A stretch of DNA of 64,000 nucleotides from Gemmatimonas aurantiaca T-27. Lineage in GTDB: Bacteria > Gemmatimonadota > Gemmatimonadetes > Gemmatimonadales > Gemmatimonadaceae. Below are positions 1 through 64,000 of this stretch, in pieces; the first letter of the stretch is position 1, and each line of letters opens with the position of its first letter. Location: assembly GCF_000010305.1 (NCBI RefSeq), contig NC_012489.1:3417646-3481645 (forward strand). The letters are read 5' to 3'. The notes under the pieces are model-generated. The model made no database searches. It worked only from the letters and a program-made list of their open reading frames with translations, and was not told the origin of the DNA. The translations under genes were made by a program, and so were the position numbers.

Positions 1-1598
1 CTTCCACAGCGACGGCCGCCGCAATCACGCTGCTTCCCACCTCGCTCGCGGCGCAGTGGTCCACCGCGTACGAACAGTTCTATCTGCAGGCGCCACACAA
101 CTGGCAGTTCCGGTCGCACTATGCGTACGCCGACCGTCTGTTCAACGCGTTCGACTTCGGGCACGCCATTCTCTACGAGACGATGTGGCGCTTCCCCAAC
201 GCACCGGTGGCCGACCTGGAAACGCGGCGCTACGACCAGCTCACCAAACAGGTGCTGCAGAAGCCGCCCCGTCTGCCGCTCGAAGAGGCGGCCATCGAGC
301 CGATGTATGCGCGCCTTGCACCGGAAGCCAAGACGATGTTCGACTGGGCGCACCTGCTGCATCGCCAGTTGTACGATGTGCTGGCTGATGATCGGCTCGA
401 CTGGGCCCAGCGTGACAACGAAGTGAGACGGCTCATCGCCTACTATCGGTCACGTCCCGATATGGCGTTCAGCAGCAAGCCCAAGTCGATGGTGCTGATG
501 CAGGAGCAACCGTACTCACTCGCGTTCCGTCTCAAGTATCCCAAGTTCAATGGACTCATCTGGGGGTACCACTGGTTCCAGGTGGGTCTCTATGAGCCGC
601 TGATGGCGGGGCGCAACCCGGCGGAACGTCATGCCGGTGTGCGCGCGGCAACAGCACGCTTCTTCCAGATGCTCACCGACGCGCCGCGCAGCATGCCGTA
701 TCAGATGCCCATGACCGCCACCGTCTCGCCCATGTTCGCCGAGCGTTATCCGGAAGCGGCCATCATCTTCGACAACCTGCACTCCATGCATGATGTCGTT
801 TCGGATATCCTGGCCAACCCCAGTGTACCACGTGATCGCAAGCGGACCGAGATCATGCTGGCCGCGAGCCGTTTCCGTGATGACACCTCGTATGTCATGA
901 CGGAAGCCGCGTGGCGTCGGATGTCGGAGCACATGGGCGTGGAGAACATGGGCGGCCCCGCCGTGGGTTTCGGACCGATACTGCCCACGCCATCGGTGAC
1001 CATGGGCGCCGTGATGCAGCATGACAGCACCGGCGCCATGACAGGATTCGCCCATGGTGGTGCGGCATCGAAGGCGGCGGCCGATGCGCATGCCGGACAC
1101 GGAGCACCTGCCGCGGCCAATGCCTCCCCGAGCAAGGCACCTGCCGCCAACGATCCGCACGCCGGCCATCAGATGCCGGTATCGTCTCCGCCGTCCGCCG
1201 CGTCGCGCTATCTGCATGGCAGCAGTGCCGACAGCGCCGCCGTGGCCGCACTGGTGACCCAGTTCCTCACCGCACTCGGCACGGGCGACAGCACGACCGC
1301 GCTCCGGACACTGGGCAACGTGCAGATTCTCGAACGTGGCACGGCCGAACCGCTCGCCGAATACCGGGTACGACATCTGCCGGCGGACATCGCCTTTGCG
1401 CGTTCGTCCGATGTGGCCCGCATTCCCCGCACCGTATTGGTGCTGGGGGACGTGGCATACAGCACCGTCACGCAGACCATCACCGGTCGCTACGGCAAAC
1501 GTCCCAAGGGGAGCGCGGGCGCCGAAGTGATCGTGGCGGAACGCACCGGTGGCGGATGGCGTATCGCGGCAGTGCACTGGTCGTCGCGCCGCCACTGA
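1..1598 (+). CDS. Exported protein with His-rich linker and NTF2-like C-terminal domain (5' partial)
   Basis: The reading frame is open from position 3, so the start codon lies before the window; 531 residues are visible. The first visible residues are a hydrophobic stretch ending in Leu-Ala-Ala-Gln, which looks like the end of a signal peptide, so the protein is probably exported. A large Trp/Tyr/Met-rich central region resembles no family I know. Around nt 1050-1180 there is an Ala/His-rich linker with repeated Ala-Gly-His motifs, suggestive of metal binding. The last ~120 residues look like an NTF2/SnoaL-like fold (DUF4440 style), ending in a typical 'WRIAAVHWS' strand. It is followed by DUF305 and LVIVD-repeat genes on the same strand, which also carry His/Met-rich stretches. 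Function unknown. Confidence 0.75.
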   Translation, partial: STATAAAITLLPTSLAAQWSTAYEQFYLQAPHNWQFRSHYAYADRLFNAFDFGHAILYETMWRFPNAPVADLETRRYDQLTKQVLQKPPRLPLEEAAIEPMYARLAPEAKTMFDWAHLLHRQLYDVLADDRLDWAQRDNEVRRLIAYYRSRPDMAFSSKPKSMVLMQEQPYSLAFRLKYPKFNGLIWGYHWFQVGLYEPLMAGRNPAERHAGVRAATARFFQMLTDAPRSMPYQMPMTATVSPMFAERYPEAAIIFDNLHSMHDVVSDILANPSVPRDRKRTEIMLAASRFRDDTSYVMTEAAWRRMSEHMGVENMGGPAVGFGPILPTPSVTMGAVMQHDSTGAMTGFAHGGAASKAAADAHAGHGAPAAANASPSKAPAANDPHAGHQMPVSSPPSAASRYLHGSSADSAAVAALVTQFLTALGTGDSTTALRTLGNVQILERGTAEPLAEYRVRHLPADIAFARSSDVARIPRTVLVLGDVAYSTVTQTITGRYGKRPKGSAGAEVIVAERTGGGWRIAAVHWSSRRH

Positions 1599-1660
1599 GC
1601 ATGACGTCGCGAAGGCGGTAGGTTTCGAGAGCGTGGGTCCCCGCAGTTCCGGAGAGCGAG

Positions 1661-2275
1661 ATGGCATTGTCGGCATGGCATGGCCGGTCCACACGGACCT
1701 CTATCACCACCCTGATCACCACATTGGTGGTCTCAGTGGGCGTGACCCCTGCCGTCAGTGCCCAGAGCTCGTCCGACACGCTCACAGCCACCGCCTCACG
1801 ACAACACACGGCGGCCGACATTGCCTTCATGCAGGGCATGATCGGCCACCATGCGCAGGCGTTGGAGATGGTGGCGCTGGTCGCCAGCCGCTCCACGCGT
1901 CTCGAAATGGAGAGCCTCGCCGAACGCATCGCCGTCTCCCAGCGTGATGAGATTTCCATCATGCAACGCTGGCTGACGGCACGCGGCGAGGCGACCAGCA
2001 TGCCACACGACATGCATTCGTCGCACGCCTCCATGCCGGGCATGCTCTCACCGGCGCAGATGGACTCGTTGCGCACGGCCGACGGCACAGCCTTCGACAA
2101 GTTGTTCCTGCAGTACATGATCCAGCATCACGAAGGGGCGCTGGTCATGGTGGCCGAACTCCTGCGCAGCCCCGGCGCGGCGCAGGAGCCCATGGTCTTT
2201 CAGATCATGTCCGATGTCGACGCCGATCAACGCGCCGAGATCCGGCGCATGAAGATGCTGCTCGCGCAGTGGTGA
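1661..2275 (+). CDS. DUF305 family exported protein
   Basis: This 204-residue protein has an N-terminal hydrophobic segment (residues ~13-34, ending Val-Ser-Ala-Gln), consistent with export. It carries both halves of the DUF305 (ferritin-like four-helix) signature: 'FMQGMIGHHAQALEM' at 56-70 and 'FLQYMIQHHEGALVM' at 149-163. Between them lies a Met/His-rich stretch (residues ~113-128). DUF305 proteins often occur near copper genes, so a periplasmic copper role is plausible but inferred. The start ATG has a GGAG Shine-Dalgarno sequence six bases upstream. It lies about 60 bp after the NTF2-like gene and about 60 bp before the LVIVD-repeat gene, so the three probably form one operon. Confidence 0.85.
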   Translation: MALSAWHGRSTRTSITTLITTLVVSVGVTPAVSAQSSSDTLTATASRQHTAADIAFMQGMIGHHAQALEMVALVASRSTRLEMESLAERIAVSQRDEISIMQRWLTARGEATSMPHDMHSSHASMPGMLSPAQMDSLRTADGTAFDKLFLQYMIQHHEGALVMVAELLRSPGAAQEPMVFQIMSDVDADQRAEIRRMKMLLAQW

Positions 2276-2336
2276 CGGTGGTGATGACACCCGTGGCGCG
2301 CCGGCACCTGTAACACCTTTCACCTTTCGTTCGCAC

Positions 2337-4070
2337 ATGACACGTCATTGCTCCGCCGTTCGTCTGTTCGCCATCGCGGCAGCCACGGCCCTTCTGCCCG
2401 CCCTGGCGGTGCAGGCGCAGGACCCACGCGTGGGTCTCAAGACCGGCTTCCGTGATGCTGGTGAAGCCATCAAACATCTCGAACTGGTGTCGCACACGCC
2501 GAAACCCGACGGCTGGTTCAATCCCCAGCAACTGGGTGATTTTGCGTTCGCCAACTCCGATCTCGCCTTCCAGAAGAATCTCGTCTTCCAGGGCGGCTGG
2601 CGTGGCTGGCAGGCGTGGGACATCAGCAACCCCAAGGCGCCGGTGCTGCGCAAGGCGTTTGTCTGTCAGGGTGGCCAGGGCGATCTGTCGGTGTACGGCA
2701 AGCTGCTGTTCATGTCGGTGGAAGACCTCGGCGGTCGCATGGACTGCGGCGTCCAGGGGGTGTTCGACACCGTCAGCACCGAGCGCTTCCGTGGTGTGCG
2801 CATCTTCGACATCAGCGATATCGACAACCCCAAGCAAGTGGCGGCCGTACAGACGTGCCGCGGTTCGCACACACACACCCTGGTCACCGACCCCAAGGAC
2901 AAGGCCAATGTGTATGTGTACGTGCAGGGCACCGGTCCGGTGCGTTCCCCCAATGAGCTGGCCGGCTGCCACAACACCACCGATGCCAACTCCGCGCTGT
3001 TCCGTATCGAAGTGATCAAGGTGCCGCTGGCCGCGCCGCAGAGCGCCGAGATCGTGAACATGCCGCGCATCTTTGCCGACGGTCAGGGCAACGTGGCCGG
3101 GCTGTGGCAGGGTGGCGCGCATGGTGATGGCACCCAGAGCAGCGGCCGCACCGATCAGTGCCACGACATCACCGCGTATCCGGAAATCGGCCTCGCGGCG
3201 GGCGCCTGCTCGGGCAACGGCATCCTGCTCGACATCAAGGACCCGGCCAACCCGAAGCGCATCGATGAAGTGATCGATCCGAACTTCGCCTACTGGCACT
3301 CCGCCACGTTCAACAATGCCGGTACCACGGTGTTGTTCACCGACGAATGGGGCGGTGGCACCGCGCCGCGCTGCCGGGCCAGCGACAAGCCCACCTGGGG
3401 CGCCAACGCGCTCTTCACGCTGGGCAGCAATCGTCAGCTCAAGCAGGTGGGGTATTACAAGCTGCCCGCTGCGCAGGCCGACACCGAAAACTGCGTGGCG
3501 CACAACGGCTCGCTGATTCCTGTGCCGGGGCGCGACATCATGGCGCAGGCGTGGTATCAGGGTGGGATGTCGATCTTCGATTTCACCAACCCGGCCAAGC
3601 CGGTGGAAATCGCCTACTTCGACCGTGGCCCCATCGCCAATGAACTCACGCTGGCCGGTTACTGGTCCACGTACTGGTACAACGGCCACATCATCGGCTC
3701 GGAGATCGGTCGTGGACTCGACATCTTCGCACTGCAGCCCAGCGAGTTCCTGTCGGCCAACGAAATCGAAGCCGCCAAGCTCGTGAAGGTGGATGAACTG
3801 AACCCCCAGTTGCAGACGAAGATCGTGTGGCCGGCGGCGTTCCCGGTGGCGCGCTCGTACGTGGATCAACTCGCGCGTAACGATGCGCTGTCCGACACCC
3901 GAATCGCGGCCATCAACAAATCACTGGACGCCGCCGAAAAGGCCAGTGGTTCTGCACGAAAGGGCGGCCTCACGCTGCTCGCCTCGCAGTTGGCGTCGGA
4001 CGTGTCCAAGTCGACTGAACCGGCCCGTGTGCGCGCGCTCATCGATGCGGTGAAGGCGCTCGCGAAGTAG
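2337..4070 (+). CDS. LVIVD-repeat (beta-propeller-like) exported protein
   Basis: The protein has 577 residues with a clear signal peptide (hydrophobic residues 9-26, Ala-Gln cleavage around 27). The mature part contains repeats of the type 'AWDISNPKAPVL', 'RIFDISDIDNPKQVA' and 'SIFDFTNPAKPVEIA', which mark the LVIVD repeat family predicted to form a beta-propeller. Several Cys and His residues lie in the repeats. No catalytic motif is recognisable. It is the last gene of the DUF305 cluster and converges on the minus-strand monooxygenase gene with only a 16-bp gap. A surface or periplasmic binding role is likely; the ligand is unknown. Confidence 0.8.
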   Translation: MTRHCSAVRLFAIAAATALLPALAVQAQDPRVGLKTGFRDAGEAIKHLELVSHTPKPDGWFNPQQLGDFAFANSDLAFQKNLVFQGGWRGWQAWDISNPKAPVLRKAFVCQGGQGDLSVYGKLLFMSVEDLGGRMDCGVQGVFDTVSTERFRGVRIFDISDIDNPKQVAAVQTCRGSHTHTLVTDPKDKANVYVYVQGTGPVRSPNELAGCHNTTDANSALFRIEVIKVPLAAPQSAEIVNMPRIFADGQGNVAGLWQGGAHGDGTQSSGRTDQCHDITAYPEIGLAAGACSGNGILLDIKDPANPKRIDEVIDPNFAYWHSATFNNAGTTVLFTDEWGGGTAPRCRASDKPTWGANALFTLGSNRQLKQVGYYKLPAAQADTENCVAHNGSLIPVPGRDIMAQAWYQGGMSIFDFTNPAKPVEIAYFDRGPIANELTLAGYWSTYWYNGHIIGSEIGRGLDIFALQPSEFLSANEIEAAKLVKVDELNPQLQTKIVWPAAFPVARSYVDQLARNDALSDTRIAAINKSLDAAEKASGSARKGGLTLLASQLASDVSKSTEPARVRALIDAVKALAK

Positions 4071-4086
4071 TGCCCCGTAGTCCCGC

Positions 4087-5160
4087 TTACGGTGCAGGAC
4101 TCTCGGGGGTGTCGGTGGCGATTGCTGCCGGCACCCCCAGCGCCTTCCGCACCGCCGGCGCCACCTGCGTGCCGAACAGTTCGATGCTGCGCATGATGTC
4201 GGCGTGTTGCATCGGGCCCACGCTGAACTGGATCATCATGCGATCGTGTTTGAACAGCTCGTGTTCGAACAGGATCTTGTCGATCACTTCCTGCGGGCTG
4301 CCCAGCAACATCGCCCCACGCGGTGAACGCTCGAAGTCGAACTGCTGACGCGTGGGCATCGGCCATCCGCGCTCACGTCCGATGCGCGCCATGGTGTCGA
4401 TGTACGGCGGGAACGCCGTCTCCACCGCCTGCTCCACACGGTCCGCAATGAAACCATGTGAATTGATGCTCACCTTGAGCGATGCAGGGTCATGCCCCGC
4501 CTTCGCACCGGCCTCACGATACAGATCCGCGAACGGCACAAACCGCTCCGGCATGCCTCCGATGATCGCGATGGCGAGTGGCAATCCCAGTGTGCCGGCG
4601 CGCACCACCGACGCGGGAGTACCACCCACCGCAATCCACACCGGCAGCGGTTGCTGCAGCGGGCGTGGGTACACACCACGATGATCGATGGACGGTCGGT
4701 GCACACCCTGCCACGTCACATGCTCCGATTCACGCAGCGCGAGCAGCAATTGCAGCTTCTCGCTGAACAACGCGTCATAGTCATCGAGGTCCTGCCCAAA
4801 CAACGGATACGACTCGATGAAGCTGCCGCGGCCGGCCATGATTTCGGCACGTCCGTTGGAAATCAGATCCAGCGTCGCGAAGTCCTGGAACACACGCACC
4901 GGGTCATCCGAGCTCAGCACTGTGACGGCACTGGTCAGACGGATGCGTGATGTGCGTGCGGCCGCGGCCGCCAGTACCACCGACGGAGACGAGACGACGT
5001 AGTCGGGCCGATGATGTTCGCCCACACCAAAGACATCGAGACCGACCTCATCCGCGAGTACGATCTCTTCGATCAAGTCCTGGATGCGGCGCGCAACGAC
5101 CGTGCTGTCGTCCGTGCGTCGGGGATCCGTTTCACCGAAGGTGTAGATGCCGAGTTCCAT
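4087..5160 (-). CDS. LLM-class flavin-dependent oxidoreductase (luciferase-like monooxygenase)
   Basis: The 357-residue protein matches the bacterial luciferase/F420-or-FMN-dependent monooxygenase TIM-barrel family: 'MELGIYTFG' first strand, '[15 protein letters not shown]', '[43 protein letters not shown]' style core (quoted only to describe the order of blocks), and '[12 protein letters not shown]'. The length fits the family. It probably catalyses an FMN-dependent oxidation; the substrate cannot be read from sequence. There is no signal peptide, so it is cytoplasmic. It is divergent from the Ser/Thr kinase gene, with about 100 bp between start codons. Confidence 0.9.
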
Positions 5161-5249
5161 ATGTGATCAATTTCACAAACTGTGACGGTATCGCGCCAGC
5201 GAGGGCGGTGGACAGGGACGAGCACGCTGGTGCCGCCCCTCGAGTTTGC

Positions 5250-5264
5250 TACTTTACCCGAGTG
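5250..5264 (+). promoter_or_regulatory. Putative -10 element of a leaderless kinase transcript
   Basis: TACTTT (5250-5255) fits a TANNNT -10 box and ends six bases before the GTG start at 5262. No Shine-Dalgarno sequence fits in that gap, so the mRNA may be leaderless. No convincing -35 box is visible. A very similar arrangement (TACTCT, six bases, ATG) precedes the BTAD regulator gene at 48636. This is pattern-based inference. Confidence 0.35.
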
Positions 5265-6440
5265 ACCACATTTCGAGCCGACGAGTCACCGGTTGAGCCC
5301 ACCCCACTGCGGGTGAGCGTGCGAGAGCGCCTCCAGCGACAATTGGACGGCGCCTATCTCATTTCACGTGAGCTGTCGGGCGGCGGATCGGCGAGTGTGT
5401 TTCTCGCCAACGAGATCGCGCTCGATCGTCCCGTGGTGATCAAGGCCATCTCTCCCGAGTTGGCCGCTGGCGTGGACGTGGAGCGCTTCCGTCGCGAAAT
5501 CAGTTTTGCCGCGCGGTTGCAGCATCCGCACCTCGTGCCACTGCTCAGCGCCGGTACCACCGCCGATCCGCTGCCGCTACCGCAGACGGACGACATGCCG
5601 TCGGCATCGACAGCAGGGACCGCCACATCGGCCGCGCGCCTCATCCCGTGGTTCAGCATGCCGTACGTGCAGGGACAGACACTGCGCGAGCGACTCATCG
5701 CTGGCCGCATGCTGCCGTTGCCGGAAGTCATGCGCCTGCTGCGGGAAATCGCCTCGGCATTGGCCTATGCCCACGCGCGCAACATCGTGCACCGCGATAT
5801 CAAACCGGAAAACGTGTTGCTGTGTGATGGTGTGGCCATGATCACCGATTTTGGCGTGGCCAAGGCTCTCGTCGACGCCAGCGACGACCCGCGGCGTTCC
5901 GAACGGCGCGTGACCACGGTGAGCATGGCGCTTGGCACGCCGGCCTACATGGCGCCCGAACAGGTCAACTCGGCGCGACTCGTCGACCACAAGGCCGACA
6001 TCTATGCGCTGGGATGCCTGGCCTACGAACTGCTCGTTGGCACACCGCCGTTTGTGCGTCCCTCATTGCGCGCCACCATGGCCGCGCAGATCGGCGAAGC
6101 TCCCACGCCGCTCGGCGATCAGCGCAGTGATATTCCGGCCGCGCTCGCCGACGTGATCATGCAGTGCCTCGAAAAGGATCCGCAGAAACGCCCGCATTCG
6201 GCGTCCGTGATCGTGAAGACCATCGACGCCTTTCAGGCGCAGCCGATCACAACGGGGGAATACACGGCGGCCATGGGCAGCGGGTCATTCAAGTCCGCGA
6301 TCGCGGCGGCATCAACACCCGTGTCGACGAAGTCGGCCGAAGCCCCGAAGGCATCGACGAGCGGCACACGGTTTGTCCTGATCGGCGCCGGCGTGATGGC
6401 CGTGGCGGCTGCGGCGATGTACGCCTTGCGAGCGCGCTGA
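5262..6440 (+). CDS. Membrane-anchored serine/threonine protein kinase
   Basis: The 392-residue product is a Hanks-type kinase: Gly-rich loop ~39-46, catalytic Lys61 in 'VVIKAI', 'HRDIKPEN' (177-184), Asp196 in the DFG motif, and 'APE' in the activation segment. An insertion rich in Pro, Ser and Ala (residues ~100-125) separates the N-lobe strands. A single C-terminal transmembrane helix (~370-388) followed by Arg-Ala-Arg anchors it with the kinase in the cytoplasm; there is essentially no extracellular sensor. I chose GTG at 5262 because the frame upstream runs into the promoter region and has no kinase homology. Substrates are unknown. Confidence 0.9.
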   Translation: MTTFRADESPVEPTPLRVSVRERLQRQLDGAYLISRELSGGGSASVFLANEIALDRPVVIKAISPELAAGVDVERFRREISFAARLQHPHLVPLLSAGTTADPLPLPQTDDMPSASTAGTATSAARLIPWFSMPYVQGQTLRERLIAGRMLPLPEVMRLLREIASALAYAHARNIVHRDIKPENVLLCDGVAMITDFGVAKALVDASDDPRRSERRVTTVSMALGTPAYMAPEQVNSARLVDHKADIYALGCLAYELLVGTPPFVRPSLRATMAAQIGEAPTPLGDQRSDIPAALADVIMQCLEKDPQKRPHSASVIVKTIDAFQAQPITTGEYTAAMGSGSFKSAIAAASTPVSTKSAEAPKASTSGTRFVLIGAGVMAVAAAAMYALRAR

Positions 6441-6482
6441 TCCTTTCCGCGGTCTGACCCACCGTGTGTTGCAGGTGGTGTG

Positions 6483-7130
6483 TCAGCGGCGCCCAAACGG
6501 GATCCGCACACCAATCTGCATGGTGGACAGGGGCGACCAGCCAGCGCGTTTGGTCGGCGCGCCTCCAGTCAGGGGTTGGGTGTCCATTGTCAGACGTGTC
6601 CAGTGGACCGACCCTGACAAAACCACGTAACGCACCAGCACCACACCCACCTGTCCACCGAATTGCGGCAGTATGAGCCGCTCATCGTTTGGCGTAGTGC
6701 CCTGATAGCCACGTTGCCCGGTGATGATGCCACCCAGCACAACACCTTCCAGTTGCACCCCATCATTTCCGACACGCCGACCCGCGCCGATGCTCAGGCG
6801 CGTCGACCGCTCGAGCTGCAAACCGCCAGTGACCCGCACCCTTGATGGATCACCGGGAATGCACGCCACACCACCACCACCACTTCCAACAAAGTGGTCG
6901 GCGGACACCTGCGGGAACCACTGTCCCTGTCCCTGCACATCGACACTGAACGCCAGACTGCCGGCTCCGCAGTTGGACTGATAGGCATCGCTGGGATTGG
7001 CAATGCCAAAACGACCGGTGGTTTGTACACCGGACATCTGCGCCTGCAACGACCCAGGAACTGCGACGGCCAACAGTGCAACAGCGACCGCGAGGAAACG
7101 CGGTGCACGACGACGCGACCGAAACATCAT
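6483..7130 (-). CDS. Exported barrel-like protein of unknown function (third in operon)
   Basis: This 215-residue protein has a signal peptide (Arg-rich N-terminus, hydrophobic residues ~14-29, cleavage after Leu-Gln-Ala). The remainder is Gly-rich with alternating hydrophobic strands and ends in 'MQIGVRIPFGRR', a pattern typical of small outer-membrane beta-barrels. The start at 7130 overlaps the upstream stop by four bases (ATGA), which decides the start and indicates translational coupling. Two Cys residues occur in the mature part. I recognise no named family. It is the last gene of a four-gene minus-strand unit with a sugar dehydrogenase. Confidence 0.7.
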   Translation of the reverse strand: MMFRSRRRAPRFLAVAVALLAVAVPGSLQAQMSGVQTTGRFGIANPSDAYQSNCGAGSLAFSVDVQGQGQWFPQVSADHFVGSGGGGVACIPGDPSRVRVTGGLQLERSTRLSIGAGRRVGNDGVQLEGVVLGGIITGQRGYQGTTPNDERLILPQFGGQVGVVLVRYVVLSGSVHWTRLTMDTQPLTGGAPTKRAGWSPLSTMQIGVRIPFGRR

Positions 7131-7774
7131 GGCCTCCACGTCAGTCCAAGACTTCCACCTATGGCGGGGCGATTCTCCGTCAGGGATTCCACGGCGTTGA
7201 AGGCGTCGGCACCAACTCGCAGTGCGAGCCCTGAAGTCAGCGGCAACGTGACCGCGGTTCTGACGCCGAGTCCAGGTTCAAATTGCCAATCATCACCGAA
7301 CACACGACCAGAGGGCATTCGGAGGGGCGCACGATGCATCATGACAATGCCAGATGCTCCCACGATCCAGCGTACGGGCCCTTGTACCAGCGCCCAGTCT
7401 CCGCCCAATGAATACATCATCAATTGCTGTCTGATGACAAACGATCCGCTGCCCGCGGTATTGGAGTATGTCCCCCGTTCTTCCACAATGGTGTGAAATG
7501 CCGCGGACAGCGCCAACGCCATCCGACTCTCGCGTCCCTGACGATTCACCAGAATCGCAAACGAAGGCCCGCTGCTCTCCGCGGAAGAAGCTCGGCTCTT
7601 GTCCGGCGCCGTCCACACACCAACAGCCACCGTGGGCTCCCAGACGACGCTACGGGAGGTCTGTGCACCAGCAATTGAACTTCCCGCCAGCAACACCGTC
7701 ACCAGGGAGAAAGTGGTTACCCAAAGAGTTCGCATCAGCAAGAACGGTGAGAGACTAAGAGCACAGCACTTCAT
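7127..7774 (-). CDS. Exported barrel-like protein of unknown function (second in operon)
   Basis: The 215-residue protein carries a signal peptide, either from Met1 or from the internal Met14 (start at 7735), ending Ile-Ala-Gly-Ala-Gln. I prefer 7774 because it overlaps the upstream stop by four bases (ATGA). The body has alternating hydrophobic strands. Its C-terminal segment ('GADAFNAVESLTEN...IGGSLGLTWRP') aligns by eye with the end of the upstream gene's product ('GAQALSGMEAMTEDFQPILSGTVGIVLRR'), so the two are probably paralogues from tandem duplication. A role as a small outer-membrane barrel is inferred. Confidence 0.7.
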   Translation of the reverse strand: MKCCALSLSPFLLMRTLWVTTFSLVTVLLAGSSIAGAQTSRSVVWEPTVAVGVWTAPDKSRASSAESSGPSFAILVNRQGRESRMALALSAAFHTIVEERGTYSNTAGSGSFVIRQQLMMYSLGGDWALVQGPVRWIVGASGIVMMHRAPLRMPSGRVFGDDWQFEPGLGVRTAVTLPLTSGLALRVGADAFNAVESLTENRPAIGGSLGLTWRP

Positions 7775-8409
7775 CGGCGGAGCACAATGCCTACCGTCCC
7801 TGACAGGATGGGTTGAAAGTCCTCCGTCATGGCTTCCATGCCACTCAATGCCTGCGCGCCAAATCGCAGCGAGAGCTGCGGGGATGCCGGCACGGTGAAA
7901 TGCGTGCGCGCGAGCACCACCCCGGTGTAGCTCCAACCGCGGTTCGATGGCGGACCGCCTCGCAACATGTTGGGCTGCATATCGCGAAGACGATACACGA
8001 TGCGCGAAGCCGCCGGCCCCGCACCGAGTCCCACCGTCCACATGTTGCGCCCTGTCGTGAGCGCAATATCCGGCCCGATGGTGAGGGAGGCCATGTCATT
8101 GCGTATGCCATAGGTGCTGGACCTGCCGGGGGCCACCTCGGACAACAACCCACGTCCCTTGGCAGACAGTTGAAGCGAGCTGGCAAAGGCCACGCGTTTC
8201 CCGGCGCGAAGTCTTCTGGCATCGAGCTGCACGATCGCCCCGAGCGGCGGCTCACGGTAGCCATTCGTGATGGTCGGTGTAGCCAGCGCCCCCACAGACA
8301 TCGCGTGTTCCCAGCGCGATGACCGCTCCATCACCTGCTGCGCCGCCAATCCCTCACCGGCCCACATCATCATCACGGCCACACCGCTCCATTGCATCCG
8401 CCGCATCAT
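7771..8409 (-). CDS. Exported barrel-like protein of unknown function (first of three)
   Basis: The 212-residue protein has a short Met-rich signal peptide ending Leu-Ala-Ala-Gln near residue 24, then strand-rich sequence with no recognisable enzyme motif. The C-terminus resembles that of the next gene product, suggesting paralogy. Its start lies 23 bp after the stop of the sugar dehydrogenase lipoprotein gene, so all four genes are probably co-transcribed. Alternative start at the second codon (8406). The function is unknown; outer-membrane location is inferred. Confidence 0.7.
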   Translation of the reverse strand: MMRRMQWSGVAVMMMWAGEGLAAQQVMERSSRWEHAMSVGALATPTITNGYREPPLGAIVQLDARRLRAGKRVAFASSLQLSAKGRGLLSEVAPGRSSTYGIRNDMASLTIGPDIALTTGRNMWTVGLGAGPAASRIVYRLRDMQPNMLRGGPPSNRGWSYTGVVLARTHFTVPASPQLSLRFGAQALSGMEAMTEDFQPILSGTVGIVLRR

Positions 8410-8432
8410 GCCACTCCTTCAAGAGCGTGAAG

Positions 8433-9665
8433 TCACCCGATCACGGGCCGAATCCGCAACACGCGACCACTGCCACTGTCAGTGACGACATAGATGAACC
8501 CATCCGGGCCCACCGTGACATCACGAATGCGCTCCCCCAGTTCGCCGAGGTAGCGTTCTTCTTTTGTCACACGACCATTGGTGAGTTCGAGTCGCACCAG
8601 CGCGCCAGGTGTGAGTGACCCGATGATCACACTGCCCTTCCATCCGGGAATCGCATCGGCGTTGTAGAACGTCATGCCCGACGGGGCGATGACAGGATCC
8701 CAGTAGTACACCGGCTGCTCCATCCCCTCTTTTGCCGTGCCTTCGCCGATACGCGCGCCGGAATAGTCCACACCGTACGTGATCACCGGCCAGCCGTAGT
8801 TCTTGCCGCGTTCGGGATGATTGAGTTCATCGCCACCACGCGCACCGTGCTCCACCGTCCACAACTGTCCCGTGGTGGGATGCAGCGCCGCCGCCTGCAC
8901 ATTGCGATGCCCGTAGGACCAGATCTCCGGCCGCGCACTGCTCTGACCGGTGAACGGATTGTCCGACGGCACCGTGCCATCGGGATTGATGCGCATCACC
9001 TTGCCTTGTCCACGCGCCAGATCCTGCGCGTAGTCACGCCAGTTCATGCGATCACCCTGGGTCACGAACAACTTGCCGTCGCGCGCGAATACCAGTCGCG
9101 AGCCATAGTGCCCGCCGCCGTTGAGCTTGGGCGTCTGTCGGTAGATCACCTGCACATCCTGCAGCGCGTTGCCCACCAACCGCCCACGCGCCACCGACGT
9201 GCCCGCGCCCCCCGTGCCCGATTCGGCAAACGACAGGTAGATCAGCCCGTTGCTCGCGAAGCCCGGATCGAGCGCCACATCCAGCAGCCCGCCCTGCCCC
9301 TCCGCGTACACCGCCGGTACACCAGTCACCGGCGCCGACAGTTGACCATTCACCGCCACAATGCGCAGTCGCCCCGGTCGTTCGGTCACCAGTGCCCGCC
9401 CATCAGGGAGAATTTCTATCCCCCATGGATTGACCAAGCCACTCGCCCACGTCTCCGCACGCACCACCCCTCTGATCGACCCGGGCGTTGGAGAACGATC
9501 CGCCAACACCTGGCTCGGCGTGCCCGGATTGGTGGTGGTATCGGTCCGTGTCGAATCCGCCACCACCTGCGTCCCATTCGGCGCCTCATTGCACGCCGCC
9601 GCCATCAGCAGCACCGCAGCCGCCGAAGCAGAAGCCCGCACAACTCGCGAGTCCCCAAGTCTCAT
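8433..9665 (-). CDS. PQQ-dependent sugar dehydrogenase-like lipoprotein
   Basis: The 410-residue protein belongs to the soluble glucose/sorbosone dehydrogenase (YliI/Asd) six-bladed propeller family: '[20 protein letters not shown]', '[18 protein letters not shown]', '[23 protein letters not shown]' and '[13 protein letters not shown]' blocks are visible (each quoted in part). It should oxidise an aldose sugar with PQQ at the outside of the inner membrane or in the periplasm. A lipobox with Cys25 ('LLMAAAC') follows the signal helix. The start at 9665 has GAGGGGA about eight bases upstream. It heads an operon with three small barrel-like proteins and is divergent from the IorAB genes. Confidence 0.9.
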
Positions 9666-9943
9666 AAAAAAATCCCCTCGCGTTAGTCGAATGAAGAGGA
9701 ACTCATGGGCCCCACCCACGCACCCAAGCCCGTCCACCCTACCACCCACTGCCTACGACCTAAAACCCGCCCCCCAATACCTCATTCCCATCCCACCGTC
9801 CCGCGCCTCATCCCCCGTTGTTCCCCGTGTTCCCTCCAATGGTTCCCCCTATCCGTGCCCCACCGCACGCAATCCGCCTCCGCATATGGCCAGACCAAGG
9901 GAAAACACCCATTTTTCAGTCCTTCCCCCAACCCTGCCCAAGA
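9666..9943. other. Strongly C-rich intergenic region between divergent genes
   Basis: The 278-bp gap between the divergent sugar dehydrogenase and IorA-type genes is very rich in C on the plus strand, with many CCC and CCCC runs between about 9710 and 9940, unlike the flanking coding DNA. No gene is supported. It must contain both promoters, but I cannot place -35/-10 boxes with confidence. The IorA leader transcript would be C-rich and nearly free of a Shine-Dalgarno sequence. Confidence 0.5.
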
Positions 9944-10444
9944 ATGCCGATCTCTCTCAAGATCAACGGCACGTCCCGCACGGTCGATGTCCCCGCTGAT
10001 ATGCCCTTGTTGTGGGTGCTGCGTGATGAACTCGACCTCAAGGGCACCAAGTTCGGATGCGGCGCCAATCGTTGTGGCGCCTGCACCGTGCACGTGAACG
10101 GCGCCGCGCAGCGTTCCTGCACGTTCCCCGTCTCCCGCGCCGCCGGCGCCGAGATCACCACCATCGAAGGCCTCTCGCCCGATGGCGCGCATGCCGTGCA
10201 GAAGGCGTGGGAAGAACTCGACGTCCCGCAGTGCGGTTACTGTCAGGCCGGCCAGATGATGGCCGCCGCGTCGCTGCTCGAAAAGACACCCAAGCCCACC
10301 AACGCGCAGATCGACAGCGCGCTCAACACGAATCTCTGCCGCTGCGCCACCTACCTGCGCATTCGTGCGGCCGTGCATCGTGCCGCCGAGATCAAGGCCG
10401 GTGGAGCCGCCGTCGGCAGCAGCAGCGCTCCCGGGGAGGATTGA
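9944..10444 (+). CDS. iorA: (2Fe-2S)-binding small subunit of a molybdenum hydroxylase (isoquinoline 1-oxidoreductase alpha type)
   Basis: The 166-residue protein has the two-cluster architecture of the xanthine dehydrogenase family small subunit: a plant-ferredoxin-type site with Cys39, Cys44, Cys47 and Cys59 ('GCGANRCGAC') and a C-terminal site with Cys97, Cys100, Cys132 and Cys134 ('CGYC ... CRC'). It passes electrons from the molybdenum centre to an external acceptor. The start at 9944 ('MPISLKING') matches the usual N-terminus of the family. It has no signal peptide and is presumably co-exported with the Tat-carrying large subunit, whose gene begins three bases after this stop. Confidence 0.9.
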   Translation: MPISLKINGTSRTVDVPADMPLLWVLRDELDLKGTKFGCGANRCGACTVHVNGAAQRSCTFPVSRAAGAEITTIEGLSPDGAHAVQKAWEELDVPQCGYCQAGQMMAAASLLEKTPKPTNAQIDSALNTNLCRCATYLRIRAAVHRAAEIKAGGAAVGSSSAPGED

Positions 10445-10447
10445 GCC

Positions 10448-14375
<3,928 letters not shown>

Positions 14376-14471
14376 AGCACCACTTTCCGTTTGAGATCGG
14401 ATGCGCACCGCCAAGCGGCGAATATCTACCAGAAGTATCTGCAAATCGAACTACACCGACTTCTAGGCAAC

Positions 14472-16052
14472 ATGGAATCAATACGACTGCAAAACCTCCG
14501 CTCCTTGCGCGACTCGAGCTTCATACGCTTGGCGCCCATCACGCTCTTAGTTGGAGGCAATAGCTCCGGGAAGAGTACATTCCTCCGAGCTTTGCCGCTC
14601 TTACGTCAGAGCGCTGAAACCGCAACCACCGGGCCGATTCTATGGTATGGCAACTACGTGGACTACGGTAGCTTCACGGAGAGTGTATCCTCATTCACCA
14701 ACGAGAAAGAGATCACACTTTCCTTTCGTATACCTGTCAACTCCACTCACGAAAGAGTTGGCTCCAGCTCATCGCTCGGTTGGCGACGATACCCTGGCTA
14801 TCGCATCGTTGCACCGGAGAATACAACATGCGATGTCGCTATATCGATTCGTGGAGATGGGATCACCAATAGAAACTATGTTCGCTCGTTGGAATTGTCT
14901 TTGCTCAATCATGTTGCATGTCTCTACTTCGAAGAAGACGCATCACTTTCTCGGTTTGTTGTCAACGGAGAAGAAGTGCCAAGGGACGCACACAAACGCA
15001 TTGAGGTGCGCCCAGGCATCATACTTCCTAGACTTCTTGTTAGGAGAGATGATTTCGATCTCATAGCCAATGAGCAACTATCATCTCCTTCAAGCCTCAA
15101 GGCCTATCTGTTCCGAGAGAGTCTAGTGACCTGCCTGAGGCAATTCGTCCACGGAAATGCAAAGGATATGAGCATATGGTCGAATGCCGCCAGACTTCCT
15201 CTCAGTGATCAGAATAGCATGGTTCATCACATCGCGTCATTGCCCAATCTTCGGAAGGGAGCGAGCGACAGTATTCGACGCGCGGACTCTGCTAGTCCAG
15301 CACTCTCAAAGCTCATTCGCCTCTTAGTCGCCAGCTCAGTCCCGGCAATCTTGAACGACTGCGATATCTACATATCGCAGTTTGCGAGCCGCGTCCATTA
15401 CGCGAAACCTGTTCGAGCCACGGCGGAGCGCTACTACCGACAGCAGGATCTTGCTGTGAATGAAATCGACTCTGACGGCCGAAATGTAGCGATGTTCCTT
15501 CGGAGTCTGTCGTTGGAAGAACGCACTGACTTTTCAAACTGGCTTCAGTCGGAACTGAACATCAAAGTGTCTGCGCAAGAGGACACAGGCCACGTATCAC
15601 TATTCGTAGCAGAGGGTGGAGGTGAATACAATCTTGCAGACGTTGGATTCGGGTTCAGTCAACTCCTTCCGGTAGTTGCCCACCTTTGGGCTACTCAGCG
15701 TAGCAGAGGATCAATTCAGCCGGTCCCACCAACCTGCTTTGCGATCGAGCAACCAGAACTGCACCTCCACCCGAGGATCCAAGCTCAACTAGTAGATGTC
15801 TTCATTCGAGCTGTAAAGTCCGCTCGAAAGCAAGGCATCGATTTGCGTCTCATTATTGAAACTCATAGCGAGACTATGGTTAACCGTATTGGCAGTAAGA
15901 TTGCTTCATCTGACCTCGCGCCAGAAGATGCAATGGTTGTGGTCTTTGAAAGAAAGCCGACATCTCCAGCAACGGAAGTGTCGATCGCCAGTTTTGATGC
16001 ACAGGGCGCACTTCAGAACTGGCCCTTTGGATTTTTTGAACCAGAGCTGTAA
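14472..16052 (+). CDS. AAA/ABC-type ATPase (AAA_15/DUF3696-like), putative defence ATPase
   Basis: The 526-residue product has an OLD/RecF-like ATPase architecture. Near the N-terminus is a Walker A loop 'GGNSSGKST' (28-36) directly after 'LAPITLLV'. In the C-terminal half are a signature-like 'VGFGFSQLLPVV', a Walker B region 'CFAIEQPELHLHP', and 'ETHSETMVNRI' (D-loop/H-loop area). The end ('WPFGFFEPEL') fits DUF3696-type tails. I chose ATG 14472 because 'MESIRLQNLRSL' is the normal start of such ATPases; a TTG at 14391 in the same frame is an alternative. Its codons are visibly AT-richer than the neighbours. It is followed two bases later by a TOPRIM-like gene, the classic arrangement of two-gene anti-phage systems. 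Function inferred. Confidence 0.8.
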   Translation: MESIRLQNLRSLRDSSFIRLAPITLLVGGNSSGKSTFLRALPLLRQSAETATTGPILWYGNYVDYGSFTESVSSFTNEKEITLSFRIPVNSTHERVGSSSSLGWRRYPGYRIVAPENTTCDVAISIRGDGITNRNYVRSLELSLLNHVACLYFEEDASLSRFVVNGEEVPRDAHKRIEVRPGIILPRLLVRRDDFDLIANEQLSSPSSLKAYLFRESLVTCLRQFVHGNAKDMSIWSNAARLPLSDQNSMVHHIASLPNLRKGASDSIRRADSASPALSKLIRLLVASSVPAILNDCDIYISQFASRVHYAKPVRATAERYYRQQDLAVNEIDSDGRNVAMFLRSLSLEERTDFSNWLQSELNIKVSAQEDTGHVSLFVAEGGGEYNLADVGFGFSQLLPVVAHLWATQRSRGSIQPVPPTCFAIEQPELHLHPRIQAQLVDVFIRAVKSARKQGIDLRLIIETHSETMVNRIGSKIASSDLAPEDAMVVVFERKPTSPATEVSIASFDAQGALQNWPFGFFEPEL

Positions 16053-16054
16053 GC

Positions 16055-17170
16055 ATGCTAATTGAGCTCTCAGATGAGTTCCTTTCCTTCTCAAATTTTG
16101 ACGACGATAGCTGGGCGACCGCTTTGGATATTTTGCTCTCTTCGTTCCGAGAGGGAAGCCATCTCTTGCTTATCAGCAGTGCATTGGCTAAGCACCTCTG
16201 CACTTCAGCTGGACTGTCCCAAAGAGGGAAGGCAACAATCACGCATGCTGCTAACGATCGCCCAGAAAGACTGTCCTTACTGCCAAAACTCTCTGTGCGT
16301 GTATTGGTATCTCCAACTTCGCCAACTTCTGTCGATAGCTTCCAAGAAGGCTCAGTCATTCGCGTTCCCTTGACTCACTTTCAGCATCTTGCGTCGGTCC
16401 AGAAGACGACGGTACTGGGAGAGAACATTCTCGACTCTGAATTCGCAGTCTTAATCGCAAGATCGTATGCAGCGTCACAACGAATTCGCCCTCTCTTAGC
16501 TTTTGAAGCTCGTGGCGGAGGCGGGTCCACAATCGACCGGGAGTTTGATCAAGTTCAACAATCGAGAAAACTTTGTATTGCAATAGTGGACAGCGACAAA
16601 CAAGCTCCCGATGCACCCCTCGGAAATACAGCAACAGCCATTCTGCGCATGCGAAGTAGCGATAAACCTTGGGCAGAAGTTGTCCTGCTTGCGGTCCGCG
16701 AGTCCGAGAATGCGCTTTCATTGAGGCTTCTGAGCGATCTTTGCGAAACCGAGCCGAACTTTCGCGAGGCATTTTCGAGAGTCGCGAATCTCTGTGAAAA
16801 CGGATTTGGAGAGGCCCTCTCCTATCTCGACTTGAAGAAGGGCTTGAGAATGGACAAGGTCTACTCGATCGAACATAGCCCAGCGAAGGACTGGTGGATT
16901 AGCAATATCATTGAACTATCCGGGCGAATCACACCGCTGGTCCATACAGACTGTATGGCTGAGGAGCGATGCAAGACGCCCACCGCATGCGAATGCCAGG
17001 TAGCGCTCGGGTTTGGCGACAACTTACTGAAGCACAGCATCGAGATGCTAAATAGACAGACGGCCCAACGCACGAATCAGGCACTCTGCGAGAGGACCCA
17101 TGATCTTTGGAGCAGTGTGGGCAAGTCAGTTTTTTCATGGTGCTGCGCTTCACCCCCGCTTCGAACATAG
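16055..17170 (+). CDS. TOPRIM-like protein paired with AAA ATPase, putative defence effector nuclease
   Basis: The 371-residue protein is not a member of a family I can name, but its centre reads like a TOPRIM fold: 'LGENILDSEF' supplies Glu123 and Asp127, a Gly-rich 'GGGGST' lies at 154-159, 'IVDSDK' supplies the Asp179-x-Asp181 pair, and 'VRESENALSL' (214-223) resembles the R-x-x-E-N motif of OLD/DUF4435-type nucleases. The N-terminal ~110 residues and the Cys-rich C-terminus (several Cys around 315-330 and 360) are unassigned. It starts two bases after the ATPase stop, so the two are co-transcribed and probably act together. DNA or RNA cleavage is inferred, not shown. Codon use is AT-richer than in neighbours. 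Confidence 0.65.
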   Translation: MLIELSDEFLSFSNFDDDSWATALDILLSSFREGSHLLLISSALAKHLCTSAGLSQRGKATITHAANDRPERLSLLPKLSVRVLVSPTSPTSVDSFQEGSVIRVPLTHFQHLASVQKTTVLGENILDSEFAVLIARSYAASQRIRPLLAFEARGGGGSTIDREFDQVQQSRKLCIAIVDSDKQAPDAPLGNTATAILRMRSSDKPWAEVVLLAVRESENALSLRLLSDLCETEPNFREAFSRVANLCENGFGEALSYLDLKKGLRMDKVYSIEHSPAKDWWISNIIELSGRITPLVHTDCMAEERCKTPTACECQVALGFGDNLLKHSIEMLNRQTAQRTNQALCERTHDLWSSVGKSVFSWCCASPPLRT

Positions 17171-17519
17171 CGCTAGAAGGAAACGATTTACTCGTCGAGT
17201 GTGCGCAAGTCTTCGCATGCCGTAGTTCACCATTCATGGCGAATCCCCCCACTAAGAGACCGCTACAAGACAAGAAGACAACCGCGTCATAGGCTTTTGC
17301 ACCTGAGCGTTGTGCAGTCGATTTTGCTGATGCGGGAGAGGTCTCGTTCAGTTCGCCGCTTTTCAGTTGCATGCAGCCCGCAGGAAATTCGCACCGCAGC
17401 CTGCGGACTCTCCGATACGCAAGCAACGTTCGGAGCATTTGAGCCAAAACACCGCGCATTGCCGCGTGTCGAGATAGGCAGCTCCACGTCCTCTCCGCCT
17501 TCCTCACCCGACCCGCCCC
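17171..17519. other. Intergenic tail of the AT-richer segment, no supported gene
   Basis: This 349-bp stretch continues the AT-richer composition of the two defence-like genes up to about 17.45 kb, then returns to GC-rich sequence. Short frames occur on both strands (for example 17287-17487 minus, 66 codons) but none shows a family motif, a signal peptide or a convincing ribosome-binding site. It could hold the 3' boundary of an acquired segment; I found no flanking direct repeat by eye. Confidence 0.4.
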
Positions 17520-19264
17520 ATGCCCATTCCCCACGCTCCCCTCGCGGTCCCGCGTCGGCTGGTTCGCATGATCGCCCTCCTGGCCGCGACCTCTATCAGC
17601 CTGGCCGGATGCGGAGTGGGAGGCAGTGACGGCACCACCACGCCCCCTCCCCCGCCGCCGCCGGATGTCACCGTGTCCAGTGTCGCGGTCTCCCTGGCCA
17701 GCGGCTCGGTAGAAGTCGGCGCCACCTCACAGGCCACCGCCGTCGCCCGCAATGCCGCCGGCACCGAGCTCACCGGCAAGTCCATCACCTGGACCTCCTC
17801 AGCGTCCACCGTGGCCACGGTCTCCGCGGCGGGTCTCGTGACCGCCGTGGCCTAGGGGACGGCCACCATCACCGCCACCAGCGAAGGACGCACGGGCAGC
17901 GCCACACTCACCGTGACGCCGGCGCCCGTCGCCACCATCAGCGTCACGCTCGCGCCAGCATCACTGGTCGTGAGTCGCACCGCCCAGGCCACGGCCGTCA
18001 TGCGCGATGCGGCGAACAACACCCTGGCCGGCCGCACGGCCACGTGGTCGTCCTCGGTCACCAATATCGCCACCGTGAGCGCGGCGGGATTGGTCACCGC
18101 AGTAGCACCCGGCACGGCCACCAATGAAGGACGCACCGGCACGGCCGCACTCACCGTGTCCGCACCGGCCATCGCATCCATCACCTTCCCGGCCGACAGC
18201 ATCGGCGTGCCGCTGCGGGCACGCGCGCAACTCACGCCGGTGGTGCGCGATGAACTGGGCGCGGTGGTCACCGGTCGCACCATCACCTATCAGTCGAGCG
18301 CGACGAACCTCGTGTCTGTTTCGGCTACGGGTGAGGTGCGCTCCGTGCTGCCGGGCAGTGCCACCATCACCGCTACTGTGGAAGGCAAAAGCGGCACGGT
18401 GAAGGTGGGCGGCACACTCGCCGACCTGTCGGCCATCGTGGACTCCATACGTCAGGCGCGCGGCATGCCCGCAATGGGCGGCGCCATTGTGCACCGCGAA
18501 GGACTGATCGGCCTGGGTGTTGGCGGCACACGCCGAGCGACTGGCGGCGCGGCGGTGACGGTGAATGACAAGTGGCATCTGGGCTCCAATACCAAGGCGC
18601 TCACTGGCGTGCTCGCTGGCATGGCGGTGGACGCGGGGGTGCTCACGTGGAATCGCACCGTGTCGCAGGCATTTCCCGAGCTGAGTGGCAGCATGTTGCG
18701 GTGTACGGCCCTGTGCCGCTCACCGAACTGCTCGCCCACACCAGCGGCATGATCAACTCGGTGTCGGCGCTGGTGGGCGCGAGCACCACCAACCTGCCCG
18801 CCGCGCGCATGCCGTGGACCGATCACGCGCTGCGTCAGCAACCCAACAACGCCCGCGGCACGTACTACTACAGCAACACCGCGTTTGGCATGGCGGGTGC
18901 GATGATCGAGCGTGCGTGGTCGAGCACGTACGAAACGCTCATGCAGCAGCGCCTGTTCACCCCACTCGGTCTCGTGGGTGTGGGCTGGGGTCCCACCACT
19001 GCGGCCGGCGCCAATGATCAGCCGCAGGGACATCGCCTGCAGGGCAGTACCTGGGTGGTGTGCGAAGGGTGCGACAATCCGCCCGGACTGTCGTCAGCGG
19101 GTACGGTACACATGCCGCTGCGGGCGTGGGCGCGCATCATGCAGGAGCTGCTGCTGGCCGATCAGGGACGCAGCACGCTGCTCACGCAGACCACCGCGCG
19201 ATTCCTCGTTTGTGGGTGCGCCGTAGCGGGCCGGTGTGGTGGCTCGAATGGCTGGATGCGGTGA
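17520..19264 (+). pseudogene. Decayed Ig-like (BIG2) lipoprotein with serine hydrolase domain
   Basis: The frame opens with a lipoprotein signal (Leu-Ala-Gly-Cys near residue 31) and a Pro-rich linker, then BIG2 Ig-like repeats. A TAG stop at 17853-17855 interrupts the first repeat at 'GLVTAVA-stop-GTATITAT'; the parallel repeat continues through this point, and GAG (Glu) to TAG would explain it. The same frame resumes with a second BIG2 repeat and a beta-lactamase-like hydrolase including the SxxK motif 'SNTK'. Near 18690-18720 the frame must shift to continue into 'LTELLAHTSGM' and the 'YYSNTAFG' motif. The 3' end also looks lost near 19200. At least two lesions mean it is unlikely to make a full enzyme, unless these are sequencing errors. 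Confidence 0.8.
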
Positions 19265-19345
19265 GCGGTGTTTACTTGGGTGTTGTACGCCCCCTGTGAC
19301 CTATCGACGCCTGTTCGCCACAGGCATGCGCGTGGAGATTGGCGC

Positions 19346-20191
19346 ATGATGCTGAAGCTGGTATTGCCGACACCATTGATGGTGCGCTGCCTGGCGCTGC
19401 TTGTCGGGTGTCTCATGGCCGTGCCCGTTGTACTCGGGGCGCAGAGCCAGCCGCGCCGCCCGGCGGCCGTGGTGCAGATCTCGGTCATCGACTCTGCACT
19501 GCGTCCCGTGGAGTCTGCCGAGGTGCTGGTACGGCAGGGGCTGCGCACCTTGGGCGTGACGCGAGTCAATGCTGCTGGCGCCGCGACACTGTCGATCGTG
19601 GACGACTCGTCCATGTTCGAAGTCGTTGCGCGTCAATTGGGATTCGGCCCGGCACGCCGATTCGTGCGTCTGGTATTTGGTGATACCATCTCATTGATCC
19701 TGACGCTGACGCCATCACCACAACAGCTCGCCGCCGTTCAGGTCACGGCACGGGAGTCACTCCGGCAACGGGCGTACCACCTCGACGGTGAAACCATTGC
19801 AGCGAGCACGCTCCCCATCCGCAGTGCGCTGGACGTGATGTTGCGGTTGCGTCCCTACATGCTCACCAGCCTCAGTGGTGGCACCGTATGTGGCACGGTG
19901 CAGGAAGTGTGGGTCAACGGGACACGCGTACCGAAAGACCTCATGCCCGATCCGCGGCAGGTGGGGAGAAAGGTGCTGGGGCGCAGCGTGTCGCCTGCGG
20001 TACTCACCATCCTCGAGTCCATCAAGCCGGAACACATCGCCGAGATGTCCTACATCGACTGCTTTGGCGGCACGGTGCAAAAGGTCGGCAGTGAGGACGC
20101 GGTGTACATCGTGCTCAAGCCGGACATCGAGTATCGCTGGCCGGACGGCACCTTTCATGTGAGCGACACCGCGCGGGCAGGACGGATGTAG
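19346..20191 (+). CDS. Exported carboxypeptidase-regulatory-like/plug-domain protein
   Basis: The 281-residue protein has a signal peptide ending Val-Leu-Gly-Ala-Gln. It then shows a carboxypeptidase-regulatory-like beta-sandwich ('VVQISVIDSALRPVESAEVLV' to 'LTPSPQQLAAVQV', quoted in part) followed by a piece resembling the TonB-receptor plug ('SALDVMLRLRPYM', 'VWVNGTRVP', 'AEMSYIDCFGG'). There is no beta-barrel. Such stand-alone proteins are common in Gemmatimonadota genomes; their role is unknown. The start at 19346 is supported by GGAG eight bases upstream. A strong hairpin follows the stop. Confidence 0.7.
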   Translation: MMLKLVLPTPLMVRCLALLVGCLMAVPVVLGAQSQPRRPAAVVQISVIDSALRPVESAEVLVRQGLRTLGVTRVNAAGAATLSIVDDSSMFEVVARQLGFGPARRFVRLVFGDTISLILTLTPSPQQLAAVQVTARESLRQRAYHLDGETIAASTLPIRSALDVMLRLRPYMLTSLSGGTVCGTVQEVWVNGTRVPKDLMPDPRQVGRKVLGRSVSPAVLTILESIKPEHIAEMSYIDCFGGTVQKVGSEDAVYIVLKPDIEYRWPDGTFHVSDTARAGRM

Positions 20192-20202
20192 TTGGACGCT
20201 TG

Positions 20203-20245
20203 GGAGTGCCCGGTAGTGGAGCAAGAAAGGCCTACCGGGCACTCC
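20203..20245. terminator. Perfect 14-bp inverted repeat between convergent genes
   Basis: GGAGTGCCCGGTAG (20203-20216) pairs exactly with CTACCGGGCACTCC (20232-20245) around a 15-base loop. It lies just after the 19346-20191 gene and before the end of the minus-strand lipoprotein gene, so it can serve both directions. No long T-run follows, so the efficiency is uncertain. Confidence 0.7.
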
Positions 20246-20316
20246 TGTTGAATGTCAGACGCTGGGCCGTTCGCGGCCCTGGCTGTCCTTCGATGGTCGT
20301 TGGTGAGCGTGTGTAC

Positions 20317-22536
20317 TTACGGCTCCAACACGATATCTGTCTGTCCTACGTACGTACACACCGTCGGACTGATCAAATCGTGATTGCACATGAAGCCATC
20401 TGACGCCCGCCACGTATACACCCGACGGTTGCCCCCGACGTCCTGCATATCAATTTGCGGTCTCCATTGACCTATAGCTGCCAACGACGAGAAGGTCGTG
20501 GTGCATGACCAGACTCCGGATGTTGGCGAACCAGAAGTGCGCGTCGCAACACATTCCGCGTGCTGTGTTGTTGTGGTACTCCTCCAGTAGAGCCATACGT
20601 TCTGCACCCCACTCATATCGTCGGTCAGAGTGAGATTGACAGTCACGACGCGGGGGCTTGGAGTCTGGATGTTCATCGCTTGGAGCACCGGTGGTGACCC
20701 ATCGCTACTGCCTGTGATCAGGACGGTCGGCGGAATGAAGCAGCCTCCCGTCGATCGGCAGAGCGAGGCGCCGTTCGGAACATAGTCGACGTTCCGGGTC
20801 CACCCTCCATTGCCAGCGCGATCAGAGAAAATCAGCTTGGTGAGTCGCCACGTCCCCGTTTGCGCCCCTGCGGGGATGAAGAGACGACACTCCCAGAGTC
20901 CCGCAGTTGGTGTACCACTCGAACGACTACATGAGAATTCTGTCGTCTGCCCTACGGGACCGGTGATCGTACCGAGCGCTCCGTCGAAAAGCAGGTGACT
21001 CCCGACACCGGAGCGATCATCGGTGAAATCCACGCCGAACAACAAGGTCCAGGGTCGCGTACTGGCGTCAATAGTGACCGTCGGGCCGTAACTCAGATCG
21101 CCATCGCGGCGTACCTGTACCCGCGACACGCTGGGTGGCGTGATGTCTTGTTGTCCGCTTACGATGTTGAGGCTAGGTGGTGCGGGAAGGCACCGCGCGC
21201 CAACGCCTGCGCGATCGCACAAGCCCGCTGGATACACACGCCAGACAGCGAAGTTTTCGACATTGTCGCTTAGCCCGACCATGTCGAAGCGCCACACTCC
21301 TGCTTCGGCATAGCGCGGGAATGTCGACTGACAAATCCACTCACCGTTGGTATCGCTTCCCGAGTCCGGCGGGCGATCAAAGTAGCATGGGAAGCGAATC
21401 TGTCGACCACTGGGACTCAGCAGCCGCACATCGATAAACTTCACCCCAGCCGCGTTGTCAGTGATCGCAAGGAGAATCCCAAGCGAGGCGTCCCCATTCG
21501 TAACGTCGAGCGTGGCGGAACTCGCGAACGGGCCGCTCGCCCCATTCCGGAAGAGCATGTTCCGGATCATCGGCGATTCCAGATCCTGGCGATTGTCCGG
21601 ATTTCTCCGCATGACCACATACACACTGAAGCTCGCAATCTCGGCGGACACCGTGTTGTTGACGGTATCCACACGTCCCGCATCCTGCTGCACGTACGCG
21701 CCGTTCACCACCTTGTGGATGCGGAGTTCGCTCTCGTCCAGCCCAGCCGGCAGTCGGGTCGGATCATACGCGATCGTGATGACCACCGGCTTGAGGAACT
21801 GCAATCCATCCGGACCGAAGTCCCAGGCAGTTCCGGGCGCCAACGGTTGCGGCGCGGTTGGCAAACCACTCGCCGGCTCGGCCGTCAATCGTACAGGATT
21901 GGCCAGCGCGCCTTCGGGCAGCACCAATCGCATCCGACCATCGCGGCTGACGATCGTACCACCGGCCGGCCCCACGTCGCCTTCCGCACGATTCTTGTAG
22001 ATGCTGAACTGAATGGACACTGCCGTCGCTGAAGTCAGCAGCGGCGCAACAGTCGGTGAAGTACGCAAGCCCCATCGCCCGCGCACCACGTCAATCAGCA
22101 CGGCGCCCTGCTCTGCAGCCCCCACCACCGTGCGGATCCGATAAGTCCGGCGAGTGGTGAGTGTAGGACTCATGATGTTCCACCACGCTTCATAGCGCCC
22201 CACACCGGCATTGCGCGTGAGTGGCTCCTGCCCCGCTGTGGGCGTGGTGCTGAACACGACCGTGGCGGGTCCACTGCATGCGCCATTGACCCACGGGCAG
22301 ATCTCCACCACCGGATTCGATGTCCCGTCGAAGTCCGCCGCAGCCGCCGCGCCGTTGCCCAGTGGCGAGAGCCACGCAAAGAGTCCGGATGCGCCTCCCT
22401 CATTCCCCGACAAGAGATGCACGGCACCTGGGTGGCTCGGCGGATCGACCAATGTCGCCCGGTCACTGCAGGCACCAACGAACAAGGCGGCCCCCACGAC
22501 GGCCGCCGAGAATCTTTGGAAGAGACGCGCACTCAT
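20317..22536 (-). CDS. Surface lipoprotein with ZU5-like and strand-rich repeat domains
   Basis: The 739-residue protein has a lipobox with Cys23 ('ALFVGAC'). After an N-terminal region of ~170 residues comes a ZU5-like module ('GPAGGTIVSRDGRMRLVLPEGAL' in part, then 'YDPTRLPAGLDESELRIHKV'), as in several bacterial surface proteins. The C-terminal half holds at least three similar ~110-residue strand-rich units, each with 'LTDDMSGV'- or 'FTDDRSGVG'-type starts, Cys pairs and Trp-rich ends. No catalytic motif is seen. The start at 22536 has GGAGG eight bases upstream and overlaps the stop of the PEP-CTERM gene (ATGA), so the two are translationally coupled. Probable adhesin or envelope-binding protein. 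Confidence 0.75.
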   Translation of the reverse strand: MSARLFQRFSAAVVGAALFVGACSDRATLVDPPSHPGAVHLLSGNEGGASGLFAWLSPLGNGAAAAADFDGTSNPVVEICPWVNGACSGPATVVFSTTPTAGQEPLTRNAGVGRYEAWWNIMSPTLTTRRTYRIRTVVGAAEQGAVLIDVVRGRWGLRTSPTVAPLLTSATAVSIQFSIYKNRAEGDVGPAGGTIVSRDGRMRLVLPEGALANPVRLTAEPASGLPTAPQPLAPGTAWDFGPDGLQFLKPVVITIAYDPTRLPAGLDESELRIHKVVNGAYVQQDAGRVDTVNNTVSAEIASFSVYVVMRRNPDNRQDLESPMIRNMLFRNGASGPFASSATLDVTNGDASLGILLAITDNAAGVKFIDVRLLSPSGRQIRFPCYFDRPPDSGSDTNGEWICQSTFPRYAEAGVWRFDMVGLSDNVENFAVWRVYPAGLCDRAGVGARCLPAPPSLNIVSGQQDITPPSVSRVQVRRDGDLSYGPTVTIDASTRPWTLLFGVDFTDDRSGVGSHLLFDGALGTITGPVGQTTEFSCSRSSGTPTAGLWECRLFIPAGAQTGTWRLTKLIFSDRAGNGGWTRNVDYVPNGASLCRSTGGCFIPPTVLITGSSDGSPPVLQAMNIQTPSPRVVTVNLTLTDDMSGVQNVWLYWRSTTTTQHAECVATRTSGSPTSGVWSCTTTFSSLAAIGQWRPQIDMQDVGGNRRVYTWRASDGFMCNHDLISPTVCTYVGQTDIVLEP

Positions 22537-23297
22537 GAGCGGATCCTCCCACGACGGATCATCACGCCGATCAGCCCCGCGCCAACAAGCACCAGCGTCG
22601 CCGGCTCCGGTACCGTCGATGTGGGCACCGACCCACACGGCATGTCGGGATCACCACAACTCTCGGCGAATGGGGCGCTCCCGAGCCCGACGACTTCCAT
22701 GTTGAGCAGTGAGAACGTCGAGAGATCCAGCCCAATCGGTGAGAGGAAGGAGAACACAAATGCGTCATTGCCGCCGCAGGTGTTGCCGGCCTGTCCAAAC
22801 CCCGCGCTGCTGCCAGCCGGAACGCAGTTCCCGACGCCGTGATCATTGAGTGCACTCAGGAACAGGACATCGCCTCCGAAGAACAGACTCCAGGGAGAAT
22901 TGTCGGTGATCGTCGCCGATCCCTGGGCCGTTGGCGACAGCATCAGATCGAGTGGCGTGGCCAGCGTCGTTGCCCCGGTGGCGAAGACGAGGTTGTAGAT
23001 GCTCGTGCCCATCAGCGGCTGGGTAAGCGACCCCATGTTGTTGATGGCGATCTGGAGCATCGTGCCGTCCACGACGCTTTGAGTACTGAAATCGATCGTG
23101 GCGCAGTTCCGGAGCGGTCCCACAGTACAGGCCGACAGGGGCATGGACTGCTGCGATGAGGCCGACGTCGCGAGCAGCGCCGAGGCCAAGGTGGCAATAC
23201 CGTACCTGAACGCGCGCCCGAGTGTCCGTACCGGCGTCGTACCTTCCGTGAACCGGGACATGCTGTTGATTCCAACCATCCGTGCAGCAGAATTCAT
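22533..23297 (-). CDS. PEP-CTERM sorting-signal protein
   Basis: The 254-residue protein has an N-terminal signal segment ending Ala-Ser-Ser-Gln and a classic C-terminal PEP-CTERM tail: 'VPEPATLVLVGAGLIG' followed by an Arg-rich end, which is the recognition site of exosortase (EpsH). Four to six Cys residues are spread in the body, and one region is Gly/Pro/Cys-rich before the tail. No exosortase or exopolysaccharide gene lies in the window, so processing would rely on a distant locus. The start at 23297 has GGGAG eight to ten bases upstream. It is divergent from the Ig-domain protease gene. Confidence 0.85.
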   Translation of the reverse strand: MNSAARMVGINSMSRFTEGTTPVRTLGRAFRYGIATLASALLATSASSQQSMPLSACTVGPLRNCATIDFSTQSVVDGTMLQIAINNMGSLTQPLMGTSIYNLVFATGATTLATPLDLMLSPTAQGSATITDNSPWSLFFGGDVLFLSALNDHGVGNCVPAGSSAGFGQAGNTCGGNDAFVFSFLSPIGLDLSTFSLLNMEVVGLGSAPFAESCGDPDMPCGSVPTSTVPEPATLVLVGAGLIGVMIRRGRIRS

Positions 23298-23499
23298 GAC
23301 AGCTCCCGGCGTTCGCGTGAGGGTGCGGGCGCTATACGCGCACACTCACTATTCATCAGGGAATTGTCATTGGCATGGTGCAGCGTGCACTAGGGAAACT
23401 CAGCACCCTTCAGAGTATCTATTCCGCCGGATAGGCTACCCGGCCGGTCATCAGCTGGTAACTGTCGCTGCGAACGTCTCTCTTCGTCGAAGAGGAACC

Positions 23500-25980
23500 A
23501 TGTCAGAGTCTGTTGCATCAATTCCACTGGTTCGCACTCGCTCGATCCGCCTTACGGTGACCAGCGCGGTCCTCCTCCTACTTCAGGCATCGTGCGGAGG
23601 CCGCGAAGCACAGCCATCCGCGCCGCCGGACCCGGTTCCGACGAATCCGATCCCGGCAATCATTCGTGTAGCTCCCGATTCGTCCAGGCTTTCGTCGCTT
23701 GGAGACACGATCGTGTTGCGCGCAACGGTGAGCGACGCGAGTGGCAGGGAAATGAACAATGTGGTGCCAACCTGGCATTCAACTACCACTGCTGTCGCCA
23801 GTGTATCAGGGAGTGGTGTCGTCACGGCGCTCGCCAACGGCGTAGCGACGATCGACGTCGCGGTCGGCACGCTCAGGGCGTCGGCTCGTGTGGTCGTCGG
23901 TCAACGCCCCGCGACGCTGCGCGTAGCCGCAGACTCGATGCGCTTACACGCCCTTCGCGATACCGTCACGCTGCACGCGACCGCAAGCGATGCAAACGGC
24001 CATGTGATTGCCAACGCGACCACGACGTGGATTTCCCTCGCACCCGAGATCGCCAGTATTACTCCCGGCGGGCTCGTCACCGCGCTCGCAAATGGTGACG
24101 CAGTATTCCGGGTGAACGCTGGAAGCACGCTCTCAGCAGAGGTGCGTCTGCGAGTCGCCCAGCGTGGGACGCGCCTCGCCGTGTTGTCTCAGCCTCTGGG
24201 CGCCATGGCTGGCGTCGCGTTCAGAGCGCAACCGATCGTGCAACTCGTCGACCGCAACGGATACCCTGTACGTGGGAGCGACTCCGTGCGCATCGCGGCG
24301 TCGCTCGTTTTGGTGGATGGGGCACGTACCGCCGTATTGGTCGGCAGTACAGCACAAAGCATGGCGGAGGGGCTCGCGCGCTTCGCCAATCTGCGGGTGG
24401 ATGGCGCCGTCGGCACCTATCGCCTGCGCTTCACATCCACCGGCCTCATCGAGACGCTCACCGAAGCGTTTTTACTCGAACCAGGGGCGCCAGAGTCGCT
24501 CACACCGGCGAAGCCAGTGAGCGCTCTGATGATTGCGGGGACGACGATCGATACGGTGATGGTGTTGGTGACGGATCGATTCGGCAATGCCGTCTCGGGT
24601 TCCCCGGTACGTTGGCGGGTCACCACGGGCAACGGTTCCGTCCGACCCTTGACTGACGTCACCGATATCAACGGTCACGCTCGGGCTACGTGGACGGTTG
24701 GAGTGGAACTGGATGTCCAGAATCAGCTCGAGGCATCGCTGGGACCTTCGGAGTCTGCACTTCGGGCGCAGTTTGCGACCCGAACGGATGCTCCAATGGC
24801 TCCGCTCCGCTTCCGGGATGACACTGACTGGGTGTCTCCGACACGTCATGCGACGATCAGGGTGATCGACGCGAGAGGCCTGGTGGTTCCGCCGCGCCTC
24901 GTGACGTATCGCGTCGACAACTACAGCGGTGGCAATCCACCGGCCGCTTTCTCTGTGGACTCCAACGGCGTCGTGTCATTCACCAGTATCGGCGACAGGC
25001 GGACATGGTCCTTCCGGATCCGGGCCCAGACAGCGCTCGCCCCGGTTCGAGGACTGATGCTCCTTGTCGCCCACAGTGTGCCGGCTGATCGTGTGATCGT
25101 GGCAACCGAGCACTGGCGTCTTGTCCTGCCGCGCAAGTGGATTGCCGACCTTGACGCAACCGTTCCGGACTGGCGCACTGCGTTCGATGTCGGGTGGCTG
25201 GGCCAAAAGGAGCTCATGGGAATGACTCTCGAGGAAGCCAACAATGCGGCGATACCCAACAATCCGCTGCTGCCGCAATCAAGTGGGACGGACGATGAGG
25301 TGGTCTGTGGTCTTTCATCTCTACCTCTCACATTCGGCGCGCCCTGCTTTGCCTTCCCGAATGGCGCGTATGGCAACCATCCGCGCTGGTTCATCATCTT
25401 CCATGAGCTTGGACACCAGAGTACGCTGGCGCAGCAGGGGCGTGCCGTCTTCTATAACGCCCGGGGATCGACCTTTCTGGAAAGCGACGCATCGCTGTTG
25501 TCGCTGTGGTCATCGTACCGCATGATGAATTCCAGTCGCCTGAGTGCCTCTGCCCGCACGAGCGTGGCGGGCACATTCCATGAGGATACTGCCAGGTTCA
25601 GTGTGGCTCTGCGACGCTGGGGAGAGTCCACTCAGGCGTGGACGGACCATAACGAGCCCAATGGCTTCAATGCCGACATGCTCAATGGTATTCATGCCCA
25701 GTTGATCCGCGACTACGGCTGGGACTGGGTTCCACGGTATGCACGCACCTTCCGAAACGATCCGTTCGTCTGTGCCACGCTCCGAGGTAACGCGAACTGC
25801 TTCGCCGTGCCCGACAACTCGACTCCCACTCAACGGGCCACCTTTGCGGCGGCGGCATTGAGCGCTGCCGTTCGGGCCGACCTGCGCCCGCGCTTGCTGT
25901 CGTGGCGGTTTCCCATCGATGCCGCACTCTTCCAGACCCTGCGGAGCCATCTCGAAACGGCGGTCGATCGAGGTTGGTAG
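23500..25980 (+). CDS. Ig-like-domain lipoprotein with M60-like zinc metallopeptidase domain
   Basis: The 826-residue protein has a lipobox with Cys32 ('LLLLQASC'), a Pro-rich linker, two BIG2 Ig-like repeats (~60-220), a linker domain, and a Big_1-like domain around 330-430 ('VLVTDRFGNAVSGSPVRW'). The C-terminal third contains 'FHELGH' with the zinc motif HELGH at 635-639 and a Glu 22 residues after it ('TFLESD'), matching the HExxH-x(8,28)-E spacing of M60-like gluzincins, which act on glycoproteins or mucins. The start at 23500 has GAGGAA just upstream; a longer frame exists but lacks a signal peptide. It is divergent from the PEP-CTERM/ZU5 genes. The substrate is unknown. Confidence 0.75.
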   Translation: MSESVASIPLVRTRSIRLTVTSAVLLLLQASCGGREAQPSAPPDPVPTNPIPAIIRVAPDSSRLSSLGDTIVLRATVSDASGREMNNVVPTWHSTTTAVASVSGSGVVTALANGVATIDVAVGTLRASARVVVGQRPATLRVAADSMRLHALRDTVTLHATASDANGHVIANATTTWISLAPEIASITPGGLVTALANGDAVFRVNAGSTLSAEVRLRVAQRGTRLAVLSQPLGAMAGVAFRAQPIVQLVDRNGYPVRGSDSVRIAASLVLVDGARTAVLVGSTAQSMAEGLARFANLRVDGAVGTYRLRFTSTGLIETLTEAFLLEPGAPESLTPAKPVSALMIAGTTIDTVMVLVTDRFGNAVSGSPVRWRVTTGNGSVRPLTDVTDINGHARATWTVGVELDVQNQLEASLGPSESALRAQFATRTDAPMAPLRFRDDTDWVSPTRHATIRVIDARGLVVPPRLVTYRVDNYSGGNPPAAFSVDSNGVVSFTSIGDRRTWSFRIRAQTALAPVRGLMLLVAHSVPADRVIVATEHWRLVLPRKWIADLDATVPDWRTAFDVGWLGQKELMGMTLEEANNAAIPNNPLLPQSSGTDDEVVCGLSSLPLTFGAPCFAFPNGAYGNHPRWFIIFHELGHQSTLAQQGRAVFYNARGSTFLESDASLLSLWSSYRMMNSSRLSASARTSVAGTFHEDTARFSVALRRWGESTQAWTDHNEPNGFNADMLNGIHAQLIRDYGWDWVPRYARTFRNDPFVCATLRGNANCFAVPDNSTPTQRATFAAAALSAAVRADLRPRLLSWRFPIDAALFQTLRSHLETAVDRGW

Positions 25981-26061
25981 GGGGTCGTCGAGCAGCTTCG
26001 CCGGAAGTCTTCCCGAAGTCGCTAGTGAACGGCGACCGCTCGCTTTGCCGTAACATACACC

Positions 26062-26093
26062 AAGAGAGGCACACCGAATGGTGCGCCTCTCTT
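26062..26093. terminator. Stem-loop between convergent genes
   Basis: A 14-bp stem with one A-C mismatch and a GAAT loop: arm 26062-26075 pairs with 26080-26093. It lies between the 3' ends of the M60-like gene (plus) and the SRPBCC gene (minus) and can serve both. Confidence 0.75.
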
Positions 26094-26111
26094 GCGTTCG
26101 CGGGATCTTCC

Positions 26112-27077
26112 TCAGGAGTGCGCTGCGACGCTCGGCAACAGTTCCTCGAGCTTGTCGAACGACCCCGTCCAGCCCTGCGTCATGCCGGAGCGTTCCGCGA
26201 CAAAGGCCGCGATCTCTTCCGCTGTGACAACGCCAAGCACTTCACTGCGCACCTGCACCCGCGTCTGCCCTGCGCCTTCTTCCGTGAACGTCACTGTGGT
26301 CACCATCTTCTCCGGCCACGTGGGCGCGCCCGGCTGACGCGTGATGTTCTCGTGTTCATCGGCGAAGTACTGCGAGTACACAATGCGATCGGGACGCTGC
26401 ACGTCGAGATACTCGAAACGGCCGTACATGGTGAAGTCGCCGCTCGACATCGACCAGAACGCATCACCACCCGTGCGGATGTCCACGCGACGGAAGGCCA
26501 TCGTCATGCCAGTGGGCGGCAGCCACTGCGCGAGATGCGCGGGTGTGGTCCACATGTCGAACACCGAGGCGATGGGCGCATCGAAGCTGCGGTTGATGAC
26601 AAACAGTTCGCGGCCCTGATCGTCTTTCTCCAGATACTCGGCCAGGCGATCCCAGGTGGAGTTGCCACCGGCAGCCTTGATGAAGCCGCGTGTCTTCTGC
26701 GCCTCTTCGGCCGTGGCGAGTGTCATGCACATGTCGAACTGCGTCTTGCCACCCAGGTCGCGGAATTGTGCGACCACATGAAACAGCGGCTTCGCGTCGG
26801 CCGATGATGCGCCGTGATCGTACACAAGACGCTCACGCGGCACGACTTCGTGGTAGCGCGCGTAGTTCGGCCAGTCTTTGCCATCGGGGCCGTGCATGAT
26901 GTAGTCCCAGTGCCCGCCGGCGCGCAGGTCCTTGGACTTGGTGGTGATGGTGAAGCCTCGCGGTCCCCACCACTGGGCCACCTGGGCCAGGTCGGTCCAG
27001 GCATCCCACACCGCCGCGACGGGCGCGTCGTACACGCGGGTGAGGCGAATCTCGTTGCTGGCTGCCGCTGCGGTCAT
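26112..27077 (-). CDS. Tandem SRPBCC (AHSA1-like) domain protein
   Basis: The 321-residue cytoplasmic protein contains two copies of the AHSA1/START-like fold. The first (~8-150) begins 'IRLTRVYDAPVAAVWDAWTD' and includes 'QWWGPRGFT'; the second (~165-315) begins 'FVINRSFDAPIASVFDMWTT' and includes 'QWLPPTGMT'. The fold binds small hydrophobic ligands; ligand unknown. The start at 27077 overlaps the ArsR stop (ATGA). ArsR-SRPBCC pairs are widespread, normally with single-domain SRPBCC proteins, so the fused double form is notable. Confidence 0.9.
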   Translation of the reverse strand: MTAAAASNEIRLTRVYDAPVAAVWDAWTDLAQVAQWWGPRGFTITTKSKDLRAGGHWDYIMHGPDGKDWPNYARYHEVVPRERLVYDHGASSADAKPLFHVVAQFRDLGGKTQFDMCMTLATAEEAQKTRGFIKAAGGNSTWDRLAEYLEKDDQGRELFVINRSFDAPIASVFDMWTTPAHLAQWLPPTGMTMAFRRVDIRTGGDAFWSMSSGDFTMYGRFEYLDVQRPDRIVYSQYFADEHENITRQPGAPTWPEKMVTTVTFTEEGAGQTRVQVRSEVLGVVTAEEIAAFVAERSGMTQGWTGSFDKLEELLPSVAAHS

Positions 27078-27436
27078 GGTTCGTGGTTCTCGGACGGGGT
27101 GGTGGGAGCGTTCTGGGTGACGGTCTTGAGGTACTCGCCAAGTCGATCGAGGCTGTCTTCCATGTGGGCCCGGTAGGCCTCCATCCACTCGTTGATGTCC
27201 TTGAGCGGTTCCGGATTGAGCCGGCACGGTCGCCACTGCGCATCGCGGCCCTTAGTCACGAGACCGGCCTTTTCGAGCACCTTGAGGTGTTTGGTGACGC
27301 CGGGGAGCGTCATCTGCGACAGGAACGGCTCAGCGAGTTCGGTGACACTGGCTTCCCCTTCCCGGAGCCGGGCAAGGATCGCCCGCCTCGTAGGGTCTGC
27401 CAGTGCGGAGAAGGTTTGACTGAGCGGATCTTGCAT
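27074..27436 (-). CDS. ArsR-family winged-helix repressor
   Basis: The 120-residue protein has the ArsR helix-turn-helix: 'FSALADPTRRAILARL' (residues 9-24) and 'LPGVTKHLKVLEKAGLV' as recognition helix. The Cys-containing metal motif of metal-sensing ArsR proteins is absent, so it probably does not sense metal. It is translationally coupled to the tandem SRPBCC gene. A 12-bp perfect palindrome just upstream is the probable autoregulatory site. Confidence 0.9.
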   Translation of the reverse strand: MQDPLSQTFSALADPTRRAILARLREGEASVTELAEPFLSQMTLPGVTKHLKVLEKAGLVTKGRDAQWRPCRLNPEPLKDINEWMEAYRAHMEDSLDRLGEYLKTVTQNAPTTPSENHEP

Positions 27437-27448
27437 GTCGTACCGTTT

Positions 27449-27460
27449 AGTTAATTAACT
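27449..27460 (-). promoter_or_regulatory. Palindromic operator AGTTAATTAACT upstream of arsR-SRPBCC
   Basis: This perfect 12-bp palindrome is strikingly AT-rich in a GC-rich background. On the minus strand it follows a plausible promoter, TTGCGC, 16 bases, TATTAT (in the range 27470-27497), and would lie at about +1 to +12, where a bound ArsR dimer would block transcription. On the plus strand the same region contains TATAAT (27467-27472), which might serve the GNAT gene at 27602. Confidence 0.65.
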
Positions 27461-27601
27461 GTTTGGTATAATAAAGGGCACAATTCGTTGCGCAAGTGGG
27501 TGCGACACCGTGAGGAGAGTCGACGCCGACGCGCCCACCCGGTGAGCAACAGATGGCTCGAAGGATCCGGAATCCCTTGTTCTCCAGACATAGCTTACTG
27601 C

Positions 27602-28063
27602 ATGGAAATTGTCCCGTTCTCTCCTGCCTACGCGCCCGCCTTCACCGCGCTCAACCGTGCGTGGATCGAGCGGCTGTTCACTATCGAGCCAGCCGACCTC
27701 AAGGTTCTGAATGATCCGCAAACGGCCATCATCGACCAAGGCGGACAGATCTTCTTCGCGGTCGAGCGCGGTGTGGCCGCTGGTACCGCAGCGGCCGTCC
27801 ATGTCGGCAATGGTCGCTACGAACTGGCCAAGATGGCCGTCGACCCAGCGCACCAGGGTGCCGGGCTTGGCTTCCTGCTCGGACAGGCGGTGGTCGAGTG
27901 GGTGCGCGCACAAGAACAGGCGCAGTCGCTGTTTCTCGTGACCAACAGCTCGCTGCAGGGCGCCATTCGGCTGTACGAACGGCTCGGTTTTCATCATGCC
28001 CCGATGCCGCCGGGATCTGAATACGCGCGAGCCGATGTGTACATGGAGCTCACCGAGCTCTGA
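27602..28063 (+). CDS. GNAT-family N-acetyltransferase
   Basis: The 153-residue protein has the acetyl-CoA-binding motif A, 'AVDPAHQGAGLGFLLGQA' (Q-x-x-G-x-G), after 'YELAKM', and the 'GAIRLYERLGFH' motif B typical of small GNAT enzymes. The acceptor is unknown. I chose ATG 27602 because 'MEIVPFSPAYAPAFTALN' matches the usual GNAT start; an in-frame start at 27488 adds a basic unlikely extension. It converges on the CocE-like gene with no gap. Confidence 0.85.
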   Translation: MEIVPFSPAYAPAFTALNRAWIERLFTIEPADLKVLNDPQTAIIDQGGQIFFAVERGVAAGTAAAVHVGNGRYELAKMAVDPAHQGAGLGFLLGQAVVEWVRAQEQAQSLFLVTNSSLQGAIRLYERLGFHHAPMPPGSEYARADVYMELTEL

Positions 28064-30352
28064 TCATGGCCGCCGGACGGGCACATCCACAAAACTGCCC
28101 GGCATCAACCGCAGGCTCATTGGAGTCACGGCGTCCGACGCACGCTCGGCGCTCACATCGCCGCCGGTGCCATGATTCACCTGATGCCCGGCGTCCTTGT
28201 TCACATCGATCACGAGCAACAGCCGACTCCCCGCCTGCATACGTCGGCTGGTCATGCGCGACCGTGTGAACGGCAGCGTGGTTTGCTGGCCCGGTACCAG
28301 CAGTTTCCGCTGGGCAAGATCCCGCACATGACTGGCCCGTCCGAGATAATACGACAGATGAAACACCCGTCCGTCGGGTAGCAATTCGTATAGCACCACA
28401 TTGAAATCGAAGTCGCGGGTATTGGTGATCACCTCGAGTGATCCCGAAATGGCACCACTCACCTCGGTGGGTGCTGAAAACGGTGCACTGACAAACGTGA
28501 GTGCATCACCGAACTCCGGCACCGGGCCGAGTACGTTCACGGGATAGTAGCCGACATGCTGCGTGGTGCGATCGGCCATGTTGGCGATGCGCACGATGCC
28601 CGGATGATCCTTCCGCGCCGTGTCGAGTGTGAAATGTGCACCATCACGCGCTGCGGTTGGATACAGGCGGAGTGGTCGTTCAGCGAGCGCCGCCAGCGAC
28701 GGTGCATGACGCCACACATTGGCGCCCATGACCTGGTGATTGACCTTGTCCGCCAGCAGCGCTGGCCTGGGGGCACCACGCAAGACGTGATCGAGCCAGG
28801 CAAAGGTCAGCGTCGTGGTGTTGAACTGCGCCACAGAATCGAGCACATGGCCCCTGACTTCCGCGGACTTGCGTGCCGCGCCTGCACCGCCGTGATCGTA
28901 TGGGCCAATCACCAGATAGTGCGCCGCATCGGGCCGGTACCGCATGTGCTCACGCACATAGTGCAACGCGGAGATCTGGCCATCGTCGAAATAGCCGGTG
29001 ATGGACAGCACAGGGATGTCGATCCTGGCAAAGTCTGCCCCATAGGGCACCATACGCTGCCAGTAGCTGTCGAATGTGGGATGCGTCAGCCAACGTTGCA
29101 GAAGGGGGTTGGGGGTTCCATCCACCTGATCGATGTCACGGAATGGCCTTCCACTCTCGTACCAACGTTCGGCCAGTTGATTCCACCGATTGCGATCGAA
29201 GTACGTGTCGTTGTCGAGCTCGCGATTGTTGCTCACATAAAACGGCCAGGCATAGTTCGCCGTGAGAAACACATTGTTCTCCATCGGCACGCCCTGACCA
29301 GGAATGGCGGCCGCCGAGACGACAATGGTGCGCAACGCCGGATGTTTCCGTTTGGTGGCCGCCCACGCCGTGAACCCCTCGTAGCTGGCGCCGTACATGC
29401 CGATTCGCCCATCGCTCCACGGCTGTGCGGCAATCCAGTCGAGCACCGCATGGGTGTCATTCGCCTCTGCTTCGTACGGACGAATGGTGTCGCGACTGAG
29501 TCGCTTCCCGCGCGCGTCGGCCACCACACCCACATATCCGTGCGATGCCGCGCGCCGCGCCGTTTCGAGATGCTGCCTGCTATTGGTGTAAATGGTGAAG
29601 TTGAACGCCGTGGGTTGCCGCGTCGTGGTACGGCGTGGTCGCACCACTACAGCCGACAAGGTGATCCCTTCGCGTGTGCGCACCAGCACGGCGGTATCGG
29701 TCAGGTAGCGACGCGTGTTCTCCGCCGCGAGTACCTCGGGCAAGGACGATTCCAGCGCCTGCAGCGCGCGTTGCATCACGTGGCTACGCACCAGCGTGAT
29801 GGCGTCGGCGTTGGACAGGGAATCGCGTGTGGTGGCGCGGGAGACGGCGCTGGCAAGATTGCGCTCGAACACGAAGAATGGTGTTTCGAGGTACCAGCCC
29901 ACCTCGAACGCGTCCCGATCACTCAATGCCGTCAGCCGCTGCCGGAGCGCGCGCTCGAAGGTCGGTGCGGCCATGCCGGCTTCGGCGCGCGCGGTCAGCA
30001 GCACCAGCGCAGGATTGTCCGCCGCGCGTGGTGCGTCCGATCGCGCAGCGATGGTACGCAGCGAGGCCAAAGCACCCGTGGAATCATTGGCGGCCAACTG
30101 CAGATAGGCACGATCGGTTAGCTGGCGTAGTGAGCGCGCCGCGTCGGAGAGGCCATCAGGCTGGGCAAGCAAGGCGATCGCCAGACGACGGACTTCGGTA
30201 TCAAGCAGGGCCGGCTCACGTTCCGCCGCTGGCGCCAGGCGCAGAGGTTGTGCATCAACGCTCCGTGTAGCCGCGATACACAACATCATGCCAGCCACAC
30301 AGTGGATGACGGCTGGCGGGATGCGCCGAGCGGCTGGAACGAAGGGATTCAT
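28064..30352 (-). CDS. Exported CocE/NonD-type serine hydrolase (X-Pro dipeptidyl-peptidase S15-like)
   Basis: The 762-residue protein has a signal peptide ending Ser-Val-Asp-Ala-Gln. An N-terminal helical ~200 residues precedes the alpha/beta-hydrolase S15 domain: 'GYVGVVADARGKRLS', the nucleophile elbow 'GASYEG' after 'IGMYG', and 'VLSITGYFDDGQ' with the acid. The C-terminal ~250 residues form the jelly-roll domain of X-Pro dipeptidyl-peptidases and cocaine esterase. It would cleave N-terminal dipeptides, esters or acylated amino-acid compounds in the periplasm. The start at 30352 is set by the signal peptide. Confidence 0.9.
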   Translation of the reverse strand: MNPFVPAARRIPPAVIHCVAGMMLCIAATRSVDAQPLRLAPAAEREPALLDTEVRRLAIALLAQPDGLSDAARSLRQLTDRAYLQLAANDSTGALASLRTIAARSDAPRAADNPALVLLTARAEAGMAAPTFERALRQRLTALSDRDAFEVGWYLETPFFVFERNLASAVSRATTRDSLSNADAITLVRSHVMQRALQALESSLPEVLAAENTRRYLTDTAVLVRTREGITLSAVVVRPRRTTTRQPTAFNFTIYTNSRQHLETARRAASHGYVGVVADARGKRLSRDTIRPYEAEANDTHAVLDWIAAQPWSDGRIGMYGASYEGFTAWAATKRKHPALRTIVVSAAAIPGQGVPMENNVFLTANYAWPFYVSNNRELDNDTYFDRNRWNQLAERWYESGRPFRDIDQVDGTPNPLLQRWLTHPTFDSYWQRMVPYGADFARIDIPVLSITGYFDDGQISALHYVREHMRYRPDAAHYLVIGPYDHGGAGAARKSAEVRGHVLDSVAQFNTTTLTFAWLDHVLRGAPRPALLADKVNHQVMGANVWRHAPSLAALAERPLRLYPTAARDGAHFTLDTARKDHPGIVRIANMADRTTQHVGYYPVNVLGPVPEFGDALTFVSAPFSAPTEVSGAISGSLEVITNTRDFDFNVVLYELLPDGRVFHLSYYLGRASHVRDLAQRKLLVPGQQTTLPFTRSRMTSRRMQAGSRLLLVIDVNKDAGHQVNHGTGGDVSAERASDAVTPMSLRLMPGSFVDVPVRRP

Positions 30353-30460
30353 ACGTGCATTTCCAAGGATGGGGTGAGCCAACCTACGACACCACGTGCC
30401 TCCGTGTTTCTTCGTGGGCCAGGGGTTCACCTGCCGCGGACCGCGGTCCAGATTATCGAC

Positions 30461-30820
30461 ATGGTCGCCGCACTCCGCCGTCGCGCGGGCGCCGCTGTAC
30501 TCGCCCTGTTCCTGCTCCGGATCCTGTCCCCGGAGCTTGGACACATGTGTGCGAGCATGTCACCGTCAGCGGATACGACCGACGCGGCGCACGAACACGC
30601 GCATGAACACGCGCATGAGCACGAGACGCCGGCCGCGCCCTGTGATTGCGCCGAGTGGTGCTGCTGCATCCCGGCTACGATAGCCAGGCCCACGCACGCG
30701 CCCACGGTGTTGGTGGCTATGGTGCCGGCCAAACCTCTGGCAACACCCGCAGCACCGACGGTCCGCGTTGATCGCCCGGATCGGCTGCTGCCATTTGCCA
30801 ACGCACCGCCCCGCGCGTAA
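30461..30820 (+). CDS. Small His/Cys-rich exported protein (copper module, first copy)
   Basis: The 119-residue protein has an N-terminal hydrophobic segment (residues ~8-24), then a His/Glu repeat region ('EHAHEHAHEHE') followed by a Cys cluster ('CDCAEWCCC') and a Pro/Ala-rich tail. The layout, with His/Glu repeats then clustered Cys, suggests binding of copper or a similar soft metal. It opens a plus-strand set ending with Sco/PCuAC and CtaG-like genes. A second protein of the same design lies at 31376. No named family recognised. Confidence 0.6.
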   Translation: MVAALRRRAGAAVLALFLLRILSPELGHMCASMSPSADTTDAAHEHAHEHAHEHETPAAPCDCAEWCCCIPATIARPTHAPTVLVAMVPAKPLATPAAPTVRVDRPDRLLPFANAPPRA

Positions 30821-31024
30821 CACGAGCGTCTGCTCAGGGCGCACTGCCCTCTCTGCGACAATCTGAACGGCCTGTCCATCGCCTGCACCGCCTCCGGTGT
30901 GCAGACGATGCGCTGCTGCATGGATTGCTGGCTCCCCAACATGTAGCCCCACCCACCCTTCCCGACCGCCCACCGACACGATGGTGCGCGGGACACTTTG
31001 GTTCGCCCGTCTCCAGACAGGTCC

Positions 31025-31369
31025 ATGAATCAACCCATCGTCACATCGGTTGAAGGCGCGACCACACCACCGGTCGCGCGTGCGATCATCACATCGGCAA
31101 TGAGTCCGTTCTGCCCGGGGCTCACATTGGAAACCTGTCCGAGCCCTTCGGCGGACAGCTTGCGGCAGGTCATCATCGCGCGGGTGCAGCGAGGTGACGG
31201 TCGGGCGAGCATCGAAGCCGACCTCGAACGGGACTTTGGCAGCGCCATTCGCTCCACACCCAAGGCCGAGGGCTTTGGTCTGATCGGATGGGCGGCGCCT
31301 GGTCTGTTCCTGCTCATTGGCGCGGTGTGGATGACCCGCTGGCTGCGCCGTCAGACGATCGCGCGGTAG
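31025..31369 (+). CDS. CcmH-like cytochrome c biogenesis protein (variant Cys motif)
   Basis: The 114-residue protein resembles the CcmH/CycL N-terminal domain: 'MSPFCPGLTLETCPSP' (Cys30 and Cys38), then 'DSLRQVIIARVQRGDGRASIEADLERDFG', matching in order the family's conserved Arg helix and 'eI...l...yG' segment (quoted in part). The canonical CxxC is replaced by C-x7-C. There is one C-terminal transmembrane helix (~86-105) and no N-terminal signal peptide, so topology differs from the usual CcmH. It would reduce apocytochrome or handle thiols during heme attachment; this is family inference. It lies seven bases before the second His-rich gene. Confidence 0.6.
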   Translation: MNQPIVTSVEGATTPPVARAIITSAMSPFCPGLTLETCPSPSADSLRQVIIARVQRGDGRASIEADLERDFGSAIRSTPKAEGFGLIGWAAPGLFLLIGAVWMTRWLRRQTIAR

Positions 31370-31375
31370 ACCGCC

Positions 31376-31819
31376 ATGTCCGTCCAGCGTCGACTCGGTG
31401 CGTATTGTGTCCTCATACTCCAGTTGTTCCTGGGTATGCGGCCATTCGCGCTTCCGGGTACGATCGCCGGATCAGCGGGCGGTGACCGACACGAGCATGC
31501 GCACGCGCCTGTGCATACGCATGTGCATACGCATGTGCGTACGCATCATGTGCACGAGATGGTGCCCGATGCGCCGGTGCCAGAGACGCACCAGGAGCAT
31601 GATGAACACGGGGAGCACCGCGAGCATGCGACGGGCTGCCATGCCACGCCCTGCTGCGCCCCCATCGCTCCGCAGGCCGTCGTGCGGAGTATCGGAAACG
31701 CCATTGTCATTGCCCCGCGTGTCATTGTCAGTCGCAGCGCGTATGCGGCGCCGGCATCCGTAGCGCCCTGGCGCCAGCCGCCGTCCACCGCTCCCCCTCA
31801 CGGCGAATTGCGCTCCTGA
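31376..31819 (+). CDS. Small His-rich exported protein (copper module, second copy)
   Basis: The 147-residue protein has a hydrophobic N-terminus (residues ~9-28) and a central region with alternating 'HVHTHVHTHV'-type His repeats and 'EHDEHGEHREH', followed by a Cys group ('CHATPCCAP'). The design parallels the 119-residue protein at 30461, with divergent flanks. Metal binding, probably copper, is inferred from composition and from the neighbouring Sco/PCuAC and CtaG-like genes. The DNA coding for the repeats is itself a short tandem repeat (about 31510-31550). Confidence 0.6.
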   Translation: MSVQRRLGAYCVLILQLFLGMRPFALPGTIAGSAGGDRHEHAHAPVHTHVHTHVRTHHVHEMVPDAPVPETHQEHDEHGEHREHATGCHATPCCAPIAPQAVVRSIGNAIVIAPRVIVSRSAYAAPASVAPWRQPPSTAPPHGELRS

Positions 31820-31872
31820 TCGCGCACCGCTGATCGCGCACCGCCTATCGCGCACCGCCTATCGCGCACCGC
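31817..31872. repeat. Four tandem copies of a 14-bp unit overlapping a stop codon
   Basis: Units TGATCGCGCACCGC (twice) and CTATCGCGCACCGC (twice) run head to tail, and the first begins with the TGA stop of the 31376 gene. It lies in the ~200-bp gap before the cytochrome c gene. It may be simple slippage or a binding site; no function is evident. Confidence 0.8.
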
Positions 31873-32017
31873 TGACCATGCGCGGCGCCCGGGCACGACC
31901 GGCTCCCGTTCCTGACATCGTCATTCCCTGCCCCGGCCACTGCGTTGCAGTGCGGCCGCCGCGTGCTCCTACGCGTGCGCGGCGATGGGCTCGGCCCACA
32001 CCTGACATCCCTCTCTC

Positions 32018-32515
32018 ATGTCCTCCCTCATGAACGTCTTCGCCATCGTGGCGCTGATTCTGTTGGTCGCATGTGCCGGCGAGAAAGCTGCCAACACACC
32101 AGCAGATACGACCACGGCCAGTGCCACCACCACCGCCGGCCCCGATGGCGAAGCACTGTATGGCCGCTGCATCGCCTGTCATCAGAGCACCGGCGCCGGC
32201 CTGGTCGGCGCGTTCCCGCCATTGGCCGGTTCGGAATGGGTCACCGGCCCTGTCTCGCGTCCCATCGCCATCGTACTGCACGGCGTGCAGGGTGCGCTCA
32301 CGGTGGCCGGCACCACGTACCACGGTGCCATGATGCCCTATGGCACCAACATTCCGATGAACGACGCCGAGGTGGCGGCCGTGCTCACGTACGTGCGAAC
32401 GCACTTCGGCAATACGGCGTCGCCGGTGACGGCCGAACAGGTGACACAGGTGCGAGCCGCCACGAGCTCGCGCACCACACCACTGACACAACGGGATCTG
32501 GAGGCACTGCGGTGA
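32018..32515 (+). CDS. Class I cytochrome c lipoprotein
   Basis: The 165-residue protein has a lipobox with Cys19 ('LLVAC'), a Thr/Ala-rich linker, and a single heme c site 'CIACH' (51-55). The likely axial Met lies in 'GAMMPYG'. The fold fits small periplasmic electron carriers attached to the membrane by lipid, and it probably feeds a terminal oxidase. An alternative start is ATG 32030. Its stop overlaps the GTG start of the SCO-PCuAC gene by four bases. Confidence 0.9.
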   Translation: MSSLMNVFAIVALILLVACAGEKAANTPADTTTASATTTAGPDGEALYGRCIACHQSTGAGLVGAFPPLAGSEWVTGPVSRPIAIVLHGVQGALTVAGTTYHGAMMPYGTNIPMNDAEVAAVLTYVRTHFGNTASPVTAEQVTQVRAATSSRTTPLTQRDLEALR

Positions 32516-33573
32516 GTGCCACACGTGCCGTGATCCTGAGCGTTCTGTGGCTGACGCTGATGGCGTGTGGTGATTCCGCCGGCGACACCACACCACCAGC
32601 CAATGTCTTTGCTGGTGCTCCAATAGCCGAACCACTGAGCAAACCCGCGTTTGCGCTGGCCGCCACCGATGGCGCGGTGTTCGACTTTCGACGAGACACC
32701 GACGGCAAGCTGACGTTGCTACTGTTCGGCTACACACACTGCCCCGACATATGCCCCGTGCATATGGCCAACCTGGCCGCCGTCATGCAGTCGATGAGTG
32801 CGACCGAGCGGAAGCAGGTACGAGTGGTCTTTGTGTCGGTCGATCCCGGGCGCGACTCGAGCGCCATCATCCGGCACTGGCTCGATCAGTTTGCCACCGA
32901 CTTCATCGGACTGCGAGGCACCGAAGATGAAGTGGGGCGCATCCAGATGTCCCTTGGTCTGCCGCCTTCCACCGTCACCGTGGACCCGGTGAGTCGACAG
33001 ACCGATGTGGGACACGCCACGCAGGTCATCGCCTTCACACCGGACAACCTCGCGCATGTGATGTATCCGTTTGGCACACGACAAACCACCTGGGCGCGTG
33101 ACATGCCCCGGTTGCTCACGTATCGCGCCGGTACACCAACGCCCGTCGTCATGGATACGATCGTCGCGGGCGATTTGCGAATCACGGGAGGTGCGATCAC
33201 GTCGGCCATCGAAGGGCGTGAGCACGCGGCTTACCTCACGATTGACCATCGCGGCCATACCGACGACGTGTTGCTGGCGGTTGGGGTTGTCGACGTGGCG
33301 AGTGGCACGCTGCACCAGACCGTCACCGATGCCAGACAGCGTCAGCACATGACGTCGATCGACAGCCTGGTGATACCGGCCGGCACGCCCACCACGCTGA
33401 GCAACGGTGTGTTGCACGGCATGTTGCCGTCCCATGAACGCCTGCGACAGATCGGACAGACGGTGCCGTTGCAACTCACGTTCCGCCGCACCGGTGTGGT
33501 GACCATCCCTGCCCGCGTCACGCCGGCAGGCATGATCCCCGACGAACACGCGGCACATTCACACCAGCACTGA
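32512..33573 (+). CDS. SCO-family copper chaperone fused to a PCuAC domain
   Basis: The 353-residue protein starts at GTG 32512, overlapping the cytochrome stop (GTGA). A lipobox Cys19 ('LTLMAC') is followed by a Sco1/SenC thioredoxin-like domain with the copper motif 'CPDIC' (Cys77, Cys81) after 'FGYTH' and a His in 'VGHATQVIAF'. From about residue 220 there is a PCuAC (DUF461) domain: 'LHQTVTDARQRQHM' and 'GVLHGML' supply the His/Met copper ligands, and a His-rich tail 'EHAAHSHQH' ends the protein. Both domains deliver Cu(I) to the CuA site of cytochrome c oxidase in known systems, and separate proteins are the rule, so the fusion is informative. The CtaG-like gene follows 10 bp later. Confidence 0.85.
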   Translation: MSATRAVILSVLWLTLMACGDSAGDTTPPANVFAGAPIAEPLSKPAFALAATDGAVFDFRRDTDGKLTLLLFGYTHCPDICPVHMANLAAVMQSMSATERKQVRVVFVSVDPGRDSSAIIRHWLDQFATDFIGLRGTEDEVGRIQMSLGLPPSTVTVDPVSRQTDVGHATQVIAFTPDNLAHVMYPFGTRQTTWARDMPRLLTYRAGTPTPVVMDTIVAGDLRITGGAITSAIEGREHAAYLTIDHRGHTDDVLLAVGVVDVASGTLHQTVTDARQRQHMTSIDSLVIPAGTPTTLSNGVLHGMLPSHERLRQIGQTVPLQLTFRRTGVVTIPARVTPAGMIPDEHAAHSHQH

Positions 33574-33583
33574 GCGCATCCTC

Positions 33584-34444
33584 ATGACCGAGTGGCAGTG
33601 GTGGTGCGCCGCGCGCGCCGACGTGTGGACCTGGACATGGCAGCCCTATCCGGGCGTGTGGATCATCGTGGGACTCGCCCTGCTGGGACTCACGATGCTC
33701 AATCGACCGGGGGAACCATCAACGAACGCCGTGATGTTGCCACCTCCGTCGGTGTGGTCACGGGTCAGCATGACGTTGGGGCTCCTGCTGCTCTGGGCGG
33801 CGCTCGACTGGCCGGTTGGTGCACTCGGCGCCGGTTACCTGGCTTCGGTGCACGCCGTGCAGTTCGTGGTGCTCGCCATGATGGTGCCGGCGTTGCTGCT
33901 GGGTGGCATCGGTCCAGCGGGGCGCTATCGACTGACGCAGTATCGATTGGCACAGCACCGATTGCTCGCAATCGGTGCCCGCGTATGGCAACGGATGACA
34001 TCACCCGCGGTCGCGATGGCGCTGTTCGCCGGCGTGATGATCGTCAGTCACCTGCCGCCCGTAGCCGATGCACTCGTGGCATCGGCCACCGGATCGTTTG
34101 TGCTCGACATGTCATGGCTGGTGAGCGGACTGGCGTTCGCCTGGCCGCTCATCATGCCACGGTCGGAGGTGCCGTCGGAGACGTACCTGTCTCCACTGAT
34201 GCGCATCGGCTATCTGTTTGCCGGCACCATTGCCCATGTGTTCATCGGCATGTGGCTGCTGGTGGCTGACTATCCGCTGTACGCCACGTACGAGTTGGCG
34301 CCGCCCCTTGGCGTGCTTTCGCCTCGTATGGACCAACAGGTCGCCGGAGGCGTGATGCTTCTCCTGGGCACGCCGCTGGTGGTGATTGCCATCGGGCTGC
34401 AATTCCGGGAGCTCGGATCAGAGGCGAATCCGGAGACGTTGTGA
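33584..34444 (+). CDS. ctaG: Cytochrome c oxidase assembly protein, CtaG/CaaG family
   Basis: The 286-residue integral membrane protein has about seven predicted transmembrane helices, several with Trp/His at their ends. 'LASVHAVQFVVLAMMVPALLLGG', 'VSHLPPVADAL' and 'AGTIAHVFIGMWLL' (in part) match the caa3-type CtaG family, with the conserved His residues. In Bacillus-type organisms this family is needed for the copper centre of caa3 oxidase. Here it ends the copper-delivery operon. No oxidase subunit genes are in the window. Confidence 0.85.
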   Translation: MTEWQWWCAARADVWTWTWQPYPGVWIIVGLALLGLTMLNRPGEPSTNAVMLPPPSVWSRVSMTLGLLLLWAALDWPVGALGAGYLASVHAVQFVVLAMMVPALLLGGIGPAGRYRLTQYRLAQHRLLAIGARVWQRMTSPAVAMALFAGVMIVSHLPPVADALVASATGSFVLDMSWLVSGLAFAWPLIMPRSEVPSETYLSPLMRIGYLFAGTIAHVFIGMWLLVADYPLYATYELAPPLGVLSPRMDQQVAGGVMLLLGTPLVVIAIGLQFRELGSEANPETL

Positions 34445-34566
34445 CCATGCGTAACCTTGCGCACGACTATGGGATGCTCATGTCGCGCCATGACATTGAG
34501 TCTTCGCAAGACCGTACCCCATATTGCGAACGTATTGGACCGTCTCATTGAACGAGGACACTGCTC

Positions 34567-35031
34567 ATGCGAGCAACACACATTTTCGCGTACCTTCTGG
34601 TGTTCGGCGCGTGCACGTCGTCACCAGACGAACCGGGCACCTACCGTGATACCGTCGAAGGGTTGGTGGTGCATGGATCTTTTGAATGGCCCGTTATGGC
34701 CGACTCAGCCATCACACTGAGGATGATCCTCAAGAATCCAACATCGGAAGGGCGACGCTTTGAAGTTCCGGCAGGCGAGCCCTTCAGTATTCAACTCCTG
34801 CCGACCAATGATGCGGCAATGATTGAACTGCCACCGGATTCCTATGACCGCATGGCACGCATCGTCCAAATTCCCGCACGCGATAGCGTGATCATCAGCC
34901 GAACGGTACTCGAAAAGAACCTTCGCTCGTTGCCAAACGGTGTGTACAGAATTCTGGGTCGGGTGCCGAACTCTTCCTATGTTGGCGTGCCATTGGGGGT
35001 CGTTTCTCTGCCCTGGGGTCGCTCGCGATAG
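34567..35031 (+). CDS. BsuPI-like domain lipoprotein
   Basis: The 154-residue protein has a lipobox at Cys16 ('LVFGAC'). The rest resembles a BsuPI/intracellular-proteinase-inhibitor-like beta-sandwich: 'DSAITLRMILKNPTSEGRRFEVPAG' early and 'GVYRILGRV' near the end are typical edges of that fold. It may inhibit proteases or bind envelope proteins; this is inference from fold only. Upstream of it are about 120 bp with no other feature. The composition is slightly less GC-rich than in the neighbours. Confidence 0.6.
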   Translation: MRATHIFAYLLVFGACTSSPDEPGTYRDTVEGLVVHGSFEWPVMADSAITLRMILKNPTSEGRRFEVPAGEPFSIQLLPTNDAAMIELPPDSYDRMARIVQIPARDSVIISRTVLEKNLRSLPNGVYRILGRVPNSSYVGVPLGVVSLPWGRSR

Positions 35032-35548
35032 TGGCGCTCCAGGCTGCGACATCTTCACATGTTCTTCGTGAAGCGCAGCTTTCCGCCGTTCTTGGCTCGT
35101 ATTCCAAATCGCACTACGACACAATGCGACAATTGTCACCATGCATCACATATCACAGAGTCGGATCTTTCCGTGATGCAGTCATTGCGTAGCTGATTGG
35201 GCCGGGTCGTGCACCTGAGGTACAAGGTGCGCATATGTGATGTATTGCACACCGAAACAGATGAGCGGAAATCGCATTGCGTGGTTCAGTCGCGCAGGCG
35301 AGGTCATCCAAACTGAAGAGTTTCGTCTAGGCCATAAGGACGATGCGCTATGCATGGCATTTGTTCACCATGCAAATGGTCATGCAGGCACACATGCGCA
35401 TGATCAGCATCACGCGGATATCCGCGTTGCACGCAGCGCGACACCAGCCAGCGATCGGCGCCAGGCATTGCCCACACATGCCGATGATCATCGCCCCAAC
35501 GCGCCGTCCTCGCATGTCACTGGTGTTCCCACCAACACCCAGGATCAT
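35032..35548. other. 517-bp gap with no supported gene
   Basis: The gap between the BsuPI-like lipoprotein and the barrel protein holds only short frames. One frame runs on from 35237 into the barrel gene and encodes a His-rich stretch ('HHANGHAGTHAHDQHHAD'), but a clear signal peptide begins at 35549, so I treat the upstream part as noncoding. The first ~200 bp are less GC-rich than usual and probably include the promoter of the next gene. Confidence 0.4.
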
Positions 35549-37735
35549 ATGCCCACCTCTCGTTCGATTCGACTTTCCCGCAACCTTCTCGGCCTCGCGC
35601 TGCTGTCTGCCGCGGCGATTTCGAGCAGCACACCCGTTGGTGCCCAGCAGATTGGCGTGTCCGTACTTCCAAGCGCGCAGCGCATTCAGTGGAGCGACGA
35701 CTTTCCGCTGGATGACGAGTACCTCTATGGCGGTCGTGTCGCATTGCGTTTTGGCAAGTGGGTCGAGCTGCAGCCGTTCTACTTTCAACGGGCTGGAATC
35801 GGAATGGATTCCACCCGGGCACATTCCGCGTTTGGCCCACTGTCCGCCGGCCGGAAGGTCGATCTCAAGCACTACGGCACCAACGTCCAGCTCAATTTCG
35901 GCAGCTCCACCTTCGTGCCATTTGCCCGTGCGGGCGCCGGTGTTTTGCGGCTGGAGCCAGATTCCGGTGATCGACAGGATCGTATCGCGTTGAGCGCGGG
36001 GGGTGGCGTACGATTTGGCATTGGCGGTCTCAACGCCGAACTGTACGCGGAGCAGATGGGCTTTCGCATGAATCCGCGCTCGCTGTTTGGTGCCGACACC
36101 ACCACCGGCGCCAGTCTCACCACCATGCGCAACCTGGTGTACGGCGCGGCAGTCACGATTCCGCTCAGCACCATGCGGGAAGATGTGTCGTCGGAAGGCC
36201 TCAGTGGCTCCACCGCACCACTCGAGCCGTTTGTCGGCCGACTGAAGTACGCCGGTGAACACAACCTGCCCAATCTGGAAGTGGCGGGTGTGCGGGCCGG
36301 TATCGACTTCTCATCGGTGTTTGGCGTGCGCGGCTTCTACTGGCGTGGCGTGAACGATGACCGTGATGGTCCGGCGCCGGTTGCCGGCTACGGCGGTGAA
36401 GCCCAGTTCAATCTCTCCACTGGTGCTGGTCTCACGCCGTACCTGATCGTTGGCGCGGGCCAGATCGACTACAAAGACAACTTCGTCGATTCGCTGGGTT
36501 TCTCACGCTCCGACAAGACCGCGTTCATTCTCGGCGGTGGTGCGAGCTTCCGGTTGACGGACCGTGTGCGCATCAACGGCAGCATTCGGGACTATGTCAT
36601 GACCGTCGATGACAATTTCGACAACGTGGCCGGCACGGGCGATCTGACGCACAACACCATGATCACCGCCGGTCTGACGATCAGCCTTGGTGGCCGTTCC
36701 ACACCGTCGGCGCGTGAACGCGAAGCCGAGCTCCGTGCTGAGCGTGCGCGTACGGAACGCATGCGCGAAAGCCGCGACTTCGAACTGCGCGAACGTGAAC
36801 TCCGTGATCGCGAGTTGATGCGCAGCATGGAAGACCGCGACCCGCGCTCGGGTCGCATGATGGCGGACAGCACCCGCGTGTACCGCGACTCCACGGTGAT
36901 CAATCGCACGCGCATGGTGCGCAGCCAGACACCGAATGGTCAGTGGATCACCATCCCCGTGCCGGAACAGGGTGAGATCATTTTGCGGTACGGCGTCCCG
37001 CCTCGTGCCAGCACCGACAGTGCGCCAAAGCCGCGTGTGGACACGGTGATGGTGCCGCGTGATACAGCGGCGACCCGTCGCATCGACACCACGGTGGTCA
37101 TTCGTGATACGTCGGTCGTTCGGACGGGCACACCACTGCCCACCGACCTGGCGGCCGAGTTGCGCGAAATCGAACGACGCCTGTCGGCACGTATCGATGC
37201 AGTGCAGCAGCGCCCCAACACTGCACCGAACATCACGACGATCAATCCGGTGGCGCCACTTGCACCGGGCGCACGAGACACCGTGGTCGTGGACCGGAAT
37301 TCGCGGCCGGTATTCCAGCGGCTGTCGCAGACCCGCACCAGCGACCTCAGTCCGTATGTCGGCTTGGGCATGGATGATGGCGACGTGCAGTTCGTCGTGG
37401 GATTGCGTGCCGACCTCGGGCCGGTGAACGCCAACAGCGGTTGGCATTTTGTGCCGGAGCTGGCGGTGGGTATGGGCGAGGGCAGCACCTCCGTGCTCGC
37501 GCTGGCCAACGCCCGCTATGCGTTTGGTGCTCTGGGCGGTTCGAGCGCGATGCGCCCCTACCTGACACTGGGTGCCGGTGTTTTCTCCCCCACCGTGCTG
37601 GGCGTCAACACGGCGGTGGGTTCCTCATTTGCTCTGCGTTCGGGCGACAAGCCCCTGTTTCTGAACGTGGAACTGCAAGGCATCAATCTGTTCAATCAGA
37701 CGCGTATCCTCGTCGGCCTGAGCCGCGGTCGATAG
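35549..37735 (+). CDS. Large envelope protein: outer-membrane barrel regions around a charged helical linker
   Basis: The 728-residue protein has a signal peptide (residues ~10-31, ending Val-Gly-Ala-Gln). Residues ~32-380 are strand-rich, Gly-rich and typical of OmpA-like/porin-like barrels. A highly charged Arg/Glu segment (~385-425, 'ELRAERARTERMRESRD' in part) may form a coiled coil, followed by a Pro/Thr-rich region and a second strand-rich block (~585-728). No peptidoglycan-binding OmpA motif is visible. AGGA six bases upstream supports ATG 35549. It might connect the outer membrane with the periplasm. A terminator hairpin follows. Confidence 0.65.
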   Translation: MPTSRSIRLSRNLLGLALLSAAAISSSTPVGAQQIGVSVLPSAQRIQWSDDFPLDDEYLYGGRVALRFGKWVELQPFYFQRAGIGMDSTRAHSAFGPLSAGRKVDLKHYGTNVQLNFGSSTFVPFARAGAGVLRLEPDSGDRQDRIALSAGGGVRFGIGGLNAELYAEQMGFRMNPRSLFGADTTTGASLTTMRNLVYGAAVTIPLSTMREDVSSEGLSGSTAPLEPFVGRLKYAGEHNLPNLEVAGVRAGIDFSSVFGVRGFYWRGVNDDRDGPAPVAGYGGEAQFNLSTGAGLTPYLIVGAGQIDYKDNFVDSLGFSRSDKTAFILGGGASFRLTDRVRINGSIRDYVMTVDDNFDNVAGTGDLTHNTMITAGLTISLGGRSTPSAREREAELRAERARTERMRESRDFELRERELRDRELMRSMEDRDPRSGRMMADSTRVYRDSTVINRTRMVRSQTPNGQWITIPVPEQGEIILRYGVPPRASTDSAPKPRVDTVMVPRDTAATRRIDTTVVIRDTSVVRTGTPLPTDLAAELREIERRLSARIDAVQQRPNTAPNITTINPVAPLAPGARDTVVVDRNSRPVFQRLSQTRTSDLSPYVGLGMDDGDVQFVVGLRADLGPVNANSGWHFVPELAVGMGEGSTSVLALANARYAFGALGGSSAMRPYLTLGAGVFSPTVLGVNTAVGSSFALRSGDKPLFLNVELQGINLFNQTRILVGLSRGR

Positions 37736-37757
37736 CACGACGTAGCGTGTCATAGTG

Positions 37758-37799
37758 CAGGCCCCGGTCCCGCGACATCACGTGCGAGCCCGGGGCCTG
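37758..37799 (+). terminator. Rho-independent-type terminator
   Basis: CAGGCCCCGG (37758-37767) pairs exactly with CCGGGGCCTG (37790-37799), and the sequence then continues TGTTTT. It lies 22 bp after the stop of the barrel gene. Confidence 0.75.
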
Positions 37800-37901
37800 T
37801 GTTTTCCAACATATGCGCGCAACCGAAGCGATGCGCCGTCCCTGCCAGAGTCGATGATTCGTGATCAAGTTCCTTTCTATGATTGAACGGCGGCGCAGCA
37901 C

Positions 37902-39593
37902 ATGACCCCGGATCCCCGGACCTGGCCACTGCGGGTCGTTGTCCAACGCACGTTGTTGGCCCCCGCACCAGCGGAAGGCGTCGCCACGGGCCTCGTGCTG
38001 GCGGCATTGTCGCTCACCCCCAGTCTGCTCCCACGGACCTGGGTGCTGGAGGGGTTGCTCTGCGGGCTCGCGATGTGCGTAGGCTATGCCGTAGGACTGA
38101 TCGTGCGTGCCGTGTGGCGGTACTTCGAATTTCCAGTCCCCGCGCCACGGGTGCGACGCGGATGGGTGATGGCCACCCTGTCACTTTCGGGCCTGGCGTT
38201 GCTCGTAGGGCTGGTGCGCTCGTCGGCATGGCAGAACGATGTGCGATCCGTCATGGCGCTGCCGCCCCTCGACGAATGGTATCCCTGGCTCGTGGCAACG
38301 ATTGCCATTGTGTTGTTTCTCCTGGTGCTCACCGCCGCACGACTGTTCCGGGTGTTGCAGCGCACCATGGCGCGCCCTTCGCAGGGATGGATGCCGCGTC
38401 GAGTGTCGTCCGCACTCGGGTTTGCGGCGGCCAGTGTGCTCGTATGGACACTGGCCAATGGTGTATTGCTTCAGGGGCTGCTGCGTACCATGGACGGCAC
38501 CTATCGTGAGCTCGATCAGTGGGTCGACGACTCCGAGGCCGCACGGGCATCGGAGTCTGCCGCCATGGCATCACCGTCGTCGCTCACCTGGGCATCGTTG
38601 GGACGGCATGGCCGACGCTTCATCGGCACACGCTCCGACACGGCCTCGATTCGCGCCGTCGCTGGAGCTGTCGATGCGGAGCCGGTACGCATCTACGTGG
38701 GTCTCACGGTGGCCGACTCCATTTCGGCGCGTGTGGAGTTGGCCTTTGCCGAATTGCAGCGACGTGGCGCGTTCGATCGGCAACTGCTGCTCATCACCAC
38801 ACCCACCGGCTCGGGATGGGTGGATCCACCAGCCGTCGCCGCTCTGGAATATCTGTATCGCGGTGATGTGGCCACGGTGGCTGTGCAGTACTCGTACCTG
38901 CCCAGTTGGCTGTCGCTGCTGGCAGAATCCGCGTACGGCTCGGAGACGGCCGCGGCACTCTTTCAGCGGGTGTATTCGCATTGGCGCGCCCTGCCACGCG
39001 ACAGCCGGCCTCGATTGTATGTGCACGGAGTGAGTCTTGGTGCGCTCAATTCCGGTGAAGCGCTGAACATCTACGACCAGATGGACGACCCCATCAACGG
39101 CGCGCTGTGGGTGGGTCCACCATTTCGCAGTACCAACTGGCGTACCCTGGTGGACAATCGGGACGCTGGTTCACCGATGTGGTTGCCGGTGTACCGCGGT
39201 GGCAGCACGGTGCGCTTTGCCAACCAGGCCACGTCACCCACTAAACTGTCGGCGCCGTGGGGGCGATTCCGCATTCTCTACCTGCAGTATGCATCCGACC
39301 CCGTCGCGTTCTTCGATGCCCGTATCGCCTGGCAACAGCCGGAATGGTTGCGTGAGCCGCGTGGCCCCGATGTCACACCACGCCTGCGCTGGTACCCGCT
39401 CGTCACCATGCTACAGTTGGCTATCGACTTCATGTCGGCCGACAAGTCACCGCGCGGCTTCGGGCACATGTACAGTGTGCGCGACTACGTGAAAGCCTGG
39501 GCCGCACTCACCAATGCACCGGGATGGACCCCGGAGTCCCTCGAGGCGTTGACCGAGCATCTCATGACGGCCCCCTGCTGCCGCGACCTCTGA
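37902..39593 (+). CDS. Membrane alpha/beta-hydrolase (Abhydrolase_9/DUF2319-like)
   Basis: The 563-residue protein has at least four transmembrane helices in the first ~210 residues (starts 'SLTPSLLPRTWVLEGLLCGLAMCVGYAVG'-type, in part), then a soluble catalytic domain beginning around residue 240 ('EPVRIYVGL'). The nucleophile elbow is 'HGVSLGALNS', a GxSxG motif, and 'DNRDAGSPMWLPVY' and 'GFGHMYSVRDYV' correspond to later conserved blocks of this family. Such proteins are found in mycobacteria, rhizobia and others; the substrate is not known. An extracytoplasmic active site is likely. Confidence 0.8.
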   Translation: MTPDPRTWPLRVVVQRTLLAPAPAEGVATGLVLAALSLTPSLLPRTWVLEGLLCGLAMCVGYAVGLIVRAVWRYFEFPVPAPRVRRGWVMATLSLSGLALLVGLVRSSAWQNDVRSVMALPPLDEWYPWLVATIAIVLFLLVLTAARLFRVLQRTMARPSQGWMPRRVSSALGFAAASVLVWTLANGVLLQGLLRTMDGTYRELDQWVDDSEAARASESAAMASPSSLTWASLGRHGRRFIGTRSDTASIRAVAGAVDAEPVRIYVGLTVADSISARVELAFAELQRRGAFDRQLLLITTPTGSGWVDPPAVAALEYLYRGDVATVAVQYSYLPSWLSLLAESAYGSETAAALFQRVYSHWRALPRDSRPRLYVHGVSLGALNSGEALNIYDQMDDPINGALWVGPPFRSTNWRTLVDNRDAGSPMWLPVYRGGSTVRFANQATSPTKLSAPWGRFRILYLQYASDPVAFFDARIAWQQPEWLREPRGPDVTPRLRWYPLVTMLQLAIDFMSADKSPRGFGHMYSVRDYVKAWAALTNAPGWTPESLEALTEHLMTAPCCRDL

Positions 39594-39683
39594 CGCGCCT
39601 GATCGCGATGTCCGTTTTGGTCTGATTCCTGTCATTGCTGCCATGCCTCTTCCGCGCAAACTTGACCGCGGAGGAATCACACC

Positions 39684-40652
39684 ATGGCACCAATCACCAT
39701 AGCGACGCTGTTGTATGACGGCGTCAACGCGCTCGATGTCGCGGGACCGCTCGAGGCGTTTGCCGCAGCGTGCACAGGGAACAACACCCCTGGGTACACG
39801 ATCGACACCTGGAGCCTGGGCGCACTCGACGTGCGCACGGAATCCGGTCTGTTGCTGCGCGCACACCGCCGAGCACCGGAACGACCGGCGGCCGACCTGT
39901 TGCTCGTGCCGGGGGGCTCCGGCGTGCGAGACCCACGAACACTCAAAGCCCTCGGCGATTGGCTGCGCCGACACCATGCCGCCTTTGTACGCATCGCCAG
40001 TGTGTGCACCGGAGCCTATGCGGTAGCGGAATCGGGGCTGGCGGATGGACGCACTCTCACCACGCACTGGGCACACGCCAACGATCTGGCACGCCGCTAT
40101 CCAGCGGTGCGTGTGCAGTCGGATGCGCTCTGCACACAGGACGGCCCGCTCTATTCGTCGGGTGGCGTCACGGCTGGCATCGACCTCGCACTGTCCATCA
40201 TCGAAAAGGACCTCGGGGTACGCACCGCGGCGGCGACGGCGCGTGAGCTGGTGGTGTTCCTCCGGCGCACCGGCACCCAGGCCCAGTTTTCGGAGCCCCT
40301 CAGACTGCAGGCCATGAACGATGACGGACTGCAGGAAGTGTGTCTCTGGGCCACCAATCATCCCGACGCCGATCTGTCGGTGGAAGCGCTTGCCACACGA
40401 GCCAACATGAGTCCGAGGCAGTTTGCCCGGCGTTTCCGGTCCGCGATGGGCATCACCCCCGGACGATTCGTGGTGACACTGCGCCTCGACCGCGCGCGCA
40501 CGGCATTGGCCGGTGGTCGCGTGAGCATCAAACGGGTGGCCAGCGGTGCCGGCTTTCAGAGCGTGGATGGATTTCGCCGCGCCTTCGAGCGCGAGCTGGG
40601 TGTGAGTCCCAGTGAATACCAACAACGATTCGCCAATCGGAGACCGCGATGA
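39684..40652 (+). CDS. GlxA-type transcriptional regulator (DJ-1/PfpI + AraC)
   Basis: The 322-residue protein joins a DJ-1/PfpI-like domain (residues ~1-175; 'LLLVPGGSGVRDP' and a nucleophile-like Cys in 'ASVCTGAYAVAESGL') to a C-terminal AraC DNA-binding domain ('LSVEALATRANMSPRQFARRF' and 'IKRVASGAGFQSVDGFRRAFER', in part). It probably senses a small molecule and activates a nearby gene. Its stop overlaps the start of the heavy-metal-domain hydrolase (ATGA), so that gene is the likely partner. Confidence 0.95.
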   Translation: MAPITIATLLYDGVNALDVAGPLEAFAAACTGNNTPGYTIDTWSLGALDVRTESGLLLRAHRRAPERPAADLLLVPGGSGVRDPRTLKALGDWLRRHHAAFVRIASVCTGAYAVAESGLADGRTLTTHWAHANDLARRYPAVRVQSDALCTQDGPLYSSGGVTAGIDLALSIIEKDLGVRTAAATARELVVFLRRTGTQAQFSEPLRLQAMNDDGLQEVCLWATNHPDADLSVEALATRANMSPRQFARRFRSAMGITPGRFVVTLRLDRARTALAGGRVSIKRVASGAGFQSVDGFRRAFERELGVSPSEYQQRFANRRPR

Positions 40653-41764
40653 GCACCCGTCGTGAATTCATGCGTCATGGCATCACGTTGGCTGGCGCCT
40701 CGGTCACGGGCGACGCGGTATGGTCGCGAGGGCTGAATCACGGTGCGACGTATGCCTGCGCACCCTGCGGCTGCGCGATGGACGGCAAGGTATTCGACGC
40801 GCCCGGCAAGTGCCCTGCCTGTGGCATGGTCCTGATAGAGCGGCAAACAGCACCGTTGCCGTTCGAGCCCAAGACGCTGGCACAAGGGCGAGGTGCGTTT
40901 CTCACTGCCGGCGGCGCGGGGCATGAGTCGCACCGCATCACGGTAGCCTACTACGTGCCCAGTCGTTTCACGCCGCAGTCACCGGTGTTGCTGATACTGC
41001 CCGGATCTGCCCGCGATGCGGCCGACTATCGTGAGCCGTGGATCGCGCGCGCGGAGTCGGCCAATGTGTTGGTGGCCGCGCTGGGATACCCCGAAGCCAG
41101 CTATGATTTTTCGGCGTACCAGATGGGAGGGGTGATCGGCAATCTGATCATGCGTAACATGCCGCCGTCGGTGAATGGCGAATCGCCCACCGTGATCAAC
41201 CTGCGCGACGAGGACATTTCATTCACTGTAAACCCGCACCGGGAGTCGTGGCTCTTCCCCGACTTCGACCGGATTTTCGGTTTGCTGGTGAAGGTCACCG
41301 GTTCCGCGGCCACACAGTACGACATGTTCGGGCATTCGGCTGGTGCACAAATCCTGCACCGATTGGCACTGTTTCACGCAACTTCCAAAGCCCGGCGCCT
41401 CCTCGCCGCCAATGCCGGGCTGTACACGCTTCCGTCACTCGACGAACCGCAGCTATCCGGCCTCGCCGGCACCGGCATCACCAGCCGTGAACTCACCACG
41501 GCGTTGAGCGCACAGCTACACGTGCTGCTCGGAGAACTCGACAACGACGGCGAGCGTGGCGGCATTCATCTGCACACGCCCAAACTCGACCAGCACGGCA
41601 TCAGTCGTCTGGAACGTGGACGCCATTTTTTCGCCGCAGGCCAACAGCAGGCCCGCAGGCTGAACGTGCCACTCCACTGGCATCTCCACGAAATCCCCGG
41701 CGTCGGCCACGATCATGAACGCATGGGCGCCGCCGCCGCCCAAATCCTCTACGGCATGCCGTGA
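40649..41764 (+). CDS. Tat-exported hydrolase with N-terminal heavy-metal-binding domain
   Basis: The 371-residue protein starts with a twin-arginine motif ('STRREFM') and hydrophobic stretch. Residues ~35-65 ('YACAPCGCAM' and 'GKCPACGMVL', with Cys37, Cys40, Cys42, Cys55, Cys58 and Met60) are the heavy-metal-binding domain seen on copper exporters and efflux proteins. The rest is an alpha/beta-hydrolase with the elbow 'GHSAGAQ' and a late His in 'GVGHDHERM'. The combination suggests an exported esterase-like enzyme with a bound metal or redox site. The regulator at 39684 is coupled to it. No closely matching named enzyme recognised. Confidence 0.7.
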   Translation: MSTRREFMRHGITLAGASVTGDAVWSRGLNHGATYACAPCGCAMDGKVFDAPGKCPACGMVLIERQTAPLPFEPKTLAQGRGAFLTAGGAGHESHRITVAYYVPSRFTPQSPVLLILPGSARDAADYREPWIARAESANVLVAALGYPEASYDFSAYQMGGVIGNLIMRNMPPSVNGESPTVINLRDEDISFTVNPHRESWLFPDFDRIFGLLVKVTGSAATQYDMFGHSAGAQILHRLALFHATSKARRLLAANAGLYTLPSLDEPQLSGLAGTGITSRELTTALSAQLHVLLGELDNDGERGGIHLHTPKLDQHGISRLERGRHFFAAGQQQARRLNVPLHWHLHEIPGVGHDHERMGAAAAQILYGMP

Positions 41765-41814
41765 CGGCACGACGTACGCCGACTCACCTGACTATCCTGC
41801 CCCTATCCGGCCGT

Positions 41815-42036
41815 TCATCCTGCAGGTATCGCGCCCCATAGGGGCGCCCCCATCACATCCGGCGTCAGAGGAGCCGGCGCCAGAGGAGCCGGTCCCCACA
41901 CAAACGCCACGATGCGGGGCGCCGCCGGCTCCGCATCACCGCTGGATATCACGATACCAAGCGCTTCACGCGCCTCGAGTGTCACACGCCGCGCCGACTT
42001 CCGCGCGACACGTGACTGGCCAACGGTGATCGGCAT
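41815..42036 (-). CDS. Small hypothetical protein downstream of DUF4249 gene
   Basis: The 73-residue frame begins three bases after the DUF4249 stop on the same strand. The first ~50 residues look protein-like ('RKSARRVTLEAREALGIVIS', basic then amphipathic), while the end is Pro/Ala-rich. No motif or signal peptide. It may be a real last gene of the uptake operon or a chance frame in GC-rich DNA. Confidence 0.4.
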   Translation of the reverse strand: MPITVGQSRVARKSARRVTLEAREALGIVISSGDAEPAAPRIVAFVWGPAPLAPAPLTPDVMGAPLWGAIPAG

Positions 42037-42039
42037 GGT

Positions 42040-42930
42040 TCAGGGCACCCGCATCGAACGTTCTGACACGTGCGTGGCGATGAAGTAGCCCAGCGCTCGC
42101 GCATCGGGTCGTGTCTTGTTCGCCACATTGCCGCGCACGGGATTGGGTGGCATCGAAAACGGCGATCCGTCTCCGTCGAGCTGGTCGTTCAGGTTGCGAA
42201 AGTAGCGATACGACTGGGCCGTCAGTGATTGCTGACGCACACGCACCATCTGCCCTGAACTCAACGCCACGTTCGGGTGGGACTGAAAGGCCAGGAGCGG
42301 CAATCCATCGTAGAGCTGGTCGCTGTCGATGGGCCGCGCCCATTCAGCCGAGTCGACCTCCACGATACGCTTGCCGTCGACATACATGTCCCACAGGTAG
42401 TAGTTCGGCACTCCGGCCTGGTCCCGCGTGTCGATCGTAGCCCGCGGACCTGGCTTGCCCGATCCGGATCCCGGGTCGAATCCCGTGTTCTTGCGTGGCG
42501 CGAAGTACATCGAGTCGATGGGTGGTACGGCCAGCAGGGTGTCCACCGCTTCGTAGTCGTCACCCTGCCAGTGAATGCGAAGCGTATATGCGCTCCCCAC
42601 GACGCCCACGAGATCATCAGTGCGGTAGAGCCCCGGCTGGGTGGTGGATTCCTGCAGCACCACGTTTCGGCCAGTACCATCGGCAATCATCACCCGCGCA
42701 CCTCGGGCCGGTGGAGCCGCCTGATTGCTGAAGTACGGCGCGGAGGCGCTGAGCAGCACTTCCTGATGCCCACTGACGCTGCCATGGACGGCCTCCACAC
42801 GACCCTCTACGACCAATTGCACCGGCCCATCGGGAAGCGTGATATCCACCACACGATCGCATCCTGCCACCATCACGGCCATGGCGATCATGGTTGTCAC
42901 TCGTACACGTGCCTGCATATGAGCGCTCAA
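42040..42930 (-). CDS. DUF4249 family lipoprotein
   Basis: The 296-residue protein has a lipobox at Cys24 ('VMVAGC') and matches the DUF4249 family in order: 'LVVEGRVEAVHG' first strand, 'ARVMIADGTGRNVVLQES', 'GLYRTDDLVGVVGSAYTLRIH' and 'VPPIDSMYF' (in part). In Bacteroidota and Gemmatimonadota these outer-membrane lipoproteins sit next to TonB receptors and probably help capture the ligand. The start overlaps the receptor stop by four bases (ATGA), so the two are translationally coupled. Confidence 0.9.
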   Translation of the reverse strand: MSAHMQARVRVTTMIAMAVMVAGCDRVVDITLPDGPVQLVVEGRVEAVHGSVSGHQEVLLSASAPYFSNQAAPPARGARVMIADGTGRNVVLQESTTQPGLYRTDDLVGVVGSAYTLRIHWQGDDYEAVDTLLAVPPIDSMYFAPRKNTGFDPGSGSGKPGPRATIDTRDQAGVPNYYLWDMYVDGKRIVEVDSAEWARPIDSDQLYDGLPLLAFQSHPNVALSSGQMVRVRQQSLTAQSYRYFRNLNDQLDGDGSPFSMPPNPVRGNVANKTRPDARALGYFIATHVSERSMRVP

Positions 42931-45677
42931 AACCGGAAGATGTAGTTGATGCTCGGCACCAGGCCGAAAATCGAAGACTGAACTGCTTCGGACTCCAGGG
43001 GATTCGTTGCGCGCTGCCGTACCCGAAGCGCTTGCGCATTGAACCGGTTGTAGGCGTTGAGCACGCCGAACTGCAACTCACCACGACCGAAGGTTCTGGT
43101 CGCGCTCAGGTCGAGACGATGGTACAGGGGCAACCGTGATCCGTTGCGCGCGCTGTATTCCGGTACGAGAATCCCGTCCACGAAGTAGCGCGACGACGGC
43201 AGCGTCACTGGGAGTCCACTGGCCAGTGAGAACGTCGACCCGATGGTCCAATTGGGCTTCCACTGCCATACGCCCACAAGCGTGAAGTTGTGCGTCTTGT
43301 CGAACGGCGTGGGATACCATTGTCCCCGGTTGATGCCACCGTTCTGTGTGCCCGCTGCGCGGAACCGCTGCTCGGCGCGCCCCAGAGTGTAACTGCCCCA
43401 GCCTGTCAGGCGACCCGTGCTGCGCCGCGCGAACAATTCCAGGCCGTAGGCGCGACCAAGGCCCTGCACAAGAATCGTCTCGAGGCGTGGATTCAGAATG
43501 ACGTCGGCGCCGTCCACAAAATCGACGACATTTTCCGCGGTCTTGTAGTACGTCTCAGCCGACAGCTCGTACCCATTCCAGTTGCGTGCCCAACCCAACG
43601 CGTACTGGTCGGCCACCTGTGGCTTCACGAACGGCCCCGCCGGCTCCCACACATCCAGCGGGGTCACCGAATTGCGATTGGAGATGAGCTGCAGGAACTG
43701 CTGCGTGCGCGCGTAGCTGAGCTTGAGGCTCTGATTGTCGGTCAGTGAGAAGCGCATCGATGCCCGGGGTTCGACGCCACTATAGCTCGTCATCGCGGCC
43801 CCCTTCTTCACCGTGCTGCTGTCGACGAGCGTCCCGGGTTCGTATCGGCCAAGGCCAGGGTTGTAGACCACCGGCAATCCGTTCCGGTAGCTGTACCGGG
43901 TGGCCTGCCCCACACGTGCGAAGTCGGCGAATCGCAGTCCGTACTGGATGCCGATACGACTGCCGAGTTCCAGTTCATGGGCGATGTAGGCGGCGCGCGT
44001 GATGCTGTAGCGTGGTTCCACCTCCGTGGAGCGCGCGTTCAGCGCGTCGCCGTAGGTCTGCACCTTGCCGGGCTTGAAGATGTTGCGCGTCCATTCACCG
44101 CCAAATTCGATCTTCTGCGAGGCGGTGAGCTGAAAGGTCTCGTCCACCTTGATATCGGAGCTCTGGATGCCGGCCACCCAGCGGACCGAATCATGGGGAT
44201 CCATCCGGAATCCCACTTTGTAGTCGTAGTCGCTCCAGGCACCCGTCACCTTCGAATACAGACGCCCGCCGATGGCCTGGTTCCAGCGCAGCGTGGTCGC
44301 ACGATTGCCCCAGCCCACACCGAAGCCTTCTCTCCGCTGCGCGAGTTCGTCGCGTCCCATATAACCCGACGCGATCACGGTGCCGTTCCGGCCAAGCGCG
44401 AAGTTCGCTTTGGCGTTGAGGTCGTAGAAATAGGCGGTGGTGCTCTTCAGCGAAGAATCCGACGACAGACCGAGGAAGGCGTCGGCATACGAGCGGCGCG
44501 CCGCCACCATCCACGATCCGCGCAGCAGCGGCAGCGGCCCCTCGAGCAGCGCGCGGCTGGCCAGCAAACCGATGGACGCACTGCCGGTGAACTTCTCGCG
44601 ATTGCCGTCGCGCTGACGGATATCCACGACCGACGACAGTCGTCCGCCGAATCGCGACGGGATCGCGCCCTTGTACAACATCACATCGTCGATCGCATCG
44701 GCGTTGAACGTGGAGAGAAATCCCAGGATGTGCGACGGATTGTAGATCGTCGATTCATCCAGCAGGATCAGATTCTGATCGGCGCCGCCGCCACGCACGG
44801 AAAACGCGGTCGATGCGTCGCTGGTGGTGGAGACACCGGGCAGCAGCGTGAGCGTACGAACGGGATCCACCTCGCCAAGCATCGGCGGTACTGAACGCGC
44901 GGTCTTCATGTCGATCTTGAGCACGCTCATTTGCGGCGACTGCGGATCGAGATCGGTTCGGTCCTCCCGTGAGGCTTGCACCTGCACGGTGGACAGCACG
45001 GCTTCCTGCGTACGCAGAGCGAAGTCCAACTGCAGACGCGACGTGATCTGGATGGTGGTATCGAGCGGCGCATAACCGAGCGCGCGTATCCGCAGGCGGT
45101 GCGCACCGGCCGACAGGACGAGCGCATAGAAGCCCTCTTCGTTGGTCTGTCGGATCTGCGCATCATCGTCCACACGAATCGTGGCACGACGCAGGACTTC
45201 ACCTGAAGCCTGGCTGCGCACAAAACCCGAGAGGCGCTCGTTACGGTCCGATGCGGGCGCAGCTTCCTCGAGAGGGGCGCCGGGTGTCGCCGCGCGCGCC
45301 ACCACCAGTTGACCACTCGGACTCACCATCACCCGCAGCGATGTTCCGGCAAACAGACGCAACACCGCGGTACGGGCCGGGACTCGTGACACCGTGAGCG
45401 TGACCGACGCGGCCATGCCAGGCAGCGCCCGATCGGCGACGTATGACAGATTGGCCTGCCGAGCGATCTCGGCGAGAATGGCAACCCGTGGCTGGTTTTT
45501 CATGTCCACGGTGACGTTGGTGGCCAACGCCCCCTGCGGAGACGTGACACTCTCCAGCGTGACAAATCCTGCTGGTGGTTGCACCTGAGACAGCGACTGC
45601 GGTGACGATTGTGATTCCTGGGCACGGCCCGGCCTCCCCGGCGCCAACAGCGCCAGGGCAAGCAGCAAGTGTCTCAT
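42927..45677 (-). CDS. TonB-dependent receptor with STN domain
   Basis: The 916-residue outer-membrane receptor has a signal peptide (residues 1-19), an STN domain (~55-125, 'MKNQPRVAILAEIARQANLSYV' start), a carboxypeptidase-regulatory-like domain (~148-225), a plug (~230-390; 'DPVRTLTLLPGVSTTSDASTAFSVRGGGADQNLILLDE' region) and a C-terminal 22-strand barrel ending in a terminal Phe ('NYIFRF'). The STN domain contacts a FecR-type anti-sigma factor, matching the two genes immediately upstream. The ligand is unknown; a siderophore or another large nutrient is usual. Confidence 0.95.
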   Translation of the reverse strand: MRHLLLALALLAPGRPGRAQESQSSPQSLSQVQPPAGFVTLESVTSPQGALATNVTVDMKNQPRVAILAEIARQANLSYVADRALPGMAASVTLTVSRVPARTAVLRLFAGTSLRVMVSPSGQLVVARAATPGAPLEEAAPASDRNERLSGFVRSQASGEVLRRATIRVDDDAQIRQTNEEGFYALVLSAGAHRLRIRALGYAPLDTTIQITSRLQLDFALRTQEAVLSTVQVQASREDRTDLDPQSPQMSVLKIDMKTARSVPPMLGEVDPVRTLTLLPGVSTTSDASTAFSVRGGGADQNLILLDESTIYNPSHILGFLSTFNADAIDDVMLYKGAIPSRFGGRLSSVVDIRQRDGNREKFTGSASIGLLASRALLEGPLPLLRGSWMVAARRSYADAFLGLSSDSSLKSTTAYFYDLNAKANFALGRNGTVIASGYMGRDELAQRREGFGVGWGNRATTLRWNQAIGGRLYSKVTGAWSDYDYKVGFRMDPHDSVRWVAGIQSSDIKVDETFQLTASQKIEFGGEWTRNIFKPGKVQTYGDALNARSTEVEPRYSITRAAYIAHELELGSRIGIQYGLRFADFARVGQATRYSYRNGLPVVYNPGLGRYEPGTLVDSSTVKKGAAMTSYSGVEPRASMRFSLTDNQSLKLSYARTQQFLQLISNRNSVTPLDVWEPAGPFVKPQVADQYALGWARNWNGYELSAETYYKTAENVVDFVDGADVILNPRLETILVQGLGRAYGLELFARRSTGRLTGWGSYTLGRAEQRFRAAGTQNGGINRGQWYPTPFDKTHNFTLVGVWQWKPNWTIGSTFSLASGLPVTLPSSRYFVDGILVPEYSARNGSRLPLYHRLDLSATRTFGRGELQFGVLNAYNRFNAQALRVRQRATNPLESEAVQSSIFGLVPSINYIFRF

Positions 45678-45680
45678 GGA

Positions 45681-46688
45681 TCAGTGTGGAGTAAGAGTGA
45701 TGATCGAGCCGGCGCGCGTGACGCGAGCGTCGAGCGCAAAGGCCAGAGACTCGATCAGTGGATCGAGTTGCAGCAGGTTGAACCGACCGGTGACCCGACG
45801 GTCCTGCATGGTCTGCGGCGCAGACAGCGTGACACCGTACCAACGACCCAGCGCCGGTAGCGCTTCGGCCAGTGTGGTACTGTCGAAGACGAAGTCGCCG
45901 TGTGCCCAGGCCGCGCGCGCGGCACCATCATGGGTCACATGGACTCGTCCATCAGGCGCCGCGCGTCCACGGTCGCCAGCGGTGAGCAGCGTGGGAGCTG
46001 TGCGTTCACGCCCCAGTGCCACCGCACCTTCTTCCACCGCCACTTCCACGCCGCCGATTTCCGGCCAGGCGCGCACGACAAACTTCGTGCCCACGTCCTC
46101 GGCCACATCGTCGCCGACCTGAACGCGGAAGGGCTGTGTGGTATCGTGCACCACATCGAAGTACGCCTCACCTTCGAGTCGCACATCGCGCACACCGGAC
46201 CCGAAGCGGCGGGGCCAGCGGGCGCGACTGCCGGCAGCCAACGTCATGCGACTGCCATCGGGCAAGGTGGTGCTCACGCGTTCACCGATAGGCGCGGAGA
46301 GCACCACATCGGCCGTACGCGCACGCCACACCGTGGCGCCGGTCACCGCCACCGCGAGCACGGCGGCCATCTGCAGCCACTGCGCCACCCGCGGACGACG
46401 GGTGGTGCGGCGAATCGATGGAGCGTCGCTGATCGGACGCACCGTCGTGCGCTCGATACGTGCCTGCAACGCCTGCCACGCCGCGTCGGTACGCTGCACC
46501 GACTGCGGATCGTTGGCATGGTGTTGCGCGTGGGCCTCCTGCAACGCGTTCACCAACGCCGCATGACGGGGGTCGGCTGCCATCCACCGCGATACCTGCG
46601 CCTGTTCCTCCGGCGTCGCAACGCCCGTGAGCAGGCGTTCCAGGATCTGATCCAGCCGTTGTGGGTCCAGCTCGTGCGGTGATGACAT
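45681..46688 (-). CDS. FecR-type anti-sigma factor
   Basis: The 335-residue protein has a cytoplasmic N-terminal DUF4880-type domain ('RLLTGVATPEEQAQVSRWMA', residues ~18-37), one transmembrane helix (~105-122), a periplasmic FecR domain ('GERVSTTLPDGSRMTLAAGSRARW' start), and a C-terminal STN-like module ('LPALGRWYGVTLSAPQTM'). It should hold the ECF sigma factor encoded upstream until the TonB receptor signals. Three bases separate it from the receptor gene. Confidence 0.95.
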   Translation of the reverse strand: MSSPHELDPQRLDQILERLLTGVATPEEQAQVSRWMAADPRHAALVNALQEAHAQHHANDPQSVQRTDAAWQALQARIERTTVRPISDAPSIRRTTRRPRVAQWLQMAAVLAVAVTGATVWRARTADVVLSAPIGERVSTTLPDGSRMTLAAGSRARWPRRFGSGVRDVRLEGEAYFDVVHDTTQPFRVQVGDDVAEDVGTKFVVRAWPEIGGVEVAVEEGAVALGRERTAPTLLTAGDRGRAAPDGRVHVTHDGAARAAWAHGDFVFDSTTLAEALPALGRWYGVTLSAPQTMQDRRVTGRFNLLQLDPLIESLAFALDARVTRAGSIITLTPH

Positions 46689-46762
46689 GGGTCGATGAGG
46701 AGGTTACATCGACGACACACGGGATTCGAAAAACCCCACAAACCGCCTCACACTAGCCGGAA

Positions 46763-47356
46763 TCAGCCGCCCAGCAGCCTTGTACGCACGGCTTTGAGCC
46801 CACGGGCCAATTGATTCTCCACGCCTTTCACGCCGATCCCCATGGTTTCGGCGATCTCCGCGTAACTCAATCCTTCGCGCCAACGCAGGTGCATCACCAG
46901 TCGGCATCGCTCGGGCAGCGCATCGAGGGCCGCATGCGCGCGGGCCAACAGATCGGCACGGTCCTGCTCGGCATCAGAAACGCCGGCGGCCACCGATCCC
47001 ATCAGGATCCCCTCGGCACCTTCGTGCTCGGTGTCGGTGACCCAGTCCTGCTCCAGAGCATCCCGACGCCGCAGGTTGAGCGCCCGATTGCGCACCGCAC
47101 CATAGAAGTACGCGCGCACCGAACCATTGGGCGACCATTCGGTGCGATTCTGCCAGATGGCAAAGAAGACATCCTGCACCAGCTCTTCCGCGCGGGCCGT
47201 GTCACCCGTGTAGCGTGTGGCAAAGGTTACCAGTGACACATGCAGTGCGCGAAACAACTGCTCGTATGCCGTCGCGTCTCCCGCACGCACACGCGGCACG
47301 TACGCTTCGAGCGACGTGAGCTCGGTGTGGTCATCGGTGAAATCGGGGGACGGCAC
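46763..47356 (-). CDS. ECF RNA polymerase sigma factor (FecI-like)
   Basis: The 197-residue protein has sigma-70 region 2 (~22-90; 'YEQLFRALHVSLVTFATRYTGD' and 'VQDVFFAIWQNR') and region 4 (~140-190; 'LPERCRLVMHLRWREGLSYAEIAETMGI'-type, in part). It is followed by FecR, TonB receptor and DUF4249 genes on the same strand, which fit a cell-surface signalling regulon. It would drive transcription of the receptor when released by FecR. Confidence 0.95.
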   Translation of the reverse strand: MPSPDFTDDHTELTSLEAYVPRVRAGDATAYEQLFRALHVSLVTFATRYTGDTARAEELVQDVFFAIWQNRTEWSPNGSVRAYFYGAVRNRALNLRRRDALEQDWVTDTEHEGAEGILMGSVAAGVSDAEQDRADLLARAHAALDALPERCRLVMHLRWREGLSYAEIAETMGIGVKGVENQLARGLKAVRTRLLGG

Positions 47357-47407
47357 GGCCCCAATATATCCGGCCGCCGCCCGAAAGATCCGACCGGCTG
47401 TCCCAGC

Positions 47408-48445
47408 TTACTTTCCGCCTCCCTTCGCCATCTCGGCCTTCACGGCCTGCTCGACCGCCATGTTCACACTCACCGCCCCGCGCAGCAGCGCCGCGGTGTA
47501 TTTGGCCGGATCGATCTTCATGCCCCACATCCCCGACTTGGTTTGCAGATCGGCGCCCAGCGGTGACAGCGCCGCGAGCCCGGCCGCGATGGCATTGGCG
47601 GCACGCGGTGAATCGTCGGTGGCATCACCGATCTGTCCCACGTCCTCCGCCGACACATCGTCGATCGCGCCCTTCGTCATGAACGATCCCCATTTCCCCT
47701 TGGCCGTGAAGAAAGGCACCGTCGCGTTGAGGGTCATGTCGGCGGCGATACTCACGCTGGCTCCACGCGATGCGACACCGTGGCGCTTGCTGCCACCAAG
47801 CAGGGGCGCATCTACGCGATACTCGGGCACCATCACGATCACATCGAGATCCTTGGCGACCTTCCGGAAGCCCCAGCCGTAGCCCTGAAACGGCGGATCG
47901 ATGGCCTGCGCATCACTCGGGAACGCCACCAGGTAGGTATTGCTCAATCCGCGCGGTGAATCGGTGGGCATGCCATATCCTTCCTCCGGCTTGAAGCGCC
48001 CCATCTTCACGACCTCGGGGTGGTCCTTCACATCGTCGTACGTGAGCACCGTATGACCAGCACTCCGCAGACGCGCCACCAGGTCGTCCTGTAGCTGCTG
48101 CGCGAGTCCCTGGGCATAGGCCTTGTCGAGCCCGGCCACCATGTACTTCCCCTTGGCCTTGACCGTCTTGCCGTCGGTCTGATAGAAGCGTCCGCTGTTC
48201 ACGACCGTCAGCGAGCCCTTGAGGGCGTACCGAACCACCACGGTGGGAATCAGGATCTTCTTCGGTCCGCGCAGCTCGTCTTCTCCCCGGATATCCAGCT
48301 TGCCCGCAAGGTTGATCGGATCGGGAATCGTGATCGGGGCCGTCTGCGCCGCGAGCGGGGCCGCGTGCGCCGTACCAACGGTCAGTGCCAACAGCGCCGC
48401 AAGGCGTCGCGCCGCAGATGTGGGAGTGAACAGAAGCGGGAACAT
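47408..48445 (-). CDS. Exported protein of unknown function
   Basis: The 345-residue protein has a signal peptide (residues ~13-34, ending Pro-Leu-Ala-Ala-Gln). I recognise no family. The mature part includes a possible nucleotide-like or helical segment ('GLDKAYAQGLAQQLQDDLVARLRSAGH') and ends in a Lys-rich tail ('EMAKGGGK'). The start at 48445 is set by the signal peptide; an earlier in-frame start is less likely. It is divergent from the BTAD regulator gene and separated by about 50 bp from the sigma factor gene start. Confidence 0.6.
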   Translation of the reverse strand: MFPLLFTPTSAARRLAALLALTVGTAHAAPLAAQTAPITIPDPINLAGKLDIRGEDELRGPKKILIPTVVVRYALKGSLTVVNSGRFYQTDGKTVKAKGKYMVAGLDKAYAQGLAQQLQDDLVARLRSAGHTVLTYDDVKDHPEVVKMGRFKPEEGYGMPTDSPRGLSNTYLVAFPSDAQAIDPPFQGYGWGFRKVAKDLDVIVMVPEYRVDAPLLGGSKRHGVASRGASVSIAADMTLNATVPFFTAKGKWGSFMTKGAIDDVSAEDVGQIGDATDDSPRAANAIAAGLAALSPLGADLQTKSGMWGMKIDPAKYTAALLRGAVSVNMAVEQAVKAEMAKGGGK

Positions 48446-48623
48446 GGGAGCCTCGACGGATAGGTGAACCGCGCCCGTGCGCCCGAGGGCGCGGGAATCG
48501 GGGCTCAAACTAGGCCCGCACTTCGCCACCATCTCAACATGTCAACACGCTGCACCACAACACGTTAGACGCGCACACGAACACCCCGGACCGGCTCGCC
48601 TTTCTCCCGTGACCTCGGTGGCG

Positions 48624-48638
48624 TACTCTACCGGTATG
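48624..48638 (+). promoter_or_regulatory. Putative -10 element of a leaderless BTAD-regulator transcript
   Basis: TACTCT (48624-48629) fits TANNNT and ends six bases before ATG 48636, leaving no room for a Shine-Dalgarno sequence. The arrangement and bases nearly match those before the kinase gene at 5262. The -35 region is weak. Pattern-based inference. Confidence 0.35.
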
Positions 48639-50930
48639 TCCCCCGCCCGCCGCCATCGCCTCATCACCCTCGGTCGACTGACCCTGCTCGATCCGTCGGG
48701 TGACGAGGACCGCGAGCTGGCCACACGGAAGCGGAAGCTGGCACTGCTCACCGTACTGGCGACCTCTCGTCGACCGTGGACCCGCGATTCCCTGGTCGAT
48801 CTGTTCTGGGGTGAGCAGAACGAGGCACGCGCCCGCCACTCGCTGAGTGACACCCTCTCGCATCTGCGACGGGTGCTGGGGCCGGATGCGATCAGTCAGC
48901 GACGTACCGAAGTCGCATTGGCCGACGACATTGCCCTCGACGTGGATGTGCTCGACCTGCAGGAGGCGGTCCGCGCGCAGCAGCCGGCCCAGGTCGTCAC
49001 GCTCTATGGCGGGCCGTTTCTCGATGGGTTGCATGTGGGTGGCTCGCCGCGGCTCGAGCAGTGGATCGACAGTGAACGACGGCGGATAGACGGTCTCTTT
49101 GCGGCCGCGGCCCGGACCGAGTGCGAGTCGCTGCTGCGCACGGCACGGCCGGTGGACTGTGCTGCGCTGGCCGCACGATGGCTTGCAGTGGCCCCCACAT
49201 CACCACACGCGGCGCTGTTTCGTCTGCGTGCGCTCGCGGCCGACGAAACACCGGAAGCGGACCAACGAGCCCTCGACGAATACGCGGCGATCACCCGACA
49301 ACTGGAGCGCGAATACGGCGCGCATCCGGATCGTCTGGTGGTCACGGTGGCCGAGGAACTCAGGATGCGTGTGAAGGACCGGCAGGCCGCAGGGCCACGC
49401 CAGGTGCCAGCGTCGCTCCCTCCAGTACATCCGGCAGCCCCGGTGCGCGACGATTCGGCGTCGCCGTCGAGCACCGTTCATGTTTTTGCGATGGCGTCGG
49501 CTGCACCCGTGACCGCGTCGTCCCGTCGCACCTGGCCCTGGCTCTTCGCGATCACCGCGGCGGCCGTCACGACGGTGGCGGTGCTCGCGCTCGTGCTGAG
49601 GCAACAGCCGGCCAACCGCTTGGCGACCAAGCCATCGCCGGTCGCCACATCGATAGCGATCACAGACTCACCCGCCGCGCGGGCGCTCTATGATCGTGCG
49701 GTGTTGGCCTATGATCGCGATGGCAACCGGGAAGACGCCGTACAATTGCTCGACAGCGCGATCGCCATCGACAGTACGTTTGCCATGGCCTATCGGCGTC
49801 TCGGGCAGATCTACGACAATGGTGTGGACGGGCGGAGTCGTTCGATCCAGATGCTCACGCTGGCCGCGCGGCACGCGACCCGCCTGCCCGAGTCGGAGCG
49901 TCTCATCACACTGGGGTCGTACCATCGCACGGTGACCGGCAACTTCGCCCGTGCTGCGTCGGCCTATCGCGCGCTACTCGATCTCGATCCCAACGACGCA
50001 CGCGCCTGGGCCAATCTGGGCACGGTGTACGATCACCTCGGCGATCGGCAACGCGCCGTGGAAGCGTATGAGCGCAGCATCGCCATCGACCCCAAGCGCG
50101 CGCTCACGTGGATGAATCTGTCCGACGGACGTTACGCGCTCGGTGATGCAGCCGGTGCCTGGCGCACGCTCGATTCGATGTCACTCGCCTTTCCCGGCTA
50201 TCCGGGGCTCTTCATGCGCAGCGCCGCGCTGGCCCATGCCGAAGGAAAGCGTGAGCTCACGGAGACCCAATTGCGCGCGCTCATCGCATCGGCCAATGAC
50301 AATGTCTATCTGCGCGCGGCCGGTGAGATGTTGCTGGCCAAGGCCTACTGGAGCTGGGGGCGGCTCGATGAAGGTGACGCTGCCCGCGAACGGGCCGTGC
50401 AACTGGATCGCCAGCGCGGCGCCCGTGATGCCGCACTGGCGGGAGAATTCGACCTCGCCATGGCCGCCGTGTGGTTGCGCGCCGATACGGCAGCGGCGCG
50501 CACACGTATCGCCACGGCATTGCGCACCACACCGATGACTTCATTGTCGATCGAAGATCGTCCGTATCTCGATGCCAGCATCGCGCTCGCCTCCGCCGGG
50601 CAGTCTGCGGCGGCGGCCGCGATGTTCGCCGAGTACGTGCAGTTGGCCGATTCGCTCACGCGACGCCGTGATGCATCACGTGAACATCATGCCCGTGGGA
50701 TGATGGCGATGGCGCTGCGGCAGTGGCCCGAGGCCATTGCCCAGTTCCGTCAGGTGCCCGATGCCCTGTGCAGCATTTGTGGCCTGCCCGAACTGGCAAA
50801 GGCATACATGAGCGCGGGGCATCGCGACTCTGCCACCGCGATCGTGCAGCGATACCGCGCCACCCCAAGCCAGCGTCGGCTCGATATGACCGACGCCTTC
50901 CATGGGGAGTGGCTGCGGATCTACCGCTGA
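48636..50930 (+). CDS. Membrane-anchored BTAD/winged-helix transcriptional regulator with TPR domain
   Basis: The 764-residue protein starts with a winged-helix DNA-binding domain (~10-95; 'RRPWTRDSLVDLFWGEQNEARARHSLSDTLSHLRRVLG', in part) and a BTAD helical domain (~100-245), as in SARP-type regulators. A single transmembrane helix (~294-313) follows a Pro/Ala/Ser-rich linker. The C-terminal ~430 residues consist of TPR repeats ('AYRRLGQIYDNG', 'AWANLGTVYDHLGDRQRAVEAYERSIAIDP'-type) that are probably periplasmic. The layout resembles ToxR/CadC-style sensors that bind DNA while anchored in the membrane. It precedes the SusC/SusD pair on the same strand and may control it. Confidence 0.85.
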   Translation: MSPARRHRLITLGRLTLLDPSGDEDRELATRKRKLALLTVLATSRRPWTRDSLVDLFWGEQNEARARHSLSDTLSHLRRVLGPDAISQRRTEVALADDIALDVDVLDLQEAVRAQQPAQVVTLYGGPFLDGLHVGGSPRLEQWIDSERRRIDGLFAAAARTECESLLRTARPVDCAALAARWLAVAPTSPHAALFRLRALAADETPEADQRALDEYAAITRQLEREYGAHPDRLVVTVAEELRMRVKDRQAAGPRQVPASLPPVHPAAPVRDDSASPSSTVHVFAMASAAPVTASSRRTWPWLFAITAAAVTTVAVLALVLRQQPANRLATKPSPVATSIAITDSPAARALYDRAVLAYDRDGNREDAVQLLDSAIAIDSTFAMAYRRLGQIYDNGVDGRSRSIQMLTLAARHATRLPESERLITLGSYHRTVTGNFARAASAYRALLDLDPNDARAWANLGTVYDHLGDRQRAVEAYERSIAIDPKRALTWMNLSDGRYALGDAAGAWRTLDSMSLAFPGYPGLFMRSAALAHAEGKRELTETQLRALIASANDNVYLRAAGEMLLAKAYWSWGRLDEGDAARERAVQLDRQRGARDAALAGEFDLAMAAVWLRADTAAARTRIATALRTTPMTSLSIEDRPYLDASIALASAGQSAAAAAMFAEYVQLADSLTRRRDASREHHARGMMAMALRQWPEAIAQFRQVPDALCSICGLPELAKAYMSAGHRDSATAIVQRYRATPSQRRLDMTDAFHGEWLRIYR

Positions 50931-51189
50931 CGGCCGGGTACGTCACTGGCCGCACGTCAGACGGACAAACCCCTCGGGCGCGGGACAAGGGGCAGGGCGG
51001 ACGTCGAGGCGAAGAATGGGTACTGTGGTCAGTGGCATTCGACCCGATTTCTTAACTCAACAGACCGCTATTGCACCCTTGACGCCGAGAATCCGGGGCG
51101 GGATCATCGCGATCAGATCCCTCTCCCGCGATCCCGTGTGCGACAGACGCCACGCGATCGCACTCCCCCGCAGTTTTCGGAGCGTGTTG

Positions 51190-54100
51190 ATGAGTGCCCG
51201 CATTCCCCCTCGATGGCATGGCTTGGTCCTTGCCATCGCCGTCGCTGTCCTGGCGGTGGTGATACGCCCGCAGCCCCTCCACGCCCAGGCCCCAGGCACC
51301 ATTCGAGGTGTGGTCACCGATTCGTCCACTGGCCGTCCCGTCGCCAGTGTGCAGGTGTCCATTCCCGGCAGCACGCGCGGAACGGTGACCAACGAAGCCG
51401 GTGTGTATTCCCTCGCCGGTGTGCCGTCCGGTTCGGTCACGCTGCGTCTGCAGCGCATCGGCTATACGGCGATCAGCCGCTCGGTCACGCTGTCCGCGGG
51501 TGGCACCGCTACGCTGGACGTGGTCCTGTCGCCCGCCGCCACCGTACTCACCACGGTCGTGGCCACCGGCTATGGCAGCAGCCAGCGCGCCACCGTGAGC
51601 GCGGCCATCGCCTCGGTCGACTCCACCACCTTTGCACGCCTGCCGGTCACCAGCATCGACAATGCCCTGCAGGGACGCATCGCCGGTGTGCAGGTCATGC
51701 AGAACAGTGGTGAGCCGGGCACCGGTGTGTCGGTGCGCGTGCGTGGGCCGGCCTCACTCAATGCCGGCAATCAGCCGCTGTACGTGGTCGACGGTGTACC
51801 GATGTTGCAGGGCACGTTCGAGCAGATCACCAGCACGAGCGGCCAGCGCATGACGCCCATCTCGGCGCTCAACCCCGATGACATCGCGTCGATCGACGTG
51901 CTGAAGGATGCCGCCGCCGCGGCTATCTACGGCTCACGCGGCTCGAACGGTGTCGTGCTCATCACCACCAAGCGTGGTGCCGGTGGCAACCGGTTCCGCT
52001 TCAACATCAGCAGCTCGGTGGGTTCGCAGAGCGTGGAGAAGAAGCTCGACCTGCTCAACGCCACCCAGTATGTCACGCTGATGAACGAAGGTCGTGCCAA
52101 TCAGGCACAGACGCCACTCTTTGCCGCCGGCACCGACAGCATCAACACCGACTGGCAGGACGCGGTATTCCAGAGCGCGCCGATGTCGGATGTGCAGCTC
52201 AGCGTGAGTGGTGGCACCGACCGCCTCCGCATGTTCCTCTCCGGCGCGAACGTCTCGCAGAAGGGCGTGGTGATCGGGTCGCAGTATCAGCGCCAGACCA
52301 TGCGTCTCAACGTGGATGCCCAGGCCGCACCCAAGCTCTCGCTCATCGGCTCGGTGGGTCTCACGCGTGAGTCGAACGACCGCGTGCCGGGTGACCTCAA
52401 CGTCGACGGCATCATCACGAATGCCATCTCGCTGCAGCCGTTCTCACCCATCCGCGGCACCTCGTTCGGGTACGGCGGCATCTCGCAGAACCTGCTGTAC
52501 TCCAACCCGGTGGCCTACGCCGCGTACAGTTCGCTCAATTCGCGCACGCTGCGGGCACTGGGCAATCTCGAGGCGCGCATCACCGCCACCGATCGTTTCA
52601 CGATCACGGGACGTGCCGGCGCCGACGTCTACGCCGTGGACGAATTGCGCTGGCGCTCCCCCAAGGTCGATCGCGCCGCCAGCAGCAGCGTGGGTGGTGA
52701 AGGTGTCAGTGGCCGCACCAATGCCACGCGCTATGTGACCGAAGCCTTCGGCAACTACGATCTGATCCGCACCGATGCGCAGCAGTTGCAGCTCACGGCC
52801 GGCGGCAGCATGGAGCTCAACAACTCCGACTTCAACTACGTGTCGGGCACGGGCTTCCCCACCGGCTTCGAGCGCTATGTGCGCAACGCCGCGGCCGTGT
52901 CGTCATTCGACGGCGGCGCCACCGAGAACACACTGGTATCGTACTTCGCCCGTGCCAACTGGTCGGCGCGTGATCGATACCTGCTGTCGGCCAGCTTCCG
53001 CACCGACGGCTCGTCGCGTTTCGGCAGCGCCAATCGTTATGGTCAGTTCATGGCCGCATCGGGCGCCTGGACGATCTCCGACGAAGCCTTCATGTCCGGG
53101 CTCGCCCGCCACGCCAGCCTCAAGCTGCGCGCCAGCTACGGTACAACAGGCAATCAGGGCATCAGCGACTTTGCCAGTCGCACCCTGGCCACGGCGCAGT
53201 CGTATACCGGTGTCACGGGTCTCGCGAACTCCACGCTGGGCAATCCCAACCTCAAGTGGGAGCTCACCAAAGAAACCGACATCGGTGCCGACATCGGCCT
53301 GCTTGGCGGCCGCGTGAACCTGAACGTCGACTGGTATGACCGCGCCACCAGCAACCTGCTCGTGCAGCGCCCGGTGCCGGCCACCAGTGGTTACACCAGT
53401 GTGTGGGACAACGTCGGCGCCATCAAGAACAGCGGCTTCGACCTCGCCCTGCAGACGCAGAACGTCCGCTCCGGCAAGCCGGGTGGTTTCGAGTGGACCA
53501 CCGATCTCAACGTGACGTTCAACAAGAACGAAGTCACCGAGCTGTACGACGGCCTGCCGATCACGGCCACGGTATCGGGTCGCGTGACCTCGGTGGCCGC
53601 TGTGGGCCAGCCGTTGGGCACGTTCTTCCTGTATCAGTTCCTGCGTGTCGACCCGGCCACGGGCAATGCGTTGTACCGCAAGGCGGATGGCACCGAAACC
53701 CTCGCCCCCGTGGCGGCGGACCTCACGTACGGCGGCAATCCGCAGCCCAAGTACTTCGGCGGTCTCACGAACACCTTCACGTGGCGTAACCTCGACCTGA
53801 AGGGCTTCCTGCAGTTCAGCCAGGGCGGCAAGGTGCTCAATCTCGCCCGCATCTTCATGGACGACGGCGGCAACTCCCGCGACAACAAGTACGCCTCGGT
53901 GCTCAAGCGCTGGCAGAAGGCCGGTGACATCACCGACCAACCCCGCATGGGCTCCACGGGCGGCGCGCGGTTCCTTTCCACGCGCTTCGTGGAAGACGGC
54001 TCGTTTGCCCGCTTGCAGGAAGTCACCGTGGGCTACCGCCTGCCCGCCGCACTCGCGCGCTCCATGCGTGCCGACAATGCGCGCCTCTACTTCTCCGGCC

Positions 54101-54246
54101 GCAACCTGATCACGTGGAGTGACTACATGGGATTCAATCCCGACGTGAACAGCAACGGCGCCAACGCCAATACCGTCATGGGTGTCGACTACTACGCCTA
54201 CCCGCTCGCCCGCACGTTCACCTTCGGCATCACGGCGGGCTGGTGA
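51190..54246 (+). CDS. SusC/RagA-type TonB-linked outer-membrane receptor
   Basis: The 1018-residue protein has a signal peptide (residues ~11-30, ending His-Ala-Gln), a carboxypeptidase-regulatory-like domain (~33-110, 'GTIRGVVTDSSTGRPVASVQV'-type), then the SusC signature plug ('LQGRIAGVQVMQNSGEPGTG', 'QPLYVVDGVPM', 'VLKDAAAAAIYGSRGSNGVVLITTK', in part) and a long barrel. It should import a polymer fragment or other large nutrient together with the SusD partner that overlaps its stop by four bases. I chose ATG 51190 by the signal peptide. Confidence 0.95.
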   Translation: MSARIPPRWHGLVLAIAVAVLAVVIRPQPLHAQAPGTIRGVVTDSSTGRPVASVQVSIPGSTRGTVTNEAGVYSLAGVPSGSVTLRLQRIGYTAISRSVTLSAGGTATLDVVLSPAATVLTTVVATGYGSSQRATVSAAIASVDSTTFARLPVTSIDNALQGRIAGVQVMQNSGEPGTGVSVRVRGPASLNAGNQPLYVVDGVPMLQGTFEQITSTSGQRMTPISALNPDDIASIDVLKDAAAAAIYGSRGSNGVVLITTKRGAGGNRFRFNISSSVGSQSVEKKLDLLNATQYVTLMNEGRANQAQTPLFAAGTDSINTDWQDAVFQSAPMSDVQLSVSGGTDRLRMFLSGANVSQKGVVIGSQYQRQTMRLNVDAQAAPKLSLIGSVGLTRESNDRVPGDLNVDGIITNAISLQPFSPIRGTSFGYGGISQNLLYSNPVAYAAYSSLNSRTLRALGNLEARITATDRFTITGRAGADVYAVDELRWRSPKVDRAASSSVGGEGVSGRTNATRYVTEAFGNYDLIRTDAQQLQLTAGGSMELNNSDFNYVSGTGFPTGFERYVRNAAAVSSFDGGATENTLVSYFARANWSARDRYLLSASFRTDGSSRFGSANRYGQFMAASGAWTISDEAFMSGLARHASLKLRASYGTTGNQGISDFASRTLATAQSYTGVTGLANSTLGNPNLKWELTKETDIGADIGLLGGRVNLNVDWYDRATSNLLVQRPVPATSGYTSVWDNVGAIKNSGFDLALQTQNVRSGKPGGFEWTTDLNVTFNKNEVTELYDGLPITATVSGRVTSVAAVGQPLGTFFLYQFLRVDPATGNALYRKADGTETLAPVAADLTYGGNPQPKYFGGLTNTFTWRNLDLKGFLQFSQGGKVLNLARIFMDDGGNSRDNKYASVLKRWQKAGDITDQPRMGSTGGARFLSTRFVEDGSFARLQEVTVGYRLPAALARSMRADNARLYFSGRNLITWSDYMGFNPDVNSNGANANTVMGVDYYAYPLARTFTFGITAGW

Positions 54247-55625
54247 TCAACATGAACCGATTCCCTACCCTGCGCCGCATGGCGCTCGTCGGCGCCGCGA
54301 TGTCCGTGGCAGCCTGCGGTGATGTGCTGAACGTCGAACCGGTCACGTCGCTGCCGCAGGACCAGCTCATCACCGACAACGCCACCGCCACTGCGGCACT
54401 CAACGGTGCGTATGACGGCCTGCAGTCGGGCAGCTACTACGGACTCTCCGCGCTGCTCGTGGGCGATCTCGCCTCCGACAACACCGTCTGGACGGGCACC
54501 TTTCAGTACCTCGGCGAAATGGCTACCAACCGCATGCAGGCCGACAATGCGGAAGTGACCTCGATGTGGACGGCGATCTATCAGCAGATCGATCGCGACA
54601 ATGTCCTCATCAACAAGGTCCCGCAGGTGACCCTGGTGACCGACCCGGTGCGCAGCGATGTGATGGGCCAGGCGTACTTCATGCGCGCACTGGGCTTTCA
54701 CAATCTCGTGAAGTTCTGGGGCGGTGTACCGATTCCCACCAAGCCCATCGCGGCACCGTCCGAAGCGCAGGCGTACACACGTGCCACGGTCACCGAGGTG
54801 TACACGCAGATCCTCAAGGATCTCGACAGCGCCCAGGTGCTCATCCGGAACACCACCAACACCCGCTATGCCACACCGATGGCCGCGCGCGCACTGCGGG
54901 CGCGGGTGCTGTTTTATCGTGCCGGGCTGACCGGCAATGCCGGCTCGGCGGCCGACTATCAGGGTGCGCTGGATGCGGCCAACCTGGTGCTGGCCGGCCG
55001 TGACACGCTCACCGTGCCATACGCGGACCTGTTCGGCGCGGCGGGCAGTAACACCACGGAAGACATCTTCCGTGTGTCGTTCAACGCCACCGAAACCAAC
55101 GGCATTTCGAACTACTACCTGCAGGTGGGTCGCGCCGAGGTGGCGCCCAGCCCCAACATCGACGCGGCATATCCCGCTGGTGATGCCCGCAAGGCATGGT
55201 CGATCCGGCCCAGTGGCAACGCCGGCCGTCCGCTGAACGGCAACAAGTACGCGGCGCGTCCGGGCACCGAGCATGTACATGTCATCCGCCTCGCCGAAGT
55301 CATTCTGATCAAGGCCGAAGCGCTGGCGCGTCTGAACCGGTTGCCGGAAGCCGTGGCAGCCTACAACAAGGTGCGTGTGCGGGCTGGTATTCCCGTGCAC
55401 ACGCTCGGCAATCAGGTGACCACGCAGACCGATGTCATCAACGCCATCGAACTGGAGCGTCGTCTGGAGCTCGCGTTCGAAGGAGACCGGTGGCCCGACC
55501 TCAACCGCCTGGGCAAAGCGATCGCCGTGAAGGGCATCGCCGACCGGCCGGGACAGGCCCTGTTCCCCATCCCATTGCGGGACACACGCACCTCGCCGGG
55601 GCTGGTGCAGAACGCGGGATACTGA
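54243..55625 (+). CDS. SusD/RagB-type nutrient-binding lipoprotein
   Basis: The 460-residue protein has a lipobox at Cys25 ('MSVAAC') and the SusD fold signatures: 'LYGALQSGSYYGLSALLVGDLASDN'-like helices, 'AYFMRALGFHNLVKFWGGVPIPTKP' (in part) and a C-terminal 'ELERRLELAFEGDRWPDLNRLGKA'. GTG 54243 overlaps the SusC stop (GTGA); ATG 54252 is the alternative start. It captures the substrate at the cell surface. A hairpin follows and the serine hydrolase gene converges from the other side. Confidence 0.95.
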   Translation: MINMNRFPTLRRMALVGAAMSVAACGDVLNVEPVTSLPQDQLITDNATATAALNGAYDGLQSGSYYGLSALLVGDLASDNTVWTGTFQYLGEMATNRMQADNAEVTSMWTAIYQQIDRDNVLINKVPQVTLVTDPVRSDVMGQAYFMRALGFHNLVKFWGGVPIPTKPIAAPSEAQAYTRATVTEVYTQILKDLDSAQVLIRNTTNTRYATPMAARALRARVLFYRAGLTGNAGSAADYQGALDAANLVLAGRDTLTVPYADLFGAAGSNTTEDIFRVSFNATETNGISNYYLQVGRAEVAPSPNIDAAYPAGDARKAWSIRPSGNAGRPLNGNKYAARPGTEHVHVIRLAEVILIKAEALARLNRLPEAVAAYNKVRVRAGIPVHTLGNQVTTQTDVINAIELERRLELAFEGDRWPDLNRLGKAIAVKGIADRPGQALFPIPLRDTRTSPGLVQNAGY

Positions 55626-55670
55626 TGGGGTATTGATTCTGCGGATGCACGATTGAGCGCAGCGCACACG

Positions 55671-55701
55671 AAGGGCGATCGGCGGGATGCCGGTCGCCCT
55701 T
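55671..55701. terminator. Stem-loop between SusD and serine hydrolase genes
   Basis: AAGGGCGATCGGC (55671-55683) pairs with GCCGGTCGCCCTT (55689-55701), with one G-T wobble and a five-base loop; TTTGTATT follows on the plus strand. It serves the SusD gene and, read backwards, the minus-strand hydrolase. Confidence 0.8.
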
Positions 55702-55716
55702 TGTATTACCGTTGTC

Positions 55717-57621
55717 CTATCGTTGTGGTTGCTGAATGTGCAGGTACTCGAAGGCGGCCAGTACGTCCGGTGCGCCGGTCAACGCGGTGGTATTGAAACG
55801 CTTCGGGTCGTTCTGTAGAGCGCCCGTGCTTTCCCAGTCGGTGTAGGCATTCACACCGAGCTGAATGGTGGCCGGCAGATCGGGGCGATCGAAGGTGGCC
55901 AGTGTGCGAAACTCACCGCCCTGACTGTAGGCCAGCTCGAACTTCGCGCCACGTCGGGTGAGCAGCAGCTCCACCGGCCCAGGGGCAATGTCATGCAGGC
56001 GCAGTGTGGACTGGCTGTTCACGGTGGTCTTGGTCTCGATCACCGGCTGCCCCGCACGCGCGGCAATGCCCGTGGTGATGAAGAGCCAGTTCTCGGTGTT
56101 TGGTGTCCAGGCCTTCATGCCCCCGACACGCGGCGCGCGTACCATCAGGCCAGCCAGTGACCACAGCGCCTGCGGAATCTCATGCCCGATGCCCGTCACA
56201 CGCACCCGCGTGTGGGCCGTGAAGTCGCCCGTGACGTCCTTGAACAGAAATGGCGCCTGAAAGTCGGCATACCATCCACTCGTGGCTGGCTCCAGCAGCA
56301 GGAAACCATCTCGGATTTCGACGCGCTTCGTCTTTGTCGGCCAGCCTTCCACCACATCGAACCGCTGCCAGTTGGCCAGCGTGGCGGGATTGTCGAATTC
56401 GTCCGACAGTGCGGGTGCCTTAGGAGCAGACGGTGCAACCGGCGCATTCGCCGCGACCACCGGCGCGCGCGTGAAAGCCCGCGCCCGCGCCATCACACGA
56501 AAGAGTGCCGGGACATCCTGATTGGTCAGTGCCGCAATGATGGTGCCATTGCGGGGATCGATGACCAACTCCGAACCGCCACCGGGGGTGCCGCCATTGT
56601 GCCCCACATCGATCACGCGTCCGGCTGAATCCACCGTCATGCTGAATCCGAGACCATATCGGATGGACGCCGGCGCCCGCGGATCCTTGCTGCGAGGGGT
56701 CCACAGTGAGTCCCGCCACGCGCGACTCACGAGCCGGTCGTTGAGCAATGCCTCACCAAACTTCACGAGGTCCTGCGCCGTGGAATAACCACCACCTGCG
56801 GGACCACCACGTCCAGGCAGCGTAACCGTGTTGGGCAGCGACGCCGGTGCGGATTGGGTGAAGTCCGGCGCGCGCGGCGGTCCAGACACCCCGGACGTGT
56901 ATCCCACTGCGACATCGCCACCCACTTCATCGATCGCCGGGAACGAGGTGTTGGTCATACCCGCCCGGTCGAGAATGTGGCGCTGCACATACGCATAGTA
57001 CGACGTTCCCGAGACGGCCTCGATGATCGCGCCCAGCACAATGAAGCCGCTGTTGCTGTACTCGAAGCGTGTGCCCGGGGATGACAGCAGCGGTTCGCTG
57101 GCCAACACGGCGGCGTAGTCGTTCACGCTGCGAATACGTTCTCGCGCCGCGTTCCATCCCGCTGAGGACCAGTACTGACCCATGCCCGCCGTGTGCGTGA
57201 GCAACTGCCGGATGGTCACGCTATCGCGTACCGTGGCATTGGCCCAGCGGGGCAGGAATCGTCCCACCCGATCATCCAGCGAGAGTTTCCCCTGCTCCGC
57301 CAACTGGGCAATGGCCACGGCGGTGAATGTCTTGTTGAGCGATGCGAGATTGAACCGGGTATCGTCACGGACCGGCGTTCCGCTGCCACGATCCGCAAGG
57401 CCCTCGGTACGCGAGTACAGCGTGGCACGGGCGCGCGTGATCAATAGCTGGCCGCTGAACCATCCCTTTGCCGCCAGCGAGTCGATGCTGGCATCGAGCC
57501 GGCGTTCCCCTTCCTGCGCCTGTGTGAATGCGGGGATCAGTGCACTGGCCACACTGACGACGCTGCACACGAGCCATGCGCCGCGAAACGCGCCACGCAT
57601 ACGGTCAAACGAACTGTCCAT
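55717..57621 (-). CDS. Exported beta-lactamase-fold serine hydrolase with C-terminal lectin-like domain
   Basis: The 634-residue protein has a signal peptide (residues ~12-36, Ala-Gln). The first ~370 residues are a class C beta-lactamase/esterase-type hydrolase: SxxK at Ser94-Lys97 ('SLNK'), Tyr-Ser-Asn in 'FEYSNSGF' and the 'HNGGTPGG' loop, with 'LLTHTAGM' before. After a Pro/Ala-rich linker, the last ~200 residues look like a DUF1349/concanavalin-like sandwich ('FLLLEPATSGWYADFQAPFLFKDV'-type, in part), which may bind carbohydrate. It probably acts on a D-amino-acid or ester bond in the periplasm or outside. Confidence 0.85.
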   Translation of the reverse strand: MDSSFDRMRGAFRGAWLVCSVVSVASALIPAFTQAQEGERRLDASIDSLAAKGWFSGQLLITRARATLYSRTEGLADRGSGTPVRDDTRFNLASLNKTFTAVAIAQLAEQGKLSLDDRVGRFLPRWANATVRDSVTIRQLLTHTAGMGQYWSSAGWNAARERIRSVNDYAAVLASEPLLSSPGTRFEYSNSGFIVLGAIIEAVSGTSYYAYVQRHILDRAGMTNTSFPAIDEVGGDVAVGYTSGVSGPPRAPDFTQSAPASLPNTVTLPGRGGPAGGGYSTAQDLVKFGEALLNDRLVSRAWRDSLWTPRSKDPRAPASIRYGLGFSMTVDSAGRVIDVGHNGGTPGGGSELVIDPRNGTIIAALTNQDVPALFRVMARARAFTRAPVVAANAPVAPSAPKAPALSDEFDNPATLANWQRFDVVEGWPTKTKRVEIRDGFLLLEPATSGWYADFQAPFLFKDVTGDFTAHTRVRVTGIGHEIPQALWSLAGLMVRAPRVGGMKAWTPNTENWLFITTGIAARAGQPVIETKTTVNSQSTLRLHDIAPGPVELLLTRRGAKFELAYSQGGEFRTLATFDRPDLPATIQLGVNAYTDWESTGALQNDPKRFNTTALTGAPDVLAAFEYLHIQQPQR

Positions 57622-57745
57622 CCGGATGTCTCCATTGAGATGCCGACGCGCGACGTGCGCGCCGTCGGGGGAGGAGACACCACAACTCCCGGCGGGGGAT
57701 GCCCTCGAGGGGCCAATGTACCGCCTCTGGGGATGACTGCGCAGT

Positions 57746-58576
57746 TCAGCGCATCAGGCGATCGAGTCCGGCTCCGTGCGACTTGCTGGTCCGCAAGCGC
57801 GTACCGTCGCGCAGGGTCACGATCTGCTCTCCATGCAGATGGGGCTCCACACGCTGGATGAAGTCGATATTGACGATGACCGAACGATGAATGCGCACGA
57901 AGCGTGTGGCAGACAATTTCTGCTGAAACGCCTTCATCGTATCCCGCACGAGATGCTGCTGCCCTTTGGCGTGCAGTCGGACATAGTTGCTCTGCGCGTC
58001 CACCCAATCGATGTCGGCAGATTTCACCCAATACGTGCCTCCCTTCGCATCACGCACCGCAAACCGCTGAGGCAACGCCCGCTCGATCCGCAGCTCTTCG
58101 AGCACGGTGAGCAATGCCGGATCCAGACGGGCAGCGGTCGATGTAGAAGCAGACGTACCGTCAGACGTACCGTCAGACGTGCCGGTCGACCGCTGGGCGA
58201 CAATCCGCGCGAACACCCGGGCCAGCGCACGATCGAGATGTTCCGCATCGATCGGCTTGAGCAGATAGTCCACCGCATGCAGATCGAACGCGCGTACGGC
58301 GTATTCATCGAATGCGGTCACGAACACAATGGCCGGTGGTTCGTCGAGATTGGCCAGCACCGATGCCGCCACTTCGATACCATCGCGCTCGGGCATGCGG
58401 ATATCGAGAATCACGACGTCCGGTTTGCACGATTCGATCAACGCCTGGGCCTCGACCCCCTGCTCGGCTTCGCCCACCACGTCCACATCGGCTCGCGCGG
58501 CGAGCAGTCGACGGAGCGATGCCCGTGGGAGCGGCTCGTCTTCGGCGATCACAACACGCAAAGGCGTGGCACTCAT
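57746..58576 (-). CDS. LytR/AlgR-type response regulator
   Basis: The 276-residue protein has a receiver domain (1-120) with acidic residues 'AEDE' at 11-14, phospho-acceptor Asp58 in 'VVILDIRMPERDG' and Lys in 'YLLKPID'. A Ser/Thr-rich linker ('SDGTSDGTSAS', encoded by a short tandem repeat) joins it to a LytTR DNA-binding domain (~170-276; 'FVRIHRSVIVNIDFIQRVEP'). It is preceded by its sensor kinase with a four-base overlap. Confidence 0.95.
   Translation of the reverse strand: MSATPLRVVIAEDEPLPRASLRRLLAARADVDVVGEAEQGVEAQALIESCKPDVVILDIRMPERDGIEVAASVLANLDEPPAIVFVTAFDEYAVRAFDLHAVDYLLKPIDAEHLDRALARVFARIVAQRSTGTSDGTSDGTSASTSTAARLDPALLTVLEELRIERALPQRFAVRDAKGGTYWVKSADIDWVDAQSNYVRLHAKGQQHLVRDTMKAFQQKLSATRFVRIHRSVIVNIDFIQRVEPHLHGEQIVTLRDGTRLRTSKSHGAGLDRLMR
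58151..58186. repeat. Three tandem copies of a 12-bp unit inside the response regulator
   Basis: The unit AGACGTACCGTC runs three times (last copy with one change) within the linker between receiver and LytTR domains and codes for repeated Asp-Gly-Thr-Ser. Length variation here would change only the linker. Confidence 0.8.
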
Positions 58577-59655
58577 CGGGCCTTCTCTCTGGTGGTACGG
58601 GGAATGGTGATGCGCACGGTCGTGCCCTCACCGGGCAGTGATTCAAAACGCAGGGTGTGCGCCTCGCCGTACAGCGCGTCGAGACGACGGCGGGTATTGG
58701 TGAGCCCGACGCCATCGCCCTCGACGGCATCACCTTCGATGGCATCCCCAGGGCCATCATCACGGACCAGCAGTTCGACCTGCGCCCCAACGGACTGCAC
58801 CGATATCCGCACCCATCCCCGGCCTGCCCGACGGGAGACGCCATGTTCCAGGGCATTTTCCACCAGCGGCTGCAACAACATGGCGGGAACCAGGACATCG
58901 CCCAGTCCATCAGCCACGTCCGCCGTGACTTCCAGTCGTGGCCCGTGCCGCACGCGCATGATGCCGAGATACTCCTCCAGCAATGCCATTTCTTCGCGCA
59001 ACGGGATCTGGTTCGATGCTTCGGCACGCAACGAAGCACGCAACAGCCCGGACAGCCGCGTCAACATGGTGCCGGCCGCCTGACTGTCCACATGCACCAA
59101 CTCGGCGATCGCGGCCAGCGTATTGAACAGAAAGTGCGGTTGCAACTGAGCCTGAAGCGCCTGCAAACGGGCGCTGGTGAGGCTGGCTTCCAACTGCAGC
59201 GCCTGCCGCTCACGTGCTCGAAGCGTGGCCAGCATCTCACCGAGCGTTGCCACCGCGAAGGCCAATGCGAGTGCAAGTCCCGCCGCGATCTGCTTGCCGA
59301 GCCAACTGCCCCGCAGGATGAGTTGTGGTGTGCCGGGCAATGTCATGATGGCCGGCATCAACCAGGTGCTGAGGAGAATCGCCAGCACGATCACGCCGGC
59401 CGCGAGTGCGGAGAAACACCAGCCACCGACATGCTCCAGGGGAGCGCGACGGGAGATCAGCCGGAGAAAGGGAAGCGCTGGCGCAAAAGCGACCATATCG
59501 ATCACGCCACCCATCACAATCGGCCCCGCGCTCACCGTCGCACCAAGACTGATCATCGACAGGATCACCTGCAGACCATGCACCGCAACCAGCAGCAACC
59601 AGGCGCTGGCAAAGACCATCCACCAGGTCCGGGGCGTCCATGTGTCGGTGCGCAT
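58573..59655 (-). CDS. LytS/YehU-type sensor histidine kinase
   Basis: The 360-residue protein has about four transmembrane helices in residues ~10-140, then the His_kinase domain of the LytS family with the phospho-acceptor His in 'LQAQLQPHFLFNTL', and a HATPase_c domain ('NALEHGV' N-box; 'DDGPGD' and 'GVGLTNTRRRLDALYG'). It has no recognisable extracellular sensor domain. Its stop overlaps the response regulator start (ATGA). The signal and targets are unknown. Confidence 0.95.
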   Translation of the reverse strand: MRTDTWTPRTWWMVFASAWLLLVAVHGLQVILSMISLGATVSAGPIVMGGVIDMVAFAPALPFLRLISRRAPLEHVGGWCFSALAAGVIVLAILLSTWLMPAIMTLPGTPQLILRGSWLGKQIAAGLALALAFAVATLGEMLATLRARERQALQLEASLTSARLQALQAQLQPHFLFNTLAAIAELVHVDSQAAGTMLTRLSGLLRASLRAEASNQIPLREEMALLEEYLGIMRVRHGPRLEVTADVADGLGDVLVPAMLLQPLVENALEHGVSRRAGRGWVRISVQSVGAQVELLVRDDGPGDAIEGDAVEGDGVGLTNTRRRLDALYGEAHTLRFESLPGEGTTVRITIPRTTREKAR

Positions 59656-59748
59656 GGCGGAATGTCACCACGGAGAAGGCCCGCCGCCAACTCACGAGGG
59701 ACGAATGTGCCGTCTGCCGGGACTGTTGAGCCCTGAATCCGATCCGCG

Positions 59749-60171
59749 TTATGGACTGTTGGCGGGGTCAGACACAAACACCGTCTCCGCGCCCAGCTCC
59801 TCGAAACACAGATTCACCGTGCGACCGATCGCCCGCGTGCGGTGCACGGTACCTGCGGGAATCGTGACAGACTGCCACGGTCCGAGTTGGAACTGTGTGC
59901 CGTCCGCGATATCGACGACCAGCAGGCCGTCGACCACGAGAAACAGCTCGTCGGAAGTCGGGTGATGATGCCAGGCGTACGCTTCCTCGAACACCGCCAT
60001 GCGCAGACAACTGTCGTTGACCTGACTGATCACCTGATTGCGATAGCGCTCCGTGACCGCCGCGGCTTCGGTACGCAGGTCGACCTGATGCAGCGGCGGA
60101 AAGCGTACCGGTTCGTTGGTGTAGGCCGCCGCCGAAGGAATCGGCAGCGGCGCCGCGTGATCATCAGGCAT
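59749..60171 (-). CDS. Cupin-domain protein
   Basis: The 140-residue protein has a single conserved cupin beta-barrel: 'YAWHHHPTSDELFLVVDGLLVVDI' (in part; His and Glu metal ligands) and 'LGPWQSVTIPAGTVHRTRA' (His). A metal-dependent dioxygenase, isomerase or simple sensing role is possible. It is six bases upstream of the MscS-like stop on the same strand, so they may be co-transcribed. Confidence 0.85.
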   Translation of the reverse strand: MPDDHAAPLPIPSAAAYTNEPVRFPPLHQVDLRTEAAAVTERYRNQVISQVNDSCLRMAVFEEAYAWHHHPTSDELFLVVDGLLVVDIADGTQFQLGPWQSVTIPAGTVHRTRAIGRTVNLCFEELGAETVFVSDPANSP

Positions 60172-60177
60172 CGCACA

Positions 60178-60768
60178 TCATTTGGGCGTTCCGGTGCGCC
60201 AGAGTGGTGGTGTTTCGGTGCCACGCCAGCGACGTACCGCGCGCTGGAAGAACATGTTGTTGGGGATCTGCAGGACCGTCGCCGTGGCCGTACTGTCCGC
60301 GGTGAGTTCTTCGAGGGTGGTGTAGATCAGATTGATATCGATCACACGCCCCTTGAAGCCGGGCTTCTCCCCGTTTTCCAGCACTTCGATGTGATCGTTG
60401 ATCCGAAACTGGTTCGTGGAGAAAATCAGCATCGTGCAGAAGATGTTCGACAGCACGCTCCACGCGGCAAAAAACGCCACCGCACCAACCGCGGCGAATC
60501 CGCTGAATGCCGTCCAGAGCACTGTGCCCGATACACCGAGCCGCTCGAGAATGAGCAGCAGTGCCGCCCCGTTGATGAGGATACCGGCGACACGCCGTGC
60601 ACCAGGCAACGCATGCGGCGGCAGGTCATACGCTTCATTGACACGACGAATCAGGCGCTGCACCGCGCGCCGCAACAGCCATGCGATGAAGACGATCAGC
60701 AGCACCTGACCGAACGTCACCATCACTCCCATCCAGTTCTGCAACACCACAGGCAGTTGTTCTCTCAT
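60178..60768 (-). CDS. Small MscS-family mechanosensitive channel
   Basis: The 196-residue protein has transmembrane helices at ~15-32, ~60-80 and ~85-105. The third is the Gly/Ala-rich pore-lining type ('GFAAVGAVAFFAAWSVLSNIFC'), followed by the MscS beta-domain ('FRINDHIEVLENG' and 'GRVIDINLIYTTLEE'). It lacks the long C-terminal domain of E. coli MscS. It would release solutes under osmotic downshock. The start at 60768 is chosen by homology; an upstream in-frame start would add an unlikely extension. Confidence 0.85.
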   Translation of the reverse strand: MREQLPVVLQNWMGVMVTFGQVLLIVFIAWLLRRAVQRLIRRVNEAYDLPPHALPGARRVAGILINGAALLLILERLGVSGTVLWTAFSGFAAVGAVAFFAAWSVLSNIFCTMLIFSTNQFRINDHIEVLENGEKPGFKGRVIDINLIYTTLEELTADSTATATVLQIPNNMFFQRAVRRWRGTETPPLWRTGTPK

Positions 60769-60871
60769 CGATCGGTTCACGGAGGAGCGGATGTCTGACC
60801 CACTCGGTCCCGATACTACACGGTGTGAGAGGAGAAGCTCCAGCGGACGTCGCAATATCGCCTGATATCGA

Positions 60872-61786
60872 TCAGCGTGCTGCGTCGGGGCGACGGATGA
60901 TCATGGCACCCACGATGCAGGTGATCGCGCCCACGATCGACAGTGGGGCCACCTGTTCATGCAACACGACCACACCAAGCAGCAGGGCGACCGGTGCCGT
61001 GATGAAGATGGACGCCGAGGCGCGTGCAGCACCCAGTCGACCGGCGGCCACGGTGCCGATGACGTACGCGATCCCCGTTCCGAACACACCGAGTGTGAGC
61101 AGCGACAGGAGTGGTGTCAGTGTCCAATGGCCGTCGATCACTTCAGGAATGCCCAGCGGCGCCGTCAGCACGGTCGCGAGCCCCAGTGCGCGGGCCAACA
61201 CCGGCAACGCACCGTACTGCATCTGCAACGGACGGGCGATGTTGATGGAAATGCCATACAGCGTGATGGCGGCCAGTACGAGCAGCACACCCTCCATGCT
61301 GGCACCGCCACTCTGCAGGTTGGGCAGCGCCACCAGCACCACCCCCGTCATGCCTACGGCCAGTCCCGTGAGGATGGTCCGGGATGGCATGCGCCGGGCA
61401 ATGACGGCCGCCACCAGCGTCGCAAACAGGGGCACCGCGCCATTGAGCATGCCGGCCATCGCCGACGAGATCCGCTGCTCGGCGTAGGGAAACAAGGTGA
61501 GCGGAATGGCCATCCACATCACCCCCAGCAGCGCGATGCGCGGCCAGGCCTCGCGGGCGATGGTCACCCGGGCAGCCGGGAAAGCCAGCAGTGTCAGGAA
61601 TCCCGCCAGAATGCGGAAAAAGGCCACACCATGTGGCCCGGTGGCGTGCAGCCCTTCCGCAATGAACAGGAATGACGCACCCCAGATCGCACCGGGTACA
61701 ACAATGAGGCCGAAGTCACCGCCGGCAGCCGCCCGCCAGTTGGCGAGCGGTGTTGAGGCTTCGAGTGACGAAGATGCATGAGTCAT
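60872..61786 (-). CDS. EamA/DMT-family transporter
   Basis: The 304-residue protein has ten predicted transmembrane helices in two EamA repeats, with 'GAIWGASFLFIAEGL' opening the first and 'FGTGIAYVIGTVAAGRLGAARASASIFITAPVALLLG' (in part) in the second. It is a probable metabolite or drug exporter; the substrate is unknown. It is divergent from the LysR gene, with about 72 bp between, so LysR probably controls it. SD GGAGAGA precedes the start. Confidence 0.9.
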   Translation of the reverse strand: MTHASSSLEASTPLANWRAAAGGDFGLIVVPGAIWGASFLFIAEGLHATGPHGVAFFRILAGFLTLLAFPAARVTIAREAWPRIALLGVMWMAIPLTLFPYAEQRISSAMAGMLNGAVPLFATLVAAVIARRMPSRTILTGLAVGMTGVVLVALPNLQSGGASMEGVLLVLAAITLYGISINIARPLQMQYGALPVLARALGLATVLTAPLGIPEVIDGHWTLTPLLSLLTLGVFGTGIAYVIGTVAAGRLGAARASASIFITAPVALLLGVVVLHEQVAPLSIVGAITCIVGAMIIRRPDAAR

Positions 61787-61809
61787 GGCGTAAATCTCTC
61801 CGCTCTATG

Positions 61810-61850
61810 ACTTAAGCACAAATGAAATGACCTTGACACTGCTGTTAAGT
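61810..61850. promoter_or_regulatory. Candidate LysR operator (inverted repeat) in divergent gap
   Basis: ACTTAA (61810-61815) and TTAAGT (61845-61850) form an inverted repeat with 29 bases between, in the 72-bp gap between the EamA transporter and LysR genes. This fits a LysR-type binding site shared by both genes. No binding has been shown. Confidence 0.35.
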
Positions 61851-61858
61851 ATCACTGC

Positions 61859-62755
61859 ATGATCAGCCTGGAAAGATTGCGCAGTCTGCATGCGGTGGAG
61901 GCCTATGGCTCTCTGCACGCCGCCGCCGATGCCCTGAACGTGACGGCGTCCGCGATTTCGCAGCAGATCGCGAAGCTGGAGCGAGAGGTCGGCGAACCCC
62001 TGCTGGAGCGCCGGGGCCGTGGCGTGGCACTGACCGACGCGGGGCAGCTCCTGACAGGGCACGCCGAGCGGGCGTTTTCAGTGCTGCGGCAGGCCGAGGC
62101 CGCGTTGGATGCCCGTCGGGCGGTGGTGGCCGGAGAGGTACGGATTGGCGCCTTTGCCACGGTGATGCGGGGGCTTGCTCCCCAGGCGTTGCGGTCACTG
62201 GCGTCGGATCACCCGCAACTGCAGGTGCGGCTGCAGGAGATGGAGCCACTGGAAGCCATCGAGTTGCTGGAGCGTGGTGACATCGACCTCGCGCTCGCGC
62301 AGGATTGGGCCAATCGTCCGCTCCGTGTGCCGGAAGGGTTGGAGCGGGCACCGGTATACGATGATATCGCCGATATCGCGCTCCCCAGCGATCATCCGTT
62401 GGCGCACCACGACACCGTGGCGCTGAGCGATCTGGCCGGTGACACCTGGATCTCGTGGCGCGAGGGGTCGATCTGCCACGACTGGCTGATGCTGACGCTG
62501 CGGGCGCAGGGCCGAGAGCCACGCGTGCAGCATTTCGCGCTGGAGTATGCCACGCAGTTGTCGCTGGTCGGTGCAGGGCTTGGTGCGGCCGTGTTGCCGC
62601 GGCTCGGCCGTGGAGCCGTACCGGACAACGTGTGTGTCATGCCAGTGACCCCATCGCTCACCCGGCATGTGTATGCCCTGTGGCGATCCGATGCCGCGCG
62701 GCGCACGGCGATTCTGGCTGCGGTGGCCGCGTTCAAGAACGCCGGCGCGCTGTGA
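61859..62755 (+). CDS. LysR-family transcriptional regulator
   Basis: The 298-residue protein has a LysR winged helix (residues 3-62: 'LERLRSLHAVEAYGSLHAAADALNVTASAISQQIAKLE', in part) and a substrate-binding domain (~90-295) of the periplasmic-binding-protein type. Start ATG 61859 agrees with the family. It is divergent from the EamA transporter and probably regulates it. Confidence 0.95.
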   Translation: MISLERLRSLHAVEAYGSLHAAADALNVTASAISQQIAKLEREVGEPLLERRGRGVALTDAGQLLTGHAERAFSVLRQAEAALDARRAVVAGEVRIGAFATVMRGLAPQALRSLASDHPQLQVRLQEMEPLEAIELLERGDIDLALAQDWANRPLRVPEGLERAPVYDDIADIALPSDHPLAHHDTVALSDLAGDTWISWREGSICHDWLMLTLRAQGREPRVQHFALEYATQLSLVGAGLGAAVLPRLGRGAVPDNVCVMPVTPSLTRHVYALWRSDAARRTAILAAVAAFKNAGAL

Positions 62756-62780
62756 CGCGGAGCGCCATACCGTGACCACT

Positions 62781-63356
62781 ATGGGCAAGACAGTGCGCGT
62801 GGTCGCGTACGATGCTTCCTGGCCCGACGTCTTCGAGCAGTTGCGTGCGATGCTGTGGCCCGCGGTGCACCATGTCGCACGACGCATCGAGCACGTAGGC
62901 AGCACATCGGTGCCTGGGCTCGCGGCCAAACCCGTCATCGATATCGATATCGTGGTGGCCGATGATCTACCGATGCGCACCGTGATCGAACCACTGGCCG
63001 CGATCGGGTACGTGCACCGCGGCAATCTCGGTATCGTGGGGCGCGAAGCGTTTCGGTCGCCGGTCGGCTTACCGGCGCATCATCTGTATGTCTGCGCTGA
63101 AGGAAGTATGGCGCTCGCCAACCACCTGGCCGTGCGTGAACATCTGCGTGCACACGCCGACACCGCCGCTCGATACGGTGCGCTCAAACAACAGTTGGCG
63201 CGGGAGTTTCCGCACGACATCGACCGATACGTCGCGGGCAAGACCGATTTGCTGCTCGAGGTCTTGCGACTCGCGGGTTTTCCGAAAGACCAGCTCGAGG
63301 CGATCGAACGAGCCAATCGTGGCCACGGAGCAGTCAACGTCGCGACCCGCGACTGA
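62781..63356 (+). CDS. GrpB-family (UPF0157) protein
   Basis: The 191-residue cytoplasmic protein matches the GrpB family: 'VVAYDASWPDVFEQLRAML' start, 'RIEHVGSTSVPGLAAKPVIDIDIVV' (nucleotidyltransferase-like GS...D-x-D), and 'HHLYVCAEGSMALANHLAVREHLRAH' in part. The fold is nucleotidyltransferase-like; biological role unknown, possibly CoA-related or dephospho-CoA kinase partner. GTG 62772 is an alternative start. Confidence 0.9.
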   Translation: MGKTVRVVAYDASWPDVFEQLRAMLWPAVHHVARRIEHVGSTSVPGLAAKPVIDIDIVVADDLPMRTVIEPLAAIGYVHRGNLGIVGREAFRSPVGLPAHHLYVCAEGSMALANHLAVREHLRAHADTAARYGALKQQLAREFPHDIDRYVAGKTDLLLEVLRLAGFPKDQLEAIERANRGHGAVNVATRD

Positions 63357-63365
63357 CCGCTGCGC

Positions 63366-63962
63366 CTATCGCCGTCCCGGCATCTCGATGGGCGCCAACC
63401 GCTCCACCACCTGCTCTTTGCGCCATGAGAAGTAGTGCGGATCGAATCCCTTCGGTCGAAAGAACCAGCTCATCAGCTTCCGGTTCCAGTAGATACGCCA
63501 CTGGTGCGCGCGCATGAAAAACAACTGCCAGAACACCAGCCACAGCGCGATGGCCAACCATTGCGGTGGCCAGTGGAACATGGCCTGCAAGGGCGGTAAT
63601 GACGGCTGATTGTTGGCCGTGATCATCGCGTTGGTGGCGGCGCCATTGATCACGAGTGCGAGGATGAGCATGCGCACCACATGGCGGATCAGGTAGTAGC
63701 TGCGACGGAGTCCCCACTGCTGCTCGAGACGCACCACCATCCAACACACAATGACGGTGGGAATGAGCATGATGATCCAACGCAGCCCCCCGGCGCCCAA
63801 GCCCATCACATTGGCCAGCGCCTCGGCCGCGAACGCTGTGGCGATGGTCGCGGCACCACCCACCGGATAGAAGATCAGCACAAATGGCCACAGCACGAAT
63901 GGCGCGATGAGCCACTCCGCGCTGCCGGAGCTCTTGTTGTTGCGCGCCTGGTTGCCCGCCAT
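63366..63962 (-). CDS. Membrane protein of unknown function
   Basis: The 198-residue protein has four predicted transmembrane segments (~17-35, ~57-78, ~90-110 and ~133-152) and a basic Trp-rich C-terminal region ('HQWRIYWNRKLMSWFF'). No named family recognised. The start codon at 63962 overlaps another possible start at 63966 in a different frame. AAGGA lies about 14 bases upstream. It may be the end of an operon continuing beyond the window. Confidence 0.6.
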   Translation of the reverse strand: MAGNQARNNKSSGSAEWLIAPFVLWPFVLIFYPVGGAATIATAFAAEALANVMGLGAGGLRWIIMLIPTVIVCWMVVRLEQQWGLRRSYYLIRHVVRMLILALVINGAATNAMITANNQPSLPPLQAMFHWPPQWLAIALWLVFWQLFFMRAHQWRIYWNRKLMSWFFRPKGFDPHYFSWRKEQVVERLAPIEMPGRR

Positions 63963-64000
63963 CCATCCGGCGGTTCCTTCAACAGTAGCCGGTCCAAAGA

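Follow-up and report, generated by a model that had tools for sequence, protein, structure and literature searches.

What does it say about two copper chaperones when they are found on one polypeptide chain, and which enzyme would such a protein serve? These questions are raised by a gene in a 64,000-nucleotide stretch of the Gemmatimonas aurantiaca T-27 genome (the window), whose product carries an Sco domain followed by a PCuAC domain. In Bradyrhizobium diazoefficiens, separate Sco and PCuAC proteins are described as jointly loading CuA, in a scheme where Sco first docks on subunit II in its reduced form, after which PCuAC charged with copper delivers the metal in two encounters (PMC9145763). 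The PccA and SenC proteins of Rhodobacter capsulatus are reported to serve the CuB site of cbb3 oxidase (PMC7558416). For Streptomyces lividans, maturation of CuA is credited to Sco, and the CuA-loading role of the PCuAC-like protein is doubted and left undefined in the account of PMC3603459; for Paracoccus, PMC6696091 presents the role of PCuAC in CuA loading as unproven. The division of CuA work between the two proteins differs among model bacteria, and roles as reductant, copper donor or both are still argued (PMC9145763, PMC7558416, PMC3603459).

The locus contains the following features, given in coordinates of the window.

30998–31369, + strand: CcmH-like cytochrome c maturation protein (Pfam PF03918, 2.2e-12); a putative operon member at most
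31376–31819, + strand: small His/Cys-rich ORF of no recognised family (DUF6153 below threshold, E 0.017); a putative operon member at most
32018–32515, + strand: c-type cytochrome (Pfam Cytochrom_C, 2.3e-9)
32512–33573, + strand: Sco–PCuAC fusion lipoprotein, 353 aa (open frame, two-domain Pfam match)
32512–32568, + strand: signal peptide and lipobox LMAC with Cys19 (inspection of the sequence)
32647–33045, + strand: Sco (SCO1-SenC) domain, residues 46–178 (Pfam, phmmer, Foldseek)
32740–32754, + strand: CPDIC (CXXXC) copper/redox motif, C77 and C81 (sequence)
33013–33015, + strand: distal Sco copper ligand His168 (alignment of fusions)
33121–33171, + strand: inter-domain linker, residues 204–220 (boundaries taken from the alignment)
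33214–33504, + strand: PCuAC domain, residues 235–331 (Pfam, Foldseek)
33313–33423, + strand: predicted Cu(I) site H268-X11-M280-X21-H302-X-M304 (published motif, exact spacing)
33541–33570, + strand: His-rich C-terminal tail, DEHAAHSHQH (sequence)
33584–34444, + strand: Caa3_CtaG-family protein (Pfam PF09678, 1.5e-35)

A preliminary description of the locus had read the central gene as a single lipoprotein with an Sco domain (CPDIC) and a PCuAC domain (His/Met ligands), and this reading holds: both domains score above their Pfam cut-offs, and the lipobox and the ligands are present. Frame translation gives one uninterrupted reading frame that begins with GTG and runs for 353 codons without an internal stop. 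SCO1-SenC (PF02630) matches residues 46–178 with an E-value of 2.1e-26 (92.9 bits against a curated cut-off of 22.8), and PCuAC (PF04314) matches residues 235–331 with 1.1e-15 (57.8 bits against 29.4). The Sco part matches S. lividans Sco (4bpy) at 5.1e-31 by phmmer. Searching the PDB by sequence with an E-value limit of 0.001 returned 13 Sco sequences of 157–200 residues, which cover the Sco part only, and no PCuAC chain; an NCBIfam scan gave just one unrelated match, below threshold. The PCuAC copper motif is published as H(M)X10MX21HXM (PMC9145763), and the second domain reproduces its spacing exactly, with Gln where the motif has its bracketed Met. The exact H-X11-M-X21-H-X-M spacing arose in 6 of 20,000 shuffles of residues 207–353, and 137 of the 20,000 fitted a looser form of it.

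The AlphaFold2 model, computed from a 23-sequence alignment, has two confident domains (mean pLDDT 86.4, pTM 0.60), with low-confidence stretches at residues 20–27, at 209–211 in the linker, where pLDDT falls below 50, and at 347–353 in the tail. A pTM of 0.60 lends no support to a fixed orientation of the two modelled domains. The predicted first domain leads to Sco structures of thioredoxin-like fold (4bpy, Foldseek 2.4e-15). The predicted second domain is cupredoxin-like, with Foldseek matches to 6p1g and 3zja (both 1.5e-8) and to 2k6w (3.4e-7). Here 6p1g is the PCuAC protein PmoF, 3zja is an S. lividans Cu(I) metallochaperone that we take to be ECuC, and 2k6w presumably comes from Thermus thermophilus. 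Going by their descriptions, none of the 50 Foldseek matches listed is an Sco–PCuAC chain; the longest alignments listed are to DipZ and, with an rmsd near 18, mean little.

Upstream, the stop codon of the cytochrome c gene and the GTG start of the fusion share four nucleotides (GTGA), and downstream the Caa3_CtaG-family gene starts 10 nt beyond the fusion's stop codon. Because of this overlap and short gap, the three genes probably form one operon. The downstream product is a relative of the Caa3_CtaG family (PF09678, 123.1 bits against a cut-off of 27.7) and, judged from its sequence, not the named equivalog, since it fails NCBIfam TIGR02737 (62.6 bits against 279.35); Pfam gave no match to a Cox11-type family. 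The cytochrome c has a weak match to ccoP, far below threshold. Further upstream, the product of the small ORF at 31376–31819 is exported-looking and very His-rich with a Cys cluster, GCHATPCC, and might possibly be a periplasmic metal sponge beside the copper chaperones. On the opposite side of the CcmH-like gene, a second small His/Cys-rich ORF at 30461–30820 (+ strand; AHEHAHEHAHEHE ... CDCAEWCC, without a Pfam match) looks like a relative of it. The product of a further gene at 40649–41764 (+ strand), 371 aa long, contains a short HMBD motif for heavy-metal binding (1.2e-5).

The search for the same domain architecture that the preliminary description had proposed was productive. Both domains were sought in one open frame in 395 genomes of the phylum Gemmatimonadota, and at least 19 further genomes with the fusion were found at first; four loci were added later by applying equal open frames, three with the same domain order (L187, L188 and L189) and one with the order reversed (L190), all from Gemmatimonadota. 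Together with actinobacterial loci, there are at least 27 further non-redundant same-order fusions among the matches listed, 22 in other Gemmatimonadota genomes and five in actinobacteria, namely four from Actinomadura (L027, L029, L030 and L037) and L141, which is counted as actinobacterial as its genome belongs to the family of an Actinomadura genome. L003 was dropped because it is the same stretch as L116, and homologue gene starts, chosen by a lipobox rule, are approximate. The reversed fusion (L190:2325–3323, genome G305) is a 333-aa frame in which Pfam places PCuAC at residues 51–152 and SCO1-SenC at 180–308; it retains the PCuAC motif and has CPDLC. A further candidate, G441, had equal open frames that suggested a fusion but was rejected for an in-frame stop between its domains, and 17 other Gemmatimonadota regions with a PCuAC match, picked mostly for a long open frame, contained no fusion.

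Twenty-four fusions were aligned in detail: T-27, 19 from Gemmatimonadota and four from Actinomadura, with L141 and L187–L190 outside the ligand count. The Sco ligands C/C/H are intact in all 24, and the PCuAC motif is intact in 23. No frameshift between the domains was found, but one homologue of the kind that the preliminary description had considered damaging to its reading does exist: L134:5110–6129 has lost the His and HxM ligands of PCuAC with its Sco ligands intact, and its second domain may have a non-copper role. In the 23-sequence alignment A1, which includes the T-27 fusion and excludes L134, both Pfam families match every member, and the column of the lipobox Cys19 is at least 90% conserved. 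Outside the ligand count, L187–L190 all have CXXXC and the PCuAC motif in a looser pattern, and L141 has H, M and HxM with a shorter H-to-M spacing. Linker length in the 24 fusions varies between 3 and 35 aa with a median of 24.5, and the linkers share no common sequence. The His-rich tail noted in the preliminary description is present in T-27, with four His in the last 25 aa (HAAHSHQH), but it is not a conserved feature, as no more than one His occurs in this region in any of the other 23 aligned fusions; it corresponds to the disordered His/Met-rich C-terminal extension often present in PCuAC proteins, and pLDDT is below 50 at residues 347–353.

The fit with the CtaG-like neighbour, also put forward at the outset, extends to many relatives. 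A Caa3_CtaG gene directly follows the fusion (within 700 bp of the Sco domain end) in 17 of the 19 first-found Gemmatimonadota relatives and in one of the four added later (L187). None was seen near L129, L134, L188, L189 or L190, or near any of the five actinobacterial fusions (four from Actinomadura, and L141). The linkage thus marks most, not all, Gemmatimonadota fusions.

How the two genes came together can be read in part from unfused relatives. In 63 of the best 80 of 571 loci, mostly from Streptomyces, an unfused PCuAC gene starts on the same strand within 300 bp of the Sco domain end; the remainder comprise five fused loci, one with PCuAC at 300–1000 bp and 11 with none within 1 kb. 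In Gemmatimonadota, sites of the same kind occur as sco-ctaG, sco-pcuAC-ctaG and fusion-ctaG. As a separate observation, two tandem PCuAC matches follow sco in the Chloroflexota loci L017 and L020. The commonness of adjacent unfused genes in the same order is what would be expected if a frameshift or assembly error had merged two neighbours in T-27. However, homologues refute such an artefact, with in-frame linkers in at least 27 same-order fusions elsewhere plus the one reversed, and the T-27 genome is a single contig with 99.97% completeness; we regard an artefact as having almost no chance of being correct.

In trees from which L187–L190 are absent and which keep roughly one Streptomyces row in six, the fused state changes eight times for Sco and six times for PCuAC, with at least five of the changes forced by well-supported branches in the Sco tree and at least five forced in the PCuAC tree. 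An AU test that set 24 fused rows against 61, and from which the long rows own_sep/L001 and L134 had been dropped, rejects one common origin for the same-order fusions as a whole (p = 7e-77). For Gemmatimonadota alone (19 rows) the test leaves a single origin standing (p-AU 0.063), and some of the changes on the trees may therefore be losses or transfers. The reversed fusion is, from its gene order, a separate joining. Given this and the rejection of one origin for all, the genes were joined at least three times: forward in Gemmatimonadota, forward in Actinomycetota and reversed in Gemmatimonadota. Because L141 and the Actinomadura fusions stand apart among unfused relatives in the Sco tree, a fourth joining is possible.

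These results bear on the proposal in the preliminary description that the fusion is 'Rosetta stone' evidence for two chaperones acting in sequence. Joint action is well served by the fusion and is strengthened by the reversed homologue, but an order of action is not; the fusion argues that Sco and PCuAC work together at a 1:1 ratio, not that one precedes the other. Moreover, the joint working of separate Sco and PCuAC proteins was already published (PMC9145763, PMC7558416).

The client of the T-27 protein is less simply assigned. The genome, a single contig of 4,636,964 bases, also has an unfused Sco and PCuAC tandem that outscores the fusion in both domains (Sco 1.7e-37, PCuAC 3.6e-29; L001, L135), and this tandem is preceded by a Fur-family gene and followed by a small cupredoxin-like ORF. 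The latter, a 116-aa ORF directly after the unfused PCuAC gene (L001:1845–2195), is cupredoxin-like by reading, with H...C...H seen by eye and no Pfam match. The only COX2 match in the genome, gene L150:6807–8168, has the CuA motif and lies beside COX1, COX3 and another Caa3_CtaG gene (L150), and these caa3 genes are about 2.9 Mb from the fusion on the contig. Other copper enzymes are indicated by an ORF that by sequence reading is a cbb3-like fused CcoN–CcoO (L147:1435–3693), by a NosZ ORF with a CuA-type C-x3-C-x3-H-x2-M stretch (L149) and by a partial COX1-like match with an internal TAG stop (L148). The caa3 genes thus lie far away with a Caa3_CtaG of their own, and a second Sco and PCuAC pair, NosZ and a cbb3-like oxidase are present, so that CuA is a putative client in T-27, one of several candidates.

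Within the genus, the fusion was found in only one of 30 Gemmatimonas genomes, several of them incomplete; matches came from 28 of the remaining 29, and those listed are to unfused Sco or PCuAC genes. The PCuAC domain of the T-27 fusion is very divergent: its end branch measures 1.96 changes per column, and no other row shares more than 35% identity with it. With an unfused pair, a second Caa3_CtaG gene at the caa3 genes, a cbb3-like oxidase and NosZ all present, the fusion in T-27 is an accessory cassette that one species has either retained or gained, and all its ligands are intact. Since the unfused pair is there, the fusion probably provides a second, specialised route.

COX2 and NosZ were tested in 20 Gemmatimonadota fusion genomes, namely T-27 and the first 19, and all 20 have COX2 matches, the best of which in each genome has the CuA ligands C-x-E-x-C..H..M; a secondary COX2 match, L177, is without them. 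NosZ, another CuA enzyme, was found in 12 of the 20 and not in the other eight, which weakens its candidacy as a general client. Exactly one PCuAC was found in 17 of the 19 other fusion genomes, and among the matches listed 15 of these 17 were placed inside the fusion frame; the later-added genomes G018, G251, G322 and G305 have one PCuAC each. Taken together, the CuA subunit II in every genome tested, the usually single PCuAC and the Caa3_CtaG gene 3' of the fusion in 17 of 19 relatives suggest that the task shared by the fusions is to assemble a CuA-type oxidase.

The explanation we favor, and consider reasonably likely, is that the fusion is a membrane-anchored two-site copper chaperone, holding its sites at a 1:1 ratio on a flexible linker, that would assemble the binuclear CuA center in subunit II of a caa3-type oxidase. 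The lipid-anchored Sco domain would use its CXXXC/His site to dock on subunit II in the reduced state, where it might act as copper donor, as thiol reductant or as both. On its tether, the PCuAC domain, its H/M/H/M site loaded with Cu(I), would then be present at high local concentration, and subunit II could receive copper with no need for a second encounter between free molecules. Under either the B. diazoefficiens or the T. thermophilus scheme, a flexible 1:1 tether would make that second encounter intramolecular. Against a CuA role, the fusion may be redundant for this purpose in T-27, because the better-scoring unfused pair is present and a Caa3_CtaG gene follows the caa3 genes.

Several other readings deserve weight. 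It is possible, at somewhat longer odds than even, that the Sco domain is a thiol-disulphide reductant only and PCuAC the sole copper donor, with reduction coupled to metallation; this variant is compatible with our favored explanation. It resembles the scheme reported for T. thermophilus, where Sco acts on the cysteines as a reductant and both coppers come from PCuAC (PMC6696091, PMC7558416), and it accords with retention of CXXXC in 24 of 24 fusions. However, the distal His, an Sco copper ligand, is retained just as completely, and the best-matching solved Sco, that of S. lividans, is reported to be a copper chaperone and not a reductase (PMC3603459). A different client is unlikely in our view, although T-27 offers some grounds for one: its three copper-dependent terminal reductases (counting the CcoNO-like ORF) outnumber its two Sco/PCuAC systems, so that the fusion might serve CuB of the cbb3-like oxidase or CuA of NosZ while the unfused pair serves caa3. 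The sub-threshold ccoP match of the upstream cytochrome c leans the same way, and use of Sco and PCuAC for cbb3 CuB is published (PMC7558416). Set against this, NosZ goes unfound in eight of the 20 fusion genomes whereas CuA subunit II is in all 20, the usual neighbour is a Caa3_CtaG-family gene, and a scan of the window's ORFs from 23098 to 41764 turned up no nosZ or cco gene.

The long PCuAC branch and the private His-rich tail would also suit a T-27 protein that has become a copper buffer or resistance factor, its PCuAC domain drifting, with the pair beside the Fur-family gene doing the CuA loading. Retention of that pair, the occurrence of the fusion in one of 30 genus genomes and the two small His/Cys-rich ORFs upstream are in keeping with such a role. 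Nevertheless, the protein retains all four PCuAC ligands and all three of Sco, its neighbours (cytochrome c, CcmH-like and Caa3_CtaG) are respiratory genes, and in other genomes the fusion usually contains the sole PCuAC found; we judge this role quite improbable. At the other extreme, the fusion might be a self-contained CuA loader, in which the Sco copper, the PCuAC copper and perhaps a third site in the T-27 tail would supply both CuA coppers in a single docking, replacing the published series of one separate Sco and two PCuAC encounters, and selection for this would have joined the genes at least three times. We offer this version as speculation and doubt that it is correct.

Each half of the protein has well-known relatives. 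Like S. lividans Sco (4bpy) and the Sco/SenC/PrrC family, the fusion has a predicted thioredoxin-like fold, CXXXC with a distal His, and a lipobox, but it carries a PCuAC domain behind Sco on the same chain. Like members of the PCuAC family (3zja, 2k6w), it has a predicted cupredoxin-like fold and the H-X11-M-X21-H-X-M motif, but its PCuAC half is not a free soluble periplasmic chaperone, since it sits on the Sco chain behind the lipobox. Domain databases may list the Sco–PCuAC architecture, and we do not claim its first sighting. The same two genes are adjacent in the sco operon of S. lividans and S. coelicolor (3966 sco, 3965 pcuAC-like) but encode separate proteins (PMC3603459). In proteobacterial DUF1775(YcnI)–PCuAC fusions, PCuAC is likewise joined to a copper-linked exported domain, but the partner is DUF1775 and not Sco, and the suggested role is copper homeostasis (PMC8424229). 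We found no description of an Sco–PCuAC fusion in the literature searched, a set that misses some probable sources. What is new is the covalent combination, in both orders, of two families whose joint function was already known.

One practical consequence is that, because 17 of 19 fusion genomes show one PCuAC, a search for stand-alone PCuAC genes could call the function missing. A recurrent natural fusion fixes the stoichiometry of the two partners at 1:1 and provides both in one purifiable protein, so that ternary-complex and single-encounter models become directly testable. The Sco–PCuAC fusion is therefore a natural tool for testing how Sco and PCuAC cooperate.
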